A stretch of DNA of 56,122 bases. It comes from Roseobacter sp. Lineage in GTDB: Bacteria; Pseudomonadota; Alphaproteobacteria; Rhodobacterales; Rhodobacteraceae. Below the pieces are notes generated by a model, which had not been told where the DNA came from, did not search any database, and saw only the letters and a program-made list of their open reading frames with translations. Position numbers and translations under genes: made by a program. The stretch covers positions 1-56,122 of the forward strand of contig JADFAE010000008.1 of the NCBI GenBank assembly GCA_015665415.1. Reading direction: 5' to 3'. Every line of letters starts with the position of its first letter. Position 1 is the stretch's first letter. Below are positions 1 through 56,122 of this stretch, piece by piece.

Positions 1-306
1 TTGCGCTGACCAATACTGCGGGGGCGGCGGCGAGCCTGGCGGTGAGCAGCGGCGACAGCCAGAGCACCTCGATCTCCAGCAGCTTTGGCACCGCGCTCAC
101 GGCCTTGGTGAGTGATGCCGGGGGCAATCCGGTCTCGGGGGTGACGGTGAACTTTGCCGCGCCGGGCAGTGGGGCCAGCGCCGGTCTCTCGGCGGCCTCG
201 GATGTGACGGATGCCTCGGGCCTGGCCTCGGTGACGGCGACGGCCAATGCCACGGCGGGGGGCTATACTGTGACCGCCTCCAGCACGGGCTTGAGCGATG
301 TAACAT
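1..306 (+). repeat. One ~102-codon Ig-like repeat unit of the surface protein
   Basis: The 14-base string ttgcgctgaccaat at positions 1-14 recurs exactly at 307-320, a spacing of 306 bases or 102 codons. The window therefore opens at a repeat boundary. The recurrence suggests that the missing upstream part is a tandem array of this unit. Only one unit is visible, so the array itself is inferred. Confidence 0.45.
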
Positions 307-1541
307 TTGCGCTGACCAATCTGGATGCTACGGCCCCCACAGTCACTTTGACCACCACAGCGAGTGAAATTCAGCCGGGGCAGAATTTTGATGTCATCGC
401 CATCTTCTCTGAAGCTGTGGTTGGGTTCATGATCGGCGATGTATTGGTTGATCATGGCACGGCGGTGGCCCTGTCGGGGAGTGGGGCGAATTACACCATA
501 ACCATCAATCCAACGGGTGGAGGTGACGTGGGCATCGCCATCGCGGCGGGCGTTGCGCAGGATACATCCGGCAATGATAACACGGCCTCAAGCACACTCT
601 CGGTGCAAAGCACAACGGTTGAAGATACCAGCCGGGTGATCAGCCAGTTCCTGAACACCCGCGCCACGCATTTGATCCGAAATCAACCCGATTTGACCGG
701 TTTCTTGTCGGGGGTGGGGGAGGCTGGACAGCTGAATTTTGCCGTTACCCGTGGCCATGGGACCTTTGATATCCGCACCAATCCGGGTGCGCGGGTCTGG
801 ACCCGGTTGCAGGGCTCTGTCAGTCGGGAGGGCAGCAGCGACAGCACCTATGCCTTTGGTGCCATCGGCAGCCATTTCAAGCTACGGGAAAACCTGCTGT
901 TGGGGGCGATGCTGGAATTTGACTATCTGGAGCAACAGGACGGCGCGGCCTCTGTCAAAGGCACGGGCTGGTTGATTGGTCCCTATTTTGTCAGCAAATT
1001 TCCCAATCACGATATCTTTGTCGAAGGGCGGCTGCTCTATGGGCAGAGCTCGAATGATGTCACGCCCTTTGGCACCTACACCGACAAGGTGGAGACGGAG
1101 CGGCTGTTGGCGCTGGTGAAACTGTCCGGGACCATGGAGCAGGGCAAAACGACTCTGATCCCCAGTCTGAAGCTTACCTATACTTCGGACGATCAGGAGG
1201 CCTATCGCGACGGTCTGGGCAATCTCATCCCCAGCCAGGGCATCGCCTGGAGCCAGATCGAGGCGGCGCTGGATTTTGAAACCCCGATCGAGACGGCGCG
1301 GGGCAATGGCGCGCTTGTGCTGACCGGCGGGATCAGCGCGATTGGCAGCTCCAGCCGCTATTCCGGGGCTGCGGCCTCGACCCTGACGGATGTGGAAGGG
1401 GGCCGGGCCAAGATCGAGTTGGGTCTGAACTATCAATTTGCCGAACGTGGGCTGTTCCAGATCGAGACCTTTTATGACGGTATCGGCAAGAGCAACTACG
1501 AAAGCTACGGGCTGGAGATCGGATTGGACCTGAAGTTTTGA
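1..1541 (+). CDS. Autotransporter-like surface protein, 3' part (Ig-like repeats + C-terminal beta-barrel)
   Basis: The reading frame is open from the left edge, so the true start lies outside the window and about 513 codons are visible. The first ~105 residues form an alanine/glycine/serine/threonine-rich Ig-like (invasin/Big_1-type) unit that opens and closes with the same ALTN motif. A second, different Ig-like unit (residues ~107-200, rich in acidic and glycine positions) follows. The last ~290 residues alternate polar and hydrophobic segments and end in ...LDLKF, a terminal phenylalanine typical of outer-membrane barrels; this fits an autotransporter beta-domain. The inferred role is an outer-membrane-anchored surface protein or adhesin. 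The family-level call is fairly secure; the ligand is unknown. It converges on the pheS unit. Confidence 0.8.
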   Translation, partial: ALTNTAGAAASLAVSSGDSQSTSISSSFGTALTALVSDAGGNPVSGVTVNFAAPGSGASAGLSAASDVTDASGLASVTATANATAGGYTVTASSTGLSDVTFALTNLDATAPTVTLTTTASEIQPGQNFDVIAIFSEAVVGFMIGDVLVDHGTAVALSGSGANYTITINPTGGGDVGIAIAAGVAQDTSGNDNTASSTLSVQSTTVEDTSRVISQFLNTRATHLIRNQPDLTGFLSGVGEAGQLNFAVTRGHGTFDIRTNPGARVWTRLQGSVSREGSSDSTYAFGAIGSHFKLRENLLLGAMLEFDYLEQQDGAASVKGTGWLIGPYFVSKFPNHDIFVEGRLLYGQSSNDVTPFGTYTDKVETERLLALVKLSGTMEQGKTTLIPSLKLTYTSDDQEAYRDGLGNLIPSQGIAWSQIEAALDFETPIETARGNGALVLTGGISAIGSSSRYSGAAASTLTDVEGGRAKIELGLNYQFAERGLFQIETFYDGIGKSNYESYGLEIGLDLKF

Positions 1542-1657
1542 AGGTAGAAAGGTTGGGGCGGCGTCTGGCCTAGGACGGGGCAAAGTGCCCTCTCCGTTTT
1601 GGCTGTAGGCTGCCCTTTGGTTGATGGCAGGAGCAAGCGCTGTCCGGTCGTAAAGGC

Positions 1658-1954
1658 CTAGCGCTTGAAACCTTTGAGCAGGCCTTGGGTCTTTTTCAAT
1701 TGAGAGGCTTGGCTGGCCTTGATCTGGTCTCGCTTCTTCCAAATCTTGTAATGGGCAAATGCAAAGACTTCCACAGGTCCAAGAACCAAAAGCCAATATG
1801 CCAAAATTAACCAGCCAGGGGCAAGAATGCTAACTGCCAAGAGGCCAATTATGGCCAAGGCTTGGACTGCGTAGCCCTGCCATCTCGGCATCGTTTCAGC
1901 GCGTTCAAGGCACCAGGTGTAATATCCGGCCATGAACGCGCTAATTTGGTACAT
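1658..1954 (-). CDS. Small two-helix membrane protein downstream of pheS
   Basis: This 98-residue protein has two hydrophobic segments (about residues 29-42 and 45-60) separated by a short Gly-Trp turn. It ends in a strongly basic C-terminal tail (KIWKKRDQIK...). Its ATG at 1952-1954 directly abuts the TAA stop of pheS at 1955-1957, so the two genes are almost certainly co-transcribed and translationally coupled. No catalytic motif is visible and I do not recognise a named family. It is probably an inner-membrane protein of unknown function. Confidence 0.7.
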   Translation of the reverse strand: MYQISAFMAGYYTWCLERAETMPRWQGYAVQALAIIGLLAVSILAPGWLILAYWLLVLGPVEVFAFAHYKIWKKRDQIKASQASQLKKTQGLLKGFKR

Positions 1955-3028
1955 TTAACGGCTCAAACCACCGTGCAGCGTTGGCACGTCCAGGCATTGG
2001 AAGCCGTAGTGGCGCAGCCAGCGCAGGTCGCTGTCAAAGAAGGCGCGCAGGTCGGGGATGCCGTATTTCAGCATTGCCAGACGGTCGATGCCGATGCCAA
2101 AGGCAAAGCCCTGATAGATCTCCGGGTCGATGCCGCCGGCGGCGATCACCTTGGGGTGTACCATGCCAGAGCCGAGGATCTCCATCCAGTCGTCGCCTTC
2201 GCCAATCTTCAGCTGACCATTGTCCCAGGAGCACCGAATGTCGACCTCGGCAGAGGGCTCGGTGAAGGGGAAATGGGAGGCGCGGAAGCGCAGCTCGACG
2301 TCGTCGACCTCAAAGAAGGATTTGACGAATTCCTCCAGCACCCATTTGAGGTTCGCCATGGAGATATCCTTGTCCAGCGCCAGGCCTTCGACCTGGTGGA
2401 ACATCGGTGTATGGGTCTGGTCATAATCGGCGCGGTAGACACCGCCAGGGCAGATGATGCGCAGCGGCGCGCCCATCTTTTCCATCGAGCGGATCTGTAC
2501 CGGCGAGGTATGGGTGCGCAGCACATGCGGCGGGCGGTCATCGCCTGTCGCGCGGTGCATGTAGAAGGTGTCCATCTCGGCGCGGGCCGGGTGGTGGCCG
2601 GGGATGTTCAGGGCATCAAAGTTGTACCAGTCGGTGTCGATGCGCGGGCCTTCGGCAACGGAGAAGCCCAGCTCGGCAAAGATCGCGGTCAGTTCTTCCT
2701 GGGCCTGGCTGATCGGATGCAGGCTGCCCTGGCGCGAGGGCCGCGTCGGTAGGGTCACGTCCAGCCACTCGGTGCGCAGGCGTTCATCCAGGGCGGCATC
2801 CGCAAGGCCGGATTTCTTGGCGGCGAGGGCAGAGTTGATCTCATCCTTGAGCGCATTCAGCGCCGGGCCGGCCACTTGGCGCTCTTCGGGCGTCATCTTG
2901 CCCAGCTCGCGCATCTTCAGTGCCACTTCGCCTTTTTTACCAACGGCGGCGACCCGAATGGTCTCCAGCGCGTTCTCATCGGCAGCATCGGCGATCTGCC
3001 CCAGATATTTTGCTTTAAGATCGTCCAT
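1955..3028 (-). CDS. pheS: Phenylalanine--tRNA ligase alpha subunit
   Basis: This is the 357-residue catalytic alpha subunit of cytoplasmic phenylalanyl-tRNA synthetase, which charges tRNA-Phe as an alpha2beta2 enzyme with PheT. An N-terminal coiled-coil region (~1-95) precedes the class II aminoacylation core. Visible class II signatures include the [10 protein letters not shown] segment, the [10 protein letters not shown] motif-2 region and the [14 protein letters not shown] motif-3 region near the C terminus. The length is normal for the family. The partner pheT, usually the next gene, is not present in this window; a small membrane protein abuts instead, followed by a convergent surface-protein gene. 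Confidence 0.98.
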
Positions 3029-3179
3029 GACGGTCCCTCAAGTTTCAGCTTAGGCCCTGCTACCATAAGGGGACGCGAAAGCAAGGGGGCGCGGCTTGGT
3101 AGGGGCAAGATGCGATGTCGCTATGGCCCATTGGCTGCGCTCTCATCTTTCGTCGGCCCGCTGAGTTTCCCCTGTTGCG

Positions 3180-4124
3180 CTACCGGCGGCGCATCAGAAA
3201 GCTTTGGTCCGGGGTGCCGGTAAAGCAGCGCGGGATGACCGGGTAGGTCCGGCTGAGGAAATAGGCATAGGTGCCTGCAGGATACTCAGGCGAGACCGTA
3301 AAGGCACCGTTGCACTGGTCCAGATTTCCGGCGCCGGCCACATAGGTGTAATCCTGCAGGAAGGTGCCGTCATAGCGCCCTCCCGGCTGGTCACCACCGG
3401 GGCGGGTTCCGGTCTTGAGCCGGTAGGATGAGGTCATTTCGGTGACATCACCGTTTTTGCCGCCGGTCAGGGCATAGATCGGGAAGCCATCAGCGGCATA
3501 GCCGATCAGTGGAGAATGGCGATCGGGGGACCAGCCCAGCATCTCGGTCAGGCCCAGGGGAACCCCGTGATAGTGGTAGGTGCCTTGGGGCTGCACATGG
3601 GCGTGATTGGTATCCAGCCCCAAGGCGATGGCGCCTCCCAGTGCATTGTAGTCCCAGCCGGAGTTGCGGTCGCCCTTCCAGAATTCGGCGGCCTGGGGAT
3701 CAAACACCACGCCCTGCACCGAAACCCCAAAGTTCCAGCCCAGTTGCAGCGGGGTGATCTGTGCGGCCTTTGCCGGGGTGAGGGGGACTTGAAGTGCGAC
3801 CTTCTGCGGCGAGATCCGGTTGGGGTTTCCCGGGTTCGGGAAGCGCCCGACCAGGTGATCGGGAATGCCATTGCCCGCAATCCGCAGGGCGCTGGCGCCC
3901 GTGGTTAGGGCGGAGGTGCTGGTGCCTGGGTCGATGGTTGCAGGCACCAGGCTGAGCGGCCCGCCTGAGATCTCGTCATGATAACGCGTCGCTGGCGGGC
4001 CGCCAGCTGGGCGACTGCCTGCGCCAGCCCCAGGACCGCGCGGGCGGCTTTGGGCGGTGACGCAGGCCGAAACCAAGGCGAGCACGGCAGCGATGGCACC
4101 GATGCGAACATATATTCCCGACAT
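3180..4124 (-). CDS. YHYH-domain lipoprotein
   Basis: This is a 314-residue protein if the second ATG at 4124 is used; that ATG has a GAGGGG ribosome-binding site six bases upstream, unlike the ATG at 4145. The N terminus is a lipoprotein signal (hydrophobic stretch ending LALVSAC), so it is probably anchored in the outer membrane. A proline/glycine/arginine-rich linker follows. The body contains the YHYH signature (GTYHYHGVP) with surrounding LIGYAADGFPIYA and YDGTFLQDYTY segments, all features of the YHYH family (PF14240). The function of this family is not established; metal binding by the His cluster is only a guess. Confidence 0.85.
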   Translation of the reverse strand: MSGIYVRIGAIAAVLALVSACVTAQSRPRGPGAGAGSRPAGGPPATRYHDEISGGPLSLVPATIDPGTSTSALTTGASALRIAGNGIPDHLVGRFPNPGNPNRISPQKVALQVPLTPAKAAQITPLQLGWNFGVSVQGVVFDPQAAEFWKGDRNSGWDYNALGGAIALGLDTNHAHVQPQGTYHYHGVPLGLTEMLGWSPDRHSPLIGYAADGFPIYALTGGKNGDVTEMTSSYRLKTGTRPGGDQPGGRYDGTFLQDYTYVAGAGNLDQCNGAFTVSPEYPAGTYAYFLSRTYPVIPRCFTGTPDQSFLMRRR

Positions 4125-4217
4125 GTTTAGCCCCTCATAAAACACTTAGTATAGGGACAAACGGGCCAGCCCCACGATTCCGTCGGTCGGCCTTCTGTTC
4201 ACATCAGATGCTTGGCG

Positions 4218-4601
4218 CTAGTTGTGCAGTTTGACCGCGGTCCCGGTGGAGACACGGCAGGCCCAGCTGAAGGGGCACACTTGGACAGATCCGATCCGCG
4301 CATTGATCACGGCATCGGCCCCCAGTTCTGCGGCTTCGATCTGCAGCTTTTGTTTTGCCTGCTCTGCGGTCGGGGTGGGGTGAAAGGCGGTGAGCTTTCC
4401 CACGGTGGATTCTATTGGTCCAAGCACCTGAAACTTACCGTCATTGATTGTATCAGAGACCAACACTGGTATCTGCGTGACCGGCGCGGCGGAGGTTGCT
4501 TGGGCGGCGGAGGTTTCTCTCTCGATTTCCACAGGATAGGTCATGTCGTCACCGCAGGCGGTGAGGAGCAAAAGAGGCAGGGCTAGAAAAATTTGTTTCA
4601 T
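4218..4601 (-). CDS. Small lipoprotein with a GADAVI core
   Basis: This 127-residue protein starts with a short lipoprotein signal peptide ending LLTAC. The C-terminal half (AKQKLQIEAAELGADAVINA...) has the pattern of small alpha/beta lipoprotein domains of the YbjQ/RcsF-like type, where a helix leads into a GADA(V/I) strand. Two further cysteines lie in VCPFSWAC. Function is unknown; cell-envelope localisation is inferred from the lipobox. It sits on the same strand as two other lipoprotein genes, with 94 bases to the next start. Confidence 0.75.
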   Translation of the reverse strand: MKQIFLALPLLLLTACGDDMTYPVEIERETSAAQATSAAPVTQIPVLVSDTINDGKFQVLGPIESTVGKLTAFHPTPTAEQAKQKLQIEAAELGADAVINARIGSVQVCPFSWACRVSTGTAVKLHN

Positions 4602-4682
4602 ATTTAAATCCGGAAGAGGGAGGTGTCTGGAGGGGCTGTTCAGGGTGAGGGGCGATCAAAATGAACCGCCCAGGGACGTTGG

Positions 4683-4946
4683 CTAGGCATTCAGGCAGCT
4701 GTGGAAGGCTGCGTGCTGGCTCTTCGAGACTGCGCCAGCGGGGCGCAGTCCTACGGCCTCGGATGGGGTCAGGAACTTGTACAGATCGCCTTTGATGCCG
4801 GCCTGTTTCCAGCAGGTTTCGATCTGGGCCTTGGTGATTTCATTTCCTTGGGTCTGCGAGGTTCTGGTGACAATGGAGTCTCCGCCGCCACTGACGCAGC
4901 CGGATAGAAGTGCCGCTGCGAGTGGAAAAATGGCCATAGCTTTCAT
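4683..4946 (-). CDS. Small lipoprotein of unknown function
   Basis: This 87-residue protein begins MKAMAIFPLAAALLSGC, a clear lipoprotein signal with Cys17 as the lipidation site. The mature part is about 70 residues, polar, and carries two more cysteines (ETCWKQ and FHSCLNA) that could form a disulphide in the periplasm. No named family recognised. It lies on the same strand between the ribosomal protein genes and the previous lipoprotein gene, after the rplT terminator, so it needs its own promoter. Confidence 0.72.
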   Translation of the reverse strand: MKAMAIFPLAAALLSGCVSGGGDSIVTRTSQTQGNEITKAQIETCWKQAGIKGDLYKFLTPSEAVGLRPAGAVSKSQHAAFHSCLNA

Positions 4947-5091
4947 ATTCGATCATCCGTTTTCAATTGGTCTTGGGGCAAGATATTGAAAGAAAACTCG
5001 AAATCAACCTGAAATTGCTGAAACGCTTCCTGCTACCGCCGGAAGGTCATCCGCCTCTCATGATCCGAATGACCTGTGTTGGGGGCCATAG

Positions 5092-5124
5092 AAAAAGGCC
5101 GCCCCGGGTGGGAGCGGCCTTTTC
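5092..5124 (-). terminator. Rho-independent terminator of rpmI-rplT
   Basis: A perfect 10-bp stem (AAAAGGCCGC at 5093-5102 with GCGGCCTTTT at 5114-5123) surrounds an 11-base loop. On the minus strand the stem ends in a run of five T residues, about 30 bases after the rplT stop. Confidence 0.85.
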
Positions 5125-5149
5125 AATACTGTATCCGTGATCGCTGGGA

Positions 5150-5515
5150 TCAGGCAGCCAGAGCACTCTGGGCCTGGCGCACGATGGCACCAAAGGCTTC
5201 GGGCTCGTGCACGGCCAGATCGGCCAGAACTTTACGGTCAACTTCGATACCGGCCAGGTTCAGGCCATTGATGAAGCGGCTGTATGTCAGGGCTTCGTCG
5301 TGGCTGCGAACGGCGGCGTTGATACGCTGGATCCACAGAGCGCGGAAGTTACGCTTGCGCTGCTTCCGGTCACGGGTTGCGTATTGGTTTGCCTTGTCGA
5401 CGGCCTGACGGGCGACCTTAAAGGTATTCTTACGGCGACCGTAATAACCTTTGGCTGCCTTGATGACCTTCTTGTGACGGGCGTGAGTTGTGGTACCACC
5501 TTTAACGCGGGACAT
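5150..5515 (-). CDS. rplT: 50S ribosomal protein L20
   Basis: This 121-residue basic protein begins [28 protein letters not shown], the hallmark N terminus of L20. That extension threads into 23S rRNA and is needed for early 50S assembly. The globular part ([26 protein letters not shown]) is also typical, with normal length. It follows rpmI by 15 bases, the conserved rpmI-rplT pair, and is followed by a strong terminator. infC, which precedes the pair in many bacteria, is not here. No L20 leader structure could be recognised. Confidence 0.98.
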
Positions 5516-5530
5516 ATCTCTAAACTCCTC

Positions 5531-5731
5531 TTAGCGATCGTAGGGCATATAGCCCTTGACGATTTTTGCGTCGGGAGCGGACAGCTCCGAGGTGCCGCGG
5601 GCATTGCGGATGAATTTCTTGGTGCGTTTGATCATGCCGTGCTGTTTGCCGGCCTGAGCAGCCAGGACCTTACCGGTCGCTGTCACCTTAAAGCGCTTTT
5701 TGGCGCTCGATTTGGTCTTCATTTTGGGCAT
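5531..5731 (-). CDS. rpmI: 50S ribosomal protein L35
   Basis: This 66-residue basic protein [20 protein letters not shown]... is a textbook L35. The ATG at 5731 is chosen over an in-frame ATG 15 bases upstream because the intervening bases contain the AAGGAGA ribosome-binding site and because L35 begins MPKMKT. It forms an operon with rplT. Its promoter should lie in the 5732-5846 gap after the small membrane gene. Confidence 0.97.
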
Positions 5732-5846
5732 TTCCGTCTCCTTCAATGCGGGTTCGGTCTATGCGCGACTCGGCATGCCACTTCCGGCCGGCCACGCGAA
5801 CAGGATGGTGCAGTACGAAAGCTGCCTGCAAAGGGCAAGCGAATTT

Positions 5847-6068
5847 TCAGATAAAACGCCCCAAAACCGAAAAAAATACCTCTGGGATCTGGTCCAGCTG
5901 GTAGCCGCCGGGGTGAGAGCTCACCGCGTAGGTGGCCAGCCCGCCGCCAACCAGCAGCAGCACTGCAGAGATTCGCGGCGATCGGCGGTCGCTGATGGCA
6001 GAGAGAATGGAGGGGATCGACAGGGCAATCAAGATGAGCCCCAAGATCAGCGCCAGATCACTGTCCAT
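5847..6068 (-). CDS. Small two-helix inner-membrane protein downstream of pyk
   Basis: This 73-residue protein has a hydrophobic helix at residues ~6-25 (LALILGLILIALSIPSILSA), a short basic loop (SDRRSPR) and a second helix (~33-49). A GGGAGAGAC ribosome-binding site precedes the ATG. It lies 39 bases after the pyk stop on the same strand, so it is probably the second gene of the pyk transcript. No function can be read from it. Confidence 0.7.
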   Translation of the reverse strand: MDSDLALILGLILIALSIPSILSAISDRRSPRISAVLLLVGGGLATYAVSSHPGGYQLDQIPEVFFSVLGRFI

Positions 6069-6107
6069 GTCTCTCCCTCTTCTAACAATCTACCGTTATG
6101 GCCGAGG

Positions 6108-7556
6108 TTACTCCGGGTCGAGGCTGTAAATCAAACGTTCATCACAAGGGGCCACACGCAGGATATTGGTGGTGCCGGGAACATTGAACGGCACCCCGGC
6201 GGTGACCACGATCAAATCGCTTTCACTGGCAAAGCCCCCCGCCCGTGCTGCCCGCGCGGCGCTGACAACTGCGCCCTTGAAGCGGGATTGATCCGGCGTC
6301 AACACGCAATAACAGCCCCAGCTCAGCGCCAGTCGGCGCGCGGTGTTCTCTAGTGGTGTCAGGGCGATGATGGGCACGCCGGGACGCTCGCGCGCGGTGA
6401 GCAGCGCAGTTGTGCCGCTTTGGGTAAAGCAGCAGATCGCCTTGATCTCTGTTTTCTCAGCGATTTCACGCGCAGCGGCGACGATGCCATCGGCAATGGT
6501 ATCGCCCTTGGACGAGCGCGACGCCGCAATGATCTGCGCATAGGTGGGGTCGGCTTCGACCTCTGCTGCAACCTTGTCCATGGTTTGCACCGCTTCAATC
6601 GGATAGCTGCCGGCAGCGGATTCGGCGCTCAGCATGATGGCATCGGTGCCTTCATAGATCGCCGTGGCCACATCGGAGACCTCGGCACGGGTCGGCATCG
6701 GGCTCTCGATCATGCTTTCCAGCATCTGGGTTGCCACGATGACCGGCTTGGCGGCGGCGCGACATTTGCGCACCAGCCGTTTCTGGATTGGCGGCACCGC
6801 CGAGACCGGCAATTCCACGCCAAGATCCCCCCGCGCCACCATGATGCCATCCGAGGCATCGAGAATCTCGGCAAAATGCTCGATGGCCTGTGGTTTTTCG
6901 ATCTTGGACAAAACCGCTGCGCGGCCATCAGCCAGCCCCTTGGCCTCAAACACATCCTTGGCGCGCTGCACAAAAGAGAGCGCCAGCCAATCGACACCCA
7001 GCCCGCAGGCAAACTCCAGATCGGCACGGTCCTTTTCGGACAGCGCCGCCAGGGGCAGCTCCACATCCGGGACGTTGACGCCTTTGCGGTTAGAGATGGT
7101 GCCGCCGGTGATCACTTCGCAATTGGCGAAATCGGCACCGCAGGTGACGACCTTGAGGCGGATCTTGCCATCATTGACCAAAAGATGCGCCTCGGGTTCC
7201 AGTGCGGCAAAAATCTCAGGGTGCGGCAGGCAGACCCGGTTCAGATCGCCTTCTGCCTCATCCAGATCCATTCGGAAGGCGGCCCCTGTGACCAGCTCTT
7301 CAGTACCATTGGCAAAGGTGCCGACCCGCAGTTTTGGCCCCTGCAGATCCGCCAGAATGCCAATCGAACGATCCAGATCCTTCTCGACCTGACGAATGAT
7401 CTGGTGCTTTTCTGCGATTTCAGGGTGGGTGCCGTGCGACATGTTGAGACGAAAGACATCAGCACCGGCTTCAAACAAAGCGCGAATGGTGTCATAGGTT
7501 TCCGATGCCGGGCCCAGAGTGGCGACAATCTTTACGTTGCGCGATCGTTTCATCAT
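6108..7556 (-). CDS. pyk: Pyruvate kinase
   Basis: This 482-residue glycolytic enzyme converts phosphoenolpyruvate and ADP to pyruvate and ATP in the cytoplasm. Visible family features are the N-terminal KIVATLGPAS, ADLQGPKLRVG, the active-site region AVLSKIEKPQAIEHFAEIL followed by DGIMVARGDLGVELP, and VIVATQMLESMI...PTRAEVSDVATAI. The C-terminal regulatory domain runs from about residue 350. The start is a double ATG preceded by GAGGAGACCC. Length and motifs are complete. Confidence 0.98.
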   Translation of the reverse strand: MMKRSRNVKIVATLGPASETYDTIRALFEAGADVFRLNMSHGTHPEIAEKHQIIRQVEKDLDRSIGILADLQGPKLRVGTFANGTEELVTGAAFRMDLDEAEGDLNRVCLPHPEIFAALEPEAHLLVNDGKIRLKVVTCGADFANCEVITGGTISNRKGVNVPDVELPLAALSEKDRADLEFACGLGVDWLALSFVQRAKDVFEAKGLADGRAAVLSKIEKPQAIEHFAEILDASDGIMVARGDLGVELPVSAVPPIQKRLVRKCRAAAKPVIVATQMLESMIESPMPTRAEVSDVATAIYEGTDAIMLSAESAAGSYPIEAVQTMDKVAAEVEADPTYAQIIAASRSSKGDTIADGIVAAAREIAEKTEIKAICCFTQSGTTALLTARERPGVPIIALTPLENTARRLALSWGCYCVLTPDQSRFKGAVVSAARAARAGGFASESDLIVVTAGVPFNVPGTTNILRVAPCDERLIYSLDPE

Positions 7557-7708
7557 GGGTCTCCTCGGGGATATTTTCGGGTCTGTTTGCCAGGCAGCTG
7601 GCGGGAATTGGAAAATGTTAACGCAAACATTTGTTGCGGCGCTTATCGCTCAATTCCCTTTCTGCTGCAACTGTCATATGGCTATTCGCAACAACAGGCG
7701 ACAGATCC

Positions 7709-8446
7709 ATGACATATACTCCTTTTTTTGTAGAAGGCGCAGCGCGCCCGGCGCGCTGGCTGATTACCTGCGACCACGCCACCAATGTGGTGCCCTCTTT
7801 TGTGGGGGGCGGTGATCTTGGCCTGCCGCCCGAGGACATGCAGCGCCACATCGCCTATGATGTAGGCGCCTTTGCCGTGTCCCGGTTGCTGGCAGAGCGG
7901 TTGAATGCGCCGCAGGTGGCCTCCAATTTCTCGCGGTTGGTGATCGACCCGAACCGGGGCGAGGATGATCCGACACTGTTGATGCGCCTGTATGATGGCA
8001 CCCTTATTCCGGCCAATCGTCATGCGGATGACGCAGAGCGCGAAAAACGGCTGGAGCGCTGCTATCGCCCCTATCACGCCGAATTGGCAAAACTGGCAGC
8101 CCGCCCGGAAACCATTGTCATCTCAATGCATTCTTTCACACCTCAGCTACGCGGCCGCTCTGCGCGCCCTTGGGAAATCGGGATTCTGCACCCTGAGGCA
8201 GAGGCCTTCTCGCCGCATCTGATCAAGGCCCTGCAGGCCCCCGGTGATCTCTGTGTTGGCGTCAACGAACCCTATACCGGCTATCTGCCTGGCGATGCGA
8301 TTGACAGGCACGCGACCAAACCTGGACGTCCGAATGCACTGGTAGAGCTGCGCAACGATCTGATCGCTGAGTCCAACGGGCAGCACTACTGGGCGGATCG
8401 CCTGGCTGAGGTATTGCCGCGCGCCCTGCAGGCCGCAGGGCTGTAG
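7709..8446 (+). CDS. N-formylglutamate amidohydrolase family protein
   Basis: This is a 245-residue protein if translation begins at the ATG at 7709 (MTYTPFFVEG...); the longer open frame to 7631 lacks a ribosome-binding site. Family features (PF05013) include WLITCDHATNVVP near the N terminus, SRLVIDPNR, ISMHSFTP and IGILHP, which supply the metal-binding His/Asp/Glu set of this zinc-peptidase-like fold. The prototype, HutG, removes formate from N-formylglutamate in histidine degradation. No hut genes are nearby, so the physiological substrate here is open. It is divergent from pyk. Confidence 0.85.
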   Translation: MTYTPFFVEGAARPARWLITCDHATNVVPSFVGGGDLGLPPEDMQRHIAYDVGAFAVSRLLAERLNAPQVASNFSRLVIDPNRGEDDPTLLMRLYDGTLIPANRHADDAEREKRLERCYRPYHAELAKLAARPETIVISMHSFTPQLRGRSARPWEIGILHPEAEAFSPHLIKALQAPGDLCVGVNEPYTGYLPGDAIDRHATKPGRPNALVELRNDLIAESNGQHYWADRLAEVLPRALQAAGL

Positions 8447-8532
8447 CAACGCTCAGCTGACCGGCGCATTGTCCCGGGGCCTTTGTCCTGCTACCCACAG
8501 GTTAGACCGCACAACCACCAAAGGACGCCAAG

Positions 8533-8847
8533 ATGGATCCGCAAACCGAGATCGAACTCCAGGCTGCGGCGTTTCGCCGCCTGCAAAAGCATCTGATGGA
8601 AGACCGCACCGACGTGCAGAACATCGACATGATGAATCTAACCGGGTTCTGCCGCAATTGTCTCAGCCGTTGGTATCAGGAAGCCGCCAATGAAAAGGGC
8701 ATCGAGATGGACAAGGCCGCCGCGCGCGAGGTCTTTTACGGCATGACCATGGAAGAGTGGAAAGCCAACTACCAGACCGATGCCAGCCCCGCCAAACAGG
8801 CGGAATTCGAGGTCGCGTTCAAGGAAAACGTGACCGACAAGTCCTGA
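8533..8847 (+). CDS. DUF1244 (SMc04008-like) protein
   Basis: This 104-residue soluble helical protein has the conserved stretches AFRRLQKHLM, VQNIDMMNLTGFCRNCLSRWY and REVFYGMTMEEWK that define DUF1244 (PF06844). Two cysteines in GFCRNCLSRWY are conserved in the family. The function is unknown. The gene follows the amidohydrolase by 86 bases, starts at an ATG preceded by AAAGGACGCCAAG, and is followed by a strong terminator. Confidence 0.88.
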   Translation: MDPQTEIELQAAAFRRLQKHLMEDRTDVQNIDMMNLTGFCRNCLSRWYQEAANEKGIEMDKAAAREVFYGMTMEEWKANYQTDASPAKQAEFEVAFKENVTDKS

Positions 8848-8894
8848 GGCAAGCCCTGCCGCAGATTTCTGAGGTCATGTCAGAAAAGATATAT

Positions 8895-8925
8895 GCGTGC
8901 CGGTTGAGTGTCGGCACGCGGTTTT
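8895..8925 (+). terminator. Rho-independent terminator after the DUF1244 gene
   Basis: An eight-base-pair GC-rich stem, GCGTGCCG (8895-8902) with CGGCACGC (8912-8919), has a nine-base loop and is followed by GGTTTTG. The opposite strand has a weaker T-rich run, so it may also stop transcription of the barrel protein gene from the other side. Confidence 0.75.
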
Positions 8926-8990
8926 GTTGGGCCCATGCTTGCCACAAGAGGCTTGCGTGGGTCTTGCTTCTTCACGGCGATTGTGGCGGA

Positions 8991-9749
8991 TCAGTTGCGC
9001 CGGAATACTCGTTCGGCATTTGATCCAAAGGATTTCACTAGCGACAGATTAAAGGTGGTGCCATGGCCGCCAGAGCTGAGATAGCTGCGTCCAGCCATCG
9101 CATAAAGATTGTACCCGCGGTCCATCTTGGCACGCAGGCCAACTGCAAACCCTTTGGCGCTGTCAGAAGATGAGCCAAATGCAGAGCCGGTCGCAAAGAG
9201 CTCTGTCTCACCACCCATGTTGGGTAGTTTGTATTCTCCATTTACCCGAAAGATCGTGCTGGAAGAGTCTCCGAGGAGTTCTGAAACGCCTGCGCCTGCT
9301 TGCCCCCAATCCGCAAAATAGGAGTAGTTCAAGCTAAGGATTTCATTTTCCTGCACCGCCAGTTGAGCAGGCATTCCGACAAAGTTATACTCATACCGGC
9401 TGTAGAAATAGCCCAGGCTGACCTCGTGGGCGCTTGCGATGTCCCAGGCCGCAGCCAGGCTAAAGCTGGTTCCCCGGTCGTCTCCGTTTTGTAGATCTCT
9501 GCGTTCTGTTAGCCGGTCGAAGTTTCGGCTGACTCCGGCGATCAGGCGGATGTTCTCACCCAGCAGCGCGCCAAAGCGAAGACCGGCCCCCGCAGAGGCC
9601 GTGTCCAGATACTGGCTGCTGGTGCTGTGGCCGATGCCTGCAGAAAGCTCAAAGGCGCTTTTGTTTGAAAGAGATTGTGCATCTGCGGCTGTTGAGGCAA
9701 TCGCGCAAAGAAATGCGGAGAAAAATGCGGTCAGAAATTGGTGTTTCAA
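8991..9749 (-). CDS. Outer-membrane beta-barrel-like protein
   Basis: This is probably a 252-residue protein starting at a TTG (9749): from there the sequence begins with a signal peptide (KHQFLTAFFSAFLCAIASTAADA|Q). The only in-frame ATG, at 9836, would add 29 polar residues in front of the signal. The mature chain is a series of short amphipathic beta-like segments (FELSAGIGHS, AGLRFGALLG, EVSLGYFYSRYEY, GFAVGLRAKM, YNLYAMAGRSYL). It ends ...FRRN rather than in an aromatic residue, so barrel insertion is inferred only from the strand pattern. No named family. Confidence 0.72.
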   Translation of the reverse strand: MKHQFLTAFFSAFLCAIASTAADAQSLSNKSAFELSAGIGHSTSSQYLDTASAGAGLRFGALLGENIRLIAGVSRNFDRLTERRDLQNGDDRGTSFSLAAAWDIASAHEVSLGYFYSRYEYNFVGMPAQLAVQENEILSLNYSYFADWGQAGAGVSELLGDSSSTIFRVNGEYKLPNMGGETELFATGSAFGSSSDSAKGFAVGLRAKMDRGYNLYAMAGRSYLSSGGHGTTFNLSLVKSFGSNAERVFRRN

Positions 9750-9877
9750 AATGGTGTCCCAATGAAATGTTGGCCGTGCTGCCCCTTGCTTCCCCAAACG
9801 CCCCAAGGGTTGCAAGCCGTCACGTTTCACACGCAAAAATAATTGGCACCGCTGTAATTTTGTGACTTGAGAGCAAC

Positions 9878-9904
9878 GAAAAACGGGCTGGAAACTCCAG
9901 CCCG
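9878..9904 (-). terminator. Terminator of the D-amino-acid operon
   Basis: The stem CGGGCTGG (9884-9891) with CCAGCCCG (9897-9904) is followed on the minus strand by TTTTTCG. A further outer pairing (GAGCAAC 9871-9877 with GTTGCTC 9910-9916) encloses it. It lies about 30 bases after the transaminase stop. Confidence 0.88.
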
Positions 9905-9937
9905 CTCAAGTTGCTCTGACACGTTTGGTTGACGACC

Positions 9938-10801
9938 TCAGATCGCCGCCTTCAGGCTTTCGTCCAGATAGATCTCACGCAGACGTTTTGCGATCGGGCC
10001 CGGGGTCCCGTCGCCCAAGGCCACGCCGTCGATCTCCACGACGGGCATCACAAAGGCTGAGGCCGAGGTGGTAAAGGCTTCGTCGGCTTCCTTGGCTTCC
10101 TCGATGGTGAACAGTCGCTCTTCGATCTCCATCTGCGCTTCTTCAGCCATGCGCAGCACCGCCTTGCGGGTGATCCCGTGCAGGATGTCGTTGGATAGCG
10201 GGCGGGTGACGATCTTGCCGTTCTTGACAAAATAGGCGTTGTTCGAGGTGCCCTCGGTGACATGCCCGTCCTCGATCAGCCAGGCGTCATCCGCACCGGC
10301 CTTCTTGGCCATCATCTTGCCCATCGAGGGATAGAGCAGCTGCACGGTCTTGATGTCGCGGCGACCCCAGCGAATGTCCTCAATCGAGATGATCTTGGCG
10401 CCTTTCTTGGCGGCGGGGTTGTCGGCCAGACCGGGTTTATTCTGGGTGAACAGCACGATGGTTGGTTTGGTGGTCTCGGGGTCGGGAAAGACAAAGTCGC
10501 GATCCCCGTCCGATCCACGGGTGATCTGCAGATAGACCAGACCTTCCACGATCTCGTTGCGGGTCACCAGCTGGCGGTGGATCTCCAGCAGCTCCTCCTT
10601 GGAGCAGGCCGCAGGCATGTCCAATTCGTTGAGCGAACGCTCCAGCCGCACGGCATGGCCTTCAAAATCGATCAGCTTGCCATCCAGCACCGAAGTGACC
10701 TCATAGACGCCATCGGCCATGAGAAAGCCACGATCAAAGATCGAAACCGTTGCTTCGGTTTCGGGCAGGTATTCGCCATTTACATAAACGGTACGGGTCA
10801 T
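9938..10801 (-). CDS. dat: D-amino-acid transaminase (class IV PLP aminotransferase)
   Basis: This is a 287-residue protein from the ATG at 10801, which has a GAGGAGAG ribosome-binding site; the longer frame to 10858 would overlap dgcA. The N terminus (VYVNGEYLPETEATVSIFDRGFLMADGVYEV) is diagnostic of class IV fold transaminases of the D-alanine aminotransferase type. The PLP lysine is probably in the RRDIKTVQLLYPSM segment, and VTEGTSNNAYFVKNGKIVT matches the cofactor-phosphate loop. Such enzymes exchange amino groups between D-amino acids and 2-oxoglutarate, producing D-glutamate. It is the last gene of the set, 10 bases after dgcA. A branched-chain or aminodeoxychorismate-lyase-like activity is a less likely alternative. 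Confidence 0.9.
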   Translation of the reverse strand: MTRTVYVNGEYLPETEATVSIFDRGFLMADGVYEVTSVLDGKLIDFEGHAVRLERSLNELDMPAACSKEELLEIHRQLVTRNEIVEGLVYLQITRGSDGDRDFVFPDPETTKPTIVLFTQNKPGLADNPAAKKGAKIISIEDIRWGRRDIKTVQLLYPSMGKMMAKKAGADDAWLIEDGHVTEGTSNNAYFVKNGKIVTRPLSNDILHGITRKAVLRMAEEAQMEIEERLFTIEEAKEADEAFTTSASAFVMPVVEIDGVALGDGTPGPIAKRLREIYLDESLKAAI

Positions 10802-10811
10802 CACTCTCTCC

Positions 10812-11777
10812 TCAACCCCAAAGTGCGGCCTTCGGCGGATGCACCCCGGCGGCGTCAAAATTCAAAGGTTCCTTGCGGTCTTCGGCCAGCAGAAGCGGCC
10901 CGTCAAGGTCTGTTACCAAAACACCCTGTGCCAACAGTGTCGCAGGGGCCATTGCCAAGGAGGATCCGACCATGCAGCCGACCATCACGTCGTAGCCCAG
11001 GGCCAGGGCCTCTTTACGCAGTTTCAGCGCTTCTGTCAGGCCGCCGGTCTTGTCCAGTTTGATGTTCACCACGTCATATTTGCCCTTGAGCTTGGGCAGG
11101 CTGGCGCGATCATGGCAGCTTTCATCGGCACAGACAGGCACCGGGCGCTCCTTGCCGATCAGCGCCGCGTCTTCACCGGCAGGCAGGGGTTGCTCGACCA
11201 GTTCCACACCCAGGCGCATCAGATGCGGGGCCAGCTCGGCGTAGACCTCTGCCGACCAGCCCTCATTGGCGTCGATGATGATCTTGGCGTCGGGCGCACC
11301 GGCACGCACCGCTTCCAGGCGCGGCATGTCGTCAGGGGTGCCCAGCTTGATCTTCAGCAAAGGCCGATGGGCATTCTCCTGCGCCTGTTTGCGCATCTCA
11401 TCCGGGCTCGCCAGCGACAGCGTATAGGCGGTGATCTCCGGGCCCGGCGCGGGCAGGCCGGCCAGCTCCCAGACCCGCTTGCCCGCGGCCTTGGCTTCCA
11501 GATCCCACAGGGCACAGTCTACGGCGTTGCGCGCGGCCCCGGCGGGCAGCAGATCCTGCAGCGCCTCTCGGCTGAAGTCCGCAGGCAGGCCTTCGATTTC
11601 TGCGGTTACACTTTCCAGCGTCTCATTGTAGCGCGCATAGGGGACGCATTCACCCCAACCGGTGACACCGTCTTTCTCCACCTTCACCGTCAGAACCTTT
11701 GCCTCGGTGCGCGACCCGCGCGAGATGGTGAAGACCTGCGCTAGCTTGAAGACATCAGGAGTGACGGTGATTTTCAT
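10812..11777 (-). CDS. dgcA: N-acetyl-D-glutamate racemase / dipeptide-epimerase-like enolase-superfamily enzyme
   Basis: This is a 321-residue protein from the ATG at 11777 (MKITVTPDVFKLAQVF...). It has the enolase-superfamily layout: a capping domain to ~115, then a barrel with LLKIKLG (acid/base Lys), IIIDANEGW and ELVEQPLP (metal Asp/Glu), CADESCHD, and VNIKLDKTGGLTEAL (second Lys). This resembles L-Ala-D/L-Glu epimerases. Next to a dgcN homologue, the better assignment is DgcA, reported in marine bacteria to interconvert N-acetyl-D- and N-acetyl-L-glutamate. The dipeptide epimerase assignment remains possible without the context. Confidence 0.88.
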   Translation of the reverse strand: MKITVTPDVFKLAQVFTISRGSRTEAKVLTVKVEKDGVTGWGECVPYARYNETLESVTAEIEGLPADFSREALQDLLPAGAARNAVDCALWDLEAKAAGKRVWELAGLPAPGPEITAYTLSLASPDEMRKQAQENAHRPLLKIKLGTPDDMPRLEAVRAGAPDAKIIIDANEGWSAEVYAELAPHLMRLGVELVEQPLPAGEDAALIGKERPVPVCADESCHDRASLPKLKGKYDVVNIKLDKTGGLTEALKLRKEALALGYDVMVGCMVGSSLAMAPATLLAQGVLVTDLDGPLLLAEDRKEPLNFDAAGVHPPKAALWG

Positions 11778-11865
11778 GGCTCTGCCCTTTGTTCGTGCTC
11801 CTTGCAGATACAAAGAGACTTGCTCAGAGGCCAGATGGATCCGGCTTCTGCTCTTTCACTTTCCC

Positions 11866-11885
11866 AAAAATACCTCCGCCGGAGG
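11866..11885 (-). terminator. Terminator-like hairpin between dgcN and dgcA
   Basis: On the minus strand CCTCCGGCGGAGG (11873-11885) is followed directly by TATTTTTGGG, a compact hairpin plus T-run. It sits inside the 150-base gap between dgcN and dgcA, so it may lower expression of the downstream genes or mean that dgcA has its own promoter. The stem is short, so strength is uncertain. Confidence 0.6.
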
Positions 11886-11927
11886 CTCCCGTCATTGCAA
11901 ACGGGCCCCCGGTTGGTTTTGTCGGGA

Positions 11928-12929
11928 TCAGCAGGCTTCCAGCGCATCCACCAGACGGCCAGCCCCATGGCGATAGGGGTCCACCGCAGGCAGGCCCATG
12001 CGCGCTTCGGTCTCGGCCAGATATTTCACCGCCTCTTCCTCTGTCAGGTGCTGGGTGTTCACTGAAATGCCAACGATCTTGCAGTCCGGGTTGGCGCGCT
12101 GCGCCAAAGGCAGGGCAACATCGCGCAGCTCCTCCAGCGAAGGCACCGAATAGCCGGGCAGGCCGCGCATATGTGATCGCGTCGGTTCGTGACACAGGAT
12201 CAAGGCATCCGCTTGGCCGCCATGCACCAGCGCCATGGTCACACCCGAATAGGAGACATGGAACAAAGAGCCCTGACCCTCGATTAGGTCCCAGTGGTCT
12301 TCATCATTGTCCGGCGTCAGATATTCGACCGAGCCCGCCATGAAATCGGCGATCACTGCATCCAGTGGCACGCCATGACCGGTGATCAGGATGCCGGTCT
12401 GGCCGGTGGCCCGGAAGGTCGATTTGATGTTGCGATTCTGCATCTCGGCGTCCATGGCCAAGGCCGTGTACATCTTGCCGACCGAGCAATCAGTACCAAC
12501 CGCCAGGCAGCGTTTGCCGCGGCGCTTGACGCCATTGGCAATCGGATAGCCAACGGTGGGCACACGCACGTCGTGCAGGGTGCCGCCATGGGTCTGCGCC
12601 GCAGCAACCAGGTCACCTTCGTCGCGCAGCAGGTTGTGCAGGCCAGAGGCCAGATCATAGCCCATCTCCAGCGCCTGGATCAGCACTTCTTTCCAGGCTG
12701 CAGAGATCACACCGCCACGGTTGGCCACACCAATCACCAGGGTCTTGGCGCCGGCGGCTTTGGCTTGCGCCAGGGTCATCTCGGTCAGGCCAAGGTCGGC
12801 ACCACAGCCGGGCAGGCGGATTTGACCAACGGCATGATCCGGACGCCAGTCACGGATGCCGATGGCAACCTTGGCGGCCAGCATGTCGGGCGCATCGCCC
12901 AGGAACAGCAGATATGGTGTCTCGATCAT
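11928..12929 (-). CDS. dgcN: DUF1611-family D-glutamate N-acetyltransferase
   Basis: This is a 333-residue protein from the ATG at 12929, preceded by AGGAGGACACCCGTC. It belongs to the DUF1611 family: an N-terminal domain (VAIGIRDWRPDHAVGQIRLPGCGADLGL...) and a C-terminal P-loop domain with GTDCSVGKMYTALAM at about residues 152-166. The family was once known only as a putative ATPase. DgcN homologues are reported to acetylate D-glutamate, feeding DgcA. The pairing with dgcA and a D-amino-acid transaminase on the same strand supports this role. Activity is inferred from context rather than a visible acetyltransferase motif. Confidence 0.88.
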   Translation of the reverse strand: MIETPYLLFLGDAPDMLAAKVAIGIRDWRPDHAVGQIRLPGCGADLGLTEMTLAQAKAAGAKTLVIGVANRGGVISAAWKEVLIQALEMGYDLASGLHNLLRDEGDLVAAAQTHGGTLHDVRVPTVGYPIANGVKRRGKRCLAVGTDCSVGKMYTALAMDAEMQNRNIKSTFRATGQTGILITGHGVPLDAVIADFMAGSVEYLTPDNDEDHWDLIEGQGSLFHVSYSGVTMALVHGGQADALILCHEPTRSHMRGLPGYSVPSLEELRDVALPLAQRANPDCKIVGISVNTQHLTEEEAVKYLAETEARMGLPAVDPYRHGAGRLVDALEAC

Positions 12930-13030
12930 GACGGGTGTCCTCCTAAATCTCAACGCGGATTTTCGGAAGAAATCGCCGCAAGTTCATACTCTTTTTGCAG
13001 AGATTAACGGGAAAGACGCAAGATTCTCCC

Positions 13031-14311
13031 TCATTTTTCGCCATTGTTCGAAGATATCTCCGTAACATCGGTGCGGCTGTCAAAGCTGTCCTCCTCGAGC
13101 CAGGATTCGGCCTGAAGGACCCCCGATTGAGAGGCCCCCAGCACCGCAATGGCTTGAAGGCTGCCGGTCTCTTCCGGTGCCTCTTCCTGGCCGCGCCGCA
13201 ATACAGCCACTGCCGCAACCAGGAAACACAGGGCTGCGAGCACCATAAGAAAGCCTTTGCCGTCAGCAATGCTGACCGTATTCGGCCCCGCCAAGGTGCC
13301 GACAAATTGTCCGACGTTCAGCAAGAACAACATGGTGCCGCTGGCGGGGACGATCTGGGACGATTTCAGTTGATCGTTGGCATGGGCGGTGCAGACAGCA
13401 TACATCGGCAAGCTGGCACCGGCGAGCAGGCCGAAGCCAAAGACGATTGAGGTCTGGGACGGGCTCAGCAGCATCCAGATGCAGGCGGTAGCCCCGGCCA
13501 ACCCCAGCCCCACCAGCACCAACCGCCTGTCCGTCTTGTCGCTGGCCCAACCAATTGGATATTGCACCAGCGCGCCGACAACCATTGCCACAACTAGTAC
13601 CCCAGAAGCCTGGGCCCCGCTCATACCTTGGGACAGCGCATAAAGGGGGAGGGTGATGAACCAGACTGCAACCGCCATGGCGCTGACCAGATTGCCAACC
13701 ACGGCCATGGGCGATACACGGTAGAGCTTTCTGACCGACATCCGGTCCGGCACCTCATACTCGGGTGCCTTGTTGCCTGACAGCAGCAGCGGCACAATCG
13801 AGAGGGAGATCAGGATCGAGACAACCCCGAACAACATGTTGCCACTCGGGTCGGGCACCGCAACCAAGGCCGTCCCGATGGCAGGTCCGGCCATCCAGAT
13901 CATGAAATAGATCGACAAAATCTGGGCCCGATTTCTGTTTTCTGCCTTGGCCTGAAGCCAGCTCTCGGTGATCACATAAAGACCGGGATAGCAGAACCCC
14001 GCCAAAAACCGCATCGCCGACCAGGACACCGGATCCGAGGTCAACAGATGCAAGATTGCAGCGATGGACACCAGCGAGGCCAGCGCCGAGAACGCCCGGA
14101 TATGCCCGACTTTCTCGACCATTTTTGGTGCCGCTGCAGTGCCCACCAGGGCCCCCAGGGGATAGGCCGCCTGCATCAGCGAGATGGTGAACTCGGAGAA
14201 CCCAAGGCCCGCGCCCCGAATTGTCAGCAGGGTGACCAATAGCCCATTGGCCACCATCAACAGAATCATGCCCAGGAACAGGGCCCAGTTTTCAAAGAAT
14301 GTGCGTTTCAT
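13031..14311 (-). CDS. MFS transporter (YcaD-like)
   Basis: This 426-residue protein has twelve predicted membrane helices, from FLGMILLMVANGLLVTLLT at the N terminus to MVLAALCFLVAAVAVL. A typical MFS loop-like GWASDKTDRRLVLVGLG lies between helices ~8 and 9. The ~50-residue C-terminal tail is polar and acidic. It resembles YcaD-type MFS permeases, whose substrates are not known. It lies 101 bases upstream of dgcN on the same strand and may import or export a D-amino acid or related compound; that link is positional only. Confidence 0.85.
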   Translation of the reverse strand: MKRTFFENWALFLGMILLMVANGLLVTLLTIRGAGLGFSEFTISLMQAAYPLGALVGTAAAPKMVEKVGHIRAFSALASLVSIAAILHLLTSDPVSWSAMRFLAGFCYPGLYVITESWLQAKAENRNRAQILSIYFMIWMAGPAIGTALVAVPDPSGNMLFGVVSILISLSIVPLLLSGNKAPEYEVPDRMSVRKLYRVSPMAVVGNLVSAMAVAVWFITLPLYALSQGMSGAQASGVLVVAMVVGALVQYPIGWASDKTDRRLVLVGLGLAGATACIWMLLSPSQTSIVFGFGLLAGASLPMYAVCTAHANDQLKSSQIVPASGTMLFLLNVGQFVGTLAGPNTVSIADGKGFLMVLAALCFLVAAVAVLRRGQEEAPEETGSLQAIAVLGASQSGVLQAESWLEEDSFDSRTDVTEISSNNGEK

Positions 14312-14399
14312 GCGTTCTCAGTGACTGAATATCTCTCCGGCATCGCGTCTGGACGCGACATGCCTGTTTGAGCGGGCTACAAATGTAAGAAAACAGTCG

Positions 14400-14777
14400 T
14401 TATCTGACCTTGCCTTCGAGTCTCGCACCCTCGCGATTGATGAGAAAGAGCTTGCCGCCATTGACGACATACAGATCAAACCGCGGATTGGAGTACCCGA
14501 TGCAGCGCACACCGTTTGGGTAAAACCTGTAAGATCCTGCATCGTAGTTTGATCCGCCTGCGCTATACCTGTAGTCACCATTCTTGCGATAGTGCTCGGT
14601 GCCAATATTGCCGAATTTTACCCGCTTTCCAGAAAGCAGGCCGGCTAGGTATTGTACGTCGACACGCTGGTCACCAGCCTGCAGGTTCCAATTATGCCTT
14701 GGTGCCTTTTGGGGGCAGGCCGCAAATGCACTACCAGCAACAAGCATTGCCGCTGCAAAAACAATAAACTCTTTCAC
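14400..14777 (-). CDS. Small secreted/periplasmic protein
   Basis: This is a 125-residue protein if it begins at the GTG at 14777, which has a GAGGAGAG ribosome-binding site and immediately yields a signal peptide (VKEFIVFAAAMLVAGSAFA|ACPQK). The mature domain contains GDYRYSAGGSNYDAGSYRFYPNGVRCIG, a Tyr/Gly-rich beta-like pattern, and a pair of cysteines. No named family recognised. It is divergent from the malyl-CoA lyase gene. Confidence 0.7.
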   Translation of the reverse strand: MKEFIVFAAAMLVAGSAFAACPQKAPRHNWNLQAGDQRVDVQYLAGLLSGKRVKFGNIGTEHYRKNGDYRYSAGGSNYDAGSYRFYPNGVRCIGYSNPRFDLYVVNGGKLFLINREGARLEGKVR

Positions 14778-14851
14778 CAGACTCTCTCCTCTTTGGGTCA
14801 GGGTAGGGTGAGCCCCCATATCTGGCAATGAAATCTGGCAACGCATTTGCA

Positions 14852-14861
14852 CACTGCAGTG
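14852..14861. promoter_or_regulatory. Palindrome in the malyl-CoA lyase promoter region
   Basis: A perfect 10-base palindrome CACTGCAGTG lies in the 189-base divergent gap. Around it are several TTGC/GCAA-like elements (atttgc, ggcaat, ttgcag). Such elements resemble sites for RamB-type regulators of acetyl-CoA assimilation genes, but the match is loose and unproven. Confidence 0.3.
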
Positions 14862-14966
14862 CGGCAATTTTTCTGCGAGTGCGAAATTTTCTTGCAGATA
14901 TTGACGCAACTTAATATCACTCAGGTCAAATGTGACGCAATTTCATTACCCCTTGGAGATCTAACG

Positions 14967-15926
14967 ATGAGCTTTCGCCTTCAGCCTGCCGCTCCGGCCC
15001 GCCCCAACCGCTGCCAGCTTTTTGGCCCCGGCTCTAACACCAAACTGTTCCCCAAGATGGCGGCCTCGGCGGCGGATGTGATCAATCTCGACCTGGAAGA
15101 TTCCGTTGCACCCACCGACAAGGACGCAGCCCGAGCGAATATCATCGAGGCGCTCAACACCGTGGATTGGGGCAATAAATACATGTCCGTACGCATCAAC
15201 GGCTTGGACACGCCCTATTGGTACCGCGATGTCGTGGATCTCCTGGAGCAGGCTGGTGACCGTCTGGACCAGATCATGATCCCCAAGGTGGGCTGTGCCG
15301 CGGATGTCTATGCGGTGGACGCGCTGGTTACCGCCATCGAGCAGGCCAAGGGCCGTACCAAGCCCGTATCCTTTGAGGTGATCATCGAATCAGCGGCCGG
15401 CATTGCCCATGTGGAAGAGATTGCGGCCTCCTCGCCCCGGATGCAGGCTATGTCGCTGGGGGCCGCGGATTTTGCCGCCTCCATGGGGATGCAGACCACC
15501 GGCATTGGTGGCACCCAGGAAAACTACTACATGCTGCGTGACGGGCAAAAGCACTGGTCCGATCCCTGGCACTGGGCTCAGGCCGCCATCGTTGCCGCCT
15601 GCCGCACCCATGGCGTGTTGCCGGTTGATGGACCCTTTGGCGACTTCTCCGATGACGAAGGTTATATTGCTCAGGCCAAACGCTCGGCCACTTTGGGTAT
15701 GGTGGGCAAATGGGCCATCCATCCCAAGCAGATCGCCCTGGCCAATGAAGTCTTCACCCCGTCCGAAGAGGCCGTTGGCGAGGCCCGCGAGATCCTCGCT
15801 GCGATGGAGCAGGCCAAGGCCAATGGCGAAGGCGCCACCGTCTACAAGGGGCGTTTGGTCGATATTGCTTCGATCAAACAGGCCGAAGTCATCGTGGCCC
15901 AGTCGGAACTGATTGCCAAAGGCTGA
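14967..15926 (+). CDS. mcl1: L-malyl-CoA / beta-methylmalyl-CoA lyase
   Basis: This is a 319-residue protein from the ATG at 14967 (RBS TTGGAG). It is a CitE/HpcH-family aldolase: MSFRLQPAAPARPNRCQLFGPGSNTKLF start, VINLDLEDSVAPTDKD (metal Asp/Glu), VSFEVIIESAAGI (catalytic/metal Glu), SLGAADFAASMGMQTTGIGG and GKWAIHPKQI. These match Mcl1 of Rhodobacterales, which cleaves beta-methylmalyl-CoA to glyoxylate and propionyl-CoA and forms or cleaves L-malyl-CoA in the ethylmalonyl-CoA pathway. The length is exactly that of the family. A terminator follows. Confidence 0.95.
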   Translation: MSFRLQPAAPARPNRCQLFGPGSNTKLFPKMAASAADVINLDLEDSVAPTDKDAARANIIEALNTVDWGNKYMSVRINGLDTPYWYRDVVDLLEQAGDRLDQIMIPKVGCAADVYAVDALVTAIEQAKGRTKPVSFEVIIESAAGIAHVEEIAASSPRMQAMSLGAADFAASMGMQTTGIGGTQENYYMLRDGQKHWSDPWHWAQAAIVAACRTHGVLPVDGPFGDFSDDEGYIAQAKRSATLGMVGKWAIHPKQIALANEVFTPSEEAVGEAREILAAMEQAKANGEGATVYKGRLVDIASIKQAEVIVAQSELIAKG

Positions 15927-15954
15927 GGCGACGCTTCATACTCCGTTGTGCAGG

Positions 15955-15987
15955 GCGCCCCGCAGATTCGGCGGGGCGCTCTTTTTG
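15955..15987 (+). terminator. Rho-independent terminator after malyl-CoA lyase
   Basis: The stem GCGCCCCGC (15955-15963) with GCGGGGCGC (15971-15979) and a seven-base loop is followed by TCTTTTTG. It separates the lyase from the next plus-strand gene, 31 bases before that gene's start. Confidence 0.88.
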
Positions 15988-16016
15988 TTTACCCTTGTTT
16001 GAAAGATCCGTGTTTC

Positions 16017-16631
16017 ATGGTGGCCTACAGTCTTTTTCACACTGCGGAGATCCACGCGCGCACCTTTGATCGGCTTAGTCCCGATCTGAGGCTTGCGCAT
16101 GTGGTGCGCCCGGATTGGCTGGCGCGGGCCCAGGGGGGCATCGACATCACCCTGCGCGCGGAAATCCAGGAGGCGATCCGCGCCGCCGATGGTCCGGTGC
16201 TGTGCAGCTGCACCACAATCGGCGAGGTCGCCGAAGCGGCAGGCGCGGTGCGCATCGATTGGCCGATGATGCTGAAGGCCGCGCGCATAGGCGGTCCGGT
16301 GCTGCTGGTCTATTGCCTCGAAAGCACGGCTGTCCCCTCCGAGGCCCTGCTGCAACGTGCCTTTGGTAAAAACGATCTGCAGCTTTCCCATCTTTCACTA
16401 AAGCAGCATTGGCCGTTGTTCGAATCGGGAGACATGGCGCGCTTTGCAGCGGCCCTGGCAGAGGATATCGCCCAAGCCGTTGCCACAGGTGATTTTGCTT
16501 GTGTGGTGCTGGCGCAGGCCTCGATGGCCGGGGCGGCAGATGCGCTTGGGGGTAAATGCCCTGTGCCAGTCCTGGCGTCACCGGCGCTGGCGGCTGCCTT
16601 CATGGAAAAACAGTCAGATCAATCGCGTTAG
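16017..16631 (+). CDS. Asp/Glu-racemase-superfamily-like protein
   Basis: This is a 204-residue protein from the ATG at 16017; the frame upstream of it runs through the terminator. A first active-site-like motif, VLCSCTTIGEVAE (~61-73), resembles the first catalytic cysteine region of Asp/Glu/hydantoin racemases. At the expected second site the sequence is VVLAQASMAGAADAL, with no cysteine. It is therefore unlikely to be a two-cysteine racemase; it could use one cysteine, as related lyases do, or have another role. Its position after malyl-CoA lyase is behind a terminator, so co-function is not implied. Confidence 0.65.
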   Translation: MVAYSLFHTAEIHARTFDRLSPDLRLAHVVRPDWLARAQGGIDITLRAEIQEAIRAADGPVLCSCTTIGEVAEAAGAVRIDWPMMLKAARIGGPVLLVYCLESTAVPSEALLQRAFGKNDLQLSHLSLKQHWPLFESGDMARFAAALAEDIAQAVATGDFACVVLAQASMAGAADALGGKCPVPVLASPALAAAFMEKQSDQSR

Positions 16632-16758
16632 AGAGGGCACGGGGCACAGGCCCGAACTACAATTCTTGCTCACGTCGCTGCGCAGCAGCTCTCTGGCGAG
16701 AGGCGAGACACCCCTCTTCATTTTTTCCGAATACTTGAAAAACCCCCTTGGCCGGGGA

Positions 16759-17211
16759 TCAGTTGCGCAGATCTTTGGGCGAGCCCATCACCACATAGGT
16801 GGTGATCGCTGTCACATAGGGGGAGGTCCCCAGAATATCGGTGTGAAAGCGCTTGTAGCTGGGTAAGTCGGCGCATTCGATGCGCAACAGATATTCGATG
16901 GTGCCGGTGATATTGTGGCATTCCACCACCTCAGTGGCTTCCTGCATGGCCTGCTCAAAGGCACGTTGCGCCGCCTTGGTGTGTTCGCCCAGCCCAACCC
17001 CGATATAGGTGACAAAACCGGTGCCCATTGCGTCACGGTCCAGCACCGCGCGATAGCCGGTGATGACGCCTTTCTGTTCCAGATCCTGTACCCGGCGCAG
17101 GCAGGCAGAGGGCGACAGTCCAACCCGGTCTGCCAATTCCAGATTGCTGATGCGCCCGTCGCGTGTCAGCTCCTGCAATATTTGTTGGTTGATGTGATCA
17201 TTTTTAGCCAT
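16759..17211 (-). CDS. Lrp/AsnC-family transcriptional regulator
   Basis: This is a 150-residue protein from the ATG at 17211 (MAKNDHINQQILQELTRDGRISNLELADRVGLSPSACLRRVQDLE...). The N-terminal helix-turn-helix is followed by the RAM/ligand-binding domain (YRAVLDRDAMGTGFVTYIGVGLGEH...VVECHNITGTIEYLLRIE). These proteins sense amino acids and usually control their own gene and a divergent transporter. That is the arrangement here: a LysE-family exporter starts 73 bases away on the other strand. The start at 17211 is chosen over 17286, which would run into the exporter gene. Confidence 0.92.
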   Translation of the reverse strand: MAKNDHINQQILQELTRDGRISNLELADRVGLSPSACLRRVQDLEQKGVITGYRAVLDRDAMGTGFVTYIGVGLGEHTKAAQRAFEQAMQEATEVVECHNITGTIEYLLRIECADLPSYKRFHTDILGTSPYVTAITTYVVMGSPKDLRN

Positions 17212-17227
17212 TGGTTGCAGAAAAAGA

Positions 17228-17260
17228 CACAAATCGCACAAAAACGCAATTTCATTTGTG
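17228..17260. promoter_or_regulatory. Inverted repeat between Lrp-type regulator and LysE exporter
   Basis: CACAAAT (17228-17234) and ATTTGTG (17254-17260) are perfect inverted arms, 26 bases centre to centre, in an A+T-rich gap between divergent genes. This is where an Lrp/AsnC regulator would be expected to bind to control both genes. Confidence 0.5.
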
Positions 17261-17284
17261 CCTTGGCGCGTCAAATTCCGCGTC

Positions 17285-17881
17285 ATGACTTATGAACTCT
17301 TCCTGGCGCTTGCGCTCTTTGCCTTTGTCTCTTCGATCACGCCGGGCCCCAACAACCTGATGCTGATGGCGTCGGGGGCCAACTTCGGCTTCCGCCGTAC
17401 CATCCCGCATATGTTGGGGGTGGCGCTGGGCTTTGTCTTTATGGTGGTGCTGGTTGGCGCAGGCCTGGTGCAGATTTTTGATGCCTTTCCAATCAGCTAC
17501 ACCGTGCTGAAAGTCGCCTCGGTGATCTATCTGCTGTATCTGGCCTGGAAGATCGCCAATGCAGGTCCCGCTGAGGCCTCGGGCAGCAGTGGCACGCCAA
17601 TGACCTTTCTGCAGGCCGCCGCTTTTCAGTGGGTCAACCCCAAGGCCTGGGCCATGGCCCTGACCGCAATCAGCGCCTATACGCCGGATCAGACGCTGTC
17701 GGCGATCCTGATCGTGGGGGCGGTTTTTGGCGCCATCAACTTGCCTTCCGTTGGCTCCTGGACCGTTTTGGGGCAGCAGATGGCGCGGTTTCTGACCAAT
17801 CCACGTCGCCTGACCCAGTTCAACTGGCTGATGGCTGTGCTGCTGGTGGCCTCGCTATATCCAGTGATCTGGCCGCAATAA
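17285..17881 (+). CDS. LysE/RhtB-family amino-acid exporter
   Basis: This is a 198-residue protein from the ATG at 17285 with about six hydrophobic helices. The family hallmark SSITPGPNNLMLMASGANFGFRR lies at residues ~15-37, followed by PHMLGVALGF and the mid-protein FQWVNPKAWAMAL motif. LysE/RhtB proteins export amino acids such as lysine, homoserine or threonine from the cytoplasm. The divergent Lrp-type regulator probably induces it when an amino acid accumulates. The substrate cannot be told from sequence. Confidence 0.93.
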   Translation: MTYELFLALALFAFVSSITPGPNNLMLMASGANFGFRRTIPHMLGVALGFVFMVVLVGAGLVQIFDAFPISYTVLKVASVIYLLYLAWKIANAGPAEASGSSGTPMTFLQAAAFQWVNPKAWAMALTAISAYTPDQTLSAILIVGAVFGAINLPSVGSWTVLGQQMARFLTNPRRLTQFNWLMAVLLVASLYPVIWPQ

Positions 17882-17911
17882 CGCGGCCAGACCGGCGCTG
17901 GAATGCGCCGC

Positions 17912-18745
17912 CTACTTCAGTGGCAGGCAGATCTCGGTCAACAGCTCCTCCGGAGCCACTTCGCGCGGGTTGTTGAGGTAAAGCTCATAGCAGGGGGTAT
18001 CGGCCGGCTCTTCGCCTGAGCTGGGCAACCAATTGCCAAACAGGCTGTGATAGGCGGCAGAGATCCCGGAATAGGGCCCCTTGTAGGTCAATACTGCCAC
18101 TTTGCCCCCATCCAGATGTCGCTCCTCCAGGCCCTCGGGTACCTGTTCGCCGTGATATTCGCCGCCGGCAAAGCTGCGCAGCTCTGCGCTAGGCGTGCTG
18201 TCCGGATCGTCATAGTAAATGGCCGCCATGGACCCCATCTGCGGCCACAGGCCCCGGGTCTCGCACAGGGCGCCAAAGGCTTCGAACTCCTTGCCGATCA
18301 GGTGGTAGTCGCCGGTATGGGCAAGCCCGATCAGGCGGCGTGCGGGCGCGTCTCTAAGGGTGACAGGGTACATGGGGTATTCTCCGGTTTTGAAATCAGG
18401 GCGCGAGGGCAGATGGCACCCCGCTTTGCGAAAGGCCGCCGGGCTTTTGCCATAGGCCTCGGTGAATGCCCGAGAGAAGGAGCCCAGATTGAGATAGCCC
18501 ACCGATTTTGCAATCTCAGCAATGGCGGTGCGTGTCATCACCAGCGCGCTGGCGGCACGATGCAGGCGAATGCGGCGCACGGCCTGGGCGCAGGTCTCAC
18601 CGGTGACGGCGCGAAACACCCGGTGCCAGTGGAACCGGGACATCGCCGCCACATCTGCCAGTTGGTCCAGTGACAGATCCCCGGCGGGGGTGTCATGGAT
18701 ATGGTCAAGAACACGCAGGATGCGTTTTTCATAGGCGGCAGACAT
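17912..18745 (-). CDS. AraC-family regulator with C-terminal GyrI-like effector domain
   Basis: This is a 277-residue protein from the ATG at 18745 (AAGGAAG ribosome-binding site). Two AraC helix-turn-helix motifs lie in residues ~5-105 (LSLDQLADVAAMSRFHWHRVFRAVTG; IAEIAKSVGYLNLGSFSRAFTEAYGKSPAAFR). A GyrI-like/effector-binding domain follows (~120-277; ARRLIGLAHTGDYHLIG, YKGPYSGISAAYHSLF). This N-HTH/C-GyrI order is that of Rob/SoxS-like or BltR-like drug-sensing regulators. Its target is not obvious: neighbours are the exporter, convergent to it, and an uncharacterised membrane protein. Confidence 0.9.
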   Translation of the reverse strand: MSAAYEKRILRVLDHIHDTPAGDLSLDQLADVAAMSRFHWHRVFRAVTGETCAQAVRRIRLHRAASALVMTRTAIAEIAKSVGYLNLGSFSRAFTEAYGKSPAAFRKAGCHLPSRPDFKTGEYPMYPVTLRDAPARRLIGLAHTGDYHLIGKEFEAFGALCETRGLWPQMGSMAAIYYDDPDSTPSAELRSFAGGEYHGEQVPEGLEERHLDGGKVAVLTYKGPYSGISAAYHSLFGNWLPSSGEEPADTPCYELYLNNPREVAPEELLTEICLPLK

Positions 18746-18795
18746 GATTGGGACTTCCTTCTTTCTTGCCTGATCAGATGTGCCACGAGGCAGGA

Positions 18796-19644
18796 TCACA
18801 AATCTTGCTGACTTGTCAGCGGGAGAGGGTTTTTGGGAGCCAAGTCTTTGAGTAATTCCCTTAGATTTCGTCCAACTTTCAGCGAAGTATCGCGCACATC
18901 ATCTGGATCAAGCTCCTCTTGCTCGAACACCGCAAATCCAAATGTGTACCGCAGATCTGTCCGGTAATCCTCGACATAGAAGTTGCATTTCCAGCCTGGA
19001 ATCTTTGTTTCGAATAATCTTGGAACAAAGTTGCAAAATGCACGGGAGCGAAATCCCTCATTGTTTATTCCGCGCATGGTGAGTTCAATCCTCCTCGAGT
19101 TTCTTCGGCGAACCAAATGCTCAGTCATCTCACTTGCCCCGGCAGGATTGGAAACTGGTGCAGCACCATAAGGAAGCGCCGCGCCTTGCATAAATTCCAC
19201 TCTATAGAACAATCCGGGAAACCCTAAGCTCTGTGCATACTCCCGATAAGTGGCTCTGATGGCTCCAGAACGAAAACTAGCGATCGCCATTGGTTCGGTC
19301 TGTGGGCGCTCCAAGCAAAAAGCACTCCTTCCCCAAAGTGGATCTTCTTCTCGACTAACAAGCTCTGCACGAAATCTCTTGCCGCCATCCTCGCCTAAAT
19401 CGCGAAAACTACCACCAGAATCTGCTGACAACTCAACGAGATGAATACCAATCTCCAGTTGAACCGCAGGAACAAAGTGACAGGCAGCATCCCGTTCTGC
19501 GCTGGCTATTCCCGCTAGAAAAATTCTGAAAGACAAAATGGCGAGTGTAACAGAAAATACAGCCAGCCCTAGCAGAACCAGTCCAGCGAAAGCTTTAGAG
19601 GGAACACGAAGGCTTCTTGCACAGGTTTCAAAACAGGAGCGCAT
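18796..19644 (-). CDS. Membrane-anchored protein of unknown function, A+T-richer than neighbours
   Basis: This is a 282-residue protein if started at the ATG at 19644, which has a GGAAGG ribosome-binding site; the longer frame would overlap accA's promoter and start. One hydrophobic helix near the N terminus ([22 protein letters not shown], residues ~18-39) precedes a ~240-residue polar domain, probably periplasmic, with several cysteines and many charged residues. No known domain recognised. Base composition is visibly less GC-rich than the flanking genes and codon choice is looser, suggesting transfer or relaxed selection. Confidence 0.65.
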
Positions 19645-19736
19645 CCAATTCCTTCCAAAAGCCAGCCCTAATTCGCAACAGTTGCATCTGGACGCGCAGA
19701 AGGCCATATACGGCAAAACCGCGTGAGCGAGGCGAA

Positions 19737-20699
19737 ATGACTCAGTACCTGGAATTTGAAAAACCGCTGGCCGAAATCGAAGGCAAAGCAGAAGAGCTGC
19801 GTGCCCTGGCACGGGCCAACGAAGAGATGGATGTGGCCGAAGAGGCGGCAGCGCTGGATGCCAAGGCAGAACAGCTGCTCAAGGATCTCTACAAGGAGCT
19901 CACGCCCTGGCGCAAATGTCAGGTGGCGCGGCACCCTGAGCGGCCCCATTGTCGCGACTATATCGACGCGTTGTTCACCGAATACACCCCGCTGGCGGGG
20001 GATCGCAACTTTGCCGATGACCTGGCGGTGATGGGCGGCTTGGCCCGGTTCAACGACCAGCCAGTGATGGTGATCGGCCATGAAAAGGGCTCTGACACCA
20101 AATCGCGTATCACTCATAACTTTGGCATGGCCCGCCCCGAAGGCTATCGCAAGGCGGTGCGGCTGATGGAGATGGCCGGTCGCTTTGGCCTGCCGGTGGT
20201 GACGCTGGTGGATACCACCGGCGCCTATCCCGGCAAGGGCGCTGAAGAGCGTGGCCAATCCGAAGCCATCGCGCGCTCTACAGAGATGAGCCTGAAGATC
20301 GGGGTGCCGGTGATTTCGGTGATCATTGGCGAGGGCGGCTCTGGTGGCGCTGTGGCCTTTGCCACTGCCAACCGCGTAGCGATGCTGGAGCATGCGGTCT
20401 ATTCGGTGATCTCGCCTGAGGGCTGCGCCTCGATCCTGTGGAAGGATGCCGAAAAGATGCGCGAAGCCGCCGAGGCCCTGCGTCTGACCGCGCAGAACCT
20501 GCGCGAGTTGGCAGTTATCGACCGCATCATCCCCGAGCCCATGGGCGGTGCCCATCGAGATGCCAAGGTCGCCATGGCCTCAGTTGGGGCAGCGATCCAG
20601 GAAATGTTGGATGAGTTGAAGGGTAAAAACGGTGCCGATCTGATCAAGGATCGTCGCCAAAAGTTCCTCGATATTGGCTCCAAAGGCCTGGCCGCCTAA
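19737..20699 (+). CDS. accA: Acetyl-CoA carboxylase carboxyltransferase subunit alpha
   Basis: This is a 320-residue protein from the ATG at 19737 (GAGGCGAA ribosome-binding site). It pairs with AccD to move the carboxyl group from biotin to acetyl-CoA, the first step of fatty-acid synthesis. Diagnostic segments include [72 protein letters not shown] and [12 protein letters not shown]. Length is normal. Its stop overlaps the stop of the convergent HxlR gene by two bases. Confidence 0.97.
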
Positions 20700-21109
20700 G
20701 GGAGTTCACCTGCGTAAATTCGGGAGATGACACCTTCCCGATCTGCCTGAACCTTATCACTAAAGCCGGTCATCGCATGGCCGGCTTTATTGTGTTTGGC
20801 ACTCCACATGGCAATATCAGCCAGCACAGGAGCTAGGTCTCTTCCCTTTTGGGTGAGGGAATAGATGAAACTGCGACCATTTTGCGGGTCTTTGGCCTTT
20901 TGCAGTATTCCACTCTCTTCCAGCGACTTTAGTCGCTGCGCCAGGATATTGGTGGAAATCCCCTCGCTGCCTTTCAAAAGCTCACCATAGCTGCGTGCGC
21001 CTTTGATCGCCATGTCGCGGATCACCAGCAGGCTCCAACGGTCGCCAAAGATGTCCAAGCCATAGGCTATGGGGCAGCCGGACTGATATTTGTTGTGTTT
21101 CTCGGTCAT
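20696..21109 (-). CDS. HxlR-family transcriptional regulator
   Basis: This is a 137-residue protein from the ATG at 21109. The HxlR/DUF24 winged helix is clear: [34 protein letters not shown], then [19 protein letters not shown] and [16 protein letters not shown]. One cysteine near the N terminus (SGCPIA) is in the place used for thiol/electrophile sensing in some members. It faces a Tat-exported protein gene; two strong palindromes lie between them, so it probably represses itself and that gene. Confidence 0.94.
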
Positions 21110-21127
21110 GTCTTTTTCTGAAGGAAT

Positions 21128-21146
21128 CACTTGCAAAACGCAAGTG
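21128..21146. promoter_or_regulatory. Operator palindrome 1, HxlR intergenic region
   Basis: CACTTGCAAAACGCAAGTG is a perfect inverted repeat with seven-base arms and a five-base AT-rich centre. It lies 19 bases upstream of the HxlR start codon. An almost identical palindrome follows 37 bases further on. Confidence 0.8.
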
Positions 21147-21164
21147 GTAATGCCAGCTATAGAT

Positions 21165-21183
21165 CACTTGCAAAATGCAAGTA
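21165..21183. promoter_or_regulatory. Operator palindrome 2, HxlR intergenic region
   Basis: CACTTGCAAAATGCAAGTA repeats the arms ACTTGC...GCAAGT of the first palindrome, centre-to-centre 37 bases. It sits just upstream of the ribosome-binding site of the divergent exported protein. Two copies in one 89-base gap point to a dimeric regulator controlling both genes, most simply the adjacent HxlR protein. Confidence 0.8.
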
Positions 21184-21198
21184 GTGAATGGAGCACTC

Positions 21199-21963
21199 AT
21201 GACCAAGAAACAAATCAACGCGGTTTTACGCGAACACCCCCGGCTGTCCCGTCGCCAGATATTGGCGGCTTCGGCCGGGGCGATGTTGTTGCCCACCTTC
21301 TCTCAAGCCAAGGAAAATCCCATGACCCCCAAAGCCTTTGTCTATACCGAAGTTGCGATCTCTGTTCCGTTTGATCAGGCCCCCTGGGCAGAGATCAATG
21401 AAGCGATTCGACAGCAGCCGGGGTTTCTGAGCAAAACCTGGCTCTCGGGGCACGCCAACGAGTCCCTGGGCGGATTCTACGCCTTCGATAGCATTGAAAA
21501 TGCACGCCGTTTCGTCACCGGTCATTTCCCTTCCGAAGCGCGGGGGTTTGGCGTTGCCCACAATACCCGGGTCTTTGATGCGGAGGCGACCGCCGTCGCC
21601 AGCCAAGATATGGCGTCGGTGTATTATGGTGGCCCGTCAGTTGCGCCGGGTGCTTTTGTCTACACTGAGTTGCAGCTGTCAGTGCCCTTTGCCGATGCGC
21701 CCTGGCAGGCAAGAAATCAGGCGTTGAAAATGCTGCCCGGGCTTCAGAACAAAGTCTGGCTAAGTGGTCTGCAAACACAAACCCTGGGTGGGTTTGATGC
21801 TTTTGAAAGTCTGGACCATGCGGTGGATTTTGCCGTGAACGGGTTTCCGGAAACGGCGGCCGAATTGGGCTGTGCCTTCTATACGCGAATTTTTGATGCG
21901 GCGCTCACAGCGACGGCCAGTCAGGCGATGAATTCGCCCTATTATGGCGGCAACGCAGGCTGA
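21199..21963 (+). CDS. Tat-exported protein with tandem YdhR/ABM-like ferredoxin-fold domains
   Basis: This is a 254-residue protein from the ATG at 21199 (GGAG six bases upstream). Residues ~17-37 read SRRQILAASAGAMLLPTFSQA, a twin-arginine signal, so the protein is exported folded. Two ~100-residue halves are clearly duplicates: each has AFVYTE..(I/L)SVPF..APW, a WLSG....LGGF.AF.S(I/L).(N/H)A core, an (N/Y)TR(V/I)FDA.(A/L)TA.ASQ stretch and a closing YYGG. The core resembles YdhR-type dimeric alpha/beta-barrel monooxygenase-like proteins. Enzymatic activity is unproven. Export by Tat suggests a cofactor or folded oligomer. Confidence 0.82.
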   Translation: MTKKQINAVLREHPRLSRRQILAASAGAMLLPTFSQAKENPMTPKAFVYTEVAISVPFDQAPWAEINEAIRQQPGFLSKTWLSGHANESLGGFYAFDSIENARRFVTGHFPSEARGFGVAHNTRVFDAEATAVASQDMASVYYGGPSVAPGAFVYTELQLSVPFADAPWQARNQALKMLPGLQNKVWLSGLQTQTLGGFDAFESLDHAVDFAVNGFPETAAELGCAFYTRIFDAALTATASQAMNSPYYGGNAG

Positions 21964-21971
21964 GGAACCGG

Positions 21972-22005
21972 AAAAAATGCGGGCGGGCGGCAGAGGCCCG
22001 CCCGC
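21972..22005 (-). terminator. Rho-independent terminator of the GntR gene
   Basis: A ten-base-pair stem, GCGGGCGGGC (21979-21988) with GCCCGCCCGC (21996-22005), has a seven-base loop. On the minus strand it is followed by ATTTTTTCC. It lies 25 bases past the GntR stop and between convergent genes. Confidence 0.9.
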
Positions 22006-22029
22006 GATCTGGCGCGTCTTTTGTCCGTC

Positions 22030-22695
22030 CTACCCGGTCAGCAAACGCAATCCCTGTGTTACATCTGAGCGCACGGCCAGACGCAGTCCAGGTTCATCGC
22101 CGGCTTTCAGTGCGGCAATGATCAAGCGGTGGTTCTGTGGCGGATCGGTCCGACGCAGCCGCCCATACAGCGCCCGCATGGTAGGGCCAAGCTGTAGCCA
22201 GACCGTTTCTGTCATGGCCAGCATCGCCGGGGCCTGGGCGCGCAGATAGAGCGTACGGTGGAATTCTAGGTTGGTGCGAATATAGCCCACCGCATCGCGT
22301 TTGGAGACCATCTCGGCAATGGTGGCATTGATGCTGTGCAGCCGGTCGATCAGCGCCATATGGGCGCGGGGCAGGGCGCGGCTGGAGAGCTCTACTTCCA
22401 ACAGGGCGCGCAGGGCCGCCAGTTCCTCGATCCGCTCATTGCTCAGCTCCGGCGTGGCGACCCGACCCGAAGAGGACAGCGACAGCGCCCCCTCGGCCAC
22501 CAAACGACGTACCGCTTCGCGGGCCGGGGTCATCGAGACATCGTATTCGCGGCCAATTCCACGCAGGGTCAGCGCCTCGCCGGGCGCGATGTCGCCATAC
22601 ATGATCCGCGCTCTCAAGGTTCGGTACACCCGGTCATGGGCCGAAACATGGGTGTCCGAAGGGGATAAGGCGGTGGGTTTGGCGGAATGCAGCAT
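22030..22695 (-). CDS. GntR-family regulator (FCD domain)
   Basis: This 221-residue protein has an N-terminal winged helix (~18-85: VYRTLRARIMYGDIAPGEALTLRGIGREYDVSMTPAREAVRRLVAEGAL) and an all-helical FCD effector domain (IEELAALRALLEVELSSRAL...). FCD regulators bind carboxylic acids and often repress a neighbouring catabolic operon. No obvious target lies next to it, so its regulon may be elsewhere. It ends in a strong terminator. Confidence 0.92.
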   Translation of the reverse strand: MLHSAKPTALSPSDTHVSAHDRVYRTLRARIMYGDIAPGEALTLRGIGREYDVSMTPAREAVRRLVAEGALSLSSSGRVATPELSNERIEELAALRALLEVELSSRALPRAHMALIDRLHSINATIAEMVSKRDAVGYIRTNLEFHRTLYLRAQAPAMLAMTETVWLQLGPTMRALYGRLRRTDPPQNHRLIIAALKAGDEPGLRLAVRSDVTQGLRLLTG

Positions 22696-22830
22696 GGGCT
22701 ATCTGTGATCACAAATGCGGGCTTGGTCAAGCCCTTCTGCCCCTCTGTCCCTCTGCCCCGCAAACCCGGTTAGCTGGCTGGGTTGTGGCCCTGTGTCGAG
22801 CGTGCTGCCTTGGCACATCTGCTACAGAAG

Positions 22831-23517
22831 TCAGAGATCGAAGCGGAAGCGATGCAGGGCACCGCCTTCCTCGCGCAGCCAGCGCCTTGGGCCGGAACTG
22901 TCACCATATAGCCGCGTCACCACTGCCCAGAAATCGGCGGAATGGTTCATCTCCACCAGATGCGCGACCTCATGTGCTGCGACATAGGTCAGGATCTGCG
23001 GCGGTGCCAGGATCAGTCGCCAGGAATACATCAACGTGCCTGCCGAGGAGCAGGAACCCCAGCGCGAGCGGGTGTCGCGCAGGCTGAGTTTTTGATAGGA
23101 GCGACCAACCTGCGCCGCATAATGATCCGAGGCCGCAGCCAGGCGGTCGCGGGCCAGTTCTTTGAGGAAGCGTTCCAGCGACCGTGCCGGACTGTTGCCC
23201 CCCACGCTCAGCACCTGCGGCCCCAGCTGCACGCCTCTTTTTGTACCCGCCACCACCTGGCGTCGGTGTCCCTCCACCGGGAGGGTGCTGCCGATGCCGA
23301 CCGCTACTGTTGTGGGGTGACGCGCCAGGTGGTCGCGAATCCAGCCTTCTTTTTCAGCTGCGAAATCGAGCGCTTCACGGGCCGGGAGCCGAGCGGGCAG
23401 GGTCAGCGTCACCCGTCCGTCCAGTGCGGAAATCCGCAAGCTGATCCGCTTTGCCCGGGCCGAGCGGCGCAGGATCAGCGGTACCGGCGGGTCTCCGGGC
23501 AGGTGATATGCGCTCAT
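22831..23517 (-). CDS. YgjP-type (DUF45) zinc metallopeptidase
   Basis: This 228-residue protein has the DUF45/YgjP layout: an N-terminal beta-rich region (RRSARAKRISLRISALDGRVTLTLP), the conserved LRDTRSRWGSCSSAGTLMYSWRLILAPP segment and the zinc motif YVAAHEVAHLVEMNHSADFW. In that motif HEVAH supplies two His ligands and the catalytic Glu, with a third His in NHS. The fold is related to SprT/WSS1 proteases. The cellular substrate is unknown. It is divergent from the FYDLN-acid gene. Confidence 0.92.
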   Translation of the reverse strand: MSAYHLPGDPPVPLILRRSARAKRISLRISALDGRVTLTLPARLPAREALDFAAEKEGWIRDHLARHPTTVAVGIGSTLPVEGHRRQVVAGTKRGVQLGPQVLSVGGNSPARSLERFLKELARDRLAAASDHYAAQVGRSYQKLSLRDTRSRWGSCSSAGTLMYSWRLILAPPQILTYVAAHEVAHLVEMNHSADFWAVVTRLYGDSSGPRRWLREEGGALHRFRFDL

Positions 23518-23617
23518 GCTTGCGCCCCTTCATGGCAAAGGCTTTGACAGTGCCCATCTCATATGGCAAGGCAACTGAATCGTCGATACGACTCACCAGT
23601 AAATCAAGGGGATCCAC

Positions 23618-23947
23618 ATGCCCAACGAAGAATGGGGTGTAAAGCGCGTCTGCCCGACCACCGGCAAGCGGTTTTATGACCTGAACAAGAACCCGATCGT
23701 CAGCCCCTATACGGGCGAGGTCGTGGAAATGAGCACCGGCAAGAGCCGGATGATCGAAGCCGATGCGGCTGATGCCGCCAGCGTCAAAGCCAAAGAGAGC
23801 GATGCTTCGGACGAAGACGTTCTGGAAGATGACGATGATGTCGATCTGGATCTGGGCGATGATGTTCTGGACGATGACGACGACGACGGCACCACTGTGC
23901 CTCTCGAAGAGATTGCCGACGTGGCATCCGAAGACGACGATTCCTAA
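23618..23947 (+). CDS. FYDLN-acid family protein (TIGR02300)
   Basis: This 109-residue protein has a conserved zinc-ribbon-like N terminus, MPNEEWGVKRVCPTTGKRFYDLNKNPIVSPYTGEV, which contains the FYDLN signature. A very acidic tail follows, with runs of aspartate and glutamate from about residue 60 onward. The family is widespread in alphaproteobacteria and has no established function. The acidic tail suggests binding to a basic partner, which is only inference. Confidence 0.93.
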   Translation: MPNEEWGVKRVCPTTGKRFYDLNKNPIVSPYTGEVVEMSTGKSRMIEADAADAASVKAKESDASDEDVLEDDDDVDLDLGDDVLDDDDDDGTTVPLEEIADVASEDDDS

Positions 23948-24137
23948 GAGGGTCGCGCCGATTTTGCCTCTCCAGGGCAGCCGGATGGCTGCCTTGGGAG
24001 CAGGCCAGGATCTCTGGAGAAAAAAACTCGAGACGATGGTGCATTTTCCTCTTGCGGCCCGCTTCATCGTCCACTAAATCACCCTCACACCGCGAGACGG
24101 ACAGGCCAAATGGCCCAGACATCAAGCGGAGTGATTT

Positions 24138-24213
24138 GGGGCCTTAGCTCAGCTGGGAGAGCGCCTGCATGGCATGCAGGAGGTCAGCGGTTCGATCCCG
24201 CTAGGCTCCACCA
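24138..24213 (+). tRNA. tRNA-Ala (anticodon GGC)
   Basis: This 76-base cloverleaf has an acceptor stem GGGGCCT/AGGCTCC, a D arm with AGCTCAGCTGGGAGAGC, and the anticodon stem-loop CCTGC-ATGGCAT-GCAGG, giving anticodon GGC. The T loop is TTCGATC, and discriminator A plus CCA is encoded. The third acceptor pair is G3-U70, the classic identity element of alanyl-tRNA synthetase, which confirms the assignment. Confidence 0.97.
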
Positions 24214-25020
24214 AATCCCCTTCCAATTGTTCGACGACTTAAGATCCTGAACAAGAAGGTGAAATTTGGCGTTCGAATACCCCTTTCTCAAGAGTGTTTC
24301 AGGCGTTCCGGAGACGCCAGATGCAGGACTGCCTGCTTCCATTCACATTCGTGATTTGTCATATTTATGGGCGTGAGATGAAATCCAACGCCAGTTCGAG
24401 CTTTTGCCAGAGACCTCTTCAGCTCAGCCTTCTATGCTGTCCGGAGCCTCCTGTATAACAAGACCCCTTGGCTGAATTTGGAAAATACGCTTCTCGTATG
24501 TCTCGATGACCAGACCCATCGTGCAAAGGCATATGGCGAGGCAGCAGCATTAGGAAGGGGGATTGGAGGGCGCAACATGCCAGGAGTGCTATGTCCTGCC
24601 GTCCCTGCTAAACGCAAAGCCTGGACCAAAGGGCAGCTCATTGGTCAGAAACGACCGCTGCTTCCCAAACAGAGGTGGGCCATCCGCGCAAGGCTCGAAC
24701 TTGCAGGCTATCTTCGCGACCTTGTTTTGTTCAATGTTGCGATTGATAGCAAGCCGCGCGGCTGCGATCTGCTCAAACTCTCTGTGGCCATTTAGGTTAA
24801 GGATGATCACGTTCGCGAAGGCGTTTCAGTGATCCAAAGTGAAACCAAGAAGCCAGTCCGATTTGCCCCACCCAAGTGGCCCTCTTAAAATGTAGGTGCG
24901 TGATTGGGCTGCGCTCTAGTGCCCAAGCGGATGTTCACAATAGCCCCCAACTCGGTGTTCCAGCAGAGGGGGGGCGTTGATCTCGCTATCCAGCAGCACG
25001 AATCCGGAGCTTGATGCCGG
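24214..25020. other. Gene-poor stretch after tRNA-Ala; no gene recognised
   Basis: About 0.8 kb without a convincing gene. Open frames of 70-105 codons overlap each other on both strands (for example 24478-24795 plus and 24589-24810 minus), lack ribosome-binding sites and resemble no family I know. Composition is less GC-rich than the flanks. No integrase gene and no duplicated tRNA 3' end were seen. It may be a decayed insertion. Confidence 0.5.
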
Positions 25021-25024
25021 GCCT

Positions 25025-25058
25025 CGCGCCTCCCCCCTGGGAGGGAGGCGCGGGTTTT
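25025..25058. terminator. Strong hairpin between the tRNA-side region and the crotonase gene
   Basis: CGCGCCTCCC (25025-25034) pairs perfectly with GGGAGGCGCG (25043-25052); on the plus strand GGTTTTG follows. The nearest gene that ends here is the minus-strand crotonase, for which no T-run follows the hairpin. It may act as a plus-strand terminator or as a stabilising 3' hairpin for the crotonase mRNA. Confidence 0.5.
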
Positions 25059-25086
25059 GTCGTGCTTTATCGGCTTTTGCCCTGAG

Positions 25087-25893
25087 TCACGTGCTGGGAC
25101 GGACGCGGGCGGCGCTTTTGTCGGCAAAGGCGGCGAGACGGGCGCGGGCATCGGGCTGGGTGTTTACCACCCCAGCAACCACGGCCTCGGCATAGGCCGC
25201 ATCCATGGCGGACATGTTCTGCATGTGGCTGACCGCCGAGCAGATGGCAAAGTTCGACAAGGGCAGGTTCTCGGCGGTGCGGCGTGCCAGTTCCATTGCC
25301 TTGTCAAAGCTGGAGCCTTCTACGATATATTGCGCCAGCCCCAAATCGCAGGCTTCCTGGCCCTGATAGACCCGCCCGGTCAACATCATGTCGATCATCC
25401 GCGATTTTCCAACCAGATCGGTGACACGGATGGTGGCACCGCCACCGGTGAACAACCCGCGCTGGCCCTCGGGCAGGGCGAAATAGGTGCTCTGGTCCAT
25501 CACCCGGATATGGGCAGAACTGGCCAGCTCAAGCCCGCCACCAACAACCGCGCCCTGCAGGGCGGCAATCACCGGAACCCCGCCGTATTCCATCTTGTTG
25601 AAGGCCTCGTGCCAGCGCAGGCAGACATGCATGAAATCAGCCGGGCTGCGATCTTCGTCGTGATGTTCGATCAGGTCCAACCCGGCACAGAAGTGATCAC
25701 CAGACCCGGCCAGAACAACCGCCTTTACCCCGGCCCGTGGCGCGGTGGAGAAGAACTCGACCAGTTCTTCGATGGTGTCGATGTCCAGCGCGTTGCGCTT
25801 GGTTGGGCGGTTGAGGGTCACCACCCAGACCCCGTCGTCATGGGCCTTGAGGTCGAGGTTGCTATAGCGGGAGATGTCGATTTCGAGGGTCAT
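25087..25893 (-). CDS. Enoyl-CoA hydratase/isomerase (crotonase) family protein
   Basis: This 268-residue crotonase-fold enzyme contains the CoA/oxyanion segments [16 protein letters not shown] and [23 protein letters not shown]. Both hydratase-type acidic residues appear to be present (Glu in GGGLELA and Glu in [11 protein letters not shown]), which favours hydration of a 2-enoyl-CoA. It lies 33 bases after a long acyl-CoA dehydrogenase gene on the same strand, giving a two-step beta-oxidation module. The pair resembles dmdC-dmdD of sulfur-compound degradation in Roseobacters, but no dmdB ligase is here, so a general acyl-CoA role is as likely. Confidence 0.92.
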
Positions 25894-25926
25894 ATTGGAC
25901 TCCTTGGTCGCAGTGGAGGTGTTCGA

Positions 25927-27696
25927 TTAGAAGCTGGCGGAAAGCAGGCTGTCGCTGCCCTCCACGATTCGGGTGCGCTGGATCTCGGCCTCGCAAAGGA
26001 TGTGATCGCAGTAGAACCGCGCGGTGGCGATTTTTGCCTGCATAAAGGCGGGGTCTTCGCCGCGCGCCAGCGCCGCTTCGGCGGCCAGCAGCGATCGGGC
26101 CATCTGCCAGCCGGAGACGAGGTTGCCCGCCAGCATCAGATAGGGCACCCCGGCGCCAAAGGCGGCGTTCACTCCGTCCCGACCAAGATCCAGAAGATGC
26201 GAGACCACTTCCTCAAACGCATGGCGCGCTTTGGTGAGGCGCGTGGCAAGCGCCTGGGCCTGGGGTGAGCCCTGCAGCAGCTGTTGCTCAGTTGCCTCAA
26301 TCATGACGGCCAGATGTTGGGCGGTCTCACCGCCATCGCGCAGGGTCTTGCGACCGACCAGATCGTTGGCCTGAATTGCCGTTGTGCCCTCATAGATCGG
26401 CAGGATGCGGGCGTCGCGGTAGTGCTGGGCGGCACCGGTTTCCTCGATAAAGCCCATGCCGCCATGGACCTGCACCCCAAGCGAGGCAACCTCAACGCCG
26501 TTTTCGGTGCTAAAGCCCTTGACCAGCGGGGTCAGGAATTCGGAGATCGCCTTGGCCTCTGCGCGGACCTCTGGGGTGGTGGCATGGCGGGCCAGATCCT
26601 GACAGCCTGCGGCAAAGGTGGCCATGGCGCGCGCGCCTTCGGTAAGGGCCCGCATCCGCATCAGCATGCGGCGCACGTCCGGGTGGTGGATGATGGTTAC
26701 CGCCTCACGGCTGCTGCCATCAACAGGCGCGCTCTGCACCCGCTCCTTGGCAAAATCCAGCGCCTGTTGGTAGGCGCGTTCTCCCACTGCGATGCCCTGC
26801 AGGCCGACGGCGTAGCGGGCAGAATTCATCATTTCGAACATATAGGTGAGGCCGTTGCTTTCTTCGCCGATGAGGAAACCGGTGGCCCCGTCAAATTCGA
26901 GCACGGCGGTCGGGCTGGCCTTGATCCCAAGCTTGTGTTCAACGCTTTGGCAGGTCACCGCGTTGCGCGCCCCCAAAGAGCCATCGGCATTGACCATGAA
27001 TTTTGGCACCAGGAACAGGCTGATGCCTTTGACACCTGCGGGCGCGCCCGGGGTGCGGGCGAGCACCAGATGTACGGTGTTTTCCGCCATGTCGTGTTCA
27101 CCGTAGGTGATAAAGATCTTGGTGCCGCTGATGCTGTAGCTGCCATCTGCCTGCGCCTCGGCGCGGCTGCGCAACAAGGCAAGGTCGCTGCCGGCCTGCG
27201 GCTCTGTCAGGTTCATGGTCCCGGTCCATTTGCCGCTGACCAGGTGCTCCAGATAGGCGGCTTTGATCTCATCCGACCCGGCAGTCAACAGCGCCTCGAT
27301 GGCGCCATCGGTCAGCAGCGGGCAGAGCGCAAAGCTCATATTGGCGGCATTCAGGACTTCGGTGGCAGCCGCTCCAATTGCCCGCGGCAGATCCTGACCG
27401 CCAAAATCGCCGGGATGCGGCAGGCTTTGCCAGCCCATGTCGACAAATTTCTGATAGGCGGCGGCAAAGCCTTCAGGCAGGACCACCTTGCCATTCTCAA
27501 GCCGGGAACCGGCGTGATCGCCCGGCGCATTCAGCGGCGCGATTTCCTCGGCGCAGAATTTGCCCAGTTCCTCGAGCACAGCAGCAGCATCACCCAGCTC
27601 CAGGTCGACGTATTTGTCCAATGTTGCCACCTCAGACCATCTGGAGAGATGTTCGATGTCAAAAAGCATATCTTTCACGGGGGCAACAAAAGTCAC
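25927..27696 (-). CDS. Acyl-CoA dehydrogenase, long (DmdC-like) form
   Basis: This 589-residue FAD-dependent acyl-CoA dehydrogenase has an N-terminal extension, then the ACAD core with TGTMNLTEPQAGSDL (flavin/substrate loop), ISGTKIFITYGEHD and LEFDGATGFLIGEESNGLTYMFEMMN. The segment VHGGMGFIEETGAAQHYRDARILPIYEGTTAIQANDLVGRK holds the usual catalytic Glu. The last ~120 residues form the extra C-terminal domain typical of this ~590-residue subgroup. It makes a 2-enoyl-CoA for the downstream crotonase. It is divergent from an AraC-type regulator. Confidence 0.94.
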   Translation of the reverse strand: MTFVAPVKDMLFDIEHLSRWSEVATLDKYVDLELGDAAAVLEELGKFCAEEIAPLNAPGDHAGSRLENGKVVLPEGFAAAYQKFVDMGWQSLPHPGDFGGQDLPRAIGAAATEVLNAANMSFALCPLLTDGAIEALLTAGSDEIKAAYLEHLVSGKWTGTMNLTEPQAGSDLALLRSRAEAQADGSYSISGTKIFITYGEHDMAENTVHLVLARTPGAPAGVKGISLFLVPKFMVNADGSLGARNAVTCQSVEHKLGIKASPTAVLEFDGATGFLIGEESNGLTYMFEMMNSARYAVGLQGIAVGERAYQQALDFAKERVQSAPVDGSSREAVTIIHHPDVRRMLMRMRALTEGARAMATFAAGCQDLARHATTPEVRAEAKAISEFLTPLVKGFSTENGVEVASLGVQVHGGMGFIEETGAAQHYRDARILPIYEGTTAIQANDLVGRKTLRDGGETAQHLAVMIEATEQQLLQGSPQAQALATRLTKARHAFEEVVSHLLDLGRDGVNAAFGAGVPYLMLAGNLVSGWQMARSLLAAEAALARGEDPAFMQAKIATARFYCDHILCEAEIQRTRIVEGSDSLLSASF

Positions 27697-27816
27697 GGTC
27701 GGCTCCTCTACCTGGGCTTGCTATTACTGCCAGATAATGGAGCGCAACCACGGCTGCAATCTCTCTGAACGACTGCTGACTTGCATAAAGTGACAAAATT
27801 GACCTAAAGAACATCT

Positions 27817-28839
27817 ATGAGTGTTGAACAAATCTCTCCGATCCTGCCCACGGTTTCGCGTGCTTTGCTCGAGGATTGGCTTGGGGCAATGCGCGGGCAT
27901 TGCCCGGAGCCACAACTGGAGACATTTGTGGAGCAGATTGGGTTGGCCAGAAATGCGCAGCCTGGCGCCCGCGTTACACATGATCAGATCGTGCATTTCT
28001 ATCAATTGGTTGCCGGAGAAACCGGGGATGAGATGCTGGGGCTTTGGAGCCGACCGATCCGGGCCGGCGCACTGAAACATCTTTGTGCTTCGGTGCGGGG
28101 CGCCTCCTCGCTGTCGGCAGCGCTGTATCGCTTCACCTCCTTTTGGAACCTGTTGCTGGATGATTTTGAGCTGGAGCTGCACCACGAGGGGGAAGCGACG
28201 CAGATCTTGCTGAAACCGCGCGGCACCGGCGAGGCCCGCCGGTTTGGCCATATGCTGCTCTTGAAGCTGGCCCATGGCATCGCCTCCTGGCTGACCGGGC
28301 GGGAGTTGCCGTTGTTGCGGGTAGGGTTTGCCTTTGAACGCCCTGAGTTTGCAGAGGATTACCCGGTGCTGTTTCCGGCCCCCATCCTCTTTGGCCAGGC
28401 CTCGTCCTCAATCGCCTTCAGCGGCGATCTGGGGGAGCTGCCGCTGTCGCGCAGCGAGGCAGAAATGCAGGACTTTCTGGCGCGCGCGCCCCGCGACTGG
28501 ATCTTTACCAGCTTTCGTGAGCACGCTTTGCCGTTGCGGTTGCGGGAATTGTTGCTGCAGGCGGACCGGCTGGATTTCCATCTAAAGGACGCGGCCCAGG
28601 CGGTAAATCTGACACCGCGAACCCTGATCCGGCGGCTGGATGGAGAGGGGACATCTTTTCAGGCCATCAAGGATGGGCTACGTCGCGACATCGCTCTGCG
28701 TGATTTGTCGCGTGGCATCAAAAGCATCGAGGCGATCGCTCAGGATATCGGCTTTGCCTCGGCGGCGAATTTTCACCGTGCGTTCCGCCGGTGGACAGGC
28801 CAGACGCCGGGGGCCTATCAGAAAGCTGCCGCTCCCTGA
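27817..28839 (+). CDS. AraC-family regulator (OruR/arabinose-binding-like type)
   Basis: This 340-residue protein has a ~210-residue N-terminal sensor of the kind found in OruR/ArgR-like AraC proteins. The C-terminal ~100 residues hold two helix-turn-helix motifs (FHLKDAAQAVNLTPRTLIRRLDGEGTSFQAIKD and SIEAIAQDIGFASAANFHRAFRRWTGQTPGAYQ). It starts 120 bases from the divergent acyl-CoA dehydrogenase, so it most likely controls that beta-oxidation pair in response to an acyl compound. The specific inducer is unknown. Confidence 0.92.
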   Translation: MSVEQISPILPTVSRALLEDWLGAMRGHCPEPQLETFVEQIGLARNAQPGARVTHDQIVHFYQLVAGETGDEMLGLWSRPIRAGALKHLCASVRGASSLSAALYRFTSFWNLLLDDFELELHHEGEATQILLKPRGTGEARRFGHMLLLKLAHGIASWLTGRELPLLRVGFAFERPEFAEDYPVLFPAPILFGQASSSIAFSGDLGELPLSRSEAEMQDFLARAPRDWIFTSFREHALPLRLRELLLQADRLDFHLKDAAQAVNLTPRTLIRRLDGEGTSFQAIKDGLRRDIALRDLSRGIKSIEAIAQDIGFASAANFHRAFRRWTGQTPGAYQKAAAP

Positions 28840-28932
28840 GAGAGAGGTCTTCGGGGAATGCGGTAGATTTCGATTGTGCTTGGATAGGCGCTGTCCCAAA
28901 CATGTCCAAACAGACAAAAGGGGAGCATTGGG

Positions 28933-30075
28933 ATGCAACGCAATGATTTGAAACCGGCCACGATTGCAGCCCAAGCCGCCGGGGCGGTGGACATGGCCAG
29001 CGGTGGCGTGGTGCCGCCGATCCAGCCCTCGACCACCTTCATCCGGGACCGCGACTATCAATTGGTCAATCAGGACAACGTCTATCTGCGTTCAGCCAAT
29101 GATGCGGTGCGTCTGGGCGAAGACATCCTGTCGCGGCTTGAGGGGGCCGAAGATACCCAGCTGTTTCCCTCGGGAATGGCGGCGATAGCGGCGGTGTTTC
29201 GCACCGTGCCCAATGGCGGTGCGGTGATCGTGCAATCAGGCATCTACTGGGGCACCACCAAATGGATCCGCGATTTCTGTGCTCGTCGCGACATCACCCT
29301 GCACGAGGTGGAGGCCAGTGACATCTCGGCCTTGCAGGCCCTGTGCACTCGCCACGATGCCGATCTGATCTTTGTGGAAACGCCCTCTAATCCTTGGCTG
29401 AAAACCGTTGATATCGCCGCAGCCAAGACCTGTGCCAAAAGTGCCGGTGCCATTCTGGTTGTCGATAGTACTGCTGCGACGCCGCTGCTGACCCGGCCGC
29501 TGGCGCTGGGCGCGGATATCGTGATGCATTCGGCGACCAAGGTGATCAACGGCCATTCCGATGTGCTGGGCGGGGTGCTGAGCACCCGGGCGCGCACTCC
29601 GGTCTGGGAGGCGATCTGCATGGACCGCAATGAGGCCGGCGCGGTGATGGGCCCGTTTGAGGCCTGGCTGTTGGTGCGCAGCATGCGTACCCTGCCACTG
29701 CGGGTGGAGAAAATGTGTACCAATGCCATGGCGGTGGCGGAATTCCTGCTGAACCACCCAGAGGTCGAAGATGTCTTCTACCCCGGACTGCCCAGCCACG
29801 AAGGCCATGCCTTGGCGTCACGCCAGATGACGGGTGGCTATGGGTTTTTGATGTCTTTCCTGGTCAAGGGTGGGCGCGAGGCGGCGCTGGCGGTGGCAGG
29901 GCGGCTCAACCTGTTTCATCGGGCCACATCTTTGGGCGGGGTGGAAAGCCTGGTGGAACATCGCCACACCATCGAGCCCCATACCGGTATCCCCGAAAGC
30001 CTGCTGCGGATTTCCATCGGGATCGAGGATGCGGATGATCTGATCGCCGATCTGACCCAGGCGCTGCAGGGCTAG
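28933..30075 (+). CDS. Cystathionine gamma-synthase-family PLP enzyme
   Basis: This 380-residue fold-type-I enzyme of the Cys/Met-metabolism PLP family has VVPPIQPSTTF near the N terminus, FPSGMAAIAAVF, LIFVETPSNPWLKTVDI, and VDSTAATPLLTRPLALGADIVMHSATKVINGHSDVLGG with the PLP lysine in SATK. The C-terminal SLGGVESLVEHRHTIE is also typical. Members carry out gamma- or beta-replacement or elimination on sulfur amino acids. This member's reaction cannot be fixed from sequence and no other met/cys gene is adjacent. The ribosome-binding site is GGGGAGC. Confidence 0.93.
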   Translation: MQRNDLKPATIAAQAAGAVDMASGGVVPPIQPSTTFIRDRDYQLVNQDNVYLRSANDAVRLGEDILSRLEGAEDTQLFPSGMAAIAAVFRTVPNGGAVIVQSGIYWGTTKWIRDFCARRDITLHEVEASDISALQALCTRHDADLIFVETPSNPWLKTVDIAAAKTCAKSAGAILVVDSTAATPLLTRPLALGADIVMHSATKVINGHSDVLGGVLSTRARTPVWEAICMDRNEAGAVMGPFEAWLLVRSMRTLPLRVEKMCTNAMAVAEFLLNHPEVEDVFYPGLPSHEGHALASRQMTGGYGFLMSFLVKGGREAALAVAGRLNLFHRATSLGGVESLVEHRHTIEPHTGIPESLLRISIGIEDADDLIADLTQALQG

Positions 30076-30161
30076 GGCTGTACCTGTGCAGGGAAGGGCA
30101 CGGCCCAAGGTGATTTGGCGCGGCCTGGCTGACGGTGTTGCGCGGTACGCCCCGCCGGGTT

Positions 30162-30686
30162 TCAACAGGCTTTGACGCCCATGCGGATGATCTCGCGGCC
30201 ACTGATCTTGTAGATGCCATTGATCCGGTTACGTCCGGTTTTCATATACCAGTCGTTGAGCGCTTTGGGATAGTGCTTGGCGATTACCCGCGAATAGAAG
30301 TCGAATTTCTCTGCTGACAATCGTTGGCCGCCTCTGGAGGGGCCGTGAAAGCCGAATTTGGTGTTTGGGGAGACGCAGGTATTGGGCAGCCCCAGCAGCA
30401 TGGTGCAGGTGGAATAGCAGATTCTGCCACGTATCTCGACCCGTCGCCCCGAGGAGCGGAGATTGCGGATTTCTATAAGCCGGTCCCTGACAAAACCGCC
30501 GCGATCATTTCCCACCACATAGGGTTGGCTCCCGGCGGCTGTGACCGCGGTGCCAAGAGTGACCAGGGATAGGGTGAGCGCAGCTGTCATCATGACCGCT
30601 TTGGTGCAGGTTGCAAGCCGCGTCCTGAAGCGATGCATCTTGCGGGATGCAGCCACAAAAACGGCATGTCTCGCCAAACCTTCCAT
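30162..30686 (-). CDS. Small secreted ClpP/crotonase-fold-like protein
   Basis: This 174-residue protein begins at an ATG with a strong GAGGAGCG site and has an unusually long basic n-region before the hydrophobic signal helix (AVMMTAALTLSLVTLGTAVTAA, ~residues 31-52). The core VEIRGRICYSTCTMLLGLPNTCVSPNTKFGFHGPSRGG matches predicted periplasmic serine-protease-like (COG3904-type, ClpP/crotonase fold) proteins. In these a Ser near the CYS(A/T)CT motif and the His in GFHGP are candidates for the active site. It is much shorter than most ClpP-fold proteases. Activity is uncertain. Confidence 0.7.
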   Translation of the reverse strand: MEGLARHAVFVAASRKMHRFRTRLATCTKAVMMTAALTLSLVTLGTAVTAAGSQPYVVGNDRGGFVRDRLIEIRNLRSSGRRVEIRGRICYSTCTMLLGLPNTCVSPNTKFGFHGPSRGGQRLSAEKFDFYSRVIAKHYPKALNDWYMKTGRNRINGIYKISGREIIRMGVKAC

Positions 30687-31041
30687 ACCGCGCTCCTCGC
30701 AGAAATCCGTGTTGAGGATCAGAGCTAGCGGCAGGAGGGGCTGAGTTTTGGGGCAAGATGTGGCAGAAAACAGGCGCTTAATTTCAAATTAACTTGGATT
30801 GATCAGAAGTGGCTGCCTGTGGTTGTGCCGGTCGTATTGTGATGGGGTTTTTGATAATAATTACAAATGTATAAGTCTCAATTTTCTGGAGATTGGACTC
30901 GCTCTGAAACTAGGTGTGCAATCTCTGATTGAGTAAATTTCTTCACGTAAATTTTACGGATTTTCCCAGGCTCTGGTCCCGTGGTGGCGGACCAAAATTC
31001 ACGGGGCAGAGCGGGGTGGCGGTTGGTTGTGTACAGTCAGA
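30687..31041. other. 355-base intergenic region, no gene recognised
   Basis: A+T-rich spacer between the ClpP-fold-like gene and the LysR gene, both on the minus strand. It contains an imperfect inverted repeat (CCCGTG near 30979 with CACGGG near 31001, extended by CTCTG/CAGAG) and GTAAATTTTAC near 30946. No T-run follows the hairpin on the minus strand. It presumably carries the promoter of the gene ending at 30162; nothing else is evident. Confidence 0.4.
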
Positions 31042-31935
31042 TCAAGAGGCCGGATCTTGATACAGCGATTGCACCCAATGACAGAAGGCCCGCACCTCTT
31101 CGCGCAGCCCGGCACCTTCGTTGATCACCAGATAATGCGAACGGCGTTTTGGCAGCTTGTAGGGCGTGGGCGCCACCAAGAGCCCCTGGGCGATATATTG
31201 CTGGGCAAAGCTTTCCAGCACCATGGTGACGCCCTCTCCGGCGGCAACAGTTTGCAAGGCAATCAGCGAAGAATCTGCGCGCAGCCAGTCCATGGTTGGA
31301 TTGAGATCCAGTTGATGCAGCGTCGAGAGGTTGCTCCAGTCGGTTTCAGACCCGAGGACATGCATCACCTTGGCGCTGGCCAAAGCCTGAATGGAACCGC
31401 CGTCCTTTAGGGTCTTGGCATAATCGGGCCGACAGACGGGAATGGCTGATTCGTGGCCCAGATGCAGGATCTCGCTCTCTTGCCAATTGCCAAGACCAAA
31501 GCGGATATCCACATCCAGCTTCTCATCGTCAAAGCGGTCAGCCCAGACAGAGGTGGTGAGCTGAACCGTGATGTCGGGGTGGGCCGCGCGAAAGGCGGTC
31601 AGTCGCGGGCCAAGGACAAGGGCGGCGCAAGAGATCGAGGCGCGCACCCGCACCAGACGCTGGCGCTGCTTGCCAAATAGCCCACTGGTGGCCTGGGCCA
31701 TCTCCTCAAAGGATTTGCCGATGGTCTGGGCATAGGCCTGGCCGACATCCGTCAGGATCACGCCACGCGGCAGGCGTTTGAACAGCTGCGCCTCCAGATG
31801 CTTTTCCAGCAGCCGGATCTGCTGGCTGATGGCTGCAGGGGTCAGGCCCAGTTCAGCGGCAGCGGCGGCGAAACTGCTGTGGCGCGCAGCGGCGTCAAAG
31901 GCCTTGAGCCAGGTCACATGGGGCAGGTCTGTCAT
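31042..31935 (-). CDS. LysR-family regulator (GcvA-like)
   Basis: This 297-residue protein has an N-terminal helix-turn-helix (LKAFDAAARHSSFAAAAAELGLTPAAISQQIRLLEKHLEAQLFKRLPRGV) of the GcvA type. A periplasmic-binding-protein-like effector domain follows from about residue 90. It is divergent from the GMC oxidoreductase gene with a 100-base gap, the usual place for a LysR target. It therefore probably activates that gene and the now-broken gene behind it. Confidence 0.93.
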   Translation of the reverse strand: MTDLPHVTWLKAFDAAARHSSFAAAAAELGLTPAAISQQIRLLEKHLEAQLFKRLPRGVILTDVGQAYAQTIGKSFEEMAQATSGLFGKQRQRLVRVRASISCAALVLGPRLTAFRAAHPDITVQLTTSVWADRFDDEKLDVDIRFGLGNWQESEILHLGHESAIPVCRPDYAKTLKDGGSIQALASAKVMHVLGSETDWSNLSTLHQLDLNPTMDWLRADSSLIALQTVAAGEGVTMVLESFAQQYIAQGLLVAPTPYKLPKRRSHYLVINEGAGLREEVRAFCHWVQSLYQDPAS

Positions 31936-32035
31936 GCTGAGCCTTCATCAAAATGATGCCTATGGGGAAAAACCCGTTGTTTGATTTGGGCCTATCGTTT
32001 TGCCAATGGTCGGGCAAGACAAAGGAGTCCCGCCC

Positions 32036-33676
32036 ATGCCCCAAACCTATGACTTTATCATTGTCGGAGCCGGATCTGCGGGTTGTGTGCTGGCGGATCG
32101 GTTGAGCGCCAGCGGTCGGCACCATGTGCTGTTGCTTGAGGCCGGGGGCACGGATCGTCGGCTCTGGATCAAGGTTCCCTTGGGCTATGGCTTTACCTTT
32201 TCCAATCCTGCAGTGAACTGGCGCTACACGGCGGCACCAGACCCGGGGCTGCAGGGGCGCAAAGCCTATTGGCCGCGGGGGCGGGTGCTGGGGGGCTCCA
32301 GCTCGATCAATGCCATGGCCTATATGCGCGGGCTGCCGCATGATTTTGACGATTGGGTGCGCGCAGGCGCGACGGGCTGGGCCTGGGAAGAGGTGCGCCG
32401 CTGTTATGATGCGCTGGAAAGCCAGGATGAGCTGACGCCTGCCAATAGGCGTCGTTTGCGCGGTCAAGGCCCGGTACGGGTGACGGATATGCGTGATCAG
32501 ATGCATCCCTTTACCCGGCATTTTCTGGCAGCTGCTCGCGATATGGGCTGGCCGGTGGTGGAGGATCTGAACGCCGCAGCTGTCGCGGGCGGTGAGGACC
32601 AGCCCGAAGGTGGCTTTGGCTATATGCGAAGCACTCTGCGCCAGGGACGGCGCTGGTCCTCGGCGGATGCCTTTCTGCATCCGGCCAGAAAACGGGCCAA
32701 TCTGACAGTGATCAGCCGGGCCCGGGTCGAGCGGTTGCAATTGCACGATGGCGGCGTGACCGGGCTGCGCTATCACCACAAGGACCGCAGTCACCAGGTT
32801 CAGGCTGGGCGCGAAGTGATCCTGAGCGCTGGTGCCGTTAACTCGCCCCAGCTGTTGCAGCTGTCGGGGATTGGGCCGGCCGCTGTGCTGAAATCCCATG
32901 GAGTGAAGGTGGCGCAGGACTTGCCGCAGGTGGGCCAGGGGCTGCAGGACCATCTGGCTGTGTCGCAATACTTCTGGGCTACAGAAGACACACTGAATGC
33001 GCGGTTGGGAACCCGGCTGGGTCAGTTGCGCGCTGGGCTGCAATATGTGCTGACCCGGCGTGGGCCGCTGGCAGTGCCGGTCAATCAATGCAGCGGCTAC
33101 GCTCGCAGCGCCGGGGCGGCCCGGCCCGACGTACAGGTCTATTGCAACCCGGCCTCCTATTCGACGCAGGCCTCGGGCAAACCGCAGATCGATCGCGACA
33201 ATGGCTTTCTGCTTTCGGTGCAGCCTTGTCGCCCCACCAGCCGGGGGCAGATCAACATTCAGTCCGCTGACCCCATGCAGCCCCCCCTGATCGAGCCGAA
33301 TTCACTTTCGACTGAGGCGGACCGCCGTTCAGCCATTGCGGCAAGTCGGTTGCTGCAGGCGCTGGCGGCAACGCCCAGCATCGCTGCCGTGACCCGGGAA
33401 CGCCGGACTCCCGATGCGCAGGCGATGGAGGGCGACGCGCTACTTGAGAATTTTCGTGCCCGATCGGGAACCGTGTTCCACCCCAGCTGCACTTGTCGAA
33501 TGGGGCAAGAGGCCAGAAATTCCGTACTGGACCCCCGGCTTCGCGTGCATGGGGTGAGGGGGCTGCGGGTGATTGATGCCTCGGCCTTCCCCAATATCAC
33601 CTCGGGCAACACCAATGCGCCGACCCTGATGCTGGCGGCCCGCGGCGCTGAAATGGTGCTACAGGATCACGCATAG
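32036..33676 (+). CDS. GMC-family FAD oxidoreductase (choline-dehydrogenase-like)
   Basis: This is a 546-residue protein from the ATG at 32036 (AAAGGAG ribosome-binding site). The FAD-binding N terminus YDFIIVGAGSAGCVLADRLS is followed by the GMC signatures GRVLGGSSSINAMAYMRG and GAVNSPQLLQLSGIG. The C-terminal HPSCTCRMG (active-site His) and NTNAPTLMLAARGAEM complete the fold. Such enzymes oxidise primary alcohols (choline, polyethylene glycol, aliphatic or sugar alcohols). The substrate is unknown; betaine genes are absent here. A remnant enolase-superfamily gene follows 43 bases later. Confidence 0.94.
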   Translation: MPQTYDFIIVGAGSAGCVLADRLSASGRHHVLLLEAGGTDRRLWIKVPLGYGFTFSNPAVNWRYTAAPDPGLQGRKAYWPRGRVLGGSSSINAMAYMRGLPHDFDDWVRAGATGWAWEEVRRCYDALESQDELTPANRRRLRGQGPVRVTDMRDQMHPFTRHFLAAARDMGWPVVEDLNAAAVAGGEDQPEGGFGYMRSTLRQGRRWSSADAFLHPARKRANLTVISRARVERLQLHDGGVTGLRYHHKDRSHQVQAGREVILSAGAVNSPQLLQLSGIGPAAVLKSHGVKVAQDLPQVGQGLQDHLAVSQYFWATEDTLNARLGTRLGQLRAGLQYVLTRRGPLAVPVNQCSGYARSAGAARPDVQVYCNPASYSTQASGKPQIDRDNGFLLSVQPCRPTSRGQINIQSADPMQPPLIEPNSLSTEADRRSAIAASRLLQALAATPSIAAVTRERRTPDAQAMEGDALLENFRARSGTVFHPSCTCRMGQEARNSVLDPRLRVHGVRGLRVIDASAFPNITSGNTNAPTLMLAARGAEMVLQDHA

Positions 33677-33719
33677 CCTTTCCCACAAACACTTGCCAAA
33701 GACCTACGAGGAGCGCCCG

Positions 33720-33934
33720 GTGAAACTGGACAAGATCGAGACCCTTATATTTGCAATCCGCTGCTGCGTCATGGTGGCCGCTATTTCATCTTTGTCCGGC
33801 TGACCATAAGCTATGGTGCGACCGGGGTGGGGGAGATCTACAATGCCACCTTTGGCCCCGAGCTGTGCTGCGCCATGTTGCGTAAGATATTTGGCCGCCA
33901 ATGTTCAGATTGGGAGTGCATCACGCGTTTTTGA
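33720..33934 (+). pseudogene. Truncated, frameshifted mandelate racemase/muconate lactonizing enzyme remnant
   Basis: A GTG start at 33720 with a well-placed GAGGAG site opens VKLDKIETLI, the usual N terminus of a mandelate racemase/muconate lactonizing enzyme. After CTTATA the frame is broken by two extra bases. In the shifted frame translation resumes as CNPLLRHGGRYFIFVR, then GATGVGEIYNATFGPEL, a classic capping-domain sequence of this family. A stop comes at 33932, leaving only about 65 of ~380 expected codons; no barrel domain remains. It was probably the second gene of the GMC operon and is now dead. Confidence 0.75.
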
Positions 33935-34153
33935 AAAACTGCGGCCTCGGGCGACCTCAATAAGAGGATGTGGGATAATGCGTTCTCTTTGTTCGGTAAT
34001 TGGAAACAATCGGAGAATGACGGCGACAGCTCAGTTCGGGTTTTGAATTGTCTCGATATGAAAACCCTACTCCCTTTTGGGCCCTCACATAGTACTGGAT
34101 TGGTCCTTGATCTCTATTGGGTCAATTGATATGCATAATCATCTAATTTATAT
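33935..34153. other. A+T-rich spacer, no gene recognised
   Basis: This follows the enolase-family remnant and is clearly poorer in GC than the rest of the window. A 53-codon open frame starts at ATG 33968 and stops at 34127, but has no proper ribosome-binding site and no recognisable family. The stretch may be the foreign or rearranged DNA that replaced the rest of the broken gene. Confidence 0.4.
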
Positions 34154-34462
34154 TCACCCTATGGCGTTGGGTTCATGGAGTTCATAATTAGATAAAGTTT
34201 GTTTAACCTCTTTTGGCAGGGATGACCTGAACAGAAGATCCGGAATATTCCTGAGGTGGTCAATTGGCTCACGTTTGATCTGGGTCGAGAAAAGAGTGTC
34301 TCTCCGAATCACCGTTTCGCAGGTGCTAAATCGATACACGTAAAGGGAATTTTCAAACAGGTCTATCTGCTTTAGCCTGCATAATGGTTCCATTGTGATA
34401 CTTATTTCCCCCTTGGGAGTATCGTAAAATGATCGTAAACACTCACTGGTTGCAGTTTGCAT
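34154..34462 (-). CDS. Hypothetical 102-residue protein in A+T-rich patch
   Basis: This frame, divergent from the chemoreceptor gene, encodes a 102-residue soluble protein with mixed charged residues (SFYDTPKGEISITMEPLCRLKQ..., KEVKQTLSNYELHEPNAIG). No hydrophobic segment or known motif is visible and the ribosome-binding site is weak. It fills most of the A+T-rich patch. It could be a real acquired gene or a chance frame. Confidence 0.35.
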   Translation of the reverse strand: MQTATSECLRSFYDTPKGEISITMEPLCRLKQIDLFENSLYVYRFSTCETVIRRDTLFSTQIKREPIDHLRNIPDLLFRSSLPKEVKQTLSNYELHEPNAIG

Positions 34463-34521
34463 GTTCTTAACATTCTTCCCGCCATATCGGGTTCTTGGTT
34501 GGTTAGTGAACGGAGAATACC

Positions 34522-36870
34522 ATGGTTAATATGAAGTCAGTTCGGCTGTCTAAAAAACTGCCATTATTTATTGTGGGATTCAGCGCTTTCATTGCTACTG
34601 TTTTGATCGCTGTCAGTGCCTACAATGTGAAGCAATACGCCTATTACAACGTTGAAACGCGAATGGCGGCAATGGTGTCAGACCGAAAGGCGGCCCTCAA
34701 ATATTTGATGAGCAGCATCGAGTCCGATCTAATTACGCTCGGGGCTTCACCGGCAACCAGCGAAGCCTTGGCAAATTTTGATAAGGCGTGGTCAGAATTG
34801 GGTGGCACCGCTATGCAGGACCTGCAGCAGGCCTATATTGCGGATAATTCCCATGAGACCGGATCCAAACATCTACTGGATCGTGCGCCAGGCAATGAAG
34901 CCTATCACAAGGATCATGGCCGCTATCATGGCGGACTACGCGTTCTGATCGAGACCAAGGGATATTATGATGCCTTTTTGATCAATATGTCAGGCGACAT
35001 TGTCTATTCTGTCTTCAAGGAAATGGACTACGCCACCAACTTGCAGAATGGTGCATATGCTGAGTCAGGCTTGGGTGAGGTGTTTCGCGATGCACTGAGT
35101 GGTCGTGCGGGTGAAATGTACTTCAATGACATGAAACCCTATGCGCCCAGCTTTGGGGCCGCAGCCGCTTTTGTCGCAACGCCTGTGTTCGACCAGAACA
35201 ACACGCAGGTCGGCGTCGCCGCCCTGCAGATTCCGGTGGCACTGCTTGGGGAGATCGTGAACAATCCTGAAGGCCTGGGTGAAACTGCGCAGATCTATAT
35301 CGTTGGTGACGACCATCGGGCACGCACCCCTGCCCGTTTCGAAGGCGAGTATGAGGTTCTCGAGACCCTTCCCAGCCGTGGGCATATCGATGGCGCAATG
35401 GATGGGGCCACTCATTTCTATGCCAGCGAACAGGGTATGCATGAGCATGAGGCTATCGCCTTTACCAGCCCAATGGATCTCGGCTATGCAAATTGGGCCA
35501 TTGTCGCTGAAACAGATGTCTCAGAGATCATGGCTCCTGTGAACAAAAAGCGGAATATCCTGATCGGCATCGGCATCGCCGTCAGCTTGATCATGTCGCT
35601 CCTGGGTATGCTCTTTGCCCGTTCGATCACCAAACCCATTGCCCATGTCTGCGAGCAGATGCGCGAGGTCTCGGATGGCAATCTGGATGCTGAGATCACC
35701 GAAGCGGACCGTGGGGATGAAGTTGGTGAGATCGGCAAGACGCTGCAGGTGATGCAGCAGGAGCTGAAAAAGGCCCGCAGCGCTGAAGAGGAACGTGCGG
35801 CCCAGCAGCAGCAGCAGCAGCATGTGGTCGAAACGCTAAGCGCCGGGTTGGTGCGCCTGTCCGCTGGCAATTTCTCCGAAACCATCGATCAGGCCTTTAG
35901 CAGCGAACATGAACAGTTGCGGTCGGACTTCAACAATACGGTTCAGACCCTGAACGAGACCATCGCACAGGTGGTTGATACCAGCAGCAGTATCCGCAAT
36001 GGTGCCGCTGAAATCAGCCAGTCGTCGGATGACCTGTCACACCGGACCGAAAGCCAGGCGGCCACTCTGGAAGAGACCGCTGCGGCCTTGGAACAACTGA
36101 CGGCCAGCGTGAAGTCTGCCGCCGATGGCGCCCGCAGTGTGGAGCAAATCGTGGACGAGGCCAAAAGCGAGGCCCAGACCAGCGGTGCCGTGGTGCAAAG
36201 TGCGGTGTCGGCCATGACTGAGATCGAACAATCCTCGACCAGCATCTCGCAGATCATCAGCGTGATTGACGACATCGCCTTCCAGACCAACCTGCTGGCA
36301 CTGAATGCCGGGGTCGAAGCGGCCCGTGCCGGTGAAGCGGGCAGAGGCTTTGCTGTGGTTGCAAGCGAAGTGCGGGCCTTGGCGCAGCGCTCGTCGGATG
36401 CAGCGATGGAGATCAAGACCCTGATCGGCGACAGCTCGAAACAGGTGGAACGTGGTGTGGATCTGGTTGGCAAAGCTGGCGAAGCCCTGCAAAACATCGT
36501 CGACCGTGTTGGCCATATCTCCAAGCTGGTGACTGATATTGCTGAAGGTGCGGTGGAACAGTCTACCGGTCTGGGTGAAATCAATACCGGCGTGGTTCAG
36601 CTGGACCAGGTGACGCAACAGAATGCCGCCATGGTAGAAGAAGCCACGGCTGCCGGGCATCTGCTCAAGAATGATGCGACCGAGCTGACAAATCTGGTGG
36701 GCAAATTCCAGACCTCCGGTGGTGGTTTGAAATCGCAATCCGCCGCCGCATCAACGCGGCCAGCACCTGCGCCATCAGCCCATGGGGGTGATGACTGGGA
36801 TCTGGACCAGCCAGAGGAGAGCCGGGCCGCAACCGGCACCGACGGTCCGAGTACTTGGCAGGACTTCTAA
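34522..36870 (+). CDS. Methyl-accepting chemotaxis protein
   Basis: This 782-residue inner-membrane chemoreceptor has TM1 (~residues 14-35), a ~300-residue periplasmic cache-like sensor ([21 protein letters not shown]...[15 protein letters not shown]), TM2 (~345-368) and HAMP ([23 protein letters not shown]). A coiled region with a run of six glutamines and a second HAMP-like segment follow. The signalling domain has its hairpin tip at [35 protein letters not shown]. The chain ends TWQDF, matching the xWxxF pattern of C-terminal tethers that bind CheR/CheB. The ligand is unknown; no che genes adjoin. Confidence 0.96.
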
Positions 36871-36934
36871 GCCCGCGGAACGGCATATCATACGAGGCCA
36901 AACGTGACCAACCTTCCAAGGCCTTGCAAAATAA

Positions 36935-36962
36935 CCAGCGCCCCCGTTTTCGGGGGCGCTGG
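36935..36962. terminator. Long hairpin between convergent chemoreceptor and oxidoreductase genes
   Basis: CCAGCGCCCCCG (36935-36946), a TTTT loop and CGGGGGCGCTGG (36951-36962) form a perfect 12-bp stem. On the minus strand it is followed by TTATTTTG, fitting a terminator for the Gfo/Idh gene. It also lies 64 bases after the chemoreceptor stop, so it may work in both directions. Confidence 0.8.
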
Positions 36963-37052
36963 CATGAGACTGCTTCGCTGACCGGCACGGCCTCTCTTTG
37001 AAGAGTTTACGGCAAGAGGCTTGGCGCAGGCCGACCGCTCCTACTGCGAGAG

Positions 37053-38072
37053 CTACAGATCGGCTAGGAACACAGTCTGGTTGTCTTCAGCAGAGCGCGC
37101 GATGGCCTCCAAGACTTCGATATTGTGGACCATTTCCTCTGGGCTGAACGGATAGGTCGACCGCCCCATCGCGGCATCCACAAAGGCTTCCAGATTTTCG
37201 GAGACCGTATCTTCCCAATCGAAAATGCTTTGCTGAACCGGGGTGCCTGTCCGGGATCGCAGATAGCGGACTTTCCCACCCGGAGTATCCGGGTGGGAAT
37301 CGTTGAGAACCTCAATCCATTCTTCGGTGCCAAAGACATGCATCCTGATGAAATGAGGCGTGTGTAACACGGCGCTGAGGGTTGCGGTCATACCCTGCTC
37401 AAACCCAAGCTGGGCAGTGACGACATCGCCGGTTTCCCAACCCAGGGAGCGGTCGGCTGTCAGGGCCTGAACTGTTTTGACACGGCCAAAATACGAGATC
37501 AGCAGATCGGTCAGGTGGATCCCCATAGCGGTCATGCCCGCCGCCGGAGAGACCGCTTTCGAGGTGCGCCAGTCATCCTTGGGGGTGCCAATCAGCTTGT
37601 CGTGGCTAAAGGCCGCTTCCGCATGCATCACGGTCCCAAGTTCTTGGTTGTCCAAGGCTTTCTTTAGGGCTTGCAGGCCGGGTTCAAATCGGCGCTCATG
37701 GCCGATCCCCAATTGCACCCCGGCCTCTTGGCAGGCCGCCATCGACCGGCGCGCACTGGCGGCGGTCAATCCCAACGGCTTTTCGCAGAACACGTGTTTA
37801 CCTGCTTTGGCGCAGGCAATGACCTGCTCTTCGTGCAGCGGGTTGGGGGTCGTCAGGATGGCCGCGTCTACGTCGTCCCGCGCTATGGCCTCTGCAAGAG
37901 ATGGGAAAATGGGCAGCCCCATTTCGCGGATCCCGGGATGGCTTACAGCGGCGGGTTCAACAACACCGGCTATTTTGATTGTGGCATGACCTTTCAGGCG
38001 GGTGGCAAAGTGCTTGCCCCACCAGCCAAAACCGACAATGACGACTGCGAAGGGTTCAGCCGGGGCGCTCAC
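37053..38072 (-). CDS. Gfo/Idh/MocA-family oxidoreductase
   Basis: This is a 339-residue protein when started at the GTG at 38072. That GTG overlaps the TGA stop of the upstream flavin reductase (GTGA), giving tight coupling; the ATG at 38132 would overlap by 64 bases. The NAD(P) fold VVIVGFGWWGKHFATRLKG is followed by ILTTPNPLHEEQVIACAKAGKHVFCEKPLGLT, with the EKP lysine, and a C-terminal alpha/beta domain (GIHLTDLLISYFG). The family oxidises or reduces sugars, inositols and other cyclic polyols. Pairing with a flavin reductase is unusual. Confidence 0.93.
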   Translation of the reverse strand: MSAPAEPFAVVIVGFGWWGKHFATRLKGHATIKIAGVVEPAAVSHPGIREMGLPIFPSLAEAIARDDVDAAILTTPNPLHEEQVIACAKAGKHVFCEKPLGLTAASARRSMAACQEAGVQLGIGHERRFEPGLQALKKALDNQELGTVMHAEAAFSHDKLIGTPKDDWRTSKAVSPAAGMTAMGIHLTDLLISYFGRVKTVQALTADRSLGWETGDVVTAQLGFEQGMTATLSAVLHTPHFIRMHVFGTEEWIEVLNDSHPDTPGGKVRYLRSRTGTPVQQSIFDWEDTVSENLEAFVDAAMGRSTYPFSPEEMVHNIEVLEAIARSAEDNQTVFLADL

Positions 38073-38581
38073 AGGCCAGCCCCGATCTGCGAGAACTGAC
38101 CTTTGTAGAACAACAGCGGCGCTTTTTCGCACCGGTTGAATTGGCGCACACGGCCCAGATAAATCTCATGATCCCCCCCGGGGATACGCTGTACGGTCTC
38201 GCATTCCAGAACCGCTGAGGCCTGGTTTAGAACGGGTGCACCGTTCAGGCCTGGCCGCCAGTCGACGTCGGCAAATTTGTCCTCGGATGGGCGGGAGAAG
38301 TTCAGCGCCAAATCCTTGGAATTCTCGCATAGGATATTGATGATGAAGGAAGCAGACGTGCGGAACGCGCTTAGGCTTGGCGCATTCAGCGACAGGTTCC
38401 ACGACACCAGCGGCGGGTCGAGGGAAACGGACGAAAACGAATTGGCCGCCAGCCCGATCGGGGCGCCATCGTCGGTCAGGGTCGTGACAACAGTCACCCC
38501 TGTTGCAAACTGGCCAAAGACATCGCGAAGGGCCAGCGGGTCGATGCGATCGACGGTGGTCTCTGTAGCAAGCGCGTTCAT
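38069..38581 (-). CDS. Flavin reductase (FMN-dependent monooxygenase partner)
   Basis: This 170-residue flavin-reductase-domain protein has LRDVFGQFATGVTVVTT, GLAANSFSSVSLDPPLVSWNL and FIINILCENSKDLALNFS, with the terminal GDHEIYLGRVRQF. Such HpaC/DszD-like enzymes reduce free FMN or FAD with NAD(P)H and pass it to a separate monooxygenase. The LLM-type monooxygenase encoded divergently 228 bases away is the obvious partner. It is coupled to a Gfo/Idh oxidoreductase by a GTGA overlap. Confidence 0.94.
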   Translation of the reverse strand: MNALATETTVDRIDPLALRDVFGQFATGVTVVTTLTDDGAPIGLAANSFSSVSLDPPLVSWNLSLNAPSLSAFRTSASFIINILCENSKDLALNFSRPSEDKFADVDWRPGLNGAPVLNQASAVLECETVQRIPGGDHEIYLGRVRQFNRCEKAPLLFYKGQFSQIGAGL

Positions 38582-38675
38582 GTTTTCATCCCACTTAAAC
38601 TGTTCGGCTCAAAATCTGCCCAAACATTCATCAAAAATGCCAGTTAAACAACTTATGAGATTTTATGTCGGCCTT

Positions 38676-38723
38676 CAGTTTTTCTGATGCCCAAGGTGGT
38701 GCGATTACCCATCTGAAAAACTG
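38676..38723. promoter_or_regulatory. Inverted repeat in the divergent monooxygenase/flavin-reductase promoter
   Basis: CAGTTTTTCTGATG (38676-38689) and CATCTGAAAAACTG (38710-38723) are inverted copies with one mismatch across 14 bases, separated by 20 bases. They lie centrally in the 228-base gap between the flavin reductase and the LLM monooxygenase, so one regulator could control both transcripts. The LysR protein encoded at 42524 is a candidate. Confidence 0.65.
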
Positions 38724-38809
38724 ATAACATGCATTAAAAACCATCATTATCGCTGCAGATCAAAGTCAGGCATGCTTTCGGAAAACCGTATTCAAGTCCG
38801 GAGAAGCAG

Positions 38810-39907
38810 ATGCAGTTATCCTTTTTCACAATGCCACTTCACCCCCTGGGTAAGCCGATCTGGCAAAGCATTCAGGAAGATCGCGAGGCCTTCATCCTGG
38901 CGGATGAATTGGGCTTTGTGGAAGGCTATTGCGGCGAACACACCACCGATCAGGCGGAGATCATCACCTCTACCGTGGCCTTTCTTGCCAGCCTGGCCTA
39001 CGAGACCAAGAATATCCGACTGGGGACCGGGACAGTGAACCTGCCCAATTCTCACCCGGCGCGGGTCGCCGCTGAAGTGGCGATGCTGGACCATATGCTG
39101 AAGGGCCGCTTTAACTTTGGCATCTCTCCCGGCGGGCTGCTGTCCGACGCCGAAGTTTTTGGGAACCTGGATAAAGACCGCAATTCCATGTTCATCGAGT
39201 GCATCAATATGGTGTTGCAGATCTGGGCGGGCAAGGCACCGTATAATCTGCAGGGCGAGCATTATTCGGTCTCAACCGAGAACACGATGATGCCGGAAAT
39301 CGGGCAGGGGGAAATCATCAAACCCTACCAAGATCCGCATCCGCCCATTGTTGGCACCGTGGTGGCACCCTATTCCAAAGGTGTCACGGCCATGGCGGCG
39401 CGCGGATGGGAGCCGATCTCAGCCAATTTCCTGTTGCCCAAATGGGTGGCGACCCATTGGCCCAAATATGCCGAAGGCTGTGCCCTGGGCGGGCGGGAGG
39501 CCCGGTTTGAAAACTGGAGCGTGGCCAAGAATCTGTGTGTTGCGGATGACATGGCAACCGCCAAACGCTATGCGCGGGATCCCGGCAGCCCCTATGTTTT
39601 GTATTTCAAGCAATTGTTGACCAAGCTGCGGTCAGGTGGGCGTCTGAACCTGTTTAAAGAAGACCAGAACATGGACGATGATGATGTGACGCTGGACTAT
39701 GTGCTGGATCGGCTGGTGATCTATGGTGATCCGTCAAGTGTTGCCGAACAGGTGTTGGCGTTCCAGGAACAAACCGGCCCCTTTGGCAAGCTGGTCTATG
39801 CCGGGCAGGATTGGACAGATTATGAGCTTGGGCGCAGGTCCATGATCCTGATGGCAGAACAGGTTCTGCCCAAAATCAACACGGCACTTGGGGCGGGCGA
39901 ACAATGA
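38810..39907 (+). CDS. LLM-class flavin-dependent monooxygenase
   Basis: This 365-residue bacterial-luciferase-family protein has MQLSFFTMPLHPLGKPIWQS, then ILADELGFVEGYCGEHTTD, IRLGTGTVNLPNSHPARVAAEVAMLDHMLKGRFNFGISPGGL and YGDPSSVAEQVLAFQEQTG. Members use reduced FMN and O2 to hydroxylate, cleave C-S bonds or carry out Baeyer-Villiger oxidation; the N terminus recalls limonene-monooxygenase-like proteins. It needs a flavin reductase, which is encoded divergently. The ATG follows GGAGAAGCAG. Its stop overlaps the next start (ATGA). Confidence 0.94.
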   Translation: MQLSFFTMPLHPLGKPIWQSIQEDREAFILADELGFVEGYCGEHTTDQAEIITSTVAFLASLAYETKNIRLGTGTVNLPNSHPARVAAEVAMLDHMLKGRFNFGISPGGLLSDAEVFGNLDKDRNSMFIECINMVLQIWAGKAPYNLQGEHYSVSTENTMMPEIGQGEIIKPYQDPHPPIVGTVVAPYSKGVTAMAARGWEPISANFLLPKWVATHWPKYAEGCALGGREARFENWSVAKNLCVADDMATAKRYARDPGSPYVLYFKQLLTKLRSGGRLNLFKEDQNMDDDDVTLDYVLDRLVIYGDPSSVAEQVLAFQEQTGPFGKLVYAGQDWTDYELGRRSMILMAEQVLPKINTALGAGEQ

Positions 39908-40719
39908 CAAATCTGACAACTGGCGTATTGACGACCGCGGATGGGACACGCATCTCGTTTCAAACAGAGGGGGCGGAGGGCGCCCCCTGGATCGTGCTCT
40001 CCAATTCCCTGGCCACAGACCGGGGGGTGTGGGATCCGCAGATCAGTGCTCTGACCAAATCGCGGCGTGTTCTGCGATATGACAGCCGTGGCCATGGCGA
40101 CAGCGACCCGGCGACGCCGCCTTACAACTTTGATCAACTTTCTGGGGATGTGGTTGATCTGATGGATTTCCTTGAGATCGAATGTGCCGAGTTTATGGGG
40201 ATTTCTCTGGGCGGAATGACGGGTCTGGCTTTGGCGATTGCCCATCCTGACCGTATCAGCAAATTGATTTGCTGCGATGCCCGCGCCGATGCACCCGAAG
40301 CTTACAAAGGCATTTGGGACGGCAATATTGCACGGCTGCATGACCAGGGAATCGAGGCGCTGAGCTCTACAACACTGGAGCGCTGGTTCTCGGCGGCCTT
40401 TCTTGCTGATCCTGCCAATGTCGACACATTGGCCGAGGTCCGGTCGATGATCCACAGGACCTCGGCGGCAGGCTATGAAGGGGTGGCGCGGTGCCTGCAA
40501 TCGCTGGATCTATTGGGGGATCTGCCCAAGCTCCGCTGCCCTGTCCTATATGTCACAGGAGAGTTTGATCCGGCGGCACCAGTTCCTGTCATGCAGGCGA
40601 TGTGTGATGTAACCGAAGGGGCCCAGTTTGCAGTGGTGGAAGATGCGGCGCATCTGTCGAACATCGAGCAGCCAGAGCGCTTTACCCGGATCATTGCAGG
40701 TTTTTTGAACCTTGAGTGA
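39904..40719 (+). CDS. Alpha/beta hydrolase, 3-oxoadipate enol-lactonase-like
   Basis: This 271-residue alpha/beta hydrolase has RYDSRGHGDSD (oxyanion region), the nucleophile elbow FMGISLGGMTG (Ser), YVTGEFDPAAPVPVM (acid) and VVEDAAHLSNIEQPERF (His). The overall pattern is that of PcaD enol-lactonases and related C-C or ester hydrolases. It is coupled by ATGA to the flavin monooxygenase, so it probably hydrolyses an ester or lactone made by that enzyme. No other pca gene is present, so beta-ketoadipate metabolism itself is not implied. Confidence 0.92.
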   Translation: MTNLTTGVLTTADGTRISFQTEGAEGAPWIVLSNSLATDRGVWDPQISALTKSRRVLRYDSRGHGDSDPATPPYNFDQLSGDVVDLMDFLEIECAEFMGISLGGMTGLALAIAHPDRISKLICCDARADAPEAYKGIWDGNIARLHDQGIEALSSTTLERWFSAAFLADPANVDTLAEVRSMIHRTSAAGYEGVARCLQSLDLLGDLPKLRCPVLYVTGEFDPAAPVPVMQAMCDVTEGAQFAVVEDAAHLSNIEQPERFTRIIAGFLNLE

Positions 40720-40747
40720 GTATTTGCGCGCCGATCCTACCTTGAAC

Positions 40748-41551
40748 ATGGGTAGTCCGATCCCCCGCTTGCCCCAGGTCATGGTGGCCCCAAACGGTGC
40801 CGAACGCAGCCGGTTGGATCACCCGGCATTGCCGGTTGGTCTAGAAGAGATCGTCAGCACAGCCCTGGCCTGCCAGGAGGCTGGAGCCGGTGGCCTGCAT
40901 GCGCATGTGCGCGATGACCAAGGCGCGCATGTGCTGGATGTGGGGCTCTACGGGGAATTGCTGGCGGAGCTGCACCACCGGGCTCCAGACCTGGTGGTGC
41001 AGGTCACGACAGAGGCGGTCGGCCGCTATACCCCGCAGCAGCAGCGCGCGCTGGTGCAAACACTCAGACCTAGCTTTGTCTCTATCGCGTTGCGGGAGAT
41101 GGTGGTTGGCGAAACGGAACACAGGTTGCGCAGTTTTTATCATTGGGCCCAAGATGCGGGCATTGGCGTGCAGCATATTCTCTATGCACCCGAAGAGATG
41201 ATGCAACTGGCAGACTATATCAAGACTGGGGTGATTCCGGCTCCGGACCTGGAGGTTCTGTTTGTGCTGGGCCGCTACACTGCCGGACAGCAAAGCAATA
41301 CCGCCGATCTGAAACCCTTTCTGAAGCTGAAACCACAGTGCTTTGAACAGGCTGACTGGACGCTCTGTGCTTTTGGCCAAGAGGAAACTGCCTGCCTGGT
41401 CGAGGCCGTTCGCCGGGGGGGCAAGGCGCGGATCGGGTTTGAAAACAACCTGCTCAACCGGGATGGATCAGTGGCTGTGGACAATGCCGCACGGGTGCGG
41501 GAGCTGATCGCAGAGCTGCAGAGACAGTGCCTGCTGGATCCGGAAAAATGA
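40748..41551 (+). CDS. BKACE-family beta-keto acid cleavage enzyme
   Basis: This is a 267-residue protein if started at ATG 40748 (MGSPIPRLPQVMVAPNGAERSR); an alternative TTG at 40712 overlaps the hydrolase gene. Neither has a clear ribosome-binding site. Family features are the zinc motif GLHAHVRDDQG, VQVTTEAVGRY, FVSIALREM, and the C-terminal GGKARIGFENNLLNRDG with the metal Glu. BKACE enzymes, first known as 3-keto-5-aminohexanoate cleavage enzyme, react a beta-keto acid with acetyl-CoA to give acetoacetate and a CoA thioester. The specific keto acid is unknown. Confidence 0.9.
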   Translation: MGSPIPRLPQVMVAPNGAERSRLDHPALPVGLEEIVSTALACQEAGAGGLHAHVRDDQGAHVLDVGLYGELLAELHHRAPDLVVQVTTEAVGRYTPQQQRALVQTLRPSFVSIALREMVVGETEHRLRSFYHWAQDAGIGVQHILYAPEEMMQLADYIKTGVIPAPDLEVLFVLGRYTAGQQSNTADLKPFLKLKPQCFEQADWTLCAFGQEETACLVEAVRRGGKARIGFENNLLNRDGSVAVDNAARVRELIAELQRQCLLDPEK

Positions 41552-42441
41552 TCGCCGACCTGGGCAATGTTCTGGCCCCGATCTTTGCCATCACCTTGAT
41601 CGGCTTTGCGATGGGACGATCCAAGGTTGCCCTAGATGCCGGAACGCTGAGCACCACGGTCATTCTGGTTGCCACACCTGCCTTGATCTTTTCCTCGCTG
41701 ACCTCCTTTGGGGTCACCCCTGCAATGCTGCTGGAGATGGCGGCAGCTGCAGTTCTTTGCATTTCCTTGTCAGCCGTACTGGGGTTGCTGACGGTGAAAT
41801 TCGCAGGGATGAGTGTGCAAAGCTTTCTGCCCAGCCTGATGCTGCCGAACTCGGGTAACATGGGCCTGCCGCTGGTCCTGCTCACCTTTGGCGATGAAGG
41901 TCTGAAACTGGGGGTCTCCTATTTCTTTGTTGTGGCGCTGATTCAACATTCCGTTGGGGTTTCTGTTGCGTCAGGCAGCATTCGTCTGGCCCAATTGGCA
42001 CGGCAACCGCTGATCTATGCGGTGGCCGGGGTGGTCTTTGTGGTCACCACCGGCGTGCAAGTGCCGCAGGCCGTTGTGACCACAACAGAGATCCTGGGCG
42101 GAATGATGATCCCGGCGATGCTGATCATGCTTGGCAATTCTCTGGCGGGGCTGACCATCTCAGATTTGAGGCCGGCCGTTGTGGTGGCCATCGCGCGGCT
42201 TTCGATCGGGGTGGTCGCGGCGCTTGCCGTGATCTGGATCCTGCAGCTGGAGGGGCAGGCTGCCGGTGCAGTCTTCCTGTTGTCCTCAATGCCGACGGCA
42301 ATTGTGACCTATGTCTATGCGCAAAGGTATCGCCCCGATTCCGGCAAGATCGCCGGAGCCGTTGTGGTCTCCACGGTTTTGACTTTTGCCTGTTTGCCGG
42401 TGTTGGTCTGGGCTGCAGCCCATATCGCGACGTCGGGATAA
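41548..42441 (+). CDS. AEC-family transporter (auxin-efflux-carrier-like)
   Basis: This is a 297-residue inner-membrane protein from the ATG at 41548, which overlaps the BKACE stop (ATGA). About ten hydrophobic helices are arranged in two halves, with PNSGNMGLPLVLLTFGDEGLKLG in the first and AGAVFLLSSMPTAIVTYVYAQRY in the second, as in malate/malonate-type AEC carriers. It probably moves a carboxylic acid or a pathway intermediate. The four-gene coupling from the monooxygenase onward suggests one transcript. Confidence 0.92.
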   Translation: MIADLGNVLAPIFAITLIGFAMGRSKVALDAGTLSTTVILVATPALIFSSLTSFGVTPAMLLEMAAAAVLCISLSAVLGLLTVKFAGMSVQSFLPSLMLPNSGNMGLPLVLLTFGDEGLKLGVSYFFVVALIQHSVGVSVASGSIRLAQLARQPLIYAVAGVVFVVTTGVQVPQAVVTTTEILGGMMIPAMLIMLGNSLAGLTISDLRPAVVVAIARLSIGVVAALAVIWILQLEGQAAGAVFLLSSMPTAIVTYVYAQRYRPDSGKIAGAVVVSTVLTFACLPVLVWAAAHIATSG

Positions 42442-42523
42442 CTGCCGGATTGGATTTATTCGTCTTTTGGTTGATACTGCCTGAACTGCCTTTGGCAGCC
42501 CCCTAGAACTGCGGCCTGGATCT

Positions 42524-43453
42524 ATGAAGAACGTCAAAATACAACACCTTCGTTTCTTTGTCGCCGTCTATGAGGAGCGTTCGATAACCAGTGCTGCGCA
42601 TCGGGTTCACGCCACGCAGTCCGGCGTCAGCATGCAGATCCGTGATCTGGAAACCATCTTGGGGCTGACCCTGTTTGAGCGCGCGTCGACAGGTGTAACC
42701 CCAACCAAGGCCGGGGACCGGATCTATTGGCGGGCAACGCGGGTGTTGCTCGAAGTGGATGAGCTGCAGGAAGATGTCGCCTCCCATACCGATGAACTAT
42801 ATGGCTGTGTGCGGGTTGGCATCATGCCGACCTTTGCAAGATCGGTTCTGGGCCCGGCCTTGATCCGTTTCTCCAAACAGAACCCCTTTGTCGACGTAAA
42901 GGTCACCGAAGGCTACAGCGTTGTGTTGACCGCCGCAGTGGCCAACGGCGAGTTGGATCTGGCTGTGGTGCCAGGTGGGGACACGCCGGTTGGCGTGCGC
43001 TCTTCTCATGTTGAAACCGATATTGAGGTCCTGATGCAAAAGCGGGGCAGCAGCGCGGCGGCGAGTGAGCCTGTCAATCTGGCCACCGCGCCGCCGCTCA
43101 AGATCATGCTGCCAGGGCCTGGCAATGCGCGGCGCTCAAAGATCGACCAGTACCTGAGTAACTTTTGCGCCTCCTCCCATTCGATCCTAGAGCTGGACAG
43201 TATGATGACCACTTTGGATATGGTGGATCGCGGCGAGTGGTCATCGGTGGTGCCCGGCTGTCTGTGTCTTGCAAGCCTGGATAACGCGGACATGCTGCTG
43301 TCGCCGATTTCGGATCCGCCTTTGACTGTAGATTATTTGCTGATCGAGCCTGCGACAAAAGCCCGAAGCAAGGCTGTTCAGGCCTTTGCCATCGAGCTGT
43401 GTGATGAGATCGAGCGCGGATGTCAAAAATGCAGAGACCATTTCTTTCCCTAA
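42524..43453 (+). CDS. LysR-family transcriptional regulator
   Basis: This 309-residue protein has an N-terminal helix-turn-helix (KIQHLRFFVAVYEERSITSAAHRVHATQSGVSMQIRDLETILGLTLFERASTGVTPT) and an effector domain from about residue 95 (GCVRVGIMPTFARSVLGPALIRF...). It lies 82 bases after the AEC transporter on the same strand and upstream of a TTT transporter operon, so it may control either. The conserved inverted repeat at 38676-38723 is a possible site. Confidence 0.93.
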   Translation: MKNVKIQHLRFFVAVYEERSITSAAHRVHATQSGVSMQIRDLETILGLTLFERASTGVTPTKAGDRIYWRATRVLLEVDELQEDVASHTDELYGCVRVGIMPTFARSVLGPALIRFSKQNPFVDVKVTEGYSVVLTAAVANGELDLAVVPGGDTPVGVRSSHVETDIEVLMQKRGSSAAASEPVNLATAPPLKIMLPGPGNARRSKIDQYLSNFCASSHSILELDSMMTTLDMVDRGEWSSVVPGCLCLASLDNADMLLSPISDPPLTVDYLLIEPATKARSKAVQAFAIELCDEIERGCQKCRDHFFP

Positions 43454-43780
43454 GGTTTCAATGGTTGTTCCAATTTCTTGTGATTTAATCAGTCGAAGAC
43501 CTGGCCCGGATACTGGGTGAAAGAGATCTGATTCAGGCCAACAAGAGCGGGTTTTGTGACCCCGCCGCCGCATTTGCCGCGCGCGGTGTTTTAGCTGTGC
43601 CATGGCGCGGCGGTATCAAGTTTTCTGAACGCAGACATAAGGACTCATAAGTTGTTTCGGCAACGCGAAAAGATACAGTTCATAGTCAGGAAAAGTAAAA
43701 AGGCGCGACATGAACCAGAATAGCAGCATATCTTCTACCCAAGGATCTATCAGGTTCTTTGGTGACGAGGCGGGCCTGCT
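43454..43780. other. 327-base gap with an orphan open frame and a short leader frame
   Basis: Between the LysR gene and the DctP-like gene. From 43489 to 43650 the plus strand is open for 53 codons with normal coding-like composition (SVEDLARILGERDLIQANKS, then FAARGVLAVPWRGG) but has no start codon, suggesting the 3' end of a lost gene. A 24-codon frame starts at ATG 43710; its TGA overlaps the GTG start of the next gene. No terminator recognised. Confidence 0.45.
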
Positions 43781-44746
43781 GTGATCGGGCGCGCACTGAA
43801 ATTTGGTGGCTATCAGGGCCATACTTCTGTTCATACACGGGGGGCACAGGCCTTCTGTGATGCGCTGGGCGATGGCCGCAATGTGGCGTTTTTGCAGAAT
43901 ATCACCACATCCGGGCGTCAAGCTTCGGAGTTGCTGACCTTGACCGAGGCCGGCACATTGGATGGCTGTTATTTTGCCTCCAGCTATCTGGCCGGGCGGG
44001 TGCCTGAGCTGGGGTTGTTTGATCAGCATTTTGCTGCTGCGGACCGACGGTTGGTATATGCTGTGCTGGATGGTCCCTTTGGTAGGCGCCTGGCAGAGAA
44101 GGTCGAGGCCGAGACTGGGTTCAAGGTGCTTGGATATTGGGACAATGGCCTGCGCCATATCTCCGTTGCCAATCGGCCGATACGCAGCCCACAGGATTGC
44201 CAGGGTCTCAGGATCCGGACATTGGCCAACGAGGCCCATCAACGGGTGTTCCGTGCCTTGGGCTTTGAGCCACAGGTGATCGACGTCCGTGATCTGGCGG
44301 CCGCGATTGAGGCAAAGCAGGTGGACGCGCAGGAAAACCCGCTGACCAATACCTATCAGATGGGACTGCATAAGACCCAGCGCCACATCGTGCTGACCGG
44401 GCATCTTCTGGGAGTCACGCTGGTGTTGTTCAACAGGGAAACGTTTCAATCCTGGTCGCAACCGGTCCAGGCCGCGGTCTCTGCCGCCTTGGCAGAGGCG
44501 ACAGCGAAACAACGTCTCTTTGCCCAGGAAGAAGAAGCCAAATGCGAAGCGGCCATGCGCCGCGATGGTGTCGAATTCACCACGTTATCCGCAGCAGAGC
44601 GGGCCAGGTTCGTCGCTGCCACCGCCGAGGAAGTGGCCGCGATGCGCGCAGGTTTGGATGTCGAAATACTAGAAATGTTCCACGAAGAGCTGGCCAGGGT
44701 TGCAGCCGAGCAATCGCCAGATCCGACCAAGATCAGGGAAGAATGA
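43781..44746 (+). CDS. TRAP-type DctP-family solute-binding protein lacking a signal peptide
   Basis: This 321-residue protein starts at a GTG (43781). The frame upstream is closed by a TGA at 43763, so it cannot extend. From the first residues it matches mature DctP proteins (LKFGGYQGHTSVHTRGAQAF; later LRIRTLANEAHQRVFRALGFEPQVID and VDAQENPLTNTYQMGLHKTQRHIVLTGHLLG). No signal peptide is present, so as encoded it would stay in the cytoplasm. No TRAP membrane subunits (DctQ/DctM) are near; its stop is directly followed by tctB. It may be a decayed transporter part or a repurposed intracellular binding protein. Confidence 0.82.
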   Translation: MIGRALKFGGYQGHTSVHTRGAQAFCDALGDGRNVAFLQNITTSGRQASELLTLTEAGTLDGCYFASSYLAGRVPELGLFDQHFAAADRRLVYAVLDGPFGRRLAEKVEAETGFKVLGYWDNGLRHISVANRPIRSPQDCQGLRIRTLANEAHQRVFRALGFEPQVIDVRDLAAAIEAKQVDAQENPLTNTYQMGLHKTQRHIVLTGHLLGVTLVLFNRETFQSWSQPVQAAVSAALAEATAKQRLFAQEEEAKCEAAMRRDGVEFTTLSAAERARFVAATAEEVAAMRAGLDVEILEMFHEELARVAAEQSPDPTKIREE

Positions 44747-45304
44747 ATGAAACGCGCAGAAACGAGCGAAGCTGAGGCCGAGCCGGTGGGAAGAGCAAAA
44801 CAAAGGCTGACCCCCGAACTGGCTATTGTGGCAGCGCTATTGGTGCTGGCAGGGTTGAGCGTCGCCTTCATCGGGGCGCTGGTTGCCCCGCCCAAAGTTC
44901 TGATGGGCAGATCGCTGACTGCGATCCCTCCAAACTTGTTTCCCCGTGTTGTGCTCTCGCTGCTGGCGGCTCTCTGCGCTCTCTTTCTGGTGTGGCGTAG
45001 CCGAAATCCGGATGCGGAAGTCTTTGACAGGTTCAACCTGCGGGGATGGGAACGGGGCCTTGCGCTGTTTGGGCTGATGATCTTTTACGCGATGTCGATG
45101 CAGCCCTTTGGCTTCCTGATTTCCTCGGCGCTGTCGATGGCGGCAATCTCTTGGTTGGCCGGCAATCGGAAGGTTTGGCAAATTGCCTGTCTCTCGCTTG
45201 TTGGACCGCCAGCTTTGTACCTACTGGCAACACGGGTTCTGGCGGTGTCCTTACCAGAGCTGAGTGCGATCGAATTTGCCTATTCACGGCTCTTGGGAGG
45301 TTGA
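44747..45304 (+). CDS. tctB: TTT-transporter small membrane subunit
   Basis: This 185-residue protein has a polar ~22-residue N terminus and about four hydrophobic helices (LAIVAALLVLAGLSVAFIGALVA; VVLSLLAALCALFLVW; GLALFGLMIFYAM; later VGPPALYLLATRVLAV). That is the pattern of TctB, the small subunit of tripartite tricarboxylate transporters. Its ATG directly follows the TGA of the DctP-like gene. It works with TctA and TctC to import carboxylates. Confidence 0.88.
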   Translation: MKRAETSEAEAEPVGRAKQRLTPELAIVAALLVLAGLSVAFIGALVAPPKVLMGRSLTAIPPNLFPRVVLSLLAALCALFLVWRSRNPDAEVFDRFNLRGWERGLALFGLMIFYAMSMQPFGFLISSALSMAAISWLAGNRKVWQIACLSLVGPPALYLLATRVLAVSLPELSAIEFAYSRLLGG

Positions 45305-45345
45305 AGTCTCAATGATTGCTGATCCAAAATTCAAAGGAAATACCA

Positions 45346-46827
45346 ATGCTTGATCAGTTTCTTGCTGGCTTTGCCATGGCCATGCGGCTTGATACTTTTG
45401 TCTTGATGGGGGCGGGCCTGTTTGGCGGCATGCTGGTGGGAGCCCTGCCTGGGTTCACCACATTGATGGCGATGGCGATCCTGCTGCCGATCTCCTTCTT
45501 TCTTGACCCGATTGTAGGAATTCCGTTCCTGCTGGGCGTCTACAAGGGGGGTATTTTTGGCGGCAGTATCCCGGCGATCCTGGTGTCGATGCCCGGGACC
45601 GGCGCCGCCGTGGCCACATCACGCGACGGCTATGCTCTGACTAAACAGGGAAAATCCCGCAAGGCGCTCGACATGGCGTTGTTTTCTTCTGTGTTTGGCG
45701 ACACAGCCAGCGATATCTTCACCATCTTCATGATCTTCCCGATTGCCTATCTGGTGATGCAATTTGGCCCGCCAGAGCTGTTTGCAGTCTTGTTGCTGAG
45801 CCTTGTCATCATTGCAGCCACATCGGGGTCCAGTCCGGTAAAAAGCCTGATCATGATGGCTGTTGGTCTGTGGCTGTCCTTTATCGGGACTGATCCGCTG
45901 GGCGGGGTGGAGCGCTTTACCTTTGGGCTGTTTGATCTCAAATCAGGCATTCCTTTGCTGCCGATGTTGATTGGTGTCTTTGCGATCCCCGAAATCGCCG
46001 CAGTGGTGATCCGCAATGAAAAGGTTCAGCAGTTGGCGGCCTTGATGGGGGAGCGACTGACCCGCAAGGAATTCAAGGCGAGCTTTCGGACGATCTGTCG
46101 GTCAACCGTGATTGGCACCGGCATCGGCATCATCCCGGGTCTGGGGCAGGTCGTGGCGGCGATGATGGGGTATTCAGCGGCCAAAAATGCCTCTGATCAG
46201 CCTGAAACCTTTGGCGAAGGAAATCTGGAAGGCGTTGCTGCGGCAGAGGCGGCCAACAACGCTGTCAATGGGCCGACGATGGTGCCGTTGCTGACGCTGG
46301 GCATCCCCGGCGACAATGTGACAGCAATCCTGCTGGGGGCCTTTGTCGCCCAGGGGCTGCGCCCTGGCCCGCAGCTGTTCGAAGAGCAGGGTGCCACGGT
46401 CTTTGCCATTCTGATTGCGATGGTCTTTGCCAACCTGATGTTCCTGGCCATCGGCTATCTGTCGATCCCGTTCTTTTCCCGACTGGTCCGGATCAAGACT
46501 TCGGTACTGGTGCCGGTTGTGATCATGTTTGCCTTTGCCGGCGCCTATGTCTTCCGGTCCGACACCTTCGATCTGCTGATGCTGGTTGCCTTTGGTGTCT
46601 TTGGCTTGATCGCCAAAGCCGGCAAGTTCGACGTGATGCCAATGGTGATGGGCTTCATTCTTGGCCCGCCGATGGAATACGCCTTTGGCCAGACCATCGC
46701 CATGGGCAATGGAACCACGCTGGCCTTCCTCTTTGATGAGCGCCTCGCCGCTTTGGGGATTTTGACGGCCACACCAGTGATTGGGTTTCTTCTTTGGAGG
46801 CGGATGCGGTCCGTACCTTCTGAGTAA
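45346..46827 (+). CDS. tctA: TTT-transporter large membrane subunit
   Basis: This is a 493-residue protein from the ATG at 45346 (AAAGGAAA ribosome-binding site). It has about twelve helices and the TctA signatures: GGMLVGALPGFTTLMAMAILLPISF, YKGGIFGGSIPAILVSMPGTGAA and TVIGTGIGIIPGLGQVVAAMMGY. The segment GVAAAEAANNAVNGPTMVPLLTLGIPGDNVTAILLGAF is also typical. It forms the ion-coupled translocation channel in the inner membrane. The substrate of this system is not determined by the sequence. Confidence 0.96.
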   Translation: MLDQFLAGFAMAMRLDTFVLMGAGLFGGMLVGALPGFTTLMAMAILLPISFFLDPIVGIPFLLGVYKGGIFGGSIPAILVSMPGTGAAVATSRDGYALTKQGKSRKALDMALFSSVFGDTASDIFTIFMIFPIAYLVMQFGPPELFAVLLLSLVIIAATSGSSPVKSLIMMAVGLWLSFIGTDPLGGVERFTFGLFDLKSGIPLLPMLIGVFAIPEIAAVVIRNEKVQQLAALMGERLTRKEFKASFRTICRSTVIGTGIGIIPGLGQVVAAMMGYSAAKNASDQPETFGEGNLEGVAAAEAANNAVNGPTMVPLLTLGIPGDNVTAILLGAFVAQGLRPGPQLFEEQGATVFAILIAMVFANLMFLAIGYLSIPFFSRLVRIKTSVLVPVVIMFAFAGAYVFRSDTFDLLMLVAFGVFGLIAKAGKFDVMPMVMGFILGPPMEYAFGQTIAMGNGTTLAFLFDERLAALGILTATPVIGFLLWRRMRSVPSE

Positions 46828-46891
46828 TGTCCTGGCAGAGGCATCACCTGCCAGGTTCTGAATAAGACAACGATGCAAAAGGGAGGAAGAT

Positions 46892-47863
46892 ATGTTCAAA
46901 ACATCGATCAAACGCGCCGCCACATTGGCAGCCGCCGCCGGATTGGCAGTGACAGCGTCTTTGGGGGTGGCCCAGGCCGAATACCCGGAAAAACCAATCA
47001 CCATGGTTATTCCATTGGGAGCAGGGGGCTCGCATGATCTGAATGCACGGGTGATCACCTCAATTATCCCGCAGTATCTGGACCAGGCAATGATTGTGCG
47101 TCTGACCCCAGGGTCCGGCGGTCAGAAAGGCACCCAGGAAGTCGCCAAGGCGCCGGCCGATGGCTACACCTTGCTGTTCACGCATAACTACATCGACATG
47201 TTGCAGCAGCACGTTGAAAACCTGCCTTATGATCCGATGGAGGATTTCATCCCGATCGCCCGGGTGAACTATGCCCCGGCTGGTGTCGTTGTGCGCGCTG
47301 ACAGCCCCTATCAGACCTTCGAGGATCTGGTCACAGCCGCCAAGGAAAACCCCAATGCTATCCGGATGTCACATTCCGGCAATTGGGGCGCCTTCTTTGT
47401 CCCTGCTGCGCAAATCATGAAAGCGCGGGACTTTAGCCTGAACCTGGTGCCCTATAAAGGCGGCGGACCCTCTATGCAGGCCCTGCTGGCAGGCGATTCC
47501 GATGTCACCATGGGCTTTCCTTCGACCTTGGGGTCGTTGCTGGATGCGGGTGAGATTCGGGTCCTGGCGACCGCGGGTGCCGAGCGCATGTTCGAGGATG
47601 TTCCAACCCTCGCTGAGGTCGGCGTAGAAGGCGACATCGGCTTTATGCACCGTGTGGTTCTGGCCCCCAAGGGGACGCCGGATGATGTGGTGGCAAAACT
47701 GACCGAGGCTTTCAATGCGCTGGTCGAAGACAAAACCTTCAACCGTATGATGAGTCGGCTGAACGAAACCATCGATCTGATTGATGGAGACGGCTATCAG
47801 GTTATGCGCCAAGAGCAGGACCTCGCCTATAAAGACTTGGTCAACGAGCTGACGTCGCAATAA
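46892..47863 (+). CDS. tctC: TTT-transporter periplasmic solute-binding protein (Bug family)
   Basis: This 323-residue protein has a signal peptide (MFKTSIKRAATLAAAAGLAVTASLGVAQA|EYPEKP). The mature part shows Bug/TctC features: YPEKPITMVIPLGAGGSHDLNARV, GSGGQKGTQEVAKAPADGYTLLFTH, LVPYKGGGPSMQALLAGDSDVTMG and a C-terminal GTPDDVVAKLTEAF. It binds a carboxylate in the periplasm and delivers it to TctAB. It ends the operon, followed by a strong terminator. Confidence 0.95.
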   Translation: MFKTSIKRAATLAAAAGLAVTASLGVAQAEYPEKPITMVIPLGAGGSHDLNARVITSIIPQYLDQAMIVRLTPGSGGQKGTQEVAKAPADGYTLLFTHNYIDMLQQHVENLPYDPMEDFIPIARVNYAPAGVVVRADSPYQTFEDLVTAAKENPNAIRMSHSGNWGAFFVPAAQIMKARDFSLNLVPYKGGGPSMQALLAGDSDVTMGFPSTLGSLLDAGEIRVLATAGAERMFEDVPTLAEVGVEGDIGFMHRVVLAPKGTPDDVVAKLTEAFNALVEDKTFNRMMSRLNETIDLIDGDGYQVMRQEQDLAYKDLVNELTSQ

Positions 47864-47870
47864 AAAAGAT

Positions 47871-47902
47871 TGCCGCGCAGGGTTCACCCTGCGCGGCATT
47901 TT
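47871..47902. terminator. Bidirectional terminator after tctC
   Basis: TGCCGCGCAGGG (47871-47882) pairs with CCCTGCGCGGCA (47887-47898) around a TTCA loop, a perfect 12-bp stem. Plus-strand TTTTCC follows; the minus strand is followed by ATCTTTTTTA. It serves the convergent tctC and Ldh-family genes. Confidence 0.92.
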
Positions 47903-47932
47903 CCTCGGAGTGCCTTTTGCTTCGACCTTTAT

Positions 47933-48988
47933 TCACAACGGCGCGACACCAAGATCCTGCGCCAATTCGGTCAGCGCGGTATTCAGCGCAGCTGATAAAG
48001 GAATTCCATGTTCAATTCTGTCGCGGGTCACCTTGGCCAGCCGCTCGCCAGGCAGCCGAATACTGTCAAACCCCGGCAGACGCGGCGAGGATTTCATCTG
48101 CGCCCAAATCCGGTCGACATCAGATTTGAACTCCTTCGGGTCGGCAAAGGCCTTGATATCCAGGGCAATGATGAAATGACCGGTGTTGGTTGTGGTTTTG
48201 CTGTCGGCGTTAAAGTCGATAACCTCGCGGCCAAAGGCGGCCCCGTTCAAGGTTCCGGCCAGCAGTCCAAAGATCAACGACAGGCCATAGCCCTTGGCAC
48301 CGCCGATGGGCAGAAGAAAGCCCTCGGAGGCTCGATTGGGGTCGGTCAGAGGCTGGCCGGATCTGTTGATCATCCAACCCTCGGGAATGGGCTCGCCGCG
48401 CTGGGCTGCGGTTTTGACCTTGCCGTAGGCCGCCACCGTTGTGGCCATGTCCAGGATGATTGGCGGGTAGCTGGCCGAGGGGATGCAAACCGCAATCGGA
48501 TTGGTGCTGAGCAGCATTTCGGTGCCACCCCAGGGGGGCATGTGATTGGCACTGCCAACCGCGGCATAAATCCCGATCATGTCCTGCTCTGTTGGCATCG
48601 AAGCATAAAGCGAGGCCGGCCCGGCATGGTTCGAGTGCCGAGCGCCAACCCAGGCGACGCCGGTGGTCTTGGCCTTTTGCATAGCCAGTTGGGTGGCATG
48701 GTGCATCACCAGATGCCCCAGGCCATTGCCGCCATCGATCAGTGCGGTGGCGCTGCGCTCTTGCAGGGTGCAAATGCGCGCGTTCACCTCCAGCCCGCCG
48801 GCCTGGATGCGGCGGATATATTGCGGCAACCGGAATACGCCATGGCCATCCTGCCCGATGAGGTCCGCCCGGGCCATCAGGCCTGCGGCCCGATCCGCGT
48901 CGCCCTCTGCCATGCCACAGGAGCAAAAGCAGCGGGCAATGAAGTCCCGCAGATTGTCATATGAAGTTGTTACGGGGGAATTGGGCAT
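47933..48988 (-). CDS. Malate/L-lactate-type dehydrogenase (Ldh2 family)
   Basis: This 351-residue NAD(P)-dependent 2-hydroxyacid dehydrogenase (PF02615) has MARADLIGQDGHGVFRLPQYIRRI near the N terminus, VGARHSNHAGPASLYA with the catalytic His, STNPIAVCIPS, LDMATTVAAYGKV and GAKGYGLSLIFGLLAG. Family members act on malate, lactate, sulfolactate, ureidoglycolate, delta1-piperideine-2-carboxylate and similar. It converges on the TTT transporter, whose substrate it may oxidise or reduce; this is positional inference. Confidence 0.94.
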   Translation of the reverse strand: MPNSPVTTSYDNLRDFIARCFCSCGMAEGDADRAAGLMARADLIGQDGHGVFRLPQYIRRIQAGGLEVNARICTLQERSATALIDGGNGLGHLVMHHATQLAMQKAKTTGVAWVGARHSNHAGPASLYASMPTEQDMIGIYAAVGSANHMPPWGGTEMLLSTNPIAVCIPSASYPPIILDMATTVAAYGKVKTAAQRGEPIPEGWMINRSGQPLTDPNRASEGFLLPIGGAKGYGLSLIFGLLAGTLNGAAFGREVIDFNADSKTTTNTGHFIIALDIKAFADPKEFKSDVDRIWAQMKSSPRLPGFDSIRLPGERLAKVTRDRIEHGIPLSAALNTALTELAQDLGVAPL

Positions 48989-49041
48989 AGAGGCTTCCTA
49001 TCCTGTGCAGCGCAGCAGTCTAAATTGAAAAGAGGTGAGAC

Positions 49042-49446
49042 ATGCCAAACGGGTTCTCCGTGAGATACGATCAAGTCAGTGTGTTCAGCAGGGGAGACGG
49101 GGTGGAAACCCGGTTGCTGGTGGGGAAGGAAAACGCAGCGGATACGCCGTTTACCAGTGGCACTACTGTTTTCCCTCCCGGCTGTGGCGCGCCGCTGCAT
49201 TCCCATAATTGCGCCGAGCAAGTGACGATTTTGCAGGGCACAGCGGAGGCCATGATTAATGGTAAAACCAACGTGTTGGGCCCGCTGGACACATCTTTTG
49301 TTCCCGCAAATGCGCCGCATTATTTTCGCAATACAGGCGCTGAACCTCTGATCATCCTGTGGATCTATGGCGCGCAGGACGTGACCCGGACCTTTACCGA
49401 AACCGGCGAAACCGTGCCTCATATGTCGGCGCGCGATCAGGTCTGA
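49042..49446 (+). CDS. Cupin-domain protein
   Basis: This 134-residue single-domain cupin has the first metal motif GCGAPLHSHNCAEQVTILQG (His, His, Glu) and a second motif region SFVPANAPHYFRNTGAEPL with a His. This arrangement binds Fe, Mn or Zn. It is divergent from the Ldh-family dehydrogenase with a 53-base gap. Small cupins of this kind may be isomerases, dioxygenases or sensors; no specific function can be given. Confidence 0.85.
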   Translation: MPNGFSVRYDQVSVFSRGDGVETRLLVGKENAADTPFTSGTTVFPPGCGAPLHSHNCAEQVTILQGTAEAMINGKTNVLGPLDTSFVPANAPHYFRNTGAEPLIILWIYGAQDVTRTFTETGETVPHMSARDQV

Positions 49447-49474
49447 GCCTTGCCCGGATCAACGCCGGCTGAAG

Positions 49475-49936
49475 TCAGGTCTTCAGCCGGTATTGGTCGG
49501 GGATCGGCAGCGGCGCATTGGGGCCGTCGATGAATTCGACGGTGCAAAACAGCAATTCCGTGTCACCGATGTTTTCAACCGAATGCAGCATGCAATCCTC
49601 GCTGCCATAGACAAAGTGGCGGGTTTCTCCGGCGAAATGGGTGACATCACGGATCTCCCCAGAGCAGAAATATCCACGGGCCTTGCCGTCTGCGAGGGCG
49701 GACCAAAAGTAGGAATTGACATGGCGGTGAAAGGCGCAGCGCTTGCCTGGCGCAATACGCAGATGCCAGACACGCAGCCTGTCAGTCTCAGAAACCAGAA
49801 CTGAGCCGACAACGCCGTTGTCCAGATGCTGCAGCATTTCCTGATGCAGGCCCTCGGGCCAATGGGCAAAGGCGGCGGGGTCGGTGGCCATTTCAACATG
49901 GTCGGGGCCATGGCTGAGCGGGGATGTATGGGGCAT
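49475..49936 (-). CDS. Cupin-like protein
   Basis: This is a 153-residue protein from the ATG at 49936, preceded by CAGGAAAG. An in-frame TTG at 49981 overlapping the upstream stop (TTGA) is possible but less likely. The central RVWHLRIAPGKRCAFHRHVNSYFWSAL has a cupin-type His-x-His, followed by a glycine-rich strand (GKARGYFCSGEI) and a second His region (ETRHFVYG; CMLHSVENIGDTELLF). Probably metal-dependent. It follows the DapA-family gene on the same strand and likely belongs to that operon. Confidence 0.78.
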   Translation of the reverse strand: MPHTSPLSHGPDHVEMATDPAAFAHWPEGLHQEMLQHLDNGVVGSVLVSETDRLRVWHLRIAPGKRCAFHRHVNSYFWSALADGKARGYFCSGEIRDVTHFAGETRHFVYGSEDCMLHSVENIGDTELLFCTVEFIDGPNAPLPIPDQYRLKT

Positions 49937-49977
49937 GGGGGCTTTCCTGACAGAAACGGCACGGGCCGCGAATGCAA

Positions 49978-50889
49978 TCAAACTTGGTTCAGTTGGTCCA
50001 GATCTGCGCGCAGCTCCGCTGCCTGATCCGGGCTGAGGTTGGTCAGCGGCGGTGCCATGCGGGTCCAGCTGTCATCACCGCTGCGCCAGGCTTCGATTTG
50101 CTTCATCGCGGCCATCAACGGGTATTTTGAGGCCACCGCCCGACCCGCTTGCACGGCCGCCATCGCTGCGTCTCGTTCCGTGCCTTGGGTGGCGCGCAGG
50201 GCCGCCTGTGCCAATGTGCCAAAGGCATTTGTGGATCCTGAGATAATGCCAGCGGTTCCGATGGACAGGCCTTGCCACAGCATCGCTTCGGAGGAGGGGT
50301 AGATGTCAAAATCCTCGGCAATTCCACCGGTGGCGGAGATGATTGCGCGGCTTTGTTCAAAATCGCCGCTGCTGTCTTTCAGACCGGCGATGATGGGGCC
50401 AAAGGCCTGGCGCAGTCGCACCACCAGTTCCGGCGAGATCGGTGTCTGGGACATCTGCGGGAAATGATAGAGATAGACCCGCAGATCTTCGCGACCGACC
50501 TGTTCGATCAGCCGTGCATAGGCCGCAAACAAACCATCGTCAGAGACGTTTTTGTAAAAATAGGGCGGCAGCACAAGCACATTGCAAAACCCGGCATCAA
50601 CTGCGGCGCGGGTCAGCGCGATACTATCGCCGATTGCCGGCGCACCAGTGCCAAATATGACCTGTTCTGATTGAAAGCCCGCCGCCTGAAAGGCCTGCGG
50701 CAGCGCCAGCCTGTCCTGCAAGGCTATGGAGGTGCCTTCCCCAGTGGTGCCCATCGGCGCAACACCGTCGCAACCGCCATCGGTAAGCAGATGACGGCAA
50801 TAGGAGGTCAGTTTGGCGGCATCGAGCGTCCCGTCTGCCTGGAAGGGTGAAATCGCCGCCGCATAGATGCCGCGCTTTGCCTTGGTCAT
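49978..50889 (-). CDS. DapA/NanA-family aldolase or lyase
   Basis: This 303-residue class I aldolase of the dihydrodipicolinate synthase/N-acetylneuraminate lyase family has GVAPMGTTGEGTSIAL (pyruvate-carboxylate loop), the catalytic Tyr in VYLYHFPQM, and the Schiff-base Lys in IAGLKDSSGDFEQS. It acts on pyruvate or a 2-keto-3-deoxy acid. With a zinc alcohol dehydrogenase and cupin in one operon, sugar-acid or hydroxy-acid breakdown is more likely than lysine synthesis. Its ATG overlaps the dehydrogenase stop (ATGA). Confidence 0.92.
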   Translation of the reverse strand: MTKAKRGIYAAAISPFQADGTLDAAKLTSYCRHLLTDGGCDGVAPMGTTGEGTSIALQDRLALPQAFQAAGFQSEQVIFGTGAPAIGDSIALTRAAVDAGFCNVLVLPPYFYKNVSDDGLFAAYARLIEQVGREDLRVYLYHFPQMSQTPISPELVVRLRQAFGPIIAGLKDSSGDFEQSRAIISATGGIAEDFDIYPSSEAMLWQGLSIGTAGIISGSTNAFGTLAQAALRATQGTERDAAMAAVQAGRAVASKYPLMAAMKQIEAWRSGDDSWTRMAPPLTNLSPDQAAELRADLDQLNQV

Positions 50890-52085
50890 TGCTGTACCCC
50901 CTTGTCAGATTGGTCGCCTTCGGGCTTTGGCTGTCGCAGTGAAACAACGACCTTGATGGCGTCATCAATACGCTCGCGCGCATAGCGCAGCGCGGTTGGC
51001 AGCTCTTCCAGTGAGAACGTATGCGTGTGGATCAAGCTGGCATCAAAGCGCTTTTCGGCCATGAAGGCCATGGCGCGATGGGTGGCTGAGCGACCTTCGC
51101 CGCGAATGCCGTAAAGATAGATATTGTTGACCGCCAGGGCCCCCAAGTCAAACGCGACAGCAGTCTTTGGAAAAGCGGCCAGGCAAATCCGCCCGCCACG
51201 GTTGGTCATCTGTACCGCCTGGTTGACCGTGGCCTCTGTGCCGGCGCAGTCGACAACATAATCCGCGCCTTTGCCGGTGATCTCTTTGATCCGGGCCACC
51301 ACGTCTTCTGAATTGGGATTGATCACGATGTCGGCGCCCAGCTCTCGGCCGATCTGGTTGCGATTGTCGCGGGTGCCGACCAGCACCACCGGCGCGGCAC
51401 CCAGCGATTTGGCGACGGCCACGGCCAGCAATCCGATGGGTCCTGGCCCAATGACAACGACGCTTTCGCCCGCCACCAGGCCGCCCAGTTCGGTCAGCCC
51501 GTACATAGAGGTTCCGGCGGTCACCACCAGGGTGGCCTCTTCGTCGCTCATATGGTCGGGCACCCGGATCATGGTGTTGATATTGTTCACTGCATATTCG
51601 GCAAAACCGCCATTGGTGGTGAACCCATTGGCGCGGTGGCCCTTGTCTTGGGTGCCGTAGTTGAGCCCGTAGTTGTGGCAGGAGGTATACATGCCCATGC
51701 GGCAGCGTTTGCATTGGCCGCACCCGGCGTGGATCTCGACTGTGACCCGGTCACCGACTTCAAACTCGTCCACCCCAGGACCCAGTGCTGCGATGGTGCC
51801 CATATATTCATGACCAGGGGTGAAGCCCTTGTTGAAGGGCGCGCCACCTTCGATCAGCGCCGGGGTGCCATAGGTCAGGATTTCCAGGTCGGTGGCGCAG
51901 ATGGCGACGGCATCGATCCTGACCAGCGCCTCGGCGCGGCCGGGGCGCGGGATCTCTTTTGTCACCAGTGTGATCTCTTCGGGATCACCCAGAACCCAGG
52001 CCTTCATTGTCTGCGGCAGCGGCATCTCTGGTGCGGTGGTGACGCCCTCCCATTGAGGATTGATCTTGGTCTCGGTGGCGCTCAT
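50886..52085 (-). CDS. Zinc-dependent alcohol dehydrogenase (MDR family)
   Basis: This 399-residue medium-chain dehydrogenase, about 50 residues longer than usual, has an N-terminal extension to about residue 24. Catalytic zinc residues are in AICATDLEI and TPGHEYMG; the structural zinc is held by the four Cys of CGQCKRCRMGMYTSC. The NAD(P) fold is VVVIGPGPIGLLAVAVAKSLGA. It resembles threonine/sorbitol-type dehydrogenases. It is the first gene of a minus-strand operon (ADH, DapA-family, cupin) and is divergent from a FadR-type GntR gene. Confidence 0.94.
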   Translation of the reverse strand: MSATETKINPQWEGVTTAPEMPLPQTMKAWVLGDPEEITLVTKEIPRPGRAEALVRIDAVAICATDLEILTYGTPALIEGGAPFNKGFTPGHEYMGTIAALGPGVDEFEVGDRVTVEIHAGCGQCKRCRMGMYTSCHNYGLNYGTQDKGHRANGFTTNGGFAEYAVNNINTMIRVPDHMSDEEATLVVTAGTSMYGLTELGGLVAGESVVVIGPGPIGLLAVAVAKSLGAAPVVLVGTRDNRNQIGRELGADIVINPNSEDVVARIKEITGKGADYVVDCAGTEATVNQAVQMTNRGGRICLAAFPKTAVAFDLGALAVNNIYLYGIRGEGRSATHRAMAFMAEKRFDASLIHTHTFSLEELPTALRYARERIDDAIKVVVSLRQPKPEGDQSDKGVQQ

Positions 52086-52104
52086 ATTGTTAGCCCTTTG
52101 GTGG

Positions 52105-52114
52105 ATTGGTTGAT
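52105..52114. promoter_or_regulatory. Half-site-like ATTGGTTGAT upstream of the ADH gene
   Basis: ATTGGTTGAT lies 20 bases upstream of the ADH start. Its first eight bases match the left part of the palindrome at 52233-52246, and CAACCAAAT occurs inverted at 52132-52140. It is a possible second site for the adjacent GntR regulator. Confidence 0.35.
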
Positions 52115-52232
52115 CTATGAATCAAAGTGTGCAACCAAATATTGGCCTGTTGATACAGGTTGGATGCCTTATATGTATAGGTTTTCCAGGATAAGAAGAT
52201 TTGATGGGCTGTAGAAGGAAACATGATGTCTG

Positions 52233-52246
52233 ATTGGTTGACCAAT
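52233..52246. promoter_or_regulatory. GntR-type operator overlapping the regulator's start codon
   Basis: ATTGGTTGACCAAT has six-base perfect inverted arms around a TG centre, matching the TGGT-NN-ACCA form common for FadR-subfamily GntR sites. Its last two bases are the AT of the GntR start codon at 52245, suggesting direct autorepression. Confidence 0.65.
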
Positions 52247-52922
52247 GAAGCCTGATGCGCTTCCCCGGCTTCGGTCCTGGTTGGGATCCGAGGCGCGACC
52301 GGAGGGGTTTCGGCTGCCGCCTGAGCGGGAGCTGGCGCCGCTGCTTGGGGTGAGTAGGACGGATTTACGCAATGCGTTGCTGGTCTTGGAGACCGAAGGC
52401 GGGCTGGAGCGCCAGGTGGGGCGTGGGACATTCCTGCGCCACGCGGCCAGGCCTGGTGCGGACTATGGCAGTGGCCGTGATATCAGTAGCCTGGCAGAAC
52501 GCACCGGCCCGATGGAGGCGATGAATGCGCGTCTGGCGCTGGAGCCGGAATTGGCGCAGATGGCCGCGCTGCAGGCCAGCCCGCTGCAGATCTCCGAATT
52601 GCGGGAGCTGGCGCAGGCGATGCGGGTGGCTCCGGATTGGGCGGGCTACGAAAAACTGGACGCAGATTTTCACGAGTTGCTGGCAAAAAGCGCCGGCAAT
52701 CCCTTGCTGTATGAATTGCATCGGATTGTGAACGGGGTGCGTCTGGTGGTTGTTTGGCGTCGCCTGAACCCAGAGGATGTGTCGCCGCCCTCAAGCTACC
52801 ACTCCTTTGCGGAACATGATGCGATTGTTGCGGCGTTGGAGCGGCGCGACCAGGCCGCTGCGCGTGCGGCGATGCGGGCGCATTTGGCAGCCACGATCGC
52901 GGCGATGGCCGGCGGCGCTTAG
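52245..52922 (+). CDS. GntR-family regulator (FadR/FCD type)
   Basis: This 225-residue protein starts with a short winged helix (FRLPPERELAPLLGVSRTDLRNALLVLETEGGLERQVGRGTFLR). The FCD effector domain follows from about residue 85 (MEAMNARLALEPELAQMAALQ; LDADFHELLAKSAGNPLLYELH; HSFAEHDAIVAALERRDQAAARAAM) and contains the His/Asp metal positions of this group. It is divergent from the ADH-DapA-cupin operon, its probable target. A strong palindrome sits on its own start. Confidence 0.92.
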   Translation: MKPDALPRLRSWLGSEARPEGFRLPPERELAPLLGVSRTDLRNALLVLETEGGLERQVGRGTFLRHAARPGADYGSGRDISSLAERTGPMEAMNARLALEPELAQMAALQASPLQISELRELAQAMRVAPDWAGYEKLDADFHELLAKSAGNPLLYELHRIVNGVRLVVVWRRLNPEDVSPPSSYHSFAEHDAIVAALERRDQAAARAAMRAHLAATIAAMAGGA

Positions 52923-53091
52923 AGCATTTGCCCAACTGGATGGGTTGGGCAGATGGGCCGGGGAATCGGCATTTGGTCCTCCTTTCCTCGATGTTCTGGT
53001 CCGTACAAATCTCTAGCTATTGTATTTTGTAATTATAATTTTTTCAGTATTAACATCAGTTTAATTTTGTTAATTTCAAGAATTTGACAAA

Positions 53092-53101
53092 TGTACGTAC
53101 A
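53092..53101. promoter_or_regulatory. Palindrome upstream of the Gfo/Idh operon
   Basis: TGTACGTACA is a perfect 10-base palindrome flanked by A-rich sequence, 44 bases before the Gfo/Idh start. A matching half (GTACAAA) occurs near 53003. HutC-subfamily GntR proteins often use TGT...ACA sites, so the regulator at 55215 is the natural candidate. Confidence 0.55.
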
Positions 53102-53145
53102 AAGTTAAATTTGGGGCGGGAGAATTTCACAAGGGACATATCCGT

Positions 53146-54225
53146 ATGAGGCAAGTTGAAGTGGCGGTCATTGGTGCCGGTTGGTGTGGCGGAATTCGTG
53201 CGGTGACCTTGTCCCGTTCGGCCTTGGTGGACAAATTGCACATCTGCGAAATCCGCCCGGAGCGGCTGGAGGAGGTGGTGGCCCAAACCAACCCGGCGAG
53301 TGCGACAACGGACTATATGGATATCATCAACAACCCGGCGATTGAGGTGGTCTATATCTCGACCACGCCGGAGCAGAGCCATTATCCGATCGCTCGGGCT
53401 TGCATGAAGGCGGGCAAGCACGTCCTGCTGGAAAAGCCGATTGCGCTTGAACTGGCCGAAGCCGATGAGCTGATTGCCTTGTCGCACGAGAAGAATGTGA
53501 AATTCACCATCGGCTATTCGCAGCGGTTCAACCCCAAAATTGCCTATGCCAAGAAATCCATCGCCGATGGGACGCTGGGCAAAGTGGTCAATGTCATGGT
53601 CAGCCGTCACCTCTCGCGCAATCTGGGGAAGAAGATTGCCAACCGGGTAAAGCTGTCTCCGGCGGCGATGGAATCCACCCATGATCTGGATTTTGTCTTT
53701 TGGCTGCTGGAGCCGGCCAAGCCGGTGCGGGTCTATTCGCAGGGGGCCTACGGCTACATGAAGGATCTGAATGGGTCCTATGATTGCATGTGGTCGACGA
53801 TCACCATGGATGATGGCACGCTGGTGGTTGTGGGCGGCGGTTGGAACCTGCCGCCAAGCTTTCCGAATTACTGCGGCACCTGGATCGAGATCACCGGCAC
53901 TGACGGGGCGCTGATCCTGGACGACACCAGTCGCGACAATTGGCTGAACACCGTCGCCGGTGGCACGCAATATCCGATGTCCACGATGCCGGGCGAGCAG
54001 GTTGATCATGTTTTTGCCGGGCAGATGGGGCCGGAGACGATCCATTTTCTGGAGGCCGTGCTGCTGGACCGCGAGGTGATGGTCTCGCCAGAGCACGCGC
54101 GGACCGTGATGGAAGCCTATTCGGCGGCGGATGTGTCGGCAGAGATCGATGAGCCGGTCAAGCTGCCGCTGTCCAACCAGGCTCTGGCTCAATTGGCTGA
54201 CCTGAAGGCACAGAATGCGCAATAA
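53146..54225 (+). CDS. Gfo/Idh/MocA-family oxidoreductase
   Basis: This 359-residue protein has the NAD(P) fold VAVIGAGWCGGIRAVTLSRS and YISTTPEQSHYPIARACMKAGKHVLLEKPIALE with the EKP lysine. It also has FTIGYSQRFNPKIAYAKKSI and the C-terminal STHDLDFVFWLL with its conserved His/Asp. It is likely a sugar, inositol or sugar-acid dehydrogenase. It opens a three-gene set with a 3-hydroxyisobutyrate-dehydrogenase-like enzyme and a GntR regulator. The upstream gap is A+T-rich and carries a palindrome. Confidence 0.94.
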   Translation: MRQVEVAVIGAGWCGGIRAVTLSRSALVDKLHICEIRPERLEEVVAQTNPASATTDYMDIINNPAIEVVYISTTPEQSHYPIARACMKAGKHVLLEKPIALELAEADELIALSHEKNVKFTIGYSQRFNPKIAYAKKSIADGTLGKVVNVMVSRHLSRNLGKKIANRVKLSPAAMESTHDLDFVFWLLEPAKPVRVYSQGAYGYMKDLNGSYDCMWSTITMDDGTLVVVGGGWNLPPSFPNYCGTWIEITGTDGALILDDTSRDNWLNTVAGGTQYPMSTMPGEQVDHVFAGQMGPETIHFLEAVLLDREVMVSPEHARTVMEAYSAADVSAEIDEPVKLPLSNQALAQLADLKAQNAQ

Positions 54226-54260
54226 CGCACCTGGCAGTGCATAAACAGAGGAGGGGTGAG

Positions 54261-55121
54261 GTGAAGGAACGTATAGGTATTTTTGGCCTGGGCCTGATCG
54301 GTGGGGCGCTGGCGCGGCGCTTGATCGCGGCTGGATATCCGGTCACCGGAACTGACCCTCAGCCTGCGCGGCTGGCAGAGCTGGATGCATCGGGGGGGAC
54401 GGGTGCGCAGGCTGCACAGGTCTGGCAGTCGGATGTGATCCTTTCGGCGGTTTTTGATACGGATCAGCTAGAGGGTTTGGTTGCGCAAGCGCCGATTGGG
54501 CGTGGCGGGGCAATTGTCTCTTTCAGCACCTGTGACCCGGATCGGATGCCCGGGATCACAGTCCAGGCCCGGGCCAAGGGGTGGCATTTGATTGAGGCAC
54601 CGCTTTCCGGGTCCAGCAAGCAGCTTGACGCCGGAGAGGCCGTCTTCTTTGTGGCGGGTGATTTGGATGAGACCTCCCGGCTCGATTCTATTTTGCAGGT
54701 GTTGGGGCGGGCGCATTTCTTTGTTGGCCCTGTGGGCAACGGCAATCGCGCCAAGCTGGCGGTCAACCTGATCCTGGGTCTCAACCGGGCCGCTCTGGCT
54801 GAAGGGATGGTCTTTGCCGAAAGCATGGAGCTGGATCCGGCGGCGTTTCTGGAATTGGCGCAGAACACGGCGGCTCAATCGCAGGTCATGGCCGTCAAGG
54901 GGCCAATGATGGTGGCGCGCCGCTTTGAGGCTCAGGGCAGGATCAGCCAGTCCGCCAAGGATTTTGGGCTGATACGGGAGATCGCGCGGACATCCGGCCA
55001 GCATCTGCCCTTTGCCGAAACATATGCGGCGATGATGGCGGACTGTCTGCGCAACTCTGAGGGGGACCTGGACAATGCGGCGGTCATTTTGGCCATTGCC
55101 CGGTCCTCGGCGGGCGGCTAG
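54261..55121 (+). CDS. 3-hydroxyisobutyrate-dehydrogenase-family oxidoreductase
   Basis: This is a 286-residue protein from the GTG at 54261, which follows GAGGAGGGGTGAG; the ATG at 54237 lies before that ribosome-binding site. The N-terminal NAD fold RIGIFGLGLIGGALARRLIAAGYPVTGTD, the LIEAPLSGSSKQLDAGEAVFFVAG substrate loop and the catalytic-Lys region GNGNRAKLAVNLILGLNRAALAEGM are as in beta-hydroxyacid dehydrogenases such as tartronate-semialdehyde reductase. The sequence begins only 36 bases after the Gfo/Idh stop, so both are co-transcribed. Confidence 0.92.
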   Translation: MKERIGIFGLGLIGGALARRLIAAGYPVTGTDPQPARLAELDASGGTGAQAAQVWQSDVILSAVFDTDQLEGLVAQAPIGRGGAIVSFSTCDPDRMPGITVQARAKGWHLIEAPLSGSSKQLDAGEAVFFVAGDLDETSRLDSILQVLGRAHFFVGPVGNGNRAKLAVNLILGLNRAALAEGMVFAESMELDPAAFLELAQNTAAQSQVMAVKGPMMVARRFEAQGRISQSAKDFGLIREIARTSGQHLPFAETYAAMMADCLRNSEGDLDNAAVILAIARSSAGG

Positions 55122-55214
55122 TTTGCAGATCCTCTATCGGTTTCAGCCTCTTTGTGCGACGCCGCGCGGTGGGGGTGGCCCAGGTGACGGCCCTTTGTAA
55201 ATTTGGAGCCCGGC

Positions 55215-55961
55215 ATGACCACATCAAAACAATCCGCTAAACTCACCCGGTATCAGCTAGTGGCCCAGGTTCTGCGCCAGGAAATTGCCGCTGGCACCTA
55301 CGGGATCGGCCAGTGCCTGCCCACCGAGCATGAGCTGTGTCAAAGGTTTTCCGCCAGCCGCTCCACGATCCGCAAGGCGATTGAGGGCATGCGCGATCTG
55401 GGGCTGGTCGAGGCCCGGTCCGGGTATGGGACCTTTGTCATTTCCTTGCAGCCGCAAGAGAAGGTGGTGCAAACCCTGTCTTCGTTCGAAGATCTGATGC
55501 AATACCCGGCAGAGACCTATCGCAAACAGCTGGAGGTCAGGACCATCAAGGCCTCGCCGGAATTGGCGCTGATGCTGCAATCCTCCACCGAACGGGAGTG
55601 GCTCTGGCTGCAGGCGATGCGGCTGACGCAGTACTCGCAAGCGCCGATCTCTTGGCTGGATGCCTATATCGCGCTGGAATTTTCCGATGTCGTGGGGCTT
55701 CCCAACCCGGCGGGGGCGTCTCTACTGAAGCAAATCCAGGATCTGTATGGCGTGCAGGCGGCCAATGCCCGCGTCGAGGTCTTTGTCACTGCCATCGATG
55801 AAAAACTGTCGGAACCTTTGGGAGTGGCCCGGGGCACCCCAGCATTGGCCATCATCCGCCGCTACAGCAATCCGGAGGATGGGTCCTATCTTGTGACCCG
55901 TTCGGTGCATCCGGAAAACCGGTTCCGTTTGAATTTCGACTTGGAAAAGCACCTGCCCTAA
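55215..55961 (+). CDS. GntR-family regulator (HutC/UTRA type)
   Basis: This is a 248-residue protein from the ATG at 55215 (GGAG eight bases upstream). The winged helix QLVAQVLRQEIAAGTYGIGQCLPTEHELCQRFSASRSTIRKAIEGMRDLGLVEARSGYGTFV is followed by a UTRA effector domain (~90-248; EWLWLQAMRLTQYSQAPISWLDAYIAL, ALAIIRRYSNPEDGSYLVTRSVHPENRFRLNFDL). UTRA domains bind small molecules such as sugars or urocanate-like acids. It lies 93 bases behind the two oxidoreductases and probably represses them from the palindrome at 53092. Confidence 0.92.
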   Translation: MTTSKQSAKLTRYQLVAQVLRQEIAAGTYGIGQCLPTEHELCQRFSASRSTIRKAIEGMRDLGLVEARSGYGTFVISLQPQEKVVQTLSSFEDLMQYPAETYRKQLEVRTIKASPELALMLQSSTEREWLWLQAMRLTQYSQAPISWLDAYIALEFSDVVGLPNPAGASLLKQIQDLYGVQAANARVEVFVTAIDEKLSEPLGVARGTPALAIIRRYSNPEDGSYLVTRSVHPENRFRLNFDLEKHLP

Positions 55962-56122
55962 AGGGGGGTAGCAGTGAGGCTCGAAGGGGTGCGTCTCCCT
56001 TGACCCCGAGGCGCAGTGCTGTCTGAAGTCTTGCTGCAGTGCAGTAAGTCTCTTCAGCCTTCTCGTCGTTCTGTCTCTTCTCAGCGCCCTGTTCTGGCGT
56101 TAACCTTTCGCTAACCGGTTGA

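Follow-up and report, generated by a model that had tools for sequence, protein, structure and literature searches.

Several described systems resemble parts of the locus analysed here. The diketocamphane monooxygenases of the camphor pathway, encoded on the Pseudomonas putida CAM plasmid, are type II Baeyer-Villiger monooxygenases with 25% identity to its luciferase-like monooxygenase (LLM). Camphor lactones open without an enzyme and the reductases of that pathway are encoded at a distance, whereas here the genes for a flavin reductase (FR), a Gfo/Idh protein and a hydrolase adjoin. The inositol pathway includes the scyllo-inosose 3-dehydrogenase IolM, and like our locus it brings together an IolG-like Gfo and an IolM-like alcohol dehydrogenase (ADH); to our knowledge it has no LLM, and both of our proteins (Gfo-2 and ADH) lie far below the NCBIfam cut-offs.

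A proposal for the use of recalcitrant marine dissolved organic matter by SAR202 bacteria is similar in outline, with a dehydrogenase, a type II Baeyer-Villiger monooxygenase, a lactone, and a lactonase or esterase (PMC5395668). The passages concerned describe 152 paralogues in five partial genomes, with SDR dehydrogenases and no operon; the island considered here is co-inherited, includes transporters and has dehydrogenases of the Gfo/Idh type. A bacterial LLM with demonstrated Baeyer-Villiger activity is the progesterone enzyme of the Caenibius tardaugens pdc cluster (PMC12239570); its substrate is a steroid, the relevant passages mention no beta-keto acid cleavage enzyme (BKACE), Gfo or PcaD-like partner, and our comparison with it is by description only. 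Limited literature searches did not find the present gene set described.

Gene content and probable extent of the island

The original prediction concerned six genes at 37053..42441 of the window, by which we mean the whole 56,122-nucleotide stretch of Roseobacter sp. DNA that was analysed. All six ORFs are present, and each matches the Pfam model of its proposed family above the gathering score (GFO_IDH_MocA, Flavin_Reduct, Bac_luciferase, Abhydrolase_1, BKACE and Mem_trans). The DNA also contains the ATGA overlaps reported at the first (LLM/hydrolase, 39904) and last (BKACE/AEC, 41548) junctions of the rightward genes and the GTGA that couples FR to Gfo-1; the hydrolase/BKACE junction has no ATGA. 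Because of these junctions, Gfo-1 probably starts near 38072 and not at 38132 of the listed ORF, and the AEC gene at 41548 and not at the listed GTG at 41527. Translation of the BKACE-family gene more likely begins at ATG 40748 than at TTG 40712, its listed start.

The six-gene set is real, but its coordinates probably stop short, with linked genes reaching about 55121. The six seem to belong to a larger island of roughly 18 kb (about 37053-55121), in which we infer that the genes beyond 47863 are also members. The features are as follows.

37053..38072, minus strand: Gfo/Idh/MocA oxidoreductase 1 (Gfo-1); PF01408 82 bits, PF22725 70.7 bits; GTGA junction
38069..38581, minus strand: flavin reductase (FR), probable FMNH2 supplier; Pfam PF01613 136 bits
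38582..38809, no strand: FR-LLM intergenic stretch, a divergent promoter region in which the element ATCATT[AT]TC is conserved
38810..39907, plus strand: luciferase-like monooxygenase (LLM), type II Baeyer-Villiger-like; Pfam Bac_luciferase
39904..40719, plus strand: PcaD-like alpha/beta hydrolase; TIGR02427 234.2 bits, Pfam Abhydrolase_1
40748..41551, plus strand: DUF849/BKACE-family protein, subgroup without the catalytic Glu; PF05853 180.8 bits
41548..42441, plus strand: AEC (auxin efflux carrier) family permease; PF03547 69.1 bits; ATGA junction
42524..43453, plus strand: LysR regulator; PF00126 and PF03466
43781..44746, plus strand: DctP-type solute-binding protein, located before tctBA; PF03480 191.2 bits
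44747..45304, plus strand: TctB; PF07331 65.2 bits
45316..46827, plus strand: TctA; PF01970 438.1 bits
46892..47863, plus strand: TctC solute-binding protein; PF03401 158.7 bits
47933..48988, minus strand: Ldh2-family (malate/lactate/sulfolactate-type) dehydrogenase; PF02615 371.6 bits
49042..49446, plus strand: cupin A; PF07883 56.9 bits
49475..49981, minus strand: cupin-like B; named by eye from its sequence; gene call from ORF and codon composition
49978..50889, minus strand: DapA-family aldolase or dehydratase; TIGR00674 104.5 bits, below cut-off
50886..52085, minus strand: zinc-type ADH (Tdh/IolM-like); TIGR00692 207.3 bits, below cut-off
52245..52922, plus strand: GntR regulator 1; NCBIfam NanR-like 76.6 bits, below cut-off
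53146..54225, plus strand: Gfo/Idh/MocA oxidoreductase 2 (Gfo-2, iolG-like); TIGR04380 119.5 bits, below cut-off
54237..55121, plus strand: HIBADH-family (tartronate-semialdehyde-reductase-like) reductase; TIGR01505 134.6 bits, below cut-off
55203..55961, plus strand: GntR regulator 2, which may lie beyond the island; HutC/PhnF-like, about 76 bits

The tripartite tricarboxylate transporter is complete, with TctA, TctB and TctC all above their Pfam gathering scores (PF01970, PF07331 and PF03401). The DapA-family protein matches the solved structure 3b4u (E 1.4e-45), and the zinc ADH also matches the scyllo-inosose 3-dehydrogenase model, again below cut-off (190.6 bits). Cupin-like B has no NCBIfam match at 1e-10, and copies of it 67-74% identical occur in five stretches that hold the DapA-family gene (L143, L144, L148, L050 and L059). 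The ATCATT[AT]TC element, which was picked only after the sequences had been viewed, is present in 8 of 12 FR-LLM intergenic stretches, against a mean of 0.025 and a maximum of 1 in single-base shuffles.

Conserved and missing residues

The closest solved folds to the LLM model are the type II Baeyer-Villiger monooxygenases, which are clearly the best match, and among them the diketocamphane enzymes match over the full length, although its nearest relative of known structure shares just 25% identity. A separate reductase gene, its putative partner, diverges from it, and the idea of a two-component flavin monooxygenase is supported. There are also LLMs that desulfonate, epoxidise or open N-heterocycles, and a common fold does not by itself prove Baeyer-Villiger activity; still, such chemistry is plausible for this LLM from its model, and because of that match so is a sequence of dehydrogenation, oxygen insertion and lactone opening.

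The neighbouring hydrolase was correctly recognized as PcaD-like, with a Ser-Asp-His triad (S101, D222, H250) kept in 55/55 aligned members and 2xua as its best solved match (E 1.4e-55). It differs from PcaD, the 3-oxoadipate enol-lactonase, in scoring below the TIGR02427 equivalog cut-off (234.2 vs 255.85 bits), and no other pca-type gene is annotated in the island. Gfo-1 retains the GxGxxG motif and the EKP lysine and His (G34, G36, G39, K118 and H206 in 46/46). Four residues before the catalytic His, where we take the Gfo/Idh/MocA motif, known from inositol dehydrogenase, to have Asp, it has none (Ala 40/46, Gln 4/46, Gly 2/46).

The DUF849 protein belongs to the same family as the BKACEs Kce and BKACE15 (PF05853, 180.8 bits, cut-off 24.8), and its best NCBIfam score is 102.5 against a cut-off of 382. 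By alignment to solved BKACEs, H63 and H65 (45/45) and E244 (43/43 rows with a residue there) occupy what we take to be the zinc-ligand positions. R240, found in 43/43 such rows and aligned with chain position 232 of 2y7d, would be the Arg that was once put forward as the base (R254 of BKACE15, presumably R226 of Kce). Unlike those enzymes, all 45 aligned members have Ile (I156, numbered from the TTG start) at the E171 position of BKACE15, which we equate with E143 of Kce and where Glu is found in four of the five solved BKACE chains printed, the four that show this region; in addition, Asn replaces the Asp after the metal Glu in 43/43. At the position that presumably corresponds to Kce Glu14, Arg is present in 43/45 members and Thr in 1/45, while the window protein has Glu. 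The E171L change is reported to have abolished BKACE15 activity (PMC11961710). Given the invariant Ile where characterised BKACEs have their catalytic Glu, it would be unsafe to assume that this protein cleaves beta-keto acids, and in its stated form this part of the original prediction lacks support.

Distribution of the genes in Rhodobacterales

Partners were sought by tblastn in 44 further loci with an LLM of 75% identity or more. FR was found in 39, the hydrolase in 38, the BKACE-family gene in 29, Gfo-1 in 27, AEC in 21 and all five together in 16, and LysR accompanies the LLM in 40. The six genes cluster more than chance would give, and the set recurs in several gene orders, though often only in part. 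Among LLM loci the BKACE-family gene is confined to this clade (0/29 of the loci with a 60-75% LLM), which also counts against the proposed cleavage by a BKACE. The more distal genes are sparser in the fetched flanks of 80 named LLM loci: Gfo-2, Ldh2, cupin A and TctC are each present in 15, a DctP homologue in 13, the ADH, DapA, GntR-1 and HIBADH genes each in four, and GntR regulator 2 near one only.

Across 244 genomes of the order (mostly marine), Gfo-1 occurs in 12, all of them among the 13 LLM carriers, and this holds even where the two genes lie on separate contigs or some 2 Mb of DNA comes between them. Gfo-2 occurs in eight genomes, all LLM carriers, and the DapA-family gene in seven, of which six are carriers. 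The carriers are spread over 13 genera, and the co-occurrence statistics take no account of phylogeny. Absence of co-occurrence had been named as grounds for rejecting a single pathway; for the LLM and Gfo the opposite was found. At the cut-offs used, neither Gfo-1 nor Gfo-2 was found in one genome (G094) that has LLM, FR, BKACE, LysR and hydrolase. On a quick tree, neighbourhood presence changes at least 8 times for BKACE, 12 for Gfo-1, 8 for the hydrolase and 10 for OsmC, so the make-up of the island is fluid. Key parts of it appear to be carried or lacked together within the order, with a patchy distribution.

A proposed route and its alternatives

We give about even chances to the view that the region is one patchy catabolic island, with the six reported genes as its oxygenase end, acting as follows. 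An anionic, oxygenated and probably cyclic compound would enter the cell through the DctP/TctBAC and AEC systems; the two Gfo/Idh proteins and the zinc ADH, as NAD(P)-dependent dehydrogenases, would convert ring hydroxyls to ketones; the LLM/FR pair would insert oxygen and open the ring to a lactone; the PcaD-like serine hydrolase would open this lactone or enol-lactone; and the DUF849 zinc protein with the DapA-family, HIBADH-family and Ldh2-family enzymes would carry the open chain to central metabolites. We infer the order of steps, the Baeyer-Villiger chemistry and the substrate class: the transporter types point to an anion, and the other genes lead us to guess at a hydroxylated ring. One pathway with a flavin monooxygenase and a hydrolase is what survives of the earlier reading, which omitted Gfo-2, ADH, the DapA-family enzyme and transporters that also appear to belong.

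That earlier reading in full (ketone formation by Gfo/Idh, lactone formation by the LLM, hydrolysis to a beta-keto acid, then true BKACE cleavage with acetyl-CoA to acetoacetate and acyl-CoA) would presuppose, by the logic of ring opening, that the LLM acts on a cyclic 1,3-diketone or its equivalent. The family match, the retained zinc ligands and R240, and the gene's position within 3 kb of the LLM in all seven other genomes with an LLM at least 76% identical agree with it. Acetyl-CoA-dependent cleavage may occur, but we do not favour it, since the protein lacks the catalytic Glu; the Asn substitution and the NCBIfam score far under cut-off also count against it, and the gene family extends well beyond the pathway (84/244 genomes match the window's protein at E<=1e-50). 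In 10 of the 15 loci that were fetched without an LLM, it stands beside a class III aminotransferase family, a name given by Pfam for one member. We consider this full route unlikely. Similarly doubtful is an undescribed marine pathway in which Gfo/Idh and ADH would yield a cyclic diketone for the LLM to open, and the Glu-less DUF849 protein would perform a new zinc-dependent, perhaps CoA-independent, C-C cleavage or hydrolysis; its substrate would be an anionic hydroxylated ring compound, perhaps a cyclitol-like acid or else a cyclohexenone like the gadusol/mycosporine core. Somewhat better placed, though still improbable, are two separate neighbouring pathways, an LLM-Gfo-hydrolase unit and a sugar-acid unit of TctABC, Ldh2, ADH, DapA, Gfo-2 and HIBADH. 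One genome (G111) has TctA, DctP, ADH and DapA homologues (and TctB- and TctC-like genes by eye) without LLM, another (G282) has Gfo-2, HIBADH, Ldh2 and a DctP gene (L145) on a different contig from its LLM, and the second half is near the LLM in few loci; but Gfo-2 is never found without LLM (8/8), and the two units adjoin in several arrangements.

Opening of an N-heterocycle by the LLM, in the manner of RutA or other ring-opening LLMs and with a RutD-like hydrolase, seems quite unlikely to us. The 60-75% LLM loci do have different partners, a CoxL-type molybdenum hydroxylase and a PuuE (allantoinase)-like protein in 6/29 and a 2,6-dihydroxypyridine hydroxylase-like family in four of the 29 and in L140 and L142 (the L140 member has 2vou as best solved match, 168 bits). 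However, neither the clustered part of the window (28801-50000) nor any of the 44 loci in the closer clade yielded one of these families, the island's annotated genes include no amidase, deaminase or ammonia gene, the RutD and RutF models give 89.5 and 66.2 against cut-offs of 238.5 and 254.75, and the LLM matches Baeyer-Villiger enzymes structurally. We regard as very improbable an SsuD/SmoC-like LLM that would act on a marine sulfonate or sugar acid by desulfonation or ether cleavage, with Ldh2 and HIBADH acting on the C3 fragment. The TctABC-type uptake genes would suit it, as would the best NCBIfam match of Ldh2, L-sulfolactate dehydrogenase (257 bits, cut-off 500), and a weak match of the HIBADH-family protein to sulfolactaldehyde reductase (58.7 bits).

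Annotation of the widespread DUF849 subgroup as beta-keto acid cleavage enzymes is doubtful, judged from residues checked in 45 members. The genome-wide coupling of LLM and Gfo puts names to the partner enzymes of a monooxygenase clade that had been an orphan, and the single-island route, if right, would describe in bounded and testable form how Rhodobacterales open the ring compounds found in dissolved organic matter.

Gene content and layout of the proposed island

All six reported genes are real, in that each ORF is present and matches its stated Pfam family. They probably form one end of a longer island, whose principal features are as follows.

About 37053-55121, the whole island
Within 37053..42441, minus strand, a Gfo/Idh oxidoreductase (Gfo-1) and a flavin reductase (FR)
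Within 37053..42441, plus strand, a luciferase-like monooxygenase (LLM), a PcaD-like hydrolase, a DUF849/BKACE-family protein (PF05853) and an AEC carrier
43781-47863, a DctP-type (TRAP) gene immediately 5′ of tctB and tctA, with tctC 3′ of tctA
53146..54225, a second Gfo/Idh oxidoreductase (Gfo-2)

ATGA overlaps are seen in the DNA at the LLM/hydrolase and BKACE/AEC junctions and GTGA at the FR/Gfo junction, and because of these overlaps we suggest that the Gfo-1, BKACE and AEC genes may use shorter starts than those of the mechanical ORFs (about 38072, 40748 and 41548, respectively). Of 12 stretches of the divergent region between FR and LLM, 8 contain ATCATT[AT]TC, whereas single-base shuffles average 0.025; this motif was picked post hoc, after the sequences had been viewed, and its conservation is in part shared descent since the stretches come from related species.

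Downstream of the AEC gene lie genes for a LysR regulator, the DctP-type binding protein, tctB, tctA and tctC, and these are followed by an Ldh2-family dehydrogenase, a Cupin_2 protein, a cupin-like protein (named by eye), a DapA-family enzyme, a zinc alcohol dehydrogenase (ADH), a GntR regulator, Gfo-2, a HIBADH-family reductase and a second GntR. Judging by coordinates, overlaps of 4 bases each link the genes for the cupin-like protein, DapA and ADH. We also note that the window has two kinds of binding protein, DctP-type and TctC, for one TctAB membrane pair.

Co-inheritance and conservation around the LLM gene

The original prediction placed the six genes in one oxidative pathway ending in BKACE cleavage. 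Co-occurrence across 244 genomes from the order to which the window belongs (assumed to be one draw across searches, given the same settings and handles) bears out the part of this claim that joins the LLM and Gfo-1. Only the best candidates per genome were scored, and the P values ignore phylogeny. The LLM is found at E ≤ 1e-120 in 13 genomes, one per genus; Gfo-1 at 1e-90 is found in 12 and Gfo-2 at 1e-110 in 8, all of them inside the 13 LLM carriers (P 1.8e-19 and 4.6e-12, respectively). The DapA-family gene at 1e-90 occurs in 7, six of which carry the LLM; the exception, G111, has no LLM but does have homologues of TctA, DctP, ADH and DapA. The hydrolase at a strict cut-off is present in 3 of the 244, all LLM carriers, and one genome (G094) has the LLM with neither Gfo-1 nor Gfo-2 at the cut-offs used. 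A GMC gene that does not belong to the island occurs in 21 of 220 genomes, 3 of them LLM carriers (P 0.09, presuming that all 13 carriers are inside the 220 and again ignoring phylogeny). The genes need not be adjacent: the LLM and Gfo-1 are about 2 Mb apart in G189 and on separate contigs in G105; the Gfo gene is there accompanied by LysR and FR genes. A chance neighbourhood is ruled out by the co-occurrence of the LLM with Gfo-1, Gfo-2 and DapA in these genomes. Membership of the LLM, Gfo-1 and Gfo-2 in one pathway is thus strongly supported; extension of this claim to the neighbouring genes carries less certainty.

A contig scan covered the best 80 of 93 LLM loci, to which loci from further genomes were added; the resulting family table holds 87 LLM loci besides the window, out of 89, with L052 (over-long ORF) and L110 dropped. 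This locus sample appears to overlap the genome sample (for example, G142 and L075 have contigs of equal length and 100% identical genes), so the two are not independent. Forty-four loci have an LLM at least 75% identical to that of the window (34 Rhodobacterales, 7 Hyphomicrobiales and one each of Cellvibrionales, Geminicoccales and Chromatiales). By family clustering their LLM is accompanied by LysR in 40, hydrolase in 38, FR in 35, BKACE in 29, Gfo in 27, TctA in 22 and AEC in 20, and by tblastn FR is found in 39, hydrolase in 38, BKACE in 29, Gfo in 27 and AEC in 21. All five LLM partners occur together in 16/44 by tblastn, so the six-gene set does recur among relatives, but it is partial in the other loci, and there are at least three gene orders. 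The 29 loci with 60–75% LLM identity have LysR in 18, Gfo in 17, hydrolase in 14, a DctM-type TRAP gene in 11 and FR in 9; a BKACE gene was found by family clustering in none. Loci shortened by contig ends are counted in both the 44 and the 29 (about 8.5 kb is present on both sides in 33/44 and 22/29). Only scattered partners accompany LLMs of 45–60% identity (12 loci) and below (2 loci). A quick tree, in which many forks were unresolved, offered too few pairs for independent-pair tests.

Genes of the island's second half lie near the LLM less often than those of the first: among the best 80 of 93 loci, with flanks of at most 10 kb, homologues of Gfo-2, Ldh2, the Cupin_2 protein and TctC are each found in 15, and those of ADH, DapA, the first GntR and HIBADH in 4 each. 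A DctP homologue is found in 13 of these 80 loci, often immediately 5′ of tctB.

Genes of the OsmC, peroxiredoxin or CMD families accompany the LLM in 30/44 loci at 75% identity or above and in 11/29 at 60–75%, a hint of a possible peroxide by-product. None was found in the window's island, and OsmC had no match at 1e-5 in the window's genome (a search run with no positive control). In several relatives an OsmC-family gene, missing from the window, lies between the hydrolase and BKACE genes (e.g., L035:11977-12495 and L037:11935-12414). OsmC is present in 22 and AhpC/TSA peroxiredoxin in 6 of the 44 loci and both together in none, as if one replaced the other.

Two further LLM observations are worth recording. 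Genome G046 (2.8 Mb, 77% complete) has 33 LLM matches at E ≤ 0.001, an unusual family expansion, and on a plasmid of Phaeobacter sp. G2 (L137) a 41% identical LLM relative has genes for flavin reductase and riboflavin kinase, together with ribB, as neighbours, an arrangement that would suit co-regulated flavin supply.

The DUF849/BKACE-family protein

BKACE homologues occur in 84 of the 244 genomes; one lies within 3 kb of the LLM in all 7 other genomes with an LLM at least 76% identical, and none was found in the 5 genomes with an LLM 63–66% identical. The protein belongs to the BKACE family by domain and fails the catalytic-residue test. When its subgroup profile is compared with solved BKACEs, I156 falls on the second Glu of the PE.E motif, which is present in 4 of the 5 solved chains, namely those whose alignment shows this region. 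In chain 2y7d the Glu aligned to I156 is at chain position 149, which we take to be Glu143 by a tag offset of 6. In 8rio, profile position 141 pairs with chain position 170 and hence 142 with 171, a pairing extrapolated from the table with chain position assumed to equal residue number. Both alignments lead to the same Glu. For BKACE15, the E171L variant is reported to be inactive and E171D to retain 5% of activity (PMC11961710).

Position 156 is Ile in all 45 aligned subgroup members, and in 43/43 Asn takes the place of the Asp that follows the metal Glu. The zinc ligands and Arg are retained, and E101, S124 and E129 are invariant in the subgroup; these three could conceivably substitute for the lost Glu. 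With numbering from the TTG start of the window ORF (40712-41551), residue 31 is Glu in the window only (Arg in 43/45, Thr in 1/45), at the position of Glu14 of Kce, a characterised BKACE. Because the catalytic-residue test failed at I156, the predicted BKACE step is doubtful.

At subgroup loci without an LLM, a class III aminotransferase family (assigned by Pfam on one member) adjoins in 10 of 15 (L117, L119-L125, L128 and L134), these 15 being the top of the list and not a random sample; an eleventh, L115, was recognized by eye. Several DUF849 loci without an LLM also have a TRAP system that looks TAXI-like by eye.

Front-end chemistry and candidate substrates

On the fold comparison for the LLM, which is a second look with VIA-align, the Baeyer-Villiger reading of the original prediction is plausible. 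The hydrolase matches the 3-oxoadipate enol-lactonase 2xua at 1.4e-55 and its Ser101, Asp222, His250 triad is retained in 55/55, and it scores under the PcaD equivalog cut-off. Gfo-1 retains GxGxxG, the EKP lysine and the His, and has Ala, Gln or Gly at the position of the Asp in the inositol dehydrogenase motif. The front end would run from ketone formation through oxygen insertion to hydrolysis. The SAR202 proposal has the same front-end logic (PMC5395668). In the open-licence literature, covered mostly as titles and abstract openings, no description of the island gene set was found, nor any match for LLM together with BKACE or for DUF849 together with Rhodobacterales.

In some relatives the partner genes suggest an N-heterocycle pathway. 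At loci with an LLM of 60–75% identity, or at partner loci elsewhere in those genomes (L031, L032, L130-L133, L140 and L142), there are varying mixes of genes for CoxL-type molybdenum hydroxylase and PuuE-like or 2,6-dihydroxypyridine-hydroxylase-like proteins, and CoxL-type hydroxylase and PuuE-like protein occur together in 6 of the 29 loci in that identity range. The window's own LLM clade, however, lacks molybdenum hydroxylase, PuuE-like and 2,6-dihydroxypyridine-hydroxylase-like partners.

For ring opening to yield a beta-keto acid, the LLM would have to act on a cyclic 1,3-diketone or its enol, a type of substrate that the IolM-like ADH and two Gfo/Idh enzymes would suit, albeit with family scores far below the equivalog cut-offs. 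The region is best explained as an island for the oxidative catabolism of an anionic ring compound, whose class we infer from the genes.
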